Below are positions 1 to 36,908 of a stretch of DNA of 36,908 nt, piece by piece. The position numbers were made by a program, and so were the translations under genes. Each line of letters begins with the position of its first letter. The stretch's first letter is position 1. This stretch comes from Oscillospiraceae bacterium (GTDB lineage Bacteria > Bacillota > Clostridia > Oscillospirales > Ruminococcaceae). Location: contig JAAVIE010000140.1 of assembly GCA_014799325.1 (NCBI GenBank), forward strand, positions 1 to 36,908, written 5' to 3'. The notes beneath the pieces are model-generated. The model was not told the origin of the DNA and made no database searches. It saw nothing but the letters and a program-made list of their open reading frames with translations.

Positions 1-184
1 GGGCTTGTTTGCCATACCATTTTTTGTTTCTTATACGGTATTTTCTCAGATTTTTTTCCTTTTTCTTAAACTTAATGCTTCCTTTTTTCAAGGTTATTGC
101 TACCTTCTTTGCTACTGTTGCATTTACTTTGAGAATTTACGTTCCGCAAATCAAATGGTTATTGGAACACGTTCTTAGTATAAA

Positions 185-228
185 AATGCCGCTGCATCAC
201 AGACTGCGGTCTGACATACAGCGGCATT
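185..228 (-). terminator. Intrinsic terminator of the hen1-pnkp operon
   Basis: Inverted repeat AATGCCGCTG (185-194) / CAGCGGCATT (219-228) with inner CAGAC-tgcg-GTCTG; on the minus strand it is followed by TTTTTAT, just past the pnkp stop at 281. Confidence 0.75.
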
Positions 229-280
229 ATGTTGGGGCGTTTTGATCATTCCGATCATGCTTTTTTTCTATATCAAAATA

Positions 281-2878
281 TCAAAGCCTTGGATCCACCG
301 GTTCGCTCTCAAAAGCAAGAACGCCGAAAGAACATTCATGCACTCTGTAAAGGGGCTCGCCCTTCACAAATCTGTGAAGTGATTCCATGCCAAGGGAAAA
401 CTCTTTCAGAGCCAATGTCCGCTTGCGGTTCAGGGAGCGAACCTTTAGCCGTTTCAGATGATCGGGTTCAAGATACTCCGCGCCGTAAATGATACGCAGA
501 TACTCGCGCCCTCTGCACTTCACTGCGGGCTGTAACAACCGTATCCCTTGCTTGGCGGTATAGGTTTCGGGCTTCACCACCATTCCCTCTCCGCCGTTTT
601 CGGTAAGCTCCAGCCACCAGTCAACACCCTGCTGTATGCTTTCTTCGTCCTCCGTGTCAACACAGAGGTAGGGCGTTTCCATAAAAACAGGATCGATCCC
701 GGTAATGTATTTTTTGATATTCTCCATATGCCAAATGTGCTTTTCCTGTGAAAAAACACGACCCTCCGCAGCAAGGATATGAAAGGGCGCTATGCGGTAA
801 TCATCAACGTTTTTTACCGTCCAGCAGTATTGACGGTATGCCCCGATATAGCGGCTTATGTCCTCCCGCTTTGTTTTATAGCGTTCAAGCAGCGCTGCGG
901 GATCAACGTTCTGTCCTGATGTGACCTTATCTACCTCGGGAGATCGGTTCTGCCGCTCGCAGGCTTTTTCAAGGGCGCTGACTGCGGCGGAAAGTCCTGC
1001 CATTCCCGCGTTTCCTGTCGGAGCGTACTGTAAGCGGATCAGCCCTTGCGCTTTCTCCGACCAAGGCATCAGCTCGGTGTCAAGGCATACCCAGTCTGTA
1101 TTGAAGCCGCCCCAGAAGTCCGTTTTTGTCAGCACGGCGTCAAGTCTGTCAAGGAGCGCCCTTTCGGTATCGGCATTGTCGAAAAACCGTCTGCCTGTTC
1201 GGGTGTAGATGATCCCTCTTGTGCCGTCGGTGATGCCGAAGCGTTTGGCTGCCGCTTCGGGAGTTCTGCACAGAACTATTACAGCTCGTGAGCCCATGTG
1301 CTTTTGCTCGCAGACTATATTCCGTATACCGTGACTGCGGTAATACTCAAAGGCTTGCAGGGGGTATTCAAGATATCCCTCAACAGCGCTGGTTTCACAG
1401 GGCGACATGGTAGGCGGCAGATATATGAGCCAATGCGGGTCAGCCGCAAACCGCGACATGATCTCCAAAGCCGCCGCAGCATTATTCTCATGAATGTCGA
1501 TAGAGGGCATCAGCTCCGTTTCGATATGCAGCTTTTTGTTGAAATCCCCTACCGTGAGCATATCTCCGAGCATATCTCCCATATCGGTATCAGGGGCATC
1601 TTCAAGGGGCTTCACAGGTTCGTAATACTGCTGTAAAGCTTCCACATCTGCTATCTCGCCTTCGGGGTAGCGGTAAGCGGTCAGCTTTCCGCCGAATACG
1701 CAGCCCGTATCGATGCAGAAGGTGTTGTTTTGCGTTCTGACTTCCTTTCCCGCAATATGTCCGTAAACGATGACGGCGCGCCCTCTGTAGTCCGATGCCC
1801 AATCAAGACGGACAGGGAGGCCGTAGGAATCAAGCTCCCCTGTGGTCTCGCCATAAAGACAAAACTCTCTAACTCTTGCGGAACCTCGCCCGATGTACTC
1901 CTGCTTCAAGCCTGCGTGGGCTATCACCAGCCTGCCTTCGTCAAGTACATAATGGCTTATCAGTCCGTCAATAAACTCTGCGGCTTCGGCTTTGAAAGCG
2001 CTGCCCTTTTCCTCGATCTCCGCAGCTGTTTTGTCAAAGCCGTGGGTCATGGCGACGGTTTTGCCGCTAAGATATTTAAGCAGCTTTGCGTCGTGGTTGC
2101 CGGGTACTGCAATGGCGTTTCCCGCCCTAACCATATCCATAACAAGGCGAAGAACGTCTGCATTACGGGTTCCTCTGTCGCAGAGATCTCCCAAAAAGGC
2201 GGCTTTTCTGCCCTCAGGATGAGAGTATACGTTATCTGTCCTAACATAGCCCAGCTTGTCAAGCAGCATTTCCAACTCGTCACAGCAGCCGTGAATGTCG
2301 CCGATAATGTCAAAGGGGCCGTGGTTGTCCCTTTTATCGTTCCACAGCTTTGTACGGACAACTTCGGTGTTTTCAAGCTGTTCGAGAGAATTTATCACAT
2401 ACACAAAACGGAAGCCCTCCCGTTTCAGCCCTCTTATGCTGCGTTTAAGATCGCGGCAGTGCTGACGTATCACGCGCTCGGGAAAATTGCGGTCGGAACG
2501 GGCTTTGTTGCGCTCCTGCAATATTTCTTCGGGTAGGTTCAACACGATAGCCGCCGCGTGAACGTTCTGTTCCCTTGCTAAGTCTATTATCCTTTTTCTT
2601 GAGCTTTGCTGAATATTGGTGGCGTCGATAACGGTCAGCTTCATATTATTAAGGCGCTTGTTTGCCGCATAATAAAGCAGATCAAAGGCGTCCTCGGAAA
2701 TGCTTTGGCTGTTCTCATCGTCGCACACCATTCCCCTGAAAAAGTCGGAGGAAAGCACTTCGGTGGGCTTGAAATGCCGCAGGGCGAAGCTGCTCTTTCC
2801 CGATGACGTTCCGCCTACAAGGGCTACAAGGCAGAATTCGGGTATCTCTATTTTATATTTTTCCATGTACTTATCCAT
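281..2878 (-). CDS. pnkp: Polynucleotide kinase-phosphatase with C-terminal ligase/nucleotidyltransferase domain (bacterial RNA-repair Pnkp)
   Basis: 865 aa: P-loop kinase GGTSSGKSS at N-terminus; metallophosphoesterase motifs GDIHGC, GDLCDRG, GNHD; ligase-like motif EQKHMGSRAV. Overlaps the hen1 stop by 8 nt. Confidence 0.93.
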   Translation of the reverse strand: MDKYMEKYKIEIPEFCLVALVGGTSSGKSSFALRHFKPTEVLSSDFFRGMVCDDENSQSISEDAFDLLYYAANKRLNNMKLTVIDATNIQQSSRKRIIDLAREQNVHAAAIVLNLPEEILQERNKARSDRNFPERVIRQHCRDLKRSIRGLKREGFRFVYVINSLEQLENTEVVRTKLWNDKRDNHGPFDIIGDIHGCCDELEMLLDKLGYVRTDNVYSHPEGRKAAFLGDLCDRGTRNADVLRLVMDMVRAGNAIAVPGNHDAKLLKYLSGKTVAMTHGFDKTAAEIEEKGSAFKAEAAEFIDGLISHYVLDEGRLVIAHAGLKQEYIGRGSARVREFCLYGETTGELDSYGLPVRLDWASDYRGRAVIVYGHIAGKEVRTQNNTFCIDTGCVFGGKLTAYRYPEGEIADVEALQQYYEPVKPLEDAPDTDMGDMLGDMLTVGDFNKKLHIETELMPSIDIHENNAAAALEIMSRFAADPHWLIYLPPTMSPCETSAVEGYLEYPLQAFEYYRSHGIRNIVCEQKHMGSRAVIVLCRTPEAAAKRFGITDGTRGIIYTRTGRRFFDNADTERALLDRLDAVLTKTDFWGGFNTDWVCLDTELMPWSEKAQGLIRLQYAPTGNAGMAGLSAAVSALEKACERQNRSPEVDKVTSGQNVDPAALLERYKTKREDISRYIGAYRQYCWTVKNVDDYRIAPFHILAAEGRVFSQEKHIWHMENIKKYITGIDPVFMETPYLCVDTEDEESIQQGVDWWLELTENGGEGMVVKPETYTAKQGIRLLQPAVKCRGREYLRIIYGAEYLEPDHLKRLKVRSLNRKRTLALKEFSLGMESLHRFVKGEPLYRVHECSFGVLAFESEPVDPRL

Positions 2879-4274
2879 TTTTCCTAAACACCCCCATTTG
2901 TGTCGGCGTACCTAAATTTTCATCTACATCGCCAATACCGCTTATCTCGCAGGTATAGCCAAATTTTTCGCAGATATGCTCTGTCCATTGCCTGAATTCT
3001 TCTCTTGTCCATTCAAAGCGGTGATCGCCATGGCGGAGGGTGTTTTTGGGCAGATTTTCGTAATTTGCGTTGTATTCTCTGTTTGGCGTTGTGAGAATTA
3101 CCGTTTTGGGCGCTGCAAACTCAAACACTGCCCGCTCAAAGGCAGGTATCCTCATAGGCTCGATATGCTCTATGACCTCCACTACACAGGCGCAGCCGTA
3201 GCCCTCAAAACGTTTGTCGCGATAGGTAAGAGAGGCTTGCATAAGGGTCAGCTTGTTTTTGCGGAAGGTCTGCATTCTGTCAAGGTGAAGACGCTGCGCC
3301 GCTTTTTCCAGCACGCTGACAGATATGTCGCAGGCGGTCACTTTGGTGATTTGGGGTTCGTTCAGCAAAAGGGAGGTCAGACGGCACTCGCCGCAGCCAA
3401 GGTCGATAACGCTTGCGGCTCCGCTTGCCAGGACTGCATTTTTTACCGCTTCCATTCGCTGTGTGTTGAGGGAAAGGCGCGTTTCCTTTTCTTCCGCTGC
3501 ATCGGCGTTTTCCTCACCTTCCGGTACTTCATCACCTGCATTTTCATCGGCAAGTAGAATGTCAAGGGTCTTTCGCGCGTAGCTGCCCTTAGCGGCAAAA
3601 TAGCGGCGGGTTATTTTCTCCTTGCAGGGGTGATCGGCAAGCCAGCCCTCGCCGTGTTCAAGGAGCTTCCTTATCTCGTCCTCTGATGTATAGTAATGCT
3701 TTTGCTTATCAAAAACGGGTATCAGCACATAGATGTGATTCAGCAGCTCGGACAGCTTCACCGTGCCGCTGATAGTAAGGTCGATATAGGGTGACTCTCC
3801 CCACTCAGGGAAATTGCTGTCAAGCATTGTGCGCGTTGTTTCCACCATATAGCCCAGGGGCTCAAACATTTCCTTTGCCAGCGATCTATCTCCGTTGTCT
3901 TTCAGAGAGTAAAGACGGGCTGTGAGCTTCAAAGGCGTGTCTGCTAATTCCTGCCGCTTATCGCATCTGCCGCTCATGGCAGTTCCGAAAATGCGGGCAA
4001 TGGCTGTGCTCATAAAGGAGGTGGAAGCGTAAGGTCTGTCGTTGACGTAGTCGAACAGACCCCCTTCTCTGCTGCCCGCCTTTCCTCTTGCAAGATCAAG
4101 GGGATCAATGTCAAGGAGCAGGGCGGCTGTGGTGCGCTCATCGCTGACTTCGGGATAAAAAACATAGGCTTTGCCGTAGGATAATTCAAACTGCTGGGCG
4201 CGCTCCGGATTTTTGTGCAGAAGGTAGCCCAGATCCTGTGTGCCGCGTCCTTCATAGGTAATGGTCAATAACAA
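2871..4274 (-). CDS. hen1: 3'-terminal RNA ribose 2'-O-methyltransferase Hen1
   Basis: 467 aa; N-term MLLTITYEG..DLGYLLHKNPERAQ typical of bacterial Hen1; C-terminal SAM methyltransferase VIDLGCGECRL and EVIEHIEP motif. TTG start; immediately upstream of pnkp. Confidence 0.92.
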   Translation of the reverse strand: MLLTITYEGRGTQDLGYLLHKNPERAQQFELSYGKAYVFYPEVSDERTTAALLLDIDPLDLARGKAGSREGGLFDYVNDRPYASTSFMSTAIARIFGTAMSGRCDKRQELADTPLKLTARLYSLKDNGDRSLAKEMFEPLGYMVETTRTMLDSNFPEWGESPYIDLTISGTVKLSELLNHIYVLIPVFDKQKHYYTSEDEIRKLLEHGEGWLADHPCKEKITRRYFAAKGSYARKTLDILLADENAGDEVPEGEENADAAEEKETRLSLNTQRMEAVKNAVLASGAASVIDLGCGECRLTSLLLNEPQITKVTACDISVSVLEKAAQRLHLDRMQTFRKNKLTLMQASLTYRDKRFEGYGCACVVEVIEHIEPMRIPAFERAVFEFAAPKTVILTTPNREYNANYENLPKNTLRHGDHRFEWTREEFRQWTEHICEKFGYTCEISGIGDVDENLGTPTQMGVFRKNG

Positions 4275-4303
4275 GTTTGATCTCTCCTTTCTTTTGATCT
4301 AAT

Positions 4304-4392
4304 ACTAATACCATTTAAAAAGCAGATAAAGTGCTTTTTAAACGCCTTACCGTAAGCGGCAAAGCGAGAGCATAGCTCCATCGGTTATTAGT
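4304..4392. repeat. Multi-hairpin inverted-repeat element (MITE-like or structured leader) upstream of hen1
   Basis: Outer ACTAATACC (4304-4312) / GGTTATTAGT (4383-4392), one bulge; inside it a perfect 11-bp hairpin TTTAAAAAGCA (4314-4324) / TGCTTTTTAAA (4332-4342) and a smaller GAGC-ata-GCTC hairpin. Confidence 0.5.
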
Positions 4393-4484
4393 GTAACTTT
4401 ATATTATATCACCAGAATTTCAAAAAGTCAATAGATTTAGAAAAGTTTTTGAGCAAAAACATGTCAATAAGCATAACATAATGC

Positions 4485-4519
4485 AAACGGCAGAGTACAA
4501 GTTTAGAACTCTGCCGTTT
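4485..4519 (+). terminator. Hairpin with short T-run between divergent hen1 and merR
   Basis: Perfect 12-bp stem AAACGGCAGAGT (4485-4496) / ACTCTGCCGTTT (4508-4519), 11-nt loop, followed by T-ATATAG on the plus strand. Confidence 0.45.
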
Positions 4520-4562
4520 TATATAGTATTCAAAAAAATATTATCTTTATTTAATTTTACTA

Positions 4563-4593
4563 TTGACTCTTCCGTTGGGGAATAGTGTATAAT
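4563..4593 (+). promoter_or_regulatory. MerR-type promoter with 19-bp spacer and dyad operator
   Basis: TTGACT (4563-4568), 19 nt, TATAAT (4588-4593); dyad ACTcTTCC-gttgg-GGAAtAGT (4566-4586) centred in the spacer. Confidence 0.75.
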
Positions 4594-4624
4594 ATACTTA
4601 ACGTCAGCGAGAGGAAGAAATAAT

Positions 4625-5568
4625 ATGGGTAATTTAGTTAAAATCAGAGATATATCCGTCAAATATAATGTATCTGCCCGTACTCTTCGTTATTATGAGG
4701 AAATGGGTTTGATAGAAAGCACACGAAATGATGACTATGCTTACAGATTATATGATGAGGCTGCAATAAAGCGCTTGGAGCAGATTTTGATTTTACGCAG
4801 ACTTAATATCAGTATAAAGGATATTAAACGCATATTCAGCACCGCAGGCTCGGAAGTCGTTTTAGATGTGCTTGAAAAAAGGTCGATAATATAGACGAGG
4901 AAGTTTCCCTTTTGCATGAATTGAAAAAAAATCGTCTTGGAGTTTATTGAGCAGATAAAAAATCTGGACTTTGAAAAAGAAACAGATATAAAGCTGTTGT
5001 ACGAAAAAGCAAACGATATTGAAACGCAAATCACAAATGTGGATTACAACGGTAATTCTGCTTCGGTTGAACGTTTTTTTGAAGTCACAGAAAAGCTGAA
5101 CGACAAAATACCCGATATAATAATTATCCGTATTCCAAAATTCAGAGCAATAACATCGGGCGCAATGTCATATGAAGATGTCTTTGGAAAATTCCGGATA
5201 TGGCAGGAAGCGCACAATGATTTTTTCAGCCCATTATTTTTGACGCTCCCGATTTTCTGTGCGAAAACAACGGAAATCCTGAATGGATATGGCGCATTAA
5301 GGACGAAATTACAGAAACTGACGCAGCTCCCTATGAAATTATTGAACACCCCGGCGGGTTGTATGCTGTTGCGGTAAGTATTGACGGTGATGACGAAAGC
5401 GGCAATAAGGTAATGCAAAAAATAGAAAAATGGATAGAAAAAACAAATTTTGTTATTGACAATAGCCGCGCAACCTCGGTACACATGATATATGCGGACG
5501 ATGAGATAAGGAAAGGGCTCGGCTATCATCAACTGAATTTTTATGCTCCCATAAGGCTAAAAAAATGA
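4625..5568 (+). pseudogene. MerR-family regulator with GyrI-like effector-binding domain, interrupted by three frameshifts
   Basis: ORFs 4625-4894 (HTH MGNLVKIRDISVKYNVSARTLRYYEEMGLI), 4937-5377 and 5359-5568 form one continuous protein if indels are corrected at the A-runs near 4877 and 4925 and the T-run near 5239 (restoring FDAPDFLCENNGNPEWIWRIKDEI..EHPGGLYAVAV). Confidence 0.8.
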
Positions 5569-5583
5569 TATTTGAAAAGGAAT

Positions 5584-6680
5584 GAAAACAAAATGAGATA
5601 TTGGATAGAACGCTGGTCGCAGCTTAGAAAAAAAGAATTGATTTCTTATCCGAATGAATTTCCCATACATGATGTATATAAAACAGTGTGTACACAGGAG
5701 GAGCTGAAAAGCGGATTTAAGGAATTGCATGAAATTTTCACCCATTGCTATGAGGACATAATGAATGAACCTGCCGATATGCTTCTGCCGACTTATGATA
5801 TGAACGAGTATGAATATTTTTCCAAGGAGGCAAGAACGTCCCGTGAGGAGTCATACAAATATGCAAAGATTTTTTATGTATTGGGGTACTCGGGTGAGTT
5901 GAAGCCGAGCGGTGAATTATGTATTCAGTCGGAAAAGCTGAAAGAGCAATGCAAGGCTTTGAAAATTACAAATATCGGCGCATTTCTGAATAAGCTCGGC
6001 AATTACGGAATTACAGCCGAGGGACTTGTAAACGGCAAAATAAAAAACAACACCGATATAACTGTTTCATATTCAGACAATAAGAATGTAATAACAGCAT
6101 TATACATTTTGGCTGTAAAATCAAATAATACGGACAGGTTTAATGATTTTTGCAGGCTGAATTATAAATTGTTTGAAAGCGATTGGAGTACTGTTGAGTA
6201 CGGCAGCGGTGTTGACGCTGTTTCCGATCTTTTTCATTCGGAACAGGACAGAGAAACGGCTCAATTGATACATGAGGAGCTTTTAAAACGAGGCTACAGT
6301 TATAATTTTCAGGGTTGGAATGAGGGTCCTCAAATTCGGTATTATAAAAAAGAGAGCGACCGAAACAGAAATACAAATGCTGATTTTTGGCTTACAAGCA
6401 TGGATACCGAATTCAGGTTTTATTTTCGTATAAAAATATGGATAAGGTTCTTGAATACATCAAACAATGTCCCGAAAGTGTTATAGGCAATTTTATGGTA
6501 AGTGACAATGGGTGCGCTAACGGAATTTCAGGAAAATGCGCTTCGGGGATTTCTTACGAGCTTAATGGCAAAACTATATGGAGATGCGGATGTTGTAATC
6601 CTAATTTTCAGGTAACTCCGAATTCACAAGATTATTTATATTATATCAATGCCGTGGAAATGTCCGGTAATAAAAAATAA
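5584..6680 (+). pseudogene. Conserved hypothetical protein, frameshifted near 6384-6388
   Basis: ORF 5572-6486 (likely ATG start at 5593) continues into ORF 6387-6680 if T5 at 6384-6388 is read as T6 (GAT TTT TTG GCT TAC AAG CAT GGA TAC). Confidence 0.6.
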
Positions 6681-6736
6681 AGGCTGCGTAGCAATATGCA
6701 GCGTCAGCTTGTCGCCGCCGCATATTGCAAGGGTGA

Positions 6737-8131
6737 TCATTCGGTACGTGCTTTCTTTTTGTCAAAGCCGTGTACCCAGTCGGAAAAGAGATAGTACAGC
6801 AGATAGATAACCGAGCTTATTGCCCAGGTCAGCGGATATGCCCAATAGATACAGCCGATCTCTCCCACATAGTGCATTATGCAGATTATGTAAATGATAC
6901 GCACCACGCACCAGATAGAGAGCATAATGAACATAGGCACAAAAGCTTTTCCCGCGCCGCGGCACACTGCCGCTATAGAGTGGGAAAAGGCTAAGAGGAA
7001 GTAAAACAGCGCCACGGTATGAGCCTGCCGAACTCCAAGCTCGATAACACCCGGCGTCTTATCAAAAAGCCCGATAAAATACGGCGCTAAGAAATAACAG
7101 CATACGCCTATGACCTCTGCCGTCACCACCGCCGCGATAATGCAGAAGCGGGAGCCTTTTTTCGCTCTGTCATACTGCCGCGCGCCCAAGTTCTGACTGA
7201 TAAAGGTGGTGCTTGCCATGCAGAAGCTGTTTATGGGGAGAAAGGCAAATCCCTCTATCTTTGCGTGAACGCCGTAAGCCGCCATTGCAAGCTTTCCGAA
7301 GGAGTTGATCTGGGTCTGAACTATTACGTTGGCAATAGCTATCACCGAGTTCTGTATTCCCGAGGGCAAGCCGTAGCGGACGATTTCCTTAAGCATATCC
7401 CAATGGAGACGGAGCTTTCTAAGCTCAACGGTAAATACATTTCCGCTCCTCATAAGATAGATCATACAAAGCACCACGCTGGCGACCTGAGAGACCACTG
7501 TTGCCGCCGCGGCAGACCATATTCCCCAACGAAAAGCCCCTAAAAACAGCAGATCCAGGATCACGTTCAGCACGGAGGAAAAGATAAGGTAGTACAGCGG
7601 ACGGCGGCTGTCGCCAACGGCGTTCATGATGCTGCGGCAGATGTTGTACATTACCATTCCGAGAGAACCCATGAAGTACCAGCGGAAATATTCCACCGCT
7701 TCGGGCATTACCTCGGGGTCGGTCTGCATCCACACAAGGAGCGTGGGGGTAAAGACAACACCCACCACCGTCAACACCACGCTGCATATCAGTCCGAAGG
7801 TCATCAGGGTGTGAATTGCCCGCGAGACCTTTTCCTCATCTCCGCTGCCGAAATAGCGGGAGATCACCACTCCGCCGCCCATGGCCGCCCCTGTGAAAAA
7901 GCTTACCAGCATAAAGATAAGCGTACCCGAGGAGGACACCGCCGCCAGGGCGTTTGTTCCAAGGAACCAGCTGACTATAAGCGAGTCAACGGTGTTGTAC
8001 AGCTGCTGGAATATCTGGCTGACGAATACGGGCAGTGCGAAGCCTATCATCAGTGAGTATATGTTGCCTGTGGTCATGTCTTTGGTGGCGGATGCACCCG
8101 CTGTTGATCTTTTTCCTATCATATTTTTCAT
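6737..8131 (-). CDS. MATE family efflux transporter
   Basis: 464 aa polytopic protein; LPVFVSQIFQQLYNTVDSLIVSWFLG and paired MatE-type repeats; RBS GGAGAAAAC before ATG. Confidence 0.93.
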   Translation of the reverse strand: MKNMIGKRSTAGASATKDMTTGNIYSLMIGFALPVFVSQIFQQLYNTVDSLIVSWFLGTNALAAVSSSGTLIFMLVSFFTGAAMGGGVVISRYFGSGDEEKVSRAIHTLMTFGLICSVVLTVVGVVFTPTLLVWMQTDPEVMPEAVEYFRWYFMGSLGMVMYNICRSIMNAVGDSRRPLYYLIFSSVLNVILDLLFLGAFRWGIWSAAAATVVSQVASVVLCMIYLMRSGNVFTVELRKLRLHWDMLKEIVRYGLPSGIQNSVIAIANVIVQTQINSFGKLAMAAYGVHAKIEGFAFLPINSFCMASTTFISQNLGARQYDRAKKGSRFCIIAAVVTAEVIGVCCYFLAPYFIGLFDKTPGVIELGVRQAHTVALFYFLLAFSHSIAAVCRGAGKAFVPMFIMLSIWCVVRIIYIICIMHYVGEIGCIYWAYPLTWAISSVIYLLYYLFSDWVHGFDKKKARTE

Positions 8132-8411
8132 GTTTTCTCCAATGTATAATGTGAATATTTTTCAGTGCCAAAAGGGTCGCTGCCTCCCAGCCGCTTTTGT
8201 GTATTTATTTGTGCAAATGTAAACAAAATATGTATAACTTTAATATTATACAACATATGATCGAAAAAATCAAGAGCGGGATATATGCGGATCTTTTTTA
8301 GGCAGTGTTTTCAGAGAGTATACAGGACGGCATTTCAACCGGAGCTGTATTTTATACATTTCTCCTCATATTGCGGCAATCTCCTACGGTGCGCTTCCTT
8401 AAGTTCAAAAA

Positions 8412-8455
8412 AATATCAGCCTGCCAAAGCGCTAAAGCCATGACAAGCTGATATT
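8412..8455 (-). terminator. Probable intrinsic terminator for the DUF2441-like gene
   Basis: AATATCAGC (8412-8420) / GCTGATATT (8447-8455); minus strand continues with a T-run. Confidence 0.6.
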
Positions 8456-8493
8456 GTTTCTGTGATCAGGTAAACCTTTACCCCTATATGTTG

Positions 8494-9045
8494 TTATCCC
8501 TCTTTTATATTGGCGTTGATAACTTTCATTATCTCAACCACCTCAATATCACCGTCCACAAGCACCTCGGTAATAGGCTCGTGACCGTCCTCGTTAGGAC
8601 CGTTTTGCCAGTATATTTCCGCCATTCTGATATTTTCTTCCTCGGAAACCGTTCCGTCAAAGCACTTGTATGCATCGCCGTAAAAGCAATTCCCGCTGAC
8701 CTTTATCTTGGCTACGCAGTAAGTGGGTCGTCCCAGTTTTGCGAAATACTCTCCCCAACGTTCTGCTTCCTCATAAGTTCTCGAAACGTACAGAGAAGCC
8801 ATGCGGGAGGGGCGGTCGGGATATTTTTCCTTTCTCACCTTTTCCAACGCCAGCTCACGAAGCGCAACGTCCACCTCGTGGCTCAGCTCCGTTCCTTCGT
8901 ACTTTTTGGGATCGCGGTAAATATCTTCAACAACGCTCATCTGTGCGTAAACACGGTCGTGTACGCCGTTAGGGTGCTGTTCGTCCAATATAAAGTGCTG
9001 ACCCGCTTCCTTGGGTCGGTCTGAAACAACGTGATAAAAATACAT
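8494..9045 (-). CDS. DUF2441-like protein
   Basis: MYFYHVVSDRPKEAGQHFILDEQHPNGVHDRV...; start at 9045 supported by RBS GGAGGAATCT-ATG (the ORF-track start at 9072 is upstream). Confidence 0.7.
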   Translation of the reverse strand: MYFYHVVSDRPKEAGQHFILDEQHPNGVHDRVYAQMSVVEDIYRDPKKYEGTELSHEVDVALRELALEKVRKEKYPDRPSRMASLYVSRTYEEAERWGEYFAKLGRPTYCVAKIKVSGNCFYGDAYKCFDGTVSEEENIRMAEIYWQNGPNEDGHEPITEVLVDGDIEVVEIMKVINANIKEG

Positions 9046-9152
9046 AGATTCCTCCGAAATGAGTTTAGTCAATAAAATCTGTTGTTACAGCTGAATGAAA
9101 CATCATTATCACCTACCTCAAATAGATTCCGTCGAAAATAAAAGCCATACAG

Positions 9153-9935
9153 TTATTTTTGAGCCGCAATGGAGATCCATGCAGGCAGTGCCGCCATTGG
9201 ATTGTGTTCCCAGCTGTTTATTTTTGCGAGCTTTTCTTTATCCTGTTTTATCAATTCCTCATAAGAAAACCAAAATGAGGCATTTACGGCGGGCAATTCT
9301 TCTATTTTCTTTATACAAAGCTGTGCATCTATCATAGCATTTACTAGATCCTGTATACGCCAATGACAATGCGGCATGGTTTCTTTGTATGGTTTTATAA
9401 TTTTTGGCTCTTTCCAAGGTTCGCCCGTAAACGGACGGTTAAAAGGGTGTATATCAAACATAATAGAAATCCCGCTTGATTTTAATACTCTGCTTATGTT
9501 TTTATACATTGTTGGTATATCCGTTATCCATGTATGTGTTCCGTTTGATGTATATACCAAATCAAAGCTGTTATCGTCTATATTTGAAAGCTGTGTTGTA
9601 TCATCGCAAATAAAACGTATATTCAGCTTTAATCTGTTTGAAATTTCCTGTGCGTGTTCCAACTGCTTCTCGCTTATATCGGCTGATGTAACCTCCGCAC
9701 CTGACAGAGCAAATGCAAAAGCGGCATGATTATCTCCGCTTGAAGGCAATAACACCTTCTTCCCGTGTAAATCGGGTACAAATTTATTTATCAACTGATA
9801 CACCGAGGGATGAAAGGCGTTAGCGGGCTCGTTAACTAATTCTTCAATTTTCTCGGCTGTTCTGAGAGATCGATACCAGTCTGAATCCGCTGTTTTATTC
9901 CAGCTTTCTTTGATTTGTTTTAATAATTCGTTCAT
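9153..9935 (-). CDS. Class I SAM-dependent methyltransferase
   Basis: 260 aa; VLLPSSGDNHAAFAFALSGAEVTSADIS motif I region, FDLVYTSNGTHTWI; RBS AGGAGGTTTCACA-ATG. Confidence 0.85.
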   Translation of the reverse strand: MNELLKQIKESWNKTADSDWYRSLRTAEKIEELVNEPANAFHPSVYQLINKFVPDLHGKKVLLPSSGDNHAAFAFALSGAEVTSADISEKQLEHAQEISNRLKLNIRFICDDTTQLSNIDDNSFDLVYTSNGTHTWITDIPTMYKNISRVLKSSGISIMFDIHPFNRPFTGEPWKEPKIIKPYKETMPHCHWRIQDLVNAMIDAQLCIKKIEELPAVNASFWFSYEELIKQDKEKLAKINSWEHNPMAALPAWISIAAQK

Positions 9936-10066
9936 TGTGAAACCTCCTGATCAAAATCAATTAAGTCAATAAAGTTAATTGAAGCATTATTATCACCTCC
10001 TCAAAAGGAAATTTTACATCTGATTTTTGATCTCTTATTGTTGTATCGTCACCTTTTGCCGAAAAT

Positions 10067-10510
10067 TTACTTTTTCGGCATTCCTTTTCTCCAATTATGC
10101 CTTTTCAGCACCTCATATATCTGCCCTTTTCCGATGCTGTGACCTACCTTTTCCACATAAGCCTTTTTAATATCTCCCACTTCAACTCTTTGCCCCTTTT
10201 CGGCTTTTTGTGCAAAGTGCAGCAAAAACTGTTCCTCCTCTTCAAAGGTCATATTGCAGTGCCTTACTATGCCTTTTTTCTGATACAGCGATTTGATCCC
10301 GTCGCGCTTATATTGGCACACCCAGCGGCTTATAACTTTACTTGAGGTATTCAGTCTTGCGGCGATCTCGCCGTTTGTCAGCCCCTCGCCGCGGAGCTGG
10401 ACTGCATACAGCCTTTTGTCCTCGGTTTTGTTGGTAACATTTTCTCTTGCTTTTTTGATCAGCTCTGTTTCTTCTATGCTGATCGTGTATGTTTTTGGCA
10501 TTTTCCTCAC
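10067..10510 (-). mobile_element. IS630-family transposase N-terminal HTH (orfA) remnant
   Basis: 147 aa: LRGEGLTNGEIAARLNTSSKVISRWVCQYKRDGIKSLYQKKG..GQIYEVLKRHNWRKGMPKK; no DDE orfB readable downstream before the next gene. Confidence 0.65.
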
Positions 10511-10648
10511 CCTTTTTTATCCTAACATTTTCGGGCGGCTTTTTCTTGACCTGCCCTGCTATTATATAGTCGGAGCAAGGGCGGAAAGGTTAGAGGATTT
10601 TTGAAAATTTTTATAAAAAACTTAAATCCACATTCCGTCATTCCTATA

Positions 10649-12403
10649 TCAATCTCCAAAAAATTCCGCCTGCTTGCTAAACATTTCGGCATAGTCCCCG
10701 CACCGTTCCATAAGCTGCTCATGAGAGCCGTTTTCGCTTATCTTCCCGTCCTTAAGAACAAGAATTCGGTCACAGAAATAAGTGCTTGACAAATGGTGGG
10801 AGATATATAATGCCGTTTTGTTTTCAGTGATCTCCATAAATTGTCGGTAAAGGTAATTTTCGGATCTCGGATCAAGTGCAGCGGTGGGCTCATCTAAGAC
10901 TATAAAGGACGCATCCTTGTAAATGGCTCGAGCAATGGCAATGCGCTGTCCCTGACCTCCCGAAAGCTCTACGCCGCCGTCATTAAAGCTTTTGTACAAG
11001 AAGGTGTTTTCTTGTGCAGGCAGATCCTTGATAAATGACAATAACTCGGTTTTTGTAAGCTCGTTAAAAGCATTTTCGTTGTGATCGCAAGCGAGAATAA
11101 TATTTTCCTTGACAGTGAATGCAAATAATTTAAAATCCTGAAACACGGCGCTGATATTCATTAAAGGATTTGTTACTGCCTTGCCGTTTATCAGTATTTC
11201 TCCGCAGTCCGGCTTAAAAAAACCGCACAACAGCTTAACAACGGTAGTTTTCCCCTCACCGTTAAGACCCACTAAAGCGATGTGCTCATTTTTGTTTATT
11301 TTAAAGCTGCAGTTGTTTAAAATAAGCTTTTTGGTGTTCGGATATTTAAAGCTCACATTTTTAAATTCGATCGTCTCCACCGTCTCCTTGGGTGAGTACG
11401 GCTCTTGCCTTTCTGAAGCTATTATGGCAGCAAATTCACGGTAACCCGAGAAAAACTTGTTGATATAATATATCTCTGCGCATTGCTCCAAAAATGACTT
11501 ATATGCCTGAGCAAAATTAACGCACACCCCCGTGAAAAAGGTAAAATCGGCAACGGTAATAAGCCCTTTGAAAAACTTAAAGCCCGCAAATAAGTATATA
11601 ATAAACACCTGTATCTGCGAAATAACTGAAATTACGGCATTGCTTGTTCCTATATAACGAAACTGTCTTGTTACTGATTTTAATTCTTCATCGTTAAGAC
11701 GGCGAATCTTTTTCATTATATCGTTTTCCATATGGTAAAGGCGAATGTCCTTGCCATAAGAAAAATTCAGCGTTAAGTCATCGTAATAGCTTATTTTCCG
11801 CTCAACTGGAAGAATATGCTTGTACACATTGTCCTTTATCTGCTTGCTCTTGTTTATGAGCAGAAAATCAACAGCGGTAAAAATCGTGATAGGTATAAGA
11901 AGCACGGCACTAAAAGCAGAAATAACTGTCACAGTGCTGACAAGCAAGACAGCACTATTGATAACGGAGGGCAGTATTTCAGATAAGAGCCTTTCAAGAA
12001 CCCCATAATCAAGGAGGGGTCTTAAAGCCCGTTCCTTAAGATCCAAGGTTTGGGGATTTTCGAGATGAGAATATTTAAGCTCCAGAATGTCTTTCATGAT
12101 CTTGAGCTTAAAATCGTCCTTAAAGCCCTCCTTGCATACTGTCAGTTTCTTTTCCGCAAACACGGACGCAATACCCAAAACAAGATTAAAAACAGCCAAT
12201 GTCACGAGTATCAGTAAAATATGCTTAAGTCTTAAATCGTTTGTCACATAATATACAAGAACCGAAACAGCAAAGGAATTGCCGATGGGAATAACAGTTT
12301 TCAAAACAGCAGTCAGCACAGAAATTACAAAATACCGAGGTGCAGTTTTCGCAATCAAAGCCAAGATCGAGAAAATCTCTTTGACAGTTTTAAAAGCTTT
12401 CAT
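10649..12403 (-). CDS. ABC transporter half-exporter, TMD-NBD fusion (ABC4)
   Basis: 584 aa; Walker A GLNGEGKTT, signature LSGGQGQ, Walker B FIVLDEPTAALD; overlaps the upstream ORF by 4 nt. Confidence 0.92.
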   Translation of the reverse strand: MKAFKTVKEIFSILALIAKTAPRYFVISVLTAVLKTVIPIGNSFAVSVLVYYVTNDLRLKHILLILVTLAVFNLVLGIASVFAEKKLTVCKEGFKDDFKLKIMKDILELKYSHLENPQTLDLKERALRPLLDYGVLERLLSEILPSVINSAVLLVSTVTVISAFSAVLLIPITIFTAVDFLLINKSKQIKDNVYKHILPVERKISYYDDLTLNFSYGKDIRLYHMENDIMKKIRRLNDEELKSVTRQFRYIGTSNAVISVISQIQVFIIYLFAGFKFFKGLITVADFTFFTGVCVNFAQAYKSFLEQCAEIYYINKFFSGYREFAAIIASERQEPYSPKETVETIEFKNVSFKYPNTKKLILNNCSFKINKNEHIALVGLNGEGKTTVVKLLCGFFKPDCGEILINGKAVTNPLMNISAVFQDFKLFAFTVKENIILACDHNENAFNELTKTELLSFIKDLPAQENTFLYKSFNDGGVELSGGQGQRIAIARAIYKDASFIVLDEPTAALDPRSENYLYRQFMEITENKTALYISHHLSSTYFCDRILVLKDGKISENGSHEQLMERCGDYAEMFSKQAEFFGD

Positions 12404-14189
12404 CCTTTAACACCCTCTCTGTTGTAATACTGCGCCTGCAAATTATACATCTCGCTGTATTTGCCGTTCTTTGCCAAAAGTTCGCCATGAGTACCCTGTT
12501 CGACGATCTTTCCCTTTTCCATGAATAAAATATGATCACAAAAGCGTGTGGAGTTCAGACGGTGAGATACAAAAATTGTAGTTTTGTTTTTGGATATTTC
12601 GTGGAATTTAGAATACAATTCGTATTCGGCAATAGAGTCAAGAGCCGCAGTAGGCTCGTCTAAAAGCAAAACATCACCGCCGTGATACAGCGCTCTTGCC
12701 AATGCGATTTTTTGATACTGTCCCCCCGACAGCTCGATCCCCTCATCATCAATAATTTTAGTCAACACCGTTTCGTCGCCCTTTGGCAGACCGCTTAAGA
12801 TCCTGTCCAGCTCCAACACCCGCAAAACCTCGTCATATCTCTCCTGCGAAAAAACATTTCCGCAAATAATATTTTCTCTGATAGTACCCGAAAAAATTTT
12901 GGAATCCTGAAAGACTGTGGCTATCCTGCTTTGCTCTATATTGCGTATATCCTTTTCCCCAAGGTCAATTACGCCCTCATAAGATGAATACAAGCCGGAA
13001 ATAAGTTTTATCAGTGTGGATTTGCCCGAACCGTTTTCTCCCACCACCGCGTAATGCTTTCCTGCCTCAAATCTAAAGGAAAAGCCGTCCAAAATATTCT
13101 CCGTATTGGGATAGTGAAAGCGTATGTCCTGCAGGTGAAGGACAGGCAAATAACAGTCGCTGACCGCCGAATCATACACCTGTATTTCTTGCTCCGCACC
13201 CTCAACATATTCGATATACATATTGAAATTCATCAACCCAAAGGCTAAATCCCCAATTGATGAGGTAAGACCAAATATTACACCCTTTACTGCGGAAATT
13301 GTATTTATATATAGCACAAACTCATCGGCCGGCATATCGCTTGCCACTGCCAAAAAAGCCAAAGCAATATAAGCGGCAGCCTCTCTTAAAAAGTTATCAG
13401 CAGATCGACCAGCGCAGCAAGCGTATCCTTTCTTTGCGTTCGTTTGCATAAATTGAGATACGTTTTTTTATAATACCCGAAAAAGCTTTTTAAAATGCCG
13501 TCGACTCGGTTCAGCCTAATTTCCTTTGCATAAGCATAGTCTGAGGAAATATTGAACACATAGTTTTTATGACGCTCTGCACCGGCAATTTCACTTTGCA
13601 AGTCAAACCGAAACGCCTTTGACTTTGCGGCAAGCAGTATATTTACCGGGATATTTACAAGCACCAATAACGCAACAATCGGATTGAAAAGGCATAAGGT
13701 TACCGTAAAAACCACCAACAGAACTGCATTACTTATAAATATGGGCGAGTTTTTATATATCGAGCCCACCGAAGTCGCTATTGAATTCAGAACAGTGTGT
13801 ATCTTATCGAGAACGGTCGAATCCTCTGTTTTTTCAAAGGGCATTGTCATCGAGATATACTGTATTTTTTCTTTTAGAAAAAATGTGAGCTGCGATAAAG
13901 TGTTTTCCTGAGTAATAGAAAGGAAGTTTTCGGAAAAAGTAACAACGGCATTGATGCCGCAAAAAACCGCAGTTCCCACAAAAAACATCGTTTCATTCTG
14001 TTCTGTTATCGATTTGAGCAGAAATTTAGGGATATAAACGCTTAAAGCCGTAAGTATAAGCCCAGAGAACGCCCGTAAAACATTGAAATAACAACACCGC
14101 ATTTTCGCTCCCAAAGTATTTTGAGAAATTTGCCGTAGCTTTTTATATTTGTTTTGACAGACTTTGTCAAGGAGTACCTCCTTCTGCAT
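12400..14189 (-). pseudogene. ABC transporter half-exporter (ABC3), split by one frameshift
   Basis: TMD half is ORF 13386-14189, NBD half ORF 12400-13449 (GENGSGKST, LSGGQYQ, LLLDEPTAALD). One extra base in the 5-nt homopolymer at 13388-13392 restores ..VDLLITFLREAAAYIALAFLAVA... Confidence 0.85.
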
Positions 14190-14244
14190 AATTTCATTGT
14201 ATAATCATTTTTTATCAACAGTAGAAATTACCTTCATAAAACCG

Positions 14245-16137
14245 TTATTCAAACAGCGCTCCAGCCGTATCCTTATAATACTCCGCCTGCGCACTCCACA
14301 ACTTGCTGTAATTGCCGCCTGCCTTGATCAGCTCCTCATGATTTCCCCGTTCAACTATCTCGCCGTTGTCCATAACCGTTATTTCATCGCAGAAACGGCA
14401 GCTTGAAAGCCTATGGGAAATATACACCGCAGTCCTTGTTCCCACAATATTATTGAAATTAGTGTAAATATCATGCTCCGAAATAGGATCAAGTGCGGCT
14501 GTGGGCTCATCTAAAACGATAAAGGGAGAGCCCTTGTATACAGCTCTTGCAAGACACAGCTTCTGCGCCTCTCCCCCCGAGATCTCTACGCCCTCTTCAT
14601 CAAAATCCTTGTACAGATATGTGTTGATACCATTTGGCATACTGTCAAGACGCTCGGACAGTCCGCTCCTGCGAATACAGTCCTCTACCCGCTCAGGGTC
14701 AAATTCCGTACTTGCCGCCACATTTTCCGCAGCACTGAATGAGAACAGCTTTGAATCCTGAAATACCACCGCAAACAGCGCCATATACTCGTCATAATCG
14801 TATTTGCGGATATCTATGCCGTTTAGCGTTATCTCACCCTTTGTGGGATCGTACAGCCTGCACAGCAGCTTCACAAGGGTGGATTTGCCGCAGCCGTTGC
14901 GTCCCACAAGAGCCATTTTTTCGCCGATCCTCCATTTCATATTTATATCACGCAATACATACTGCTCACTGCCTGGATATTTAAACCACACGTTATGAAA
15001 TTCAAACTCATACTCGTTATCGGAACGCTTTTCCGTGGGGATAGTGCCCTTGTACTTCTCATCGGGTATATCCAAAAAGTCGAAAACTTCCTTGCACTGC
15101 TCGGCTGATATTTTGAGATTCACCATATTGTTGGAAATAGCTGTTATTCCGCTCAAAAGTCTTGAAAACAGCATCATGAATGCAATCACTTCACCGGGGG
15201 AAAGAACGCCGAAAACTGCCCTGAGAATGGCATAACCGTACATAACGCCATAAGAGATAAGACACATTAGATCCATACCATAGCTGTATTTTTTAAAAAA
15301 CTTCAAAAAAGCTTTTTGCCAGATATGGCGGCACTTTTCGGTGCTTTTTTCAATTTCTCTCAATATCAGTTCCTGTTCGGCGTAAAGGCGTATATCCTTA
15401 CCTCTGCGGTAGTCTTTTACCACATGGTTTGCAAAAGCGAAATAAATACTGTTGTTCAGCATTTGATCTTTATCATTCATTGCCCCTTTATAAACGGAAA
15501 AGTTTTTTCTGCTGAAGTAAAGGTTCTTGATGATCTCAGAAAGGGTGACAATAACAACAGCCGCTAAAAATCCCCAAGGAGAGGTTATGAACCCGCCGAA
15601 TCCCGAAAGATCGTTCTTTTGAAATACCGCAGGAACAATAAACACAACGCCGATAGTTATTCTTGCTATTGCGACTATCGAGTCGCCGATCACCTCCGCA
15701 GCTCCCGTTACTCCCCAGCTTCCAAGATAACTATTACACAGATCGCAGCGCCATTGCATATCGGGTTCTTCTAAATGCACATAATCCATATCCATTAGCT
15801 TGTCGTTCAGTATTTTGGTAAGCCCGTTGTCATGCTTGAATTTATGAGTGCTTTCACGTCTGTTTATGAATTTTATCAATATCTGCGCTCCAAAGCAAAC
15901 AGCCGAAATAGCCGCCGTTGATATTAACAGCTCTTTAAGCTCCCTACCCTCGGCTATTCCGTTTGTAATAGAGCTTATCAGCAGTATAAACAGATATTCG
16001 CCCGCAAGTGACAGAACTCCCGCCAAAGTGATCCTGAGCGTGTAACCTCTGTCCGCTTGATCGTTCATTTTTAGCGCTCTCAGTAAAACCCTGTGCCGTT
16101 CCTTGGAGGTCAGCTTTATATCCTTAAGATCACTCAT
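14245..16137 (-). CDS. ABC transporter half-exporter (ABC2)
   Basis: Start MSDLKDIKLTSKERHRV; Walker A GRNGCGKST, signature ISGGEAQ, Walker B IVLDEPTAALD; 8-nt overlap with the ABC1 stop. Confidence 0.92.
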   Translation of the reverse strand: MSDLKDIKLTSKERHRVLLRALKMNDQADRGYTLRITLAGVLSLAGEYLFILLISSITNGIAEGRELKELLISTAAISAVCFGAQILIKFINRRESTHKFKHDNGLTKILNDKLMDMDYVHLEEPDMQWRCDLCNSYLGSWGVTGAAEVIGDSIVAIARITIGVVFIVPAVFQKNDLSGFGGFITSPWGFLAAVVIVTLSEIIKNLYFSRKNFSVYKGAMNDKDQMLNNSIYFAFANHVVKDYRRGKDIRLYAEQELILREIEKSTEKCRHIWQKAFLKFFKKYSYGMDLMCLISYGVMYGYAILRAVFGVLSPGEVIAFMMLFSRLLSGITAISNNMVNLKISAEQCKEVFDFLDIPDEKYKGTIPTEKRSDNEYEFEFHNVWFKYPGSEQYVLRDINMKWRIGEKMALVGRNGCGKSTLVKLLCRLYDPTKGEITLNGIDIRKYDYDEYMALFAVVFQDSKLFSFSAAENVAASTEFDPERVEDCIRRSGLSERLDSMPNGINTYLYKDFDEEGVEISGGEAQKLCLARAVYKGSPFIVLDEPTAALDPISEHDIYTNFNNIVGTRTAVYISHRLSSCRFCDEITVMDNGEIVERGNHEELIKAGGNYSKLWSAQAEYYKDTAGALFE

Positions 16138-18004
16138 ATTCCCCCACCTCCTTGTCATTGTAATAGGAGCTTTGCAGCTCATACAGCTCCGCATATTTGC
16201 CGCCTGCCTGCATAAGCTCGGCATGAGTGCCTGTTTCTATTATCTGTCCCTTTTCAAGCATGATTATCCTGTCACAGAATCGGGTGGAAGCAAGCCGATG
16301 TGAGATAAAAATACTTGCTTTCCCTTTAGAAAATCCCGCATAATTCATATACATCTCCTGCTCCGCAATAGGGTCAAGTGCGGCGGTAGGCTCGTCAAGC
16401 AGCAAAATAGGCGCATCTTTGTACAGTGCTTTTGCTAAAGCCATTTTTTGCTTCTGCCCTCCCGAAAGCTCGATAGCGTCATCAAAAATACTGCGGACAA
16501 GGCGAGTTTGTTCCTTTTGGGGAAGGCTGTCCACCTTCTCATACAGCCCCGCTTGCTTCATACAGCGCACTAACTTTTCTTTATCGGTACTCTCATAGCT
16601 CTCCCCAGAAATATTTTCCGCAATGCTCACAGGCAGCTCGTTTATATCCTGAAATACCGCAGAAAACAGGGTAAAATATTCATCACGGTTGTAAGCGTTG
16701 ACAGGTTTTCCGTTCAGCAAAATTTCTCCCTCGGTGGGGTCATAAAGTCCGCACATCAGCTTTATAAGCGTAGTTTTGCCCGCACCGTTGAGACCAACCA
16801 GCGCAAGCCGCTCCCCCTTGTGCAATGTAAAAGAAAGGTTTTTGATAGTTGGTTCTTCTGCTTTGTAGTATGTGTAGCTGACATTTTTGAATTCTATCTC
16901 AAAGTCATTTTTCGGCAAAGGCTCGCCCTCACCCCTGTTAGTTTTGTCTGGCAGATCGCAGTATTCTCTTGCATAAGAGATATTGTCGCTTTGCCATTTA
17001 AAGCCGTTATAGCTGTCCGCAAGGCTGTACACAGTGGTTGACAGCAGAGAAATTGCGTTGAAGTACAGCACACAATCGCCCGCTCCGATATTTCCCGTAA
17101 ACACCTTGTACACAACATATCCATAAGAAAGAAAATAGCCTGTCCACAAAACCGCCTGTTGAAGAATATCATGTCTGAAAGACCATTCGTCCTGCTGCTC
17201 ATACCAATCAATACGGCTTGCCATGGAACGTTTAAGCGCTTGCTCCAAAAATTTAGGCAGATTGAATATCCTCATATCTTTGGCATAAGAGAGATTTCCC
17301 GCAGATGAGAAAATATAAGATATTTGTCTGTCATAGTTCTGCCAGTTGTCCGCCATATTCCAGATCCACATCATTTTGCGGCGGTTCAGCTTGTAGCTTA
17401 AAAAGCTCGGAACAGCCACCAGTAGTATCATAACAGGGCTTAAAAAAGACAAAATTCCGCCTAAAGCAAAAAAGGCAAATACATTTCCCAAAAGATTTTT
17501 TATGTTGTATAATGTATCATAGGCAATGCTGTAAGAAGCGTTATTTGCCTTGTTCATGGCGTCGTTTACCGTGGTTTTTTCGTTGTTTTCATAATCGGTA
17601 TAAACGTTCTTTTTTACAAGGATAGTCTGCATAAAACGGCGCAGACTAAGGCTTCCGACCCATGTGTTATACATCAAAGCGGTGGTACTGAGCCACGAAA
17701 AAAGCCGCCCGCATACAAGCAAAACTATAACTATTGCCGCAAGCATCATCCTGTTTTCCGTGTCCAACACAAGCTCCACAACATATTTATCCGTAAACAT
17801 GGCAATAATTTCAACGCCCTTTTCAAACAAAAAAGCCGTAAATATCATAATAAGCATCTTTTTATCGGCCTTCCACCCCTGAGCGATGATATATTTGATA
17901 TTTTCCCGCAAACCGTATTTTCGTGCGGCACTTTCCGCATTGTATTTCGCCCATGCGGCTTTGTTTTTCTCTTTGGTGTATTTTGCTATTTTGACCCTTT
18001 TCAC
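16130..18004 (-). CDS. ABC transporter half-exporter (ABC1)
   Basis: Likely GTG start (VKRVKIAKYTKEKNK) after AACGTTGAGAGGTGAGA; Walker A GLNGAGKTT, signature LSGGQKQ, Walker B LLLDEPTAALD. Confidence 0.92.
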   Translation of the reverse strand: MKRVKIAKYTKEKNKAAWAKYNAESAARKYGLRENIKYIIAQGWKADKKMLIMIFTAFLFEKGVEIIAMFTDKYVVELVLDTENRMMLAAIVIVLLVCGRLFSWLSTTALMYNTWVGSLSLRRFMQTILVKKNVYTDYENNEKTTVNDAMNKANNASYSIAYDTLYNIKNLLGNVFAFFALGGILSFLSPVMILLVAVPSFLSYKLNRRKMMWIWNMADNWQNYDRQISYIFSSAGNLSYAKDMRIFNLPKFLEQALKRSMASRIDWYEQQDEWSFRHDILQQAVLWTGYFLSYGYVVYKVFTGNIGAGDCVLYFNAISLLSTTVYSLADSYNGFKWQSDNISYAREYCDLPDKTNRGEGEPLPKNDFEIEFKNVSYTYYKAEEPTIKNLSFTLHKGERLALVGLNGAGKTTLIKLMCGLYDPTEGEILLNGKPVNAYNRDEYFTLFSAVFQDINELPVSIAENISGESYESTDKEKLVRCMKQAGLYEKVDSLPQKEQTRLVRSIFDDAIELSGGQKQKMALAKALYKDAPILLLDEPTAALDPIAEQEMYMNYAGFSKGKASIFISHRLASTRFCDRIIMLEKGQIIETGTHAELMQAGGKYAELYELQSSYYNDKEVGEYE

Positions 18005-18034
18005 ACTCTCACCTCTCAACGTTATTATAACACA

Positions 18035-18063
18035 GTATAACACAAAAAAGACCGTTCGTGCAA
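18035..18063 (-). promoter_or_regulatory. Candidate promoter for the ABC exporter operon
   Basis: Minus strand TTGCAC (18058-18063), 17-nt spacer, TTATAC (18035-18040); the -35 overlaps an inverted repeat. Confidence 0.5.
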
Positions 18064-18081
18064 AAATCGGAACGAACGGTC
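18044..18081 (-). terminator. Hairpin plus T6: terminator, attenuator or operator between the TCS and ABC1
   Basis: Perfect 10-bp repeat GACCGTTCGT (18050-18059) / ACGAACGGTC (18072-18081), 12-nt loop; minus strand continues TTTTTT (18044-18049). Confidence 0.65.
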
Positions 18082-18106
18082 AAAATAGGGAACGAAATGC
18101 AAGTTG

Positions 18107-18190
18107 CTCTCAAGAATATAGTGCCGGTTTATAGTTCTCTCAGGTAAGTGGTACGAGTATAGACCCGCTCTCAGGGAAAGTTGGTGGTAA
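18107..18190. repeat. Three degenerate direct repeats at 30-31-bp spacing
   Basis: CTCTCA at 18107, 18137 and 18168, the last two as CTCTCAGGkAAr; the first two units share a downstream TATAG segment (TTTATAGTT / AGTATAGAC). Confidence 0.45.
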
Positions 18191-18206
18191 TTTGCTGATT
18201 TAAAAA

Positions 18207-18344
18207 GAATTTCAGAACCGCAAACTTTTATTAAAATTTCTTGAAAAACTGGGAAATTTTAATAAAAGTTTGCTATCCGACTGAGCTTAGAGTTTTGCTT
18301 GAAAAGCTGGGCAAAACTCTAAGCTCAGTCGATTTCTGAAATTC
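18207..18344. repeat. Three-way-junction/double-hairpin inverted-repeat element
   Basis: Outer stem GAATTTCAGAA (18207-18217) / TTCTGAAATTC (18334-18344). Hairpin 1: 21 bp perfect, 18220-18240 / 18253-18273, loop TTGAAAAACTGG. Hairpin 2: 21 bp perfect, 18278-18298 / 18311-18331, loop TTGAAAAGCTGG. Confidence 0.9.
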
Positions 18345-18395
18345 GTGCTATCATGATAGTTGTGCGATCAGTTGTCCGCTTGTAGAAATGTTGTG

Positions 18396-19124
18396 CTAAT
18401 TTTTTAGCGGAACAAGCAGCTCGGTAGCAAAAATGCCTTCTTCATACTGTCTGTTTACGTAGCCGCCGTATTTTTTTGCAATACGGTCAATACGAAACAG
18501 TCCAAATCCGTGCAAGCCCTCCTTCGTAGTCCGAAAAGCGCCTTTTTCAAGCTTAACAGGCGGCGAAGAATTCTGCACCGACAAATAAAGCTGCCCCTTG
18601 AATTTATCAATATACACCCGCATAAAGCGTTCCTCTTGGGGCACTTTTTCACAGGCTTCCATAGCGTTGTCAATAAGATTTCCCAATACCGAACACAACT
18701 CTACATCTGTCATAGCAACACCCTGCGGAATACGCGCCTTGATGTTGAGCTTTACGCCCTTTTGCTCCGCCACCGACAGCTTGCTGCCAAGAACAGCGTC
18801 CGCCATAACGTTGCCTGTTTGTATAGATGTGTCCGCCTGTGTAAGGTCGTCCGCCAGCTCGTCAAGATACTTTTCCAGCTCGCCTTGATCTCCCTCAAGG
18901 CGGTTTTTCATATTCTGGATATGATTGCGGTAGTCGTGCCGCCACGCCTGCATTTGCCGATACATATTCCGTATCTCCTCGGTCTGCTTGCCGATAAGCT
19001 CGCTCTGAAACTCGGAAATGCGCTTGTCCACAAGATGAAAAAAGAGCTTTCTCAAAAGGAAAAAAGCCGCCGTCAGAAATGCAATGCAGAAAATAACGAT
19101 AATGATTATGACAGCCGTTTTCAA
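18396..19124 (-). CDS. GHKL-type sensor histidine kinase with a single N-terminal TM segment
   Basis: 242 aa; WRHDYRNHIQNM H-box, NLIDNAMEAC N-box, GLHGFGLFRI G-box; overlaps the regulator gene. Confidence 0.88.
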   Translation of the reverse strand: MKTAVIIIIVIFCIAFLTAAFFLLRKLFFHLVDKRISEFQSELIGKQTEEIRNMYRQMQAWRHDYRNHIQNMKNRLEGDQGELEKYLDELADDLTQADTSIQTGNVMADAVLGSKLSVAEQKGVKLNIKARIPQGVAMTDVELCSVLGNLIDNAMEACEKVPQEERFMRVYIDKFKGQLYLSVQNSSPPVKLEKGAFRTTKEGLHGFGLFRIDRIAKKYGGYVNRQYEEGIFATELLVPLKN

Positions 19125-19819
19125 TCCCGATCCTCCTTGTAATAGTCAATAAACGCCCTGTTTACGCTGTCGTACAGCCTCCGTGAGATCGGTATTTTTT
19201 CTCCGCTGTCCATGGTGATCTCAGTCTTGGAAACGCTGCTGATATATCCGAGATTCACAACATAGGAGCGGTGGCAGGAAACAAAGCCTTCCCCCAGTTT
19301 TTCAAAAACCGCGCTGAGACCTATAGAGCAGGTTATCTTATTACCGCTGTTCAGCGCTGCCTGGGTTTTCTTTCCAAAGGCTTCAAGATAAATGATATTT
19401 TTGGAGGAAGTGATCACTGAGCCCTCACAGCAGGGCAAAATTATCCTGTTTTTGGGCTTGCGGCCGTGGGAATACCTGTCAAGAGTCATAAACAGCTTAT
19501 CCTTATCCACAGGCTTCAGCAGATAATGCAGGGCTTCCACTTCATAGCCGTCGCCCATATACTCCGAAAAGCCCGTAATGAACACAATAGGCAGCATATC
19601 GCCTTTGGCGCGGAGAGCTTTGGCAAGCTCCATGCCGTTCATTTTGCCCATTTCTATATCAAGCAGCAGAAGATCGCATTGGTCGTCGGGATAGCTGAAC
19701 AGGAACTGTTCCGCCGAGCTGTATTCTTTTATTACGGTCTGACTGTTCCATTCGGTCAGCATTTTCCGCAAAGCCTTGACCTGATTGCTGTCGTCGTCGC
19801 ATATTGCTATTGTTATCAC
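19121..19819 (-). CDS. LytTR-family response regulator
   Basis: MITIAICDDDSNQVKAL receiver with LLLLDIEMGKMNGMEL; C-terminal LytTR FVSCHRSYVVNLGYI..PISRRLYDSVNRAF. Confidence 0.92.
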   Translation of the reverse strand: MITIAICDDDSNQVKALRKMLTEWNSQTVIKEYSSAEQFLFSYPDDQCDLLLLDIEMGKMNGMELAKALRAKGDMLPIVFITGFSEYMGDGYEVEALHYLLKPVDKDKLFMTLDRYSHGRKPKNRIILPCCEGSVITSSKNIIYLEAFGKKTQAALNSGNKITCSIGLSAVFEKLGEGFVSCHRSYVVNLGYISSVSKTEITMDSGEKIPISRRLYDSVNRAFIDYYKEDRD

Positions 19820-19853
19820 TTTTCCTCGCCTCTGTTTTTGTTTTTATGTTTTA

Positions 19854-19882
19854 TTTATAGCAGATTGTTTTGTAAAAGTCAA
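19854..19882 (-). promoter_or_regulatory. Sigma-A-like promoter for the LytTR/GHKL operon
   Basis: Minus strand TTGACT (19877-19882), 17-nt spacer, TATAAA (19854-19859). Confidence 0.75.
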
Positions 19883-19947
19883 GAAGAAAAAATACAGGAT
19901 ATTGCATTTTATCGAAAAATTTAAGGATTATTTAATAAATTCCATGT

Positions 19948-19973
19948 TATAATAACCTCAAACCGCGGAAAGA
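19948..19973 (+). promoter_or_regulatory. Motif copy 1: TATAATAACCTCAAACCGCGGAAAGA
   Basis: 26-bp exact match to copy 2, 108 bp apart; each begins with a perfect -10 box. Confidence 0.75.
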
Positions 19974-19989
19974 GGAAATATTTATTTTA

Positions 19990-20055
19990 ATGTTTGAGAT
20001 TATTTTATCATTTCAAAGGAATCGAATTTTGCCCTGCAAAATTCTCTTTATATGA
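19990..20055 (+). CDS. Possible 21-aa small ORF between the two motif copies
   Basis: ATG at 19990: MFEIILSFQRNRILPCKILFI*; purine-rich AAAGAGGAAA upstream but spacing is long. Confidence 0.2.
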   Translation: MFEIILSFQRNRILPCKILFI

Positions 20056-20081
20056 TATAATAACCTCAAACCGCGGAAAGA
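20056..20081 (+). promoter_or_regulatory. Motif copy 2: TATAATAACCTCAAACCGCGGAAAGA
   Basis: Same 26 bp as copy 1; 36 bp before the permease start codon. Confidence 0.75.
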
Positions 20082-20117
20082 AAAATTTAGAGAACAGTTT
20101 CCAAAAGGAGCAGTGTA

Positions 20118-22466
20118 ATGTACATAAAAATACTGAAAAAAGATCTAAAACGCAAAAAGACCATGAACATAATCCTGTTGATCTTTGTGATCTTGGCGGC
20201 AACGTTTATAGCAGGCAGTGCAAATAACCTTATTACGGTAAGCAGTGCATTGGATAATTTTTTTGAAAAGGCAGGCGTTCCCGATTATTGGTTTGCGTCT
20301 ACCAGCACTTCCGAAATCGAAAGCTTTGAGGAGCTTGCCGAGGAAAACAATTACGATTATTATATATCTAAGCTTATACAGATCGACCCCAAAAACGTTT
20401 TGGTTGAAAATGAAAGGTTTGAATATTCCAACACACTGGCATTATCCACCTTGGGCGGAATAAAAATTTTTGATAAAAACAATGAAGAGATCACTCATAT
20501 AAACGATGGAGAGATTTGGGTCACCAATGTTATGTTCAATTCGTCTGAAAATGATTTTCACGAGGGCGGAAAAATTTTCATCAGCCATAACGGAATCGAA
20601 AAGGAATTTACAATAAAGGGCTACACAAAGGACGCTCTTTTCGGCTCTCAAATGGTCGGAATAACAAGGTTTCTCGTAAGCGATAACGATGCAGAGCTTT
20701 TTAATACAGAGAATACTGTTATATGCAGAGCCGTGGAGGTCCATACAAACGATAAGGATTACCCGGACAAATTTAACGCACTGAACATAAACACTGTTAT
20801 GTCGATTGACAGTTCTATGACCAAAATGATGTATATTATGGATCTGCTTATCGCAGCGATCTTGCTGGTGGTGAGCGTGTGTTTGATACTTATTTCAATG
20901 GTTATACTGCGTTTTATCATCAATTTCACCATTACGGAGGAATTTCGTGAGATAGGCGTTATGAAGGCTATCGGAATTAAGAATAACGCCATCAGAGGAT
21001 TGTATATAGCAAAGTATTTCGCAATAGCTTTCATCGGCACAGTTGTGGGTCTGGCGCTGAGTTTTCCATTTAGCAGGATCATGCTGACAGGAATATCGGA
21101 GAAGATCATAATTTCGGGCGAGGATAATTTTCTGATAAATATTGCAGCGGCAATTCTTGCAGGAGCAGCGGTGGTATTGTTCTGCTTTTTCTGCACACGA
21201 AGGATACGCAAATTCTCCCCCATAGACGCAATACGCAGCGGAGAAACAGGGGAGCGTTTCAAGAAAAAAGGGATCTTTCACTTGGGAAAATCTATTTTGC
21301 CCACCGTACCCTTTATGGCGGTGAACGATATTTTCAGTGGAATAAAAAGCTATATATCAATGATAATTATTTTCATAATCGGAACTCTGCTTGTGATCAT
21401 CCCCGTCAATACAATAAATACCCTGCGCTCCGACCGGCTGATAACGATCTTTAATATGGCAAAAAGCGATCATGTTATTTCGCAGGAGACGCTGTTCAAT
21501 CCCAACGAGGATAACAAGAAAAAAATAGAGCAGTCCTTTGACCAAGTGCGTGAAATGTTTTCCGATAACGGGATCGAAGTTGATGTTTTTCAGGAAATAA
21601 TGTTCAGAGGGAATATTTCAAAGGGAGATAAGCTCACAAATTCCCTGACGTTCCAAGGTATGGGAGATGTGACGACGGATATGTATGCTTATATGGAGGG
21701 AACACCGCCACAGAATGTTCACGAGGTGGCGCTGACCTATCTGGTAGCGGAGCGTATCGGTGCGGAAATCGGCGACGAGGTCAAAATCAAAATAGGAGAG
21801 GACACCAAAACCTACACCGTCAGCGCAATTAACCAAAGTATGAACAATATGGGCGAGGGTATTCGCTTTCATCAGGACGCAGAGCTTGATTACAGATATG
21901 CTATGGGCGGCTTCGGACTTCAGATAAAATATAAGGATAATCCCGACAGTGACACTCTTGCGGAAAGAAAGTCAATGCTTCAAAATTTGTATAAGGACGC
22001 AAAAATTTTTACACCGGGAGAATATATAAGCTTCATGATCGGAGACGTGGCAGAGCAGCTTGACAGTATGAAGGTGTTGATCTTAAGCATTATTCTGTGC
22101 ATAAATATTCTTGTAGCGGTGCTTATGGTCAAGAGCTTTATCACAAAGGAAAAAAGCGAGATCGCTCTGCTTAAAGCAATAGGCTTTAAAAACAACTCCC
22201 TTGTTTTGTGGCAGACGGTGCGGATAGGAATTGTGCTTTTGATCTCGGTATTGTTCGGCGCATTGCTTTCATCGCCATTGTCATCACTGATAATTACGCC
22301 AATTTTCCAAATGATGGGAGCATACAGCATTGAATATGAAATCAAGGCATTGGAGGTTTATGTTCTATTCCCTCTTATCGTCCTTGCGGCAACGGCATTG
22401 GCGGCGTTTATTTCGGCACAGGGTGTGAGAGGCATATCCTCGTCACAGATATCCAACAACGAGTAA
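20118..22466 (+). CDS. FtsX-like ABC transporter permease (antimicrobial-peptide transporter type)
   Basis: 782 aa with N-terminal TM, two FtsX-like TM blocks (EEFREIGVMKAIGIKNNAI; KSEIALLKAIGFKNNSL) and large extracytoplasmic regions; RBS AAAAGGAGCAGTGTA-ATG. Confidence 0.9.
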   Translation: MYIKILKKDLKRKKTMNIILLIFVILAATFIAGSANNLITVSSALDNFFEKAGVPDYWFASTSTSEIESFEELAEENNYDYYISKLIQIDPKNVLVENERFEYSNTLALSTLGGIKIFDKNNEEITHINDGEIWVTNVMFNSSENDFHEGGKIFISHNGIEKEFTIKGYTKDALFGSQMVGITRFLVSDNDAELFNTENTVICRAVEVHTNDKDYPDKFNALNINTVMSIDSSMTKMMYIMDLLIAAILLVVSVCLILISMVILRFIINFTITEEFREIGVMKAIGIKNNAIRGLYIAKYFAIAFIGTVVGLALSFPFSRIMLTGISEKIIISGEDNFLINIAAAILAGAAVVLFCFFCTRRIRKFSPIDAIRSGETGERFKKKGIFHLGKSILPTVPFMAVNDIFSGIKSYISMIIIFIIGTLLVIIPVNTINTLRSDRLITIFNMAKSDHVISQETLFNPNEDNKKKIEQSFDQVREMFSDNGIEVDVFQEIMFRGNISKGDKLTNSLTFQGMGDVTTDMYAYMEGTPPQNVHEVALTYLVAERIGAEIGDEVKIKIGEDTKTYTVSAINQSMNNMGEGIRFHQDAELDYRYAMGGFGLQIKYKDNPDSDTLAERKSMLQNLYKDAKIFTPGEYISFMIGDVAEQLDSMKVLILSIILCINILVAVLMVKSFITKEKSEIALLKAIGFKNNSLVLWQTVRIGIVLLISVLFGALLSSPLSSLIITPIFQMMGAYSIEYEIKALEVYVLFPLIVLAATALAAFISAQGVRGISSSQISNNE

Positions 22467-22481
22467 TAAAGGAGCAGTATT

Positions 22482-23246
22482 ATGACAAATATTTTGGAAG
22501 TAAAAGACCTTTGCAAAACCTACATTGTAAACAAAAGACAGAACAACGTGCTGAAAAATGTGAATTTCAGCATTAAAGAAGGGGAAATGGTGGCCGTAAT
22601 GGGTCCCTCGGGTTCGGGAAAATCCACCCTGCTGTACTCCGTTTCGGGAATGGACAATATTACTGCGGGAGAGGTGTATTTCTGCGGGAAAAATCTTGCA
22701 AAGCTGGGGCAGAAAGAGCTGGCGGAGCTTAGACTTGACGAAATGGGGTTTATTTTCCAGCAGATGTATATGCTGAAAAATCTTTTGGTGCTGGATAACA
22801 TAATATTACCTGCCTGTCAGTCGGACAAAATCAAGGAAAGCCGCAAAAAGACTGTGGAGAGGGGCTGCGAGCTGATGCGCAAGCTGGGAATTATAGACAT
22901 TGCCGACAACGATATAAACGAGGTGTCGGGAGGACAGCTCCAGCGTGCCTGCATAAGCAGAAGTATGATAAACGATCCAAAGATGATATTTGCAGACGAG
23001 CCGACGGGCGCGCTGAACCGCACCTCCTCCGATGAGGTAATGGAGGAGCTGGCAAGGCTTAATTCAGAAGGCACAACGATCATGCTTGTGACACATGATG
23101 TTAAGGTTGCCGCAAAATGCACAAGAATTCTGTACATTGTTGACGGAAACATAAAAGGAGAGTATAATTTAGATAAATACGATAAGTCCAAGCTGAGAGA
23201 GCGCGAAAGAGAGCTTAACGGCTGGCTTATGGAAATGGGCTGGTAA
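22482..23246 (+). CDS. ABC transporter ATP-binding protein partner of the FtsX permease
   Basis: 254 aa; GPSGSGKSTLLYSVSGMD, VSGGQLQRACISR, IFADEPTGALN (MacB/BceA-like). Confidence 0.93.
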   Translation: MTNILEVKDLCKTYIVNKRQNNVLKNVNFSIKEGEMVAVMGPSGSGKSTLLYSVSGMDNITAGEVYFCGKNLAKLGQKELAELRLDEMGFIFQQMYMLKNLLVLDNIILPACQSDKIKESRKKTVERGCELMRKLGIIDIADNDINEVSGGQLQRACISRSMINDPKMIFADEPTGALNRTSSDEVMEELARLNSEGTTIMLVTHDVKVAAKCTRILYIVDGNIKGEYNLDKYDKSKLRERERELNGWLMEMGW

Positions 23247-23250
23247 AAAA

Positions 23251-23913
23251 TTGACCGACATTCTGATAGTTGAAGATAATAAGGAACTGGCAGAGCTGCT
23301 GTGTGATTTTCTCCGTAAAGATAATTACACGGTGTCAGCTGCCGAAAATGCAGAAAAAGCCTTGGAGCTGTATCAAAAATACGGCGCAAGGCTTATTGTG
23401 CTGGATATAATGCTGCCCCATAAAGACGGCTTCTGGCTGTGCGAAAAAATACGGGCGGAAAGCAACACGCCCATACTGATAGTCAGCGCAAAAACGGAAA
23501 AGGACGATAAGCTGCTGGGGCTTAATCTTGGAGCGGACGACTATATCGAAAAGCCATACGATATTGATATACTGCTGGCGAAGATCGGCGGGATATTCAA
23601 GCGGAGATATTCCCTTGAGGAGCTTGTTGACGGCGATATCAAGATAAACAAAATACAGCGCACCGTATACAAAAACGGCAATTCCATTGAAATGACCGCC
23701 AAGGAATTTGACCTGCTGGTACTGCTTTTGGAAAACAAGGGACGCACTCTTTCCAAGGAATACATTTTCGACACGGTCTGGGGCAAGGACAGCTTTTCCG
23801 AGCCGCAGACACTTACCGTCCATATAAAATGGCTTCGTCAGAAAATTGAAGAAGATCCGAGGGATCCGCAGAAGATAATGACTGTTTGGGGCGTGGGGTA
23901 CAGGTATTTATGA
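23251..23913 (+). CDS. OmpR/PhoB-type response regulator
   Basis: TTG start; LIVEDNKELAELLCDFLR receiver, LDIMLPHKDGF, trans_reg_C wHTH ending TVWGVGYRYL. Confidence 0.93.
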   Translation: MTDILIVEDNKELAELLCDFLRKDNYTVSAAENAEKALELYQKYGARLIVLDIMLPHKDGFWLCEKIRAESNTPILIVSAKTEKDDKLLGLNLGADDYIEKPYDIDILLAKIGGIFKRRYSLEELVDGDIKINKIQRTVYKNGNSIEMTAKEFDLLVLLLENKGRTLSKEYIFDTVWGKDSFSEPQTLTVHIKWLRQKIEEDPRDPQKIMTVWGVGYRYL

Positions 23914-25142
23914 AAGCGTGGAGAAATATTTTCGCAGTTTTTGCCGTAATGCTCGGCTTGATCTTTGCAGGCGCAAACCTGCTTTTGATAAGCCTTAATT
24001 CATCGGATTCGGGCAGACAATACCGAGTTGAGATCAACCGAGCCGCCCTGCAAATCGAGCAAAACGGATCTGACAGCCTTGATCTGTCGCAGTACAAATA
24101 TTTGGACAGTGTTACAGAATACGGAGAGGATTTTTATAATTCAAACAGCGATTATTTCATAAAAGAAATCGGCGGAAAGCTTTACCGCTTTGACTACTCT
24201 GCACGGAATAACGAAAACCGCCTTTTGATAACAACGGTGGTAAATGTTATTATTGCGGTAACTGGGCTGGCGGTTTTCGTGCTTTTGCTGTATATCCGCC
24301 AAAAAATTCTTTCTCCATTTAATACGCTTTCGGATATTCCCTACAAGCTGTCAAAGGGCAATCTTACAGCTCCCGTAAAGGAAAGCAAAAACCGCTATTT
24401 CGGCAAGTTTTTATGGGGTATTGATCTTTTGAGAGAAAATATTGAACAGCAAAAACAGCGGGAGCTTGAACTCCAAAAGGAAAAGAAAACTCTCCTGCTG
24501 TCGCTGTCACACGATGTAAAAACTCCACTTTCGGCGATCAAGCTGTACTCAAAGGCGCTGTCCAAGGATCTTTACAATGACAAGGAAAAACAAAGGGAGA
24601 TCGCCGAAAGCATCAACCAAAAGGCCGATGAGATAGAGAATTATATTTCACAGATAATCACCGCTTCAAGAGAGGATTTTTTGAGCCTTGATGTTGAACA
24701 GGGCGAGTTTTATCTGTCGGATCTGGTCAAAAGCATTTCGGAATATTACAGCGAAAAGCTTTCTCTTGTCAAAACGGAATTTACTGTTGGAGAATACAAA
24801 AACACCCTCATTTCGGGCGACCTGAACCGCAGTATTGAGGTGCTTCAGAATGTAATGGAAAATGCGCTGAAATACGGCAACGGAAAGAAAATAGAACTGC
24901 TGTTCCCTGACGAGGACGAGGGGGTGCTTATTTCGGTAAAGAACAGCGGAAACACTTTGGCAAGGTCGGAGCTGCCGCATATTTTCGAGAGCTTTCAGAG
25001 GGGAGAAAACGCAAAAAACATCGGTGGAAGCGGGCTGGGATTGTATATTGCAAGACAGCTCATGCACAAAATGAAAGGGGAAATTTTTGCGGAGATCGAT
25101 AATGATGCTTTTACGGTGACGGCGGTGTTTGGTAAGGCGTAA
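23910..25142 (+). CDS. Membrane sensor histidine kinase
   Basis: MKAWRNIFAVFAVMLGL; HAMP-like region, LSLSHDVKTPLSAIKLYSKAL H-box, GGSGLGLYIARQLM G-box; 4-nt overlap with the regulator. Confidence 0.93.
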   Translation: MKAWRNIFAVFAVMLGLIFAGANLLLISLNSSDSGRQYRVEINRAALQIEQNGSDSLDLSQYKYLDSVTEYGEDFYNSNSDYFIKEIGGKLYRFDYSARNNENRLLITTVVNVIIAVTGLAVFVLLLYIRQKILSPFNTLSDIPYKLSKGNLTAPVKESKNRYFGKFLWGIDLLRENIEQQKQRELELQKEKKTLLLSLSHDVKTPLSAIKLYSKALSKDLYNDKEKQREIAESINQKADEIENYISQIITASREDFLSLDVEQGEFYLSDLVKSISEYYSEKLSLVKTEFTVGEYKNTLISGDLNRSIEVLQNVMENALKYGNGKKIELLFPDEDEGVLISVKNSGNTLARSELPHIFESFQRGENAKNIGGSGLGLYIARQLMHKMKGEIFAEIDNDAFTVTAVFGKA

Positions 25143-25156
25143 AAGTGCGTATAACA

Positions 25157-25210
25157 AAGCGTATTTACAAGATCTGTTTCGGATTTTTGTAAATGCGCTT
25201 TTTTATTTTT
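25157..25210 (+). terminator. Intrinsic terminator of the FtsX/TCS operon
   Basis: AAGCGTATTTACAA (25157-25170) / TTGTAAATGCGCTT (25187-25200), 14 bp with one G-U, then TTTTATTTTT. Confidence 0.9.
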
Positions 25211-25319
25211 CATAAGCCATTGTAATTCACCCTTTCTTTGTGCGATAATATCAAAAAGCGGTCAAAAAAAGACAGCCCAAAAACGACCCGCCAAACGGTG
25301 AAAAAACAACGTAATTTTG

Positions 25320-25348
25320 TTGACTTTATCAGCCTTGAATAGTATAAT
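25320..25348 (+). promoter_or_regulatory. Near-consensus promoter for the vWA/LRR operon
   Basis: TTGACT (25320-25325), 17-nt spacer, TATAAT (25343-25348). Confidence 0.85.
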
Positions 25349-25409
25349 ATAATAGGAAAGTTATCGAAAAAAGAAGCTTTACATAAAGAAAAACAAAGGA
25401 GTAATTATT

Positions 25410-26780
25410 GTGAACGAAGAAGAAAAAAAGTCAAAAACCGAAAAGATAGCCGCCGAAATTCTCCAGATGTCGAAAAATAAACTTCTGGTAAATATGCGGT
25501 TTATGGATATGTCACTCAATAGGATAAATCCCTCTCCCCGCCCCGATATTACTGCCTGTACCGCCTGTGACGGCGAGTCTTATGTATATGACCCCGTACA
25601 TATTCTGACTGCATATAAGGTTGAGGAAAACGTGCCTATACGCAATTTCCTCCACTCTGTTTTCCACTGCGTTTTCAAGCATTTTTTCATAAATACTCTG
25701 ATAGATCAGGAGCTGTGGGATCTTGCCTGCGATATTGCGGTGGAAAGCGCTATAAATGACCTTAATCTGCCTTATTTGAATATCCTGCGCGCAGGTGAAC
25801 AGATGCAGTTTTTTGAAAATATCAAGAAGAAAATAAACATCGTTTCCGCCGAAAAAATATACAACTATCTACTTGAAAAGCATCTGCCGCCCTCTACCGT
25901 GGAAAAGCTGTCGGTGCTGTTTAAGGGGGACGAGCATTTATTGTGGTATATGACCGAGGACGAAAAGGCAGGGCTTGGACTTGGGCTTCAAGGCGCGTCT
26001 CCCACCTCAATTTCCTCTTTGGAAAGGATTAGTATGCTGGCTGAAAGCTGGGGCGGTATCGCACTGCGTATGCAGACGGAGCTGGAGGCTTTCGGGAAGA
26101 GACAGGGCACGGAAGCGGGACTTTTGACGCAAAATCTTAAGGAGATCAACCGTGAGAGATACAACTACACGGAATTCCTCAAAAAATTTGCTGTCAGAGG
26201 GGAGATAATGAAGATCAACGTTGACGAGTTCGACTATAACTATTACACCTACGGCTTGAAGCTGTATGAAAATATGCCCCTTATCGAGCCGCTGGAGTAC
26301 AAGGACGTTAAGAGAATAAGGGATTTTGTTATCGCCATAGATACCTCGGGGTCGACCTCGGGAGAGCTGGTGCAGACATTTGTGCAGAAAACGTATAATG
26401 TGCTGAAAAGCACCGAAAGCTTCTTCACAAAAATAAATCTGCATATAATCCAGTGCGACGCGGCTATCCAGGAAGATGTGAAGATCACCACCCAGGAGGA
26501 ATTTGACCGCTATCTCAACAATATGGAGCTTCACGGAATGGGCGGTACGGATTTTCGACCTGTGTTCAGCTATGTTAATTCTTTGGTGGATATTGGCGAG
26601 TTTGAGAATTTAAAGGGATTGATCTATTTTACAGACGGTTTCGGCAGCTTTCCTGCCAAAAAACCGCCTTATGACGCCGCCTTTGTTTTCATTGAGGACG
26701 AAATGAAAGGGGCGGGCTTCAACAACTATGACGTTCCCTCTTGGGCGATAAAAATGGTACTCAGAAAGGACGAAATATGA
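25410..26780 (+). CDS. vWA-like domain protein of DUF2201/metallopeptidase-like type
   Basis: 456 aa; MIDAS-like AIDTSGSTSGEL, GMGGTDFRPVF, IYFTDGFGSFP; N-terminal FLHSVFHCVFKHFF. GTG start with GGAG upstream. Confidence 0.85.
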   Translation: MNEEEKKSKTEKIAAEILQMSKNKLLVNMRFMDMSLNRINPSPRPDITACTACDGESYVYDPVHILTAYKVEENVPIRNFLHSVFHCVFKHFFINTLIDQELWDLACDIAVESAINDLNLPYLNILRAGEQMQFFENIKKKINIVSAEKIYNYLLEKHLPPSTVEKLSVLFKGDEHLLWYMTEDEKAGLGLGLQGASPTSISSLERISMLAESWGGIALRMQTELEAFGKRQGTEAGLLTQNLKEINRERYNYTEFLKKFAVRGEIMKINVDEFDYNYYTYGLKLYENMPLIEPLEYKDVKRIRDFVIAIDTSGSTSGELVQTFVQKTYNVLKSTESFFTKINLHIIQCDAAIQEDVKITTQEEFDRYLNNMELHGMGGTDFRPVFSYVNSLVDIGEFENLKGLIYFTDGFGSFPAKKPPYDAAFVFIEDEMKGAGFNNYDVPSWAIKMVLRKDEI

Positions 26781-28324
26781 TAGAGCTGTATAAGGAAGAT
26801 CCGCTTTATTTAGCGGTCATGCACAACGATATTCCGAAGATAAAAAGTCTGAAAAACAAGGGATTTACATTATCGGAGTTTGTGGTAAAGCTGCTTACCT
26901 GTCCCGTAGGGGGTGCGGCAAAGGTGGGTGAATTCACCCTGCCTTGGTATGGACATATAAAGGCTGTCAAGGGTTTGAGCGGTCAGAAGCTGATAGACGT
27001 TCTGCATAGGCTCACCGAGGAGCTTGGGGAAAAGATGTATTGTTCAAGCGCTTATGATTGGGAATACAGCAAGCGTTTTTATGAGCCTGAGTTGTTTGCC
27101 TGCGTGCTGGACTGCTTTGACAACAGAAAGATCCAAAAGAAAAAGGTCTGGACTTTCATAATAGAAAACGACCGTGTGGAGCTTATGGCTATTGCTGCGG
27201 AACACGGCTGGCTGAAAATGCCGAAAAAGCGTGACGAGCTTATAGAACAAGCTTCAAGGTTGGGTAAGACCGAGTGTCTTGCATGGCTGTTGGATTTTAA
27301 GGAGAAAACTGCCGATCTTGCCAAGGAAAAGGAAAAGGCGGAAAAAAAGCTGATGCGTGAGCTTAACGCCGATCCCAATTCGGTATCCGAGATCAAAAAG
27401 CGATTTGGTTTTAATAAGAAAGAGGACGGAACCCTTGCGGTTACAAGCTGTAAAAGAGGTCTGGGGAGCAGCTTGGAAGTTACCGTACCCGAGAAAGTGG
27501 GAAAGGATACTGTGACGGAGATCGGAACTTATGCCTTTTCTACATTCGCAGGAAGGCTTACCAAGGAATGTAACGAATTCCGTCATAATATCGAAAAAGT
27601 CAGGCTCCCCGATACCATAAAGGCAATACGGTCAAACGCCTTTTCTCACTGCGTTTCCATAAAGGAGATCAATATTCCCGACGGAGTTGAGGTCATTGAG
27701 GAGAGGGCTTTCAGCATGTGCAGGAGCGTAAAAGAGATGACTGTTCCCGATTCTGTGAAAAGCGTGGGGAAATCCGCATTTGCATATTGCCGAGCACTTG
27801 AAAGGATCAAGCTTCCAAAGAGTCTTGAGCAGATCCCCGGCGGTACCTTTGCGGACTGCATAATGCTTGAAAGGATCCAGTTGCCCGAAAAGCTTAAGGA
27901 GATAGGAAGATATGCTTTTAACAGATGCCTTGCCCTTAAAGAGATAGATATTCCCAAGGGCGTGGAGATATTGCGCACATACAGCTATAACCACTGTTAT
28001 GCGTTGGAAAAAGCGGTTTTTCATGAGGGACTCAAAAAGCTGGAAAAGAATGTTTTTGAGTGCTGCAAGAGCTTGAAAGAAGTTGTTCTTCCCGAGGGTT
28101 TGGAGGAGATAGGTCATTTGACCTTTGCGGGCTGTCTATCCCTTGAAAAAATATATCTGCCCCGATCACTCAGGAAAATGCAGAATTATACTGTGAATAC
28201 CGTAACGCCACAGAGCGTTTTTGACAACTGCCCTAAGCTGACTGCTATGGTGTATAAGGGGTCCTATTCGGAAAAGTATTGTAAGAGAAATAATATTCCT
28301 TATGAAATAAGAGAAGAAAATTAA
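26777..28324 (+). CDS. LRR paralogue 1: short ankyrin-like N-terminus plus BspA-type LRRs (about 9)
   Basis: MIELYKEDPLYLAVMHNDIPKIKSLKNKGFTL; GWLKMPKKRDELIEQASRLGKTECLAWLLDFK; LRR units of type IxIPDGVEVIEERAFSMCRSVKE. 4-nt ATGA overlap with the vWA gene. Confidence 0.88.
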   Translation: MIELYKEDPLYLAVMHNDIPKIKSLKNKGFTLSEFVVKLLTCPVGGAAKVGEFTLPWYGHIKAVKGLSGQKLIDVLHRLTEELGEKMYCSSAYDWEYSKRFYEPELFACVLDCFDNRKIQKKKVWTFIIENDRVELMAIAAEHGWLKMPKKRDELIEQASRLGKTECLAWLLDFKEKTADLAKEKEKAEKKLMRELNADPNSVSEIKKRFGFNKKEDGTLAVTSCKRGLGSSLEVTVPEKVGKDTVTEIGTYAFSTFAGRLTKECNEFRHNIEKVRLPDTIKAIRSNAFSHCVSIKEINIPDGVEVIEERAFSMCRSVKEMTVPDSVKSVGKSAFAYCRALERIKLPKSLEQIPGGTFADCIMLERIQLPEKLKEIGRYAFNRCLALKEIDIPKGVEILRTYSYNHCYALEKAVFHEGLKKLEKNVFECCKSLKEVVLPEGLEEIGHLTFAGCLSLEKIYLPRSLRKMQNYTVNTVTPQSVFDNCPKLTAMVYKGSYSEKYCKRNNIPYEIREEN

Positions 28325-28372
28325 CTCGGATAAGAAAGTTTATTTTTAGAGGGAATTTTGGTAGAAGAAATT

Positions 28373-30484
28373 ATGACCGAGAGTGAAAAGAAAGTAATTG
28401 AGCTTGAGAGATCGGTGCTTTGTGATACGCCCGAGGAGCTGGACAAGGTCTGCAAGGAGCTTGGGGATATGTATGGGAGAAGTCGGGCGCTGGGGCTGGC
28501 TTGTCATTTCAGAGGGCTTGAGTGGGTGAAGGTGCTGGTGGGTAACGGCGTTGGGTTTAAGCAGGAGAGAATGCAATTGTTTCCGAGCCTGTGCTATATG
28601 AGCCGCCGCGGAGATCACTATTTTTCTATAAGCGATAATTTTATGTTCTGCCTTTTAGATCTGAAAATTATGTTAAGGAGATTGCCGCCTCAGCTTATGG
28701 AAATTGGCGAAAACGAACCGAGCGACCGTATGTTTGCATTTGAAGAGGTAATTAACGCTATTTCCGAAGAAGAACGGATCAAGTGCGTGAGGTATTTTAT
28801 AGAACTGAACGATAAGGAGATTTGCGATTTACGGGAGCTTTTGTACTATGCCATAATATACTGCGATTTTAAGGTGACGGAGCTTTTGAGGGAAAAAGGA
28901 GTAACTATCCCGCAAAGGACCTGTGAAATGATGCTGATAGGAGATCATACAGGTCAAACCCAGTTTTTTATTAACACTGCATATATGAGGGCGAAGGAGT
29001 TTGTTTGGACTATCGGTGAATTGTTAAAGGATATGGGGGAAAACAGTGTTATCGGCGGATATATCAGGGACATTGAGAGTTTAAAAGACAAATTGATCCG
29101 TGAACATGAACCCGAAGCATTTGAGTGCTTTCTTACTCATTTTGATATAAAAAGGATCAGTCAGAAGAAGATCATGCAGGAAATTATTTTGAGCGGAAGC
29201 CCTGCGCTTTTGGCGGTCTGCGAAAAGCTCGGCTGGCTGAAAATGCCCAAAAAGCGCGATGAGATGATACAGTTTGCGGCGGATAACGACATGACCGAGT
29301 GTGCTGCTTGGCTTCTGGACTTCAAAAAGCGTACCTCCGACCCTGCGGCGGAACGGGAGAAGGCGGAGAAAAAGCTGCAAAGAGAGCTTAATGCAGATCC
29401 CTTCTCCCTCACAGAAATGAAAAAGATGTGGGGTTTTGAAAAACGCGGGGACGGCGGTATCGTTATAACGCGGTATAAGGGGAAGCGAGACGAGATTCTT
29501 GTACCCGAGAAAATAGGCAAGGATATTGTAAAGAAAATTGGCAAAGAAGCATTTTCCCCTGCCGCGTCCCGACTTACAGAAGAACAGAAGGAGCGGCGGA
29601 AAAATATCACAAGGATCGGTTTGCCCAAAACGTTGGAGGTTATAGGAGAAAGGGCTTTTTATGAGTGCAGAGAGCTTGTTTCGGTACATATTTCAGAGGG
29701 AACGGAAGAGATCGGAGAGAATGCCTTTTCTTCCTGTCGAAACCTTTCCAAGATAAATATCCCTGTGTCGGTAAAGGAGATCGGGAAAACCGCATTTTAC
29801 GGCTGTACCGGTCTTAAGTCAATAGATATTCCAATGGGGATAACAGAGATCAGCGAGGGCTGTTTTGCAGGCTGCACAAGCTTGGAAAGGCTTGAAATTC
29901 CCTCAAACATCAAAAAAATAGGAGATTGGGCGTTCAGAAACTGTATTTTCCTTGAAGAAGCTTTTTTATCCGACGGGGTAGAGGAGATCGGCAATTTTGC
30001 TTTTTACCGCTGTATAAGGCTTTTGAAAATAAACATTCCCCTTTCGGTAAAGAAAATAGGAGGGAACGCATTTTCATGCTGTGAAAGTCTGGTCTCCATA
30101 AATCTGCCTGACGGGATAACAGAAATCAGCAACAGCACTTTTTCGGAGTGCGGCTCGCTGAAAACGGTCACGATCCCGCCCACTGTCAGGAAAATAGGCA
30201 GAGAGGCGTTTGCACGGTGCAGTTCCCTTGAAGAAATAAAAATACCCGAAGGTGTGAAAGATATTGGTCAGGAGGCATTTATAAAATGCGGCAGTCTGAG
30301 ATCCGTAACGCTGCCGAGATCGGTAAGATCAATGTGGTGTGTCGGCTTGAAGGGGTATAAGCCGAAAACGGTCTTTGACGGCTGTAATGATCTTACTGTT
30401 AGAGTGCCCGCCAGAAGCTGCGCAGAAGAATACTGCAAGGAAAACGATATCAAGTATACGATCATGGAGGAAGAAAATGACTGA
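28373..30484 (+). CDS. LRR paralogue 2: ankyrin-like N-terminus plus BspA-type LRRs (about 11)
   Basis: Start MTESEKKVIELERSV chosen by alignment with paralogues; ALGLACHFRGLEWVKVLVGNGV; 23-aa LRR units. Confidence 0.88.
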   Translation: MTESEKKVIELERSVLCDTPEELDKVCKELGDMYGRSRALGLACHFRGLEWVKVLVGNGVGFKQERMQLFPSLCYMSRRGDHYFSISDNFMFCLLDLKIMLRRLPPQLMEIGENEPSDRMFAFEEVINAISEEERIKCVRYFIELNDKEICDLRELLYYAIIYCDFKVTELLREKGVTIPQRTCEMMLIGDHTGQTQFFINTAYMRAKEFVWTIGELLKDMGENSVIGGYIRDIESLKDKLIREHEPEAFECFLTHFDIKRISQKKIMQEIILSGSPALLAVCEKLGWLKMPKKRDEMIQFAADNDMTECAAWLLDFKKRTSDPAAEREKAEKKLQRELNADPFSLTEMKKMWGFEKRGDGGIVITRYKGKRDEILVPEKIGKDIVKKIGKEAFSPAASRLTEEQKERRKNITRIGLPKTLEVIGERAFYECRELVSVHISEGTEEIGENAFSSCRNLSKINIPVSVKEIGKTAFYGCTGLKSIDIPMGITEISEGCFAGCTSLERLEIPSNIKKIGDWAFRNCIFLEEAFLSDGVEEIGNFAFYRCIRLLKINIPLSVKKIGGNAFSCCESLVSINLPDGITEISNSTFSECGSLKTVTIPPTVRKIGREAFARCSSLEEIKIPEGVKDIGQEAFIKCGSLRSVTLPRSVRSMWCVGLKGYKPKTVFDGCNDLTVRVPARSCAEEYCKENDIKYTIMEEEND

Positions 30485-32300
30485 GACCGAGAAAATTTTA
30501 GAGCTTGAAAGAGCTGTGTTTTTTGACACTCCCGAAGAGCTTGACAGAACTTGCAAGCGGCTTGGGAGCTTTGACAAGAGAAGCCGCGCCCTGGGACTTG
30601 CCTGCCATTTCAGAGGGCTTGAATGGGTAAAGGTGCTGGTACAAAACGGTGTGGTGTTCAAGCATATCGATATGCGGCAGTTTCAGAACAGATGCTATAC
30701 AACGCCTAAAGGGCAGCTTTATTATGCTTTATATGACGACTTTATGTTTTCTCTTGTAGATTCAAGGCTGCAGATAAGGAAAATGTCCTATCTTCAGACT
30801 AAAGATAACGATTTGGTTCCCGGAGACTGTATACGCGCCTTTGATAATGAATTTGACGCTGTTTCCCATGAAGAAAGAATGGAATGTGTAAGGTATTTTA
30901 CAGAGCTTAATGACAGCAATATCTGCGATCTGCAAAGGCTTTTGTACCTTGCCATAATATACTGCGATTATGAGGTCACCGAGCTGTTGAGGGAAAAAGG
31001 GATCACTATCTCAAAAAGCGCCCGTGAAATGCTGACAGGGGAAAATGAGCAGGATCATTATTTCTTCTGGTATTATTGCCTTAACATAAGATCTATGACA
31101 GCAAAGGAATTTTTATGGTCGGTGGAGGAGCTGTCAAAGGATATGGAGGAAAAGGAAAAGATAACTGTCACTGCGTGGCTTATGGATAATATAAAACCCA
31201 GATTCTTTTTTGAGCCCGAGGTTTTTGAGTGCGTTCTTTCCCGTTTTAATCCGAGAAAATTCAATCAGAAGCAAACCATGCAGCAAATTATTATGAAAGA
31301 GCGCCCCGAGCTTTTGGCGATCTGTGAAAAGCACGGCTGGCTGAAAATGCCAAAAAAGCGTGATGAGATGATACAGTTTGCGGCGGATAACGACAAGACA
31401 GAGTGTACCGCGTGGCTGTTGGAATTCAAAAACCGCACAGCAGATCTGAAAGCGGAGCAGGAAAAGGCGGATAAAAGGCTTATGCAGCAGCTTAACGCCG
31501 ATCCCAATTCCGTTACCGAACTTAAAAAGACTTGGGGCTTTGAAAAGTTAGAGGGCGGCGGTATCGTTATAACGCGGTACAAGGGTAAGCACACCGAGGT
31601 GGAAGTGCCCGAGAAGATCGGTAAGGAAGTCGTGAGGGAGATAGGCGAGCGGGCTTTTTCGCCTAACGCGTTAAGGCTCACAGAGGAACAGAAGGGGTTC
31701 CGAAGGCAGATAACAAAGGTTATTTTGCCCCGGACTGTGGAAGCTGTAAGAGAGGGGGCTTTTTACGACTGCGAGAGACTTTGCTCCATAAATCTGCCCG
31801 AGAGTGTTAAGAGTATAGGTGCAAGCGCATTTTGCGGCTGTAAGTCTCTTCCCGAAATAGATATCCCTTTGTCGGTAGAGGAGATAGGATTAAGCGCATT
31901 TTTGTGCTGTGAGAGCCTTGCTTCCGTTGTGCTGCCCGAGGGGCTAACCGTAATAAAGGGCGGCTGTTTTTCGGGGTGCAAGCTGTTGAAAAACGTGGCA
32001 ATTCCCTCTTCTGTTAAGAAAATAGAAAAGTGGGCTTTTCTGCGGTGCTTTACTCTTGAAGAGATCGTTATTCCCGAGGGGGTGGAGGAGATCTGTGAAA
32101 AGGTCTTTGCTGACTGCCCTGAGCTTAAGTCCGTTGCTTTTCCCGAATCCTTGAAGTCGGTCAAGAATTATAAGCGCAAGGGGTGGGAGCTTGAAACTGT
32201 TTTTGCGGGCAGCGAAAAGGTGACTGTTACGGTCAGCGAAAAAAGCTATGCCGAAAGGTATTGTAAGAGAAACAATATAAATTATATAACTAAAGAATAA
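30477..32300 (+). CDS. LRR paralogue 3: ankyrin-like N-terminus plus BspA-type LRRs (about 7)
   Basis: MTETEKILELERAVFFDTPEELDRTCKRLG; 8-nt overlap with the upstream gene (the ORF track's 30375 start is upstream). Confidence 0.88.
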   Translation: MTETEKILELERAVFFDTPEELDRTCKRLGSFDKRSRALGLACHFRGLEWVKVLVQNGVVFKHIDMRQFQNRCYTTPKGQLYYALYDDFMFSLVDSRLQIRKMSYLQTKDNDLVPGDCIRAFDNEFDAVSHEERMECVRYFTELNDSNICDLQRLLYLAIIYCDYEVTELLREKGITISKSAREMLTGENEQDHYFFWYYCLNIRSMTAKEFLWSVEELSKDMEEKEKITVTAWLMDNIKPRFFFEPEVFECVLSRFNPRKFNQKQTMQQIIMKERPELLAICEKHGWLKMPKKRDEMIQFAADNDKTECTAWLLEFKNRTADLKAEQEKADKRLMQQLNADPNSVTELKKTWGFEKLEGGGIVITRYKGKHTEVEVPEKIGKEVVREIGERAFSPNALRLTEEQKGFRRQITKVILPRTVEAVREGAFYDCERLCSINLPESVKSIGASAFCGCKSLPEIDIPLSVEEIGLSAFLCCESLASVVLPEGLTVIKGGCFSGCKLLKNVAIPSSVKKIEKWAFLRCFTLEEIVIPEGVEEICEKVFADCPELKSVAFPESLKSVKNYKRKGWELETVFAGSEKVTVTVSEKSYAERYCKRNNINYITKE

Positions 32301-32329
32301 TAAAAAATCAAAAAATTAAGGTAGAAAAT

Positions 32330-34246
32330 ATGACTGTTGAGGAAAAGACAAGAGTTATTGAAAAAGCGGTGCTTTTCAGCACTCCGGAGACATTGGAGAA
32401 GCTCTTTGACGATATAGGAGCTGTGGATAATATGAACCGGGCATTGGGGCTTGCCTGCCATTTCCGAGGAGTGGAATGGGTGAAAGTGCTGGTTAAAAAT
32501 GGGGCAGTGTTTAAAGAGGGGAAAAAAGGTGTGTATAATGGCATACACTTTGATAATCCAAACGGTGTGTCCTATTACGATTATCAGAAGGATTTTTCTT
32601 TTTCTCTCCTTGACCCTAAATTTTGGATAAAGGTAATGACCCAAAAGTGGAAGGGAGAGGAAGGCATAGCCAGGGACAGTATATCAGCCTTTGGAAAAGT
32701 AATTGACAGCATTTCCGAAGAGGAAAGACTGGAATGCGTCAGGTATTTTATCGAGCTTAACGACAGCAGCGTCTGCAATCTGCAGGATCTTTTGTATTAT
32801 GCAATAGTACACTGTGACTATAAAGTCGTAGAGCTTTTGAGAAAAAAAGGGCTTACAATACCTCAGGTCGCTGTGGATATACTGATAAACGGATATAAAG
32901 CAAATATGGAGGGCGATTTTTGGTTTTACACCTTTAATCTGTCCGATATGACCGTGCAGGAGCTAATGTGGATCATAAGCGAGCTGTCAAAGGATCTGGA
33001 GAGCGGCAAGCTTATTACAAGCAATTATTATTTTATATATAGCATAATATATGAATTTTCGGAGGAGCCATGGGTCTTTGACTATATCCTCTCACATTTT
33101 GACAATAAAAAGATCAATAAAAAGAAAGCTATGGAGCTGATCATTTCAATGGAAAAGCCCGGGCTTTTGGTGGTTTGCGAAAAACACGGCTGGCTGAAAA
33201 TGCCGAGGAAGCGTGACGAGATGATAAAGTTCGCTTCTGACAACAACAAGACCGAGTGTACCGCATGGCTTTTGGACTTTAAAAAACGCACCGCCGATCT
33301 TAAGGCGGAGCAAGAAAAGGCGGAGAAAAAGCTGATGAGGGAGCTTAATGCCGATCCCAATTCCATTACGGAATTAAAAAAGCTGTGGGCTTATGAGAAA
33401 CGCAGTGAAGGCGGTATTGTCCTGACACGGTACAAGGGAAAACACACCAAGGTTATTGTTCCTGAAAAAATAGGCAAGGACATTGTAAGGGAGATAGGCG
33501 AGTATGCTTTTTCTCCCGATGCTAAACGGCTTACGAAGGAGCAGGCAGGATTGCGGCTTAATATAACCAAGATCGTTTTGCCCGAAACTGTTGAGGTTAT
33601 AGGAAAATATGCTTTTTGCGAATGTGAAAAGCTTTCCTCCGTAAATATTCCAAAGGCTGTCAGAGTCCTTGATGACAATGTGTTTTTCCGTTGTTTTAAC
33701 CTGATCTCCGTAAATATTCCAAATGGGGTCGGCAGTATAGGAGAAAACACATTTTACGCCTGTAAAAAGCTTTCGGAAATAAATATTCCGTCATCTGTAA
33801 CAGAAATAGGAACAAATGCTTTTAGCGGCTGTGTAAAGCTTACCTCCGCAGTTCTGTCTGAGGGGATAACAAAAATCAGAAACGGCTGTTTTTCAAGCTG
33901 TGAAAATCTGAAAAAGGTCGCAATTCCGCCCACTGTCAAAGAAATAGGAACTTTGGCATTTTGGGGGTGTTCGGAGCTTGAAGAAATAACCATACCCGAA
34001 GGTGTTTGTGAGATAGGCGAAAAGGTATTTGCCGACTGTCCAAAACTCAGATCGGTCATTCTCCCAAAATCGGTAAAGCTTATCAAAAACTCTGTGCTGA
34101 AAGGCGAGGGGACAAAGAATATTTTTTCGGAATGGTTCGTTTCGGAGTGCAAGGACTTGACTGTGACCGTGCCTGCCGATAGCTATGCAGAAGAATACTG
34201 CAAAAGCAATAACATAAATTACATCATTATGGAGGAAGAAAAATGA
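32330..34246 (+). CDS. LRR paralogue 4: ankyrin-like N-terminus plus BspA-type LRRs (about 8)
   Basis: MTVEEKTRVIEKAVLFSTPETLEKLFDDIG; same architecture. Confidence 0.88.
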   Translation: MTVEEKTRVIEKAVLFSTPETLEKLFDDIGAVDNMNRALGLACHFRGVEWVKVLVKNGAVFKEGKKGVYNGIHFDNPNGVSYYDYQKDFSFSLLDPKFWIKVMTQKWKGEEGIARDSISAFGKVIDSISEEERLECVRYFIELNDSSVCNLQDLLYYAIVHCDYKVVELLRKKGLTIPQVAVDILINGYKANMEGDFWFYTFNLSDMTVQELMWIISELSKDLESGKLITSNYYFIYSIIYEFSEEPWVFDYILSHFDNKKINKKKAMELIISMEKPGLLVVCEKHGWLKMPRKRDEMIKFASDNNKTECTAWLLDFKKRTADLKAEQEKAEKKLMRELNADPNSITELKKLWAYEKRSEGGIVLTRYKGKHTKVIVPEKIGKDIVREIGEYAFSPDAKRLTKEQAGLRLNITKIVLPETVEVIGKYAFCECEKLSSVNIPKAVRVLDDNVFFRCFNLISVNIPNGVGSIGENTFYACKKLSEINIPSSVTEIGTNAFSGCVKLTSAVLSEGITKIRNGCFSSCENLKKVAIPPTVKEIGTLAFWGCSELEEITIPEGVCEIGEKVFADCPKLRSVILPKSVKLIKNSVLKGEGTKNIFSEWFVSECKDLTVTVPADSYAEEYCKSNNINYIIMEEEK

Positions 34247-36228
34247 CCGAAACTGCAAAGACAGCCGTACTTGAAAAAGCAGTGCTTTTCAGCTCACCGG
34301 AGGAGCTAAGCTTGACATGCAGAAAGCTGGGAACGGTGGAGAAAAGCAGCCGTGCCCTGGGATTTGCCTGCCATTTCCGCGGGGTGGAATGGGTAAAGGT
34401 GCTTGTGGATAACGGCGTGGTGTTCAGAACAGAAGATATGGGGCTTTTTCGGCGTGTGCAGTATCTGAATTTCTGGAAGGGAGATTATTATACCTCAGAA
34501 GATGATTTTATGTTTTCTCTCCTTGATCCGAAAACTATTTTACATAGAGCTTCCTATGATCCCGTATACAAGGGTGAGATCCCGAAGGACAGCCTGCTTG
34601 CATTCAATGAAGAGGTGGACGCCATATCAGAGGAGGAACGGCTGAAATGCGTGCGGTATTTTATCCGGCTTAACGATAAAAAGGTCTGCGACTTGGAAAG
34701 GCTTTTGTATCTTGCAATAACACACTGCGATCATAAGGTAACGGAGCTTCTGAGGGAAAAAGGGATACGACTGCCGCAAAGAGCGCTTAAAATGCTGACG
34801 GGCAGGGAGGACGCACTTCCCTATCGTTATTCCGATTTTTGTGATAATGTGACCTTTACGACTGCGGAGGAATTTGCCAAGGCTGCGGCGGAGCTGGCGA
34901 AGGATCTTGATGAAAATATGGTCGTCTCCGTTAACACCCGTCTACAGAGTATTTTTCAAAAAGGGTTATTATATGAGCCTGAGGCTTTGGATCAGATCAT
35001 TGCGCATTTTGATACGAAAATACTTGGTCAAAAAAGAACTATGGAGGAATTTGTTCTGCTTGACCGTTCCGAGCTTTTGGCGGTCTGTGAAAAGCATGGC
35101 TGGCTGAGTAAGCCGAAGAAAAGAGACGAGCTGATAAAATTTGCCGCCGATAATGAAAAGACCGAGTGTACCGCATGGCTGCTGGAATTTAAAAATAACA
35201 CTGCCGATCTCGTGAAAGAGCGGGAAAAGGCGGAGAAAAAGCTTATGCGGGAGCTTAACGCCGATCCTAATTCGGTGACGGAATTAAAAAAGCTGTGGGG
35301 CTTTGAAAAGCGTAATGACGGCGGTATCGTTATAACACGGTACAAGGGCAAGCAGACCGAGGTGAGAGTGCCCGACAGGATAGGAAAGGACATTGTAAGG
35401 GAGATCGGGGAGTATGCGTTTTCTCCAAGAGGAGCGCGGCTGACAGCGGAGCAGAAAAAGCTTCGGAAAAGCATCACCAAGGTCACCTTGCCCGAAACGG
35501 TGACGGAGATAGAGCCGGGCGCTTTTTACGACTGCTACGGGCTTACCTCCGTAAATATACCCAAGGCTGTCAGGGTTATTGAGAATAACGTTTTTACTCA
35601 TTGTACAAGCCTTTCCGACATTGATATTTCGGGTGAAGTTGAAATAATAAGATCGGGGGCATTTTACGGCTGTAAAAATCTTATGAAAATAGATATTCCC
35701 GATTCTGTAAAAGAAATAGGATCAAGCACTTTTAGCAACTGCGAAAAGATCTCGGAGATACATATCCCCTCATCGGTAAAGCAGATAGGAGTAGAGGCAT
35801 TTTGCAGCTGTAAAAGCCTGGTATCGGCAGATATTTTGGGTGAAATAACAGCGATCGAGATAGGCTGTTTTGCATTCTGTGATAAACTGCAAAGGGTAAC
35901 TTTACCACCTACTGTCAGGAAAATAAGGAGAATGGCATTTGGACGCTGTCTGAGTCTGGAAGAGATAATTATTCCCGAGGGAGTAAACGAGCTTGGGGAA
36001 AGTGTTTTCTTAGACTGCCCGAAGCTGAGATCTGTGGTATTTCCCAAATCGCTGAATAAGATCAGAAATACTATGCAGGGGGAGGAACAGAAAAGCATCT
36101 TTTCCGGGCGGTCTCAACCTGAGTGCAAAGACTTGACTGTGACCGTGCCTGCCGATAGTTTTGCGGAGGAATACTGCAGATCGAATAATATACATTACAT
36201 CATCAAAGACAACATGGAGGACAAATAA
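34243..36228 (+). CDS. LRR paralogue 5: ankyrin-like N-terminus plus BspA-type LRRs (about 9)
   Basis: MTETAKTAVLEKAVLFSSPEELSLTCRKLG; ATGA overlap with paralogue 4. Confidence 0.88.
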   Translation: MTETAKTAVLEKAVLFSSPEELSLTCRKLGTVEKSSRALGFACHFRGVEWVKVLVDNGVVFRTEDMGLFRRVQYLNFWKGDYYTSEDDFMFSLLDPKTILHRASYDPVYKGEIPKDSLLAFNEEVDAISEEERLKCVRYFIRLNDKKVCDLERLLYLAITHCDHKVTELLREKGIRLPQRALKMLTGREDALPYRYSDFCDNVTFTTAEEFAKAAAELAKDLDENMVVSVNTRLQSIFQKGLLYEPEALDQIIAHFDTKILGQKRTMEEFVLLDRSELLAVCEKHGWLSKPKKRDELIKFAADNEKTECTAWLLEFKNNTADLVKEREKAEKKLMRELNADPNSVTELKKLWGFEKRNDGGIVITRYKGKQTEVRVPDRIGKDIVREIGEYAFSPRGARLTAEQKKLRKSITKVTLPETVTEIEPGAFYDCYGLTSVNIPKAVRVIENNVFTHCTSLSDIDISGEVEIIRSGAFYGCKNLMKIDIPDSVKEIGSSTFSNCEKISEIHIPSSVKQIGVEAFCSCKSLVSADILGEITAIEIGCFAFCDKLQRVTLPPTVRKIRRMAFGRCLSLEEIIIPEGVNELGESVFLDCPKLRSVVFPKSLNKIRNTMQGEEQKSIFSGRSQPECKDLTVTVPADSFAEEYCRSNNIHYIIKDNMEDK

Positions 36229-36908
36229 TGGAATATTCAAGAGCAAAGTTAGAAACGCTGGAAAACGCTGTACTTACAAAGACGCCCCAGGAAATTTCCG
36301 CTATATATAAGCAGCTGGGCGAACTTATGAACACAGCGAGAGCCTTGGGGCTGGCTTGCCGCTTCAGAGGTCTGCCTTATGTAAAGGCTTTAGTAGAGGG
36401 CGGCGCAAGCTTTGCCTATACACGCCCTCCTCACGGCACATATTACACAATTTACTACTGGCTGGCGCCTTTGGAAATGACAAAGGCTATGCGGTGCGCC
36501 GCCTTTATGGACGTAAGAGACGGATTTTTTACGAACACAGTAAGGAATACCAGCATCAGGAGAGAGGAGATAAAAACCTTTATCGCCCTGCCTTTGGAGG
36601 AAAGGACTAATATCGTAAGGTATCTTTGCGAGAACCGCGAAAAGATCGCTCTTGATATTGACGAACTGCTGTTTTACTCCATTATAAGCGGTACTAAGGG
36701 TATCACGAAGATCTTAAAGGAATACGGCGCGAAGATATCCGAAGCCCGCACCAAGGAGCTTACCGACACAGGACGGGGTTTTCAGTGGACGGAATTTTCC
36801 TATATGATAGATTATTTTGACGATAAAGAGTATATGGAAAAGATCAAGCTGCTGTATGACGAAATGGGCGGTAAAACTCTGCGGTATTCCGACGCTATAT
36901 ATTACGGA
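36228..36908 (+). CDS. Paralogue 6, partial: divergent N-terminal ankyrin-like region, runs off the window
   Basis: Not in the ORF track because it is open to the end. Reads MEYSRAKLETLENAVLTKTPQEISAIYKQLGELMNTARALGLACRFRGLPYVKALVEGGASF...; TAATG 1-nt overlap with paralogue 5. Confidence 0.85.
   Translation, partial: MEYSRAKLETLENAVLTKTPQEISAIYKQLGELMNTARALGLACRFRGLPYVKALVEGGASFAYTRPPHGTYYTIYYWLAPLEMTKAMRCAAFMDVRDGFFTNTVRNTSIRREEIKTFIALPLEERTNIVRYLCENREKIALDIDELLFYSIISGTKGITKILKEYGAKISEARTKELTDTGRGFQWTEFSYMIDYFDDKEYMEKIKLLYDEMGGKTLRYSDAIYYG

Follow-up and report, generated by a model that had tools for sequence, protein, structure and literature searches.

A double-hairpin element of an Oscillospiraceae genome as a probable copy of a BOX/MITE-like small mobile repeat

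Small hairpin-forming repeats and the place of the present element

REP/BIME sequences, which go with REP-associated tyrosine transposases, occur as many palindromic intergenic copies with palindromes of 20–40 nt. BOX elements of Streptococcus pneumoniae are small, intergenic, modular repeats that are present in many copies, undergo nested insertion, lie close to or within transcribed regions, are predicted to fold when transcribed, and define no regulon; their modules comprise end modules and a variable middle (PMC3049150). Correia/NEMIS and ERIC sequences are mobile repeats that are co-transcribed in operons and form RNA hairpins, and processing by RNase III is known for the Correia elements (PMC2649163; PMC3049150; PMC10969869). 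Furthermore, double-hairpin or repetitive hairpin-forming elements, including tandem and triple hairpins, have been described in fungal and sponge mitochondria, where they are intergenic and patchily distributed among close relatives; an RNA intermediate has been suggested for the double-hairpin elements of Allomyces, and in those of sponges it is the stems that are conserved and the loops that vary (PMC2800124).

The element reported here was found in a stretch of 36,908 nucleotides, the whole of which is referred to as the window. In architecture, it appears most like the pneumococcal BOX elements, being small, modular, dispersed, nested, present in many copies, and predicted to fold when transcribed, a likeness of architecture only. 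By contrast with BOX, the middle is made up of long, perfectly paired hairpins that have a loop in common, 80% of the copies between co-directional genes lie in the sense orientation, and the clade is Oscillospiraceae. The mitochondrial elements share with it tandem hairpins, triple forms, nested insertion, intergenic location, and patchy occurrence, whereas here the loops of one core type (type A, described below) are conserved, the long stems vary in register rather than being conserved, and the repeat resides in a bacterial chromosome with a constant outer stem and unit arrays. As mobile repeats co-transcribed in operons, Correia/NEMIS and ERIC resemble it, the RNA hairpins of the present repeat being predicted only; we know of no sequence relation between it and either. 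REP/BIME sequences are similar in their many palindromic intergenic copies and in a Y1 transposase gene in the genome, although the Y1 gene here looks IS200-like and was not seen adjoining the repeats (one flank per gene fragment was read), and the cores are three-way junctions of ~92–195 bp instead of short palindromes. A literature search yielded nothing relevant on such repeats in Ruminococcus. The repeat is rated as belonging to the known kind of small interspersed mobile repeats and is assigned neither to the BOX nor to the mitochondrial double-hairpin group.

Structure of the element and its locus

The preliminary description of this DNA had reported two 21-bp stems with near-identical 12-nt loops, an 11-bp outer stem, unpaired junction bases of 2, 4, and 2 nt, and five T residues after the outer stem on the minus strand, all of which are present and exact (Table 1): both stems are 100% complementary, the loops are one base apart, and TTTTT directly follows the outer stem on the minus strand. 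The three-way junction is predicted on both strands, with z-scores of -12.6 and -11.0 against shuffled sequences, and none of 200 shuffles was as good. The further claim that the same loop is carried by stems of different sequence was confirmed, yet the stem tips beside the loop are often similar between the two hairpins (...TTTGC-loop-GCAAA...), and because of this sequence likeness the hairpins are probably old duplicates and not independent inventions.

Table 1. Features of the double-hairpin element and its neighbourhood (window coordinates)
Feature	Position	Strand	Remarks
ABC exporter ORF, downstream	16130–18043	minus	True start probably near 18000, past TATAAT at 18024–18029
Terminator-like hairpin	18049–18080	minus	10-bp GACCGTTCGT/ACGAACGGTC, then T6; 12-nt loop; z -3.6; follows the element in the minus-strand direction
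Three flanking units of ~30 nt (CTCTCAGG...)	18107–18206	minus	End in TTTAAAAA beside the core; minus strand reads TTTTTAAAT
Outer stem, arm 1 (GAATTTCAGAA on plus strand)	18207–18217	minus	With arm 2, ends common to all core types; kept across copies
Hairpin 1	18220–18273	minus	21-bp stem 18220–18240/18253–18273; loop TTGAAAAACTGG at 18241–18252
Junction TATC	18274–18277	minus	Invariant among aligned type-A copies
Hairpin 2	18278–18331	minus	21-bp stem 18278–18298/18311–18331; loop TTGAAAAGCTGG at 18299–18310
Outer stem, arm 2 (TTCTGAAATTC on plus strand)	18334–18344	minus	Right end TTTGAAATTCGTGCTATCA recurs many times in the genome
Right-hand units (GTGCTATCATGATAGTTGTGCG... and CTTGTAGAAATGTTGTG...)	18345–18395	minus	Reach the kinase stop codon
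GHKL sensor kinase	18396–19124	minus	Pfam PF14501; stop codon at 18396–18398
LytTR response regulator	19121–19819	minus	Pfam PF04397/PF00072

On the minus strand, the LytTR regulator is followed by the GHKL kinase, the right-hand units, the core, the left-hand units, the terminator-like hairpin, an extended -10-like sequence (TGTTATAAT), and the ABC exporter gene. The LytTR–GHKL transcript probably ends at the terminator-like hairpin. Since the element lies between the kinase stop codon and this hairpin, its most likely location is the 3′ UTR of the two-component operon. Across the whole window, Rfam gave no match at the gathering threshold; a known RNA family at the element was rejected, since a relaxed search returned only sub-threshold matches to unrelated models (miRNAs, snoRNAs). 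Elsewhere in the window, four ABC-transporter ORFs occupy the minus strand at 10649–18043, downstream of the LytTR–GHKL pair, and a tandem array of five related ORFs (~530–710 aa, 60–76% DNA identity) lies at 26741–36228; the one ORF of this array that was scanned encodes a BspA-type leucine-rich-repeat protein (PF13306).

A dispersed modular family

Copies were counted in the assembly that contains the window, which has 164 contigs and a total of 2.64 Mb. BLAST of the 138-bp sequence gave ~40 further copies, mostly full length and with 74–92% identity, and a covariance model built from 22 copies gave ~55 type-A copies. The right end TTTGAAATTCGTGCTATCA had 180 matches at up to three mismatches (control, 0) and the left end had 156 (control, 2); 155 right ends were found at up to one mismatch. 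The family comprises at least 155 copies in this genome, at a density of ~1 end per 15 kb, with many ends near contig ends. Among relatives, the covariance search called for at the outset gave one full type-A copy and two partial ones in the congener G016; nothing convincing was found in the other relatives, and the weak matches in G011 (E 3e-4) and G031 (E 3e-3) may be chance hairpins.

Copies retain the outer stem together with the bases that immediately flank it, and the cores, hairpin-rich and ~92–195 bp in size, are of two types. Type-A cores carry two hairpins of 18–23 bp with the TTGAAAARCTGG loop; type-B cores carry hairpins unrelated to those of type A and likewise form a three-way junction with the same ends and outer stem. 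The cores are flanked by arrays of ~29–31-nt units, some of 47 nt; 255 of 271 unit matches fall no farther than 400 bp from the end of a core, and unit and core share a strand in 246 of 256 cases. Approximately ten tandem 29-nt units (GATTTGGGTTCTCTCAGGGAAGTTGTGCT) were also read on the minus strand of one stretch (L030, 1–300), where the nearest complete core found is far away. Some copies have extra hairpins, either within hairpin loops or beside hairpins; several type-A copies (L044, L045, L047, L056) have an extra hairpin AGGTACTTCTCGGCAAGCCGAGAAGTACACGCAGCAAGCTGC between hairpins 1 and 2.

Two further repeats were noticed. A second hairpin repeat of ~100 bp, with the pattern TACTAATCCC-TTTTAAAACTGT-GGGATTAGT...GGGATTGGTA (L303, L305, L306, L308, L309, L312, L313, L317), had 34 pattern matches in G016, 19 in G001, and 5 in the window's own genome (G000), and it was absent from the 34 other genomes searched. 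In this repeat, the loop is similar to that of type A, TNA target duplications of 3 bp, as in MITEs, were seen by eye at approximately six copies, and single-hairpin versions of it occur within the hairpin-1 loop of type-A copies L032 and L046. A third repeat, with ends like AACATGTTCCAATAG and CTATTGGAACAAGTT, was seen in or beside type-A hairpins in G016 (L109, L126) and in the CANEHP01 MAG (L123).

Comparison with congeners indicates that copies are insertions into operons that are element-free in those relatives. In the congeners read, little separates spoVAC from spoVAD and no element is present; the gap here holds a unit and a core running directly into the spoVAD ribosome-binding site. 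The flhB–flhA gap measures 518 nt here, with two type-B cores, versus 18–62 nt in the majority of congeners; in a few others the gap is longer and is occupied by other sequence. The rimM locus was set aside as an empty-site comparison, as the upstream genes are not syntenic in relatives. Occurrence is patchy, few Oscillospiraceae having the repeat: one of 398 sampled genomes of the bacterial family had the right end at up to one mismatch, and type B occurs in two further Oscillospiraceae/Clostridia MAGs, where right ends numbered ~28 and ~12 when up to three mismatches were allowed. Copy number, operon insertions, and patchy distribution together support the mobile hairpin element that the preliminary description had listed among the possible roles.

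Two traits of MITEs are found in the family: it is short, multi-copy, non-coding, and dispersed mostly between genes, and its sites are occupied or empty among relatives (spoVAC–spoVAD and flhB–flhA). The outer stem GAATTTCAAAA/TTTTGAAATTC forms an 11-bp inverted repeat and is a candidate for terminal repeats, but the homology runs on beyond it into the unit arrays. The preliminary description had staked its reading on the element not being one of many copies with target duplications; the many copies exist, but neither a target duplication nor an exact end could be defined for types A and B, no duplication being recognisable at spoVA or flhBA, where relatives are too diverged for junction alignment. 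No autonomous parent with the same ends was recognised among the stretches read. Searches of phage and plasmid collections found no similar DNA, and an origin from either was rejected on that ground. The sole candidate enzyme seen is an IS200-type TnpA, encoded in the genome as fragments at two contig ends. The pieces, at the ends of contigs C40 (L285) and C103 (L286), overlap by the residues VEII, and the gene is probably part of a multi-copy insertion sequence that collapsed in assembly. No element-like ends were seen beside it in the ~150–270 bases read per fragment, the other flank being missing from the assembly, and TnpA as the mobilising enzyme is a lead only.

Orientation, perfect stems, and alternative explanations

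The orientation of the copies was compared with that of neighbouring genes for 97 copies classified by a simple ORF caller. Between co-directional genes, the strand corresponding to the window's minus strand is sense in 41 copies and antisense in 10 (41/51; p = 1.5e-5), and the split is 18:3 in 20 larger stretches together with the window. Convergent and divergent sites have no bias relative to the regional coding strand (16:14), and in all six co-directional cases in which local and regional strands are discordant, the element follows the local genes; replication strand as the cause of the bias is therefore unsupported. Since orientation follows local transcription, the minus-strand RNA is probably the relevant molecule. 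Fourteen copies abut a ribosome-binding site: on the minus strand, TTTTTAAAT or a near variant leads straight into it, with the start codon ~17–25 nt from the core. The genes that follow, as named from sequence reading, are functionally unrelated (a MATE-type pump, spoVAD, rpe, rtcB, rimM, flhA), so that the copies define no regulon. Isolated wobble pairs lend weak support to the same strand: 34 distinct G.U pairs occur on the minus-strand fold versus 15 on the plus-strand fold (p = 0.009), although a stricter count (14 versus 6, p = 0.12) is not significant and one closing pair in hairpin 2 opposes the trend. The structured RNA that had also been proposed as a role for the element is thus upheld in part, by its orientation with local transcription and by this modest wobble asymmetry.

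Pairwise differences in hairpin 1 affect both arms in 283 cases and one arm in 17, and all but one of its 23 distinct stems have arms of symmetric length (22 of 23); the pattern in hairpin 2 is looser, with 547 both-arm and 171 one-arm differences. Among type-B loops, five triplets occur with their own reverse complement (GGA/TCC, GAA/TTC, GCA/TGC, AAC/GTT, GTA/TAC), and two 78-bp copies (L140, L154) that lack both stems look like loop-to-loop deletions. Homogenisation of arms and inversion of the spacer are reported footprints of polymerase template switching (PMC8604942; PMC8794818). The mirrored stem changes and inverted loops of the present family fit this signature, and the perfect stems alone are therefore no proof of selection on structure. 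The preliminary argument that different stems with the same loop imply selection rather than duplication was too strong, as the copies are duplicates whose mirrored changes and inverted loops fit template switching. Unlike the type-B loops, the type-A loops of hairpins 1 and 2 keep both sequence and orientation, which hints that the type-A loop matters.

With these observations, the element is best explained as a single copy of an interspersed repeat that is small, mobile, and non-autonomous, has a core closed by the outer stem and set within same-strand unit arrays, and has spread between genes in one Oscillospiraceae lineage; we assign this reading a probability of approximately 0.7. One alternative, which we consider unlikely, is a single-stranded-DNA transposon: a Y1 (IS200/IS605-type) transposase would recognise the hairpins as DNA, the repeat being a palindrome-associated non-autonomous derivative. 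Such an origin would supply the mobility step missing from the mobile-repeat explanation, with the structure acting as DNA and not RNA, and it accords with the IS200-like TnpA gene, the hairpin-rich copies devoid of clear target duplications, and the recurrence of one loop motif across different stems; nevertheless, the IS200 flanks, as inspected by eye, do not resemble the element, the copies are oriented with the local genes and not with the regional coding strand, and the type-B loops are unconserved. A doubtful extension of the mobile-repeat explanation is a class of hairpin elements coupled to transcription, in which insertion or survival would need a transcribed sense strand, the shared 12-nt loop TTNNAAAACTGK, also found in the second hairpin repeat of sister species, would be the recognition feature while the stems are free, and template switching rather than selection would keep the stems perfect.

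A structural RNA under purifying selection on base pairing, in which the mirrored changes are ordinary compensatory evolution, is improbable to a higher degree: compensatory changes are many, type-A loops have one orientation in both hairpins, orientation is linked to transcription, and wobble pairs are somewhat asymmetric, but the very few one-arm intermediates, symmetric arm lengths, and inverted loops point to one-step template switching, L140 and L154 appear to have lost their stems by loop-to-loop deletion, and the repeat is absent from most congeners. Finally, an attenuator or riboswitch-like regulator of the exporters, whose minus-strand fold would terminate or pause transcription at the outer stem and T5, accords with the minus strand being co-directional with the exporter genes and with the adjoining T residues, and an attenuator was among the roles listed in the preliminary description. 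It is hardly credible for this copy, which follows the kinase stop and precedes both a distinct terminator-like hairpin and, ahead of the exporter gene, a -10-like box, scores as no terminator-like site (in a scan for loops of 3–8 nt) with its AU-rich outer stem and T5, and has no Rfam family at the gathering threshold, while other copies precede unrelated genes or lie within operons in which transcription must still reach the downstream genes.

Our best call is therefore a new BOX/MITE-like small mobile repeat, with a putative mobilising enzyme and a putative effect on expression. In the mobile-repeat explanation, the co-transcribed minus-strand RNA would fold into a Y-shaped double-stranded structure in a 3′ UTR or 5′ leader. 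There, one orientation would be tolerated far more readily than the other, and the structure may affect how the mRNA is processed or how stable it is; in the window, its place would be the 3′ UTR of the LytTR–GHKL operon. Long perfect helices are typical RNase III substrates. The stems would stay perfect largely because template switching during replication rewrites one arm from the other, whether or not selection contributes, and spread would be driven in trans by a putative transposase.

In practical terms, the repeats coincide with many contig ends of the draft assembly. The source of compensatory changes in hairpins is a long-standing confusion in covariation analysis, and the >150 copies, whose stems are perfect yet diverged, together with the copies that have inverted loops, offer a natural test bed for template switching versus RNA selection. 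Furthermore, the link between orientation and gene direction provides a way to ask how operons tolerate structured repeats.

Follow-up and report, generated by a model that had tools for sequence, protein, structure and literature searches.

A candidate three-part MoxR-vWA module of Clostridia whose leucine-rich repeat/ankyrin-like component appears expanded to 22 linked genes

Comparison of genomic neighbourhoods gives good support to a conserved module across Clostridia, in which the gene for a vWA protein is linked to that for a MoxR-type AAA+ ATPase and to one or more genes whose products join ankyrin-like helical repeats to BspA-type leucine-rich repeats (LRRs). In one lineage this third part appears to have grown to 22 linked paralogues, lying between the vWA gene and MoxR in an inferred operon of 24 genes and ~34 kb. 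We lean towards a reading in which the array would provide recognition subunits for a shared MoxR-vWA motor. Common among gut and rumen Clostridia, the module so defined supplies a partner family for DUF2201 proteins, and the lineage in which the recognition part reaches 22 linked genes allows a direct test of whether bacteria maintain sets of intracellular receptors around a single ATPase.

The locus and its continuation on a second contig

The window, by which we mean the whole stretch of 36,908 nucleotides analysed, is the entire contig C140 of a 164-contig assembly (2.64 Mb). As this contig breaks off within paralogue 6, the assembly truncates the array and leaves the 5' part of the inferred operon in the window (Table 1). 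The near-consensus promoter that the original prediction placed upstream of the vWA gene is there, heading 35 promoter-like sites with 11 of 12 consensus matches. Its tightly packed junctions also hold at every coordinate checked: four overlap (ATGA at 26777, 8 nt at 30477, ATGA at 34243 and 1 nt at 36228), and the two gaps of about 30-50 nt measure ~50 nt before the likely ATG of paralogue 2 and 29 nt before paralogue 4. No RNA elements were found in the window.

Table 1. Features of the window (contig C140) and of the contig C97 taken as its continuation
Feature	Position	Strand	Remarks
Promoter-like site, TTGACT-17-TATAAT	25320..25348	+	consensus match only
AGGAG	25397-25401	+	precedes GTG start at 25410
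vWA protein, 456 aa	25410..26780	+	N-terminal DUF2201_N, C-terminal vWA domain
Paralogue 1, 515 aa	26777..28324	+	short ankyrin-like part, conserved block and LRR_5
Paralogue 2	28376..30484	+	open frame from 28358, likely ATG 28376
Paralogue 3	30477..32300	+	paralogue 2-5 subfamily
Paralogue 4	32330..34246	+	paralogue 2-5 subfamily
Paralogue 5	34243..36228	+	paralogue 2-5 subfamily
Paralogue 6, 5' part	36228..36908	+	first 227 residues, then contig end
Paralogue 6, remainder	C97:36600-37736	minus	first ORF of C97, 378 residues
MoxR-type AAA+ ATPase	C97:15070-16620	minus	AAA_5, 34 bits

The sequence of paralogue 4 matches 64 places in its own genome, mostly on contigs C140, C97 and C62. When C97 (37,737 bases) is read inwards from its end on the minus strand, a paralogue without its N-terminus is followed by 16 further paralogues and then by the ATPase. 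The rightward extension proposed for an array of at least six paralogues thus finds the rest of the array on C97, 16 members beyond the six of the window, and the MoxR partner expected of a vWA/DUF2201 protein lies at its far end. The two parts of paralogue 6 have their best match in one and the same protein of the congener G252 (no. 3), the C140 part at 67% to residues 3-229 and the C97 part at 66% to residues 229-604. There is no overlap of 15 nt or longer between the ends of C140 and C97; they have CGGA (4 nt) in common, an overlap that preserves the frame and by itself is no proof. In the congener G256, the vWA gene, six paralogues and MoxR follow one another on a single contig, and these paralogues match, in order, paralogues 1, 2-5 and 6 of the window and then the 588-, 536- and 540-residue copies on C97. 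A second single-contig relative (L097) likewise carries the vWA gene, six paralogues and the ATPase, the order of its last four paralogues agreeing with that of the source genome. Since the gene halves match one G252 protein and the order agrees with both relatives, C140 and C97 are taken as neighbours, an adjacency that we infer from homology and gene order. The presence of MoxR in the source-genome locus hinges on this join, and we are highly confident of the composition of the locus as a whole, in which intergenic gaps are at most ~90 nt with one exception.

The vWA protein and the ATPase

The vWA/DUF2201-like assignment of the first gene is borne out by Pfam, as PF09967 (DUF2201, 42 bits) and PF13203 (DUF2201_N, 26.7 bits) both exceed the cut-off, and the best structures retrieved by Foldseek for its AlphaFold2 model (pLDDT 84) are integrin I/vWA domains. 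The MIDAS site is intact, with D311/S313/S315/T380/D409 (DxSxS motif) invariant in an alignment of 43 rows. Invariant, too, are H82, H86 and H91, and position 83, the glutamate of HExxH, is M, T, I, S, V, L or C and never Glu in the 43 vWA proteins. Pfam describes DUF2201_N as a putative metallopeptidase; here it is probably an inactive zincin-like domain, perhaps metal-binding. The vWA domain forms the end of the protein, which has no effector domain, and in none of the 43 vWA proteins does a fused β-propeller follow the vWA domain.

Both Walker motifs of the ATPase are intact (A, GAPGIGKT; B, ILFLDEIN). PF20030 (bpMoxR), the family of the MoxR proteins of β-propeller ternary systems, is matched by all 31 MoxR members, by the source-genome protein exactly at the cut-off.

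The paralogues

The BspA-type LRRs read from the sequence of the window are well founded: PF13306 (LRR_5) is found in five of five complete window copies with E values of 1e-54 to 1e-74, and the closest structures to the AlphaFold2 model of paralogue 4 (pLDDT 88) are BspA-type LRR proteins (PDB 4gt6, 4fs7, 6mlx), whose LRR fold the paralogues share. The ankyrin-like label fares less evenly, as the ankyrin matches are weak and fall under the Pfam cut-off, whereas the model does show an N-terminal half of helical repeats, up to ~residue 340, ahead of the LRR. Beyond LRR and weak ankyrin matches, no Pfam family was matched by the paralogues. The central block (GWLKMPKKRDE..AWLLDFK) that had been recognised in all five complete paralogues is real and is their most conserved part.

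Paralogue 1 is the ortholog of the first paralogue in both G252 and G256, and paralogues 2-5 are four copies, made in the window lineage, of the single gene G252 no. 2. The tandem copies are visible in the DNA as four to five repeats of 187-300 nt, spaced ~1.9-2.1 kb apart. Among the 22 paralogues, helical repeats precede LRRs in 12 and the LRRs come first in 10; the reversed copies are ten consecutive genes on C97 (23214-33280), most of which have the conserved block (AWLLDYKN) once more at the C-terminal end, and nothing similar stands at the matching place in G256 or L097. The C97 copies of 540 and 519 residues form a pair. Open frames are found in 21 of the 22 copies, with paralogue 6 read over the inferred join; in the remaining one, a reversed copy at C97:24585-25544, the C-terminal part lies in another frame, through either decay or assembly error. 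The last G256 paralogue is likewise split across two frames. Two relatives of the paralogues lie unlinked on contigs C4 and C9.

A hydropathy scan covering all copies picked up neither signal peptides nor membrane segments, and all paralogues look cytoplasmic. A separate LRR array on C62 of the same genome provides an internal contrast, since its proteins have signal-like N-termini. In contrast to BspA-type proteins, the paralogues have no export signal, are fused to helical repeats and are linked to vWA and MoxR genes.

The module in other genomes

Scanning GTDB genomes recovered 80 loci, nearly all with titles of Clostridia from gut and rumen MAGs. Six-frame profile searches of the 44 loci with full context (>4 kb on either side of the vWA gene) found an ATPase in 43, an LRR/ankyrin gene on the vWA strand in 36, and both MoxR and LRR/ankyrin genes on that strand in 35. 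Clustering of neighbours within 6 kb of the vWA gene in 74 loci gave the vWA family itself in 74, the ATPase in 58 and the LRR family in 55, with the next commonest in 7; MoxR adjoins the vWA gene in most of these loci. In relatives with complete genomes or long contigs the three genes stand together, and the LRR gene may lie ahead of the other two, between them or behind them. Could the association be a by-product of LRR abundance, LRR_5 being present at 61 places in the source genome? In the 2.9 Mb of the genome G146, LRR_5 occurs at one place only, inside the vWA locus, and together with the family counts over 74 loci this shows that it is not. The survey of DUF2201-like neighbourhoods called for by the original prediction thus finds the vWA-LRR linkage kept in homologous loci, and none of the observations that it had named as adverse (lost linkage, secretion, decay) was made: with one frame break in 22 and no signal peptides by hydropathy, the paralogues are not decayed and not secreted.

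The array layout is another matter. One LRR gene is usual: 25 of the 44 loci hold one, six hold two and five hold three to six. Since most loci have one or two, the array of the source genome, the largest among the loci examined, is an extreme lineage-specific expansion, and ten of its members have the reverse domain order. The vWA gene itself is patchy: of the 71 genomes from the genus, 5 have it.

Rates of change

The ATPase is the slowest evolving of the three components and the LRR proteins are the fastest. Over 55 loci mean identity is 56% for MoxR and 47% for vWA, with MoxR higher in all 1485 pairs, and between the window genome and G252 it is 88% for MoxR, 86% for vWA and 48-72% for the paralogues. 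Within the paralogues, the same comparison with G252 gives 64-78% for the central block, 39-58% for the N-terminal part and 47-72% for the LRRs. For paralogues 2-5 identity is 53-56% overall and 67-76% in the central block; among the LRRs within this group, the identical fraction is 0.83-1.0 at frame positions and mostly 0.12-0.54 at exposed ones. A conserved docking site combined with variable binding surfaces would give such a pattern, which is also ordinary for LRR proteins.

Relation to known MoxR-vWA systems

Three-part MoxR-vWA systems have been defined with VMAP, iSTAND, FtsH and β-propeller parts, and later with iSTAND2 and TERNS3 (PMC7159879, PMC8195603); ankyrin, leucine-rich repeats and the word LRR are unmentioned in PMC7159879. 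The present loci have much in common with these systems, namely the pairing of MoxR with a vWA protein that carries a MIDAS, a linked and more variable third component (here the LRR/ankyrin gene, in 55 of 74 loci), the combination of a slow core with a fast third part, and the PF20030 match. They differ in that the third component is a BspA-LRR/ankyrin protein in up to 22 copies, in that the vWA protein has DUF2201_N and no effector domain, most loci also having no effector gene, and in that the module comes from gut and rumen Clostridia, not from the multicellular phyla of the ternary systems. The VMAP, iSTAND and FtsH subtypes were set aside, as their own third components are absent from the Pfam matches of the paralogues; so was the β-propeller subtype, which would have a propeller after the vWA domain, although MoxR matches PF20030. 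No ternary-system effector domain was recognised on or beside the vWA gene in the window. Because the tested subtype features are absent, the locus falls outside every named subtype, and the system looks to be built like a three-part MoxR-vWA system in an LRR/ankyrin variant.

The pairs RavA-ViaA and NorQ-NorD mature enzymes or insert metal into them. As here, a MoxR AAA+ is encoded together with a vWA co-chaperone; these pairs act on respiratory enzymes, however, and genes for such enzymes are unlinked to the present locus. We know of no LRR/ankyrin array that forms part of either. The source genome has a second DUF2201/DUF2201_N pair on contig C88, at 28% identity and with an adjacent AAA_5 gene, but unlike the window locus it has no LRR gene; next to it are genes for a second AAA with lid and for an unassigned 469-aa protein. 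Literature on DUF2201, MoxR with LRR/ankyrin, YehL/YehP and BspA arrays, a search that covered few subscription papers, contains no description of the module, in keeping with the earlier impression that no system of this layout had been described.

A recognition model and its alternatives

What might 22 such proteins do on one ATPase? We give modest preference to a cytoplasmic three-part machine in which MoxR would provide ATP-driven remodelling and the vWA protein would couple to it via the MIDAS site. Each helical-repeat/LRR protein would dock on this core by its conserved central block, leaving the N-terminal helical repeats and the exposed LRR surface to bind a different partner per paralogue, and multiplication of the subunit in this lineage would widen the partner set. 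The partners would most likely be conflict or stress related, such as damaged protein complexes or the proteins of phages and other foreign agents. The proposal that the array supplies interchangeable recognition or adaptor subunits for one vWA core is retained in part: the three components are LRR, vWA and MoxR and the system is not led by vWA, and the predicted interchangeability fits the variation in copy number, the faster divergence and the variability at exposed LRR positions.

Effector genes bear on the role of the partners. Within the window locus none was recognised between vWA and MoxR. Among relatives, L101 has a SIR2_2 gene (E 1.4e-7) inserted between those for LRR and ATPase, about 16 nt from the one and 6 nt from the other, and L103 and L107 encode a protein of 157 residues, not recognised by Pfam, that has a HEPN-type motif (RNRLIH) and whose gene runs 4 nt into the start of the ATPase gene. 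In G114 the operon extends to a protein kinase gene, and genes for a second vWA protein and a PP2C phosphatase adjoin the locus. Since the SIR2 gene occurs in one locus and the HEPN-like gene in two, effectors are no regular part of the module. SIR2, HEPN, kinase, second vWA and PP2C are domains familiar from conflict systems, and their occurrence in or next to the operons of relatives moves the balance, weakly, to a conflict or stress role. A bolder version would see an NLR-like repertoire of 22 intracellular receptors on one MoxR-vWA motor, each for a different foreign or danger signal, which may grow through tandem duplication and domain rearrangement; we regard this as possible though doubtful, and are just as hesitant about a defence repertoire in the strict sense.

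A housekeeping chaperone, in which MoxR-vWA matures or metallates enzymes and each LRR/ankyrin protein serves as an adaptor for particular client enzymes, strikes us as rather unlikely. Several studied bacterial MoxR-vWA pairs do just this (PMC9976466, PMC10585395), the invariant His triad of the vWA protein could bind metal, and vWA and MoxR are clearly constrained, but linked genes for enzymes are absent, the next neighbour family reaching only 7 of 74 loci, the system is patchy within one genus, and 22 diverging adaptors seem too many for a client list. Might the LRR/ankyrin genes simply duplicate easily, most copies being without function? Such neutral or selfish expansion would suit the many LRR_5 places of the source genome, the tandem DNA similarity that favours unequal crossing over, and the frame break in one reverse-order copy; it is made improbable by the open frames of nearly all copies, by an ortholog order kept between species, and by the central block that paralogues 2-5 retain while diverging elsewhere. 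Least probable by far is a place for the LRR proteins on the cell surface, as BspA-like adhesins or binding proteins that vWA-MoxR would help to assemble, for although the top structure matches are BspA-type proteins, several of them described as cell-surface, no copy has the signal peptide or membrane segment that hydropathy would reveal, unlike the C62 array.

Genomic setting

PADLOC gave weak, partial AAA hits and no convincing match to known anti-phage systems. That phages or plasmids carry the system was considered and set aside, as searches of IMG/VR, PLSDB and named phages yielded no more than distant vWA or AAA matches. Seven faecal records labelled 'Bacteriophage sp.' encode MoxR at 43-52% identity; they are unannotated, the two examined are marked UNVERIFIED, and they were not taken as phage. 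A conserved genomic site for the locus was not found, contig breaks limiting the comparison. The PEPCK gene that adjoins MoxR in the source genome is 97% identical to that on a G252 contig without the system.

Genes within and beyond the operon

The vWA-LRR-MoxR operons of a few relatives hold further genes (see table), among them those for two RNRLIH-motif proteins, at L103 and L107, that are 70% identical to each other and have no Pfam match. A DUF6273 protein is encoded within the operon at both L132 and L149, and at the G146 locus, the only place in that genome with LRR_5, DUF4132 is fused to the LRR component.

The source genome encodes another DUF2201 vWA (28% identity), together with an AAA_5 ATPase, on contig C88, where the locus contains no LRR gene. 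On contig C62, LRR_5 proteins form another tandem array. Most of these proteins combine signal-like N-termini with zinc-ribbon-like C-terminal CxxC motifs and they are apparently exported; the layout of this array is unrelated to that of the window array.

Three short stretches of the window, none with an Rfam match, have many further occurrences in the congener genomes G252 and G256, mostly at 75-93% identity, and are probably dispersed repeats belonging to the genus.

Coordinates of additional loci and features
Feature	Location	Remarks
DUF2201 vWA locus	C88 (L026) 1137-12458	also AAA with lid_6; 469-aa protein (unassigned); 1029-aa protein with NOV_C domain
LRR_5 array	C62 (L025) 5943-18291	
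SIR2-like gene	L101:13590-14495	SIR2_2, AbiH weak; within operon
~157-aa protein, RNRLIH motif	L103:18295-18765	HEPN-type; overlaps MoxR start
~157-aa protein, RNRLIH motif	L107:13539-14012	HEPN-type; overlaps MoxR start
DUF4132-LRR fusion	L077:13491-15857	G146
Repeat-like stretches	window 18164-18224, 18333-18404, 19944-20090	
Successive ABC-transporter ORFs	window 10649-18043	minus strand
Sensor-kinase-like and LytTR-like regulator pair	window 18396-19819	adjoins ABC-transporter ORFs
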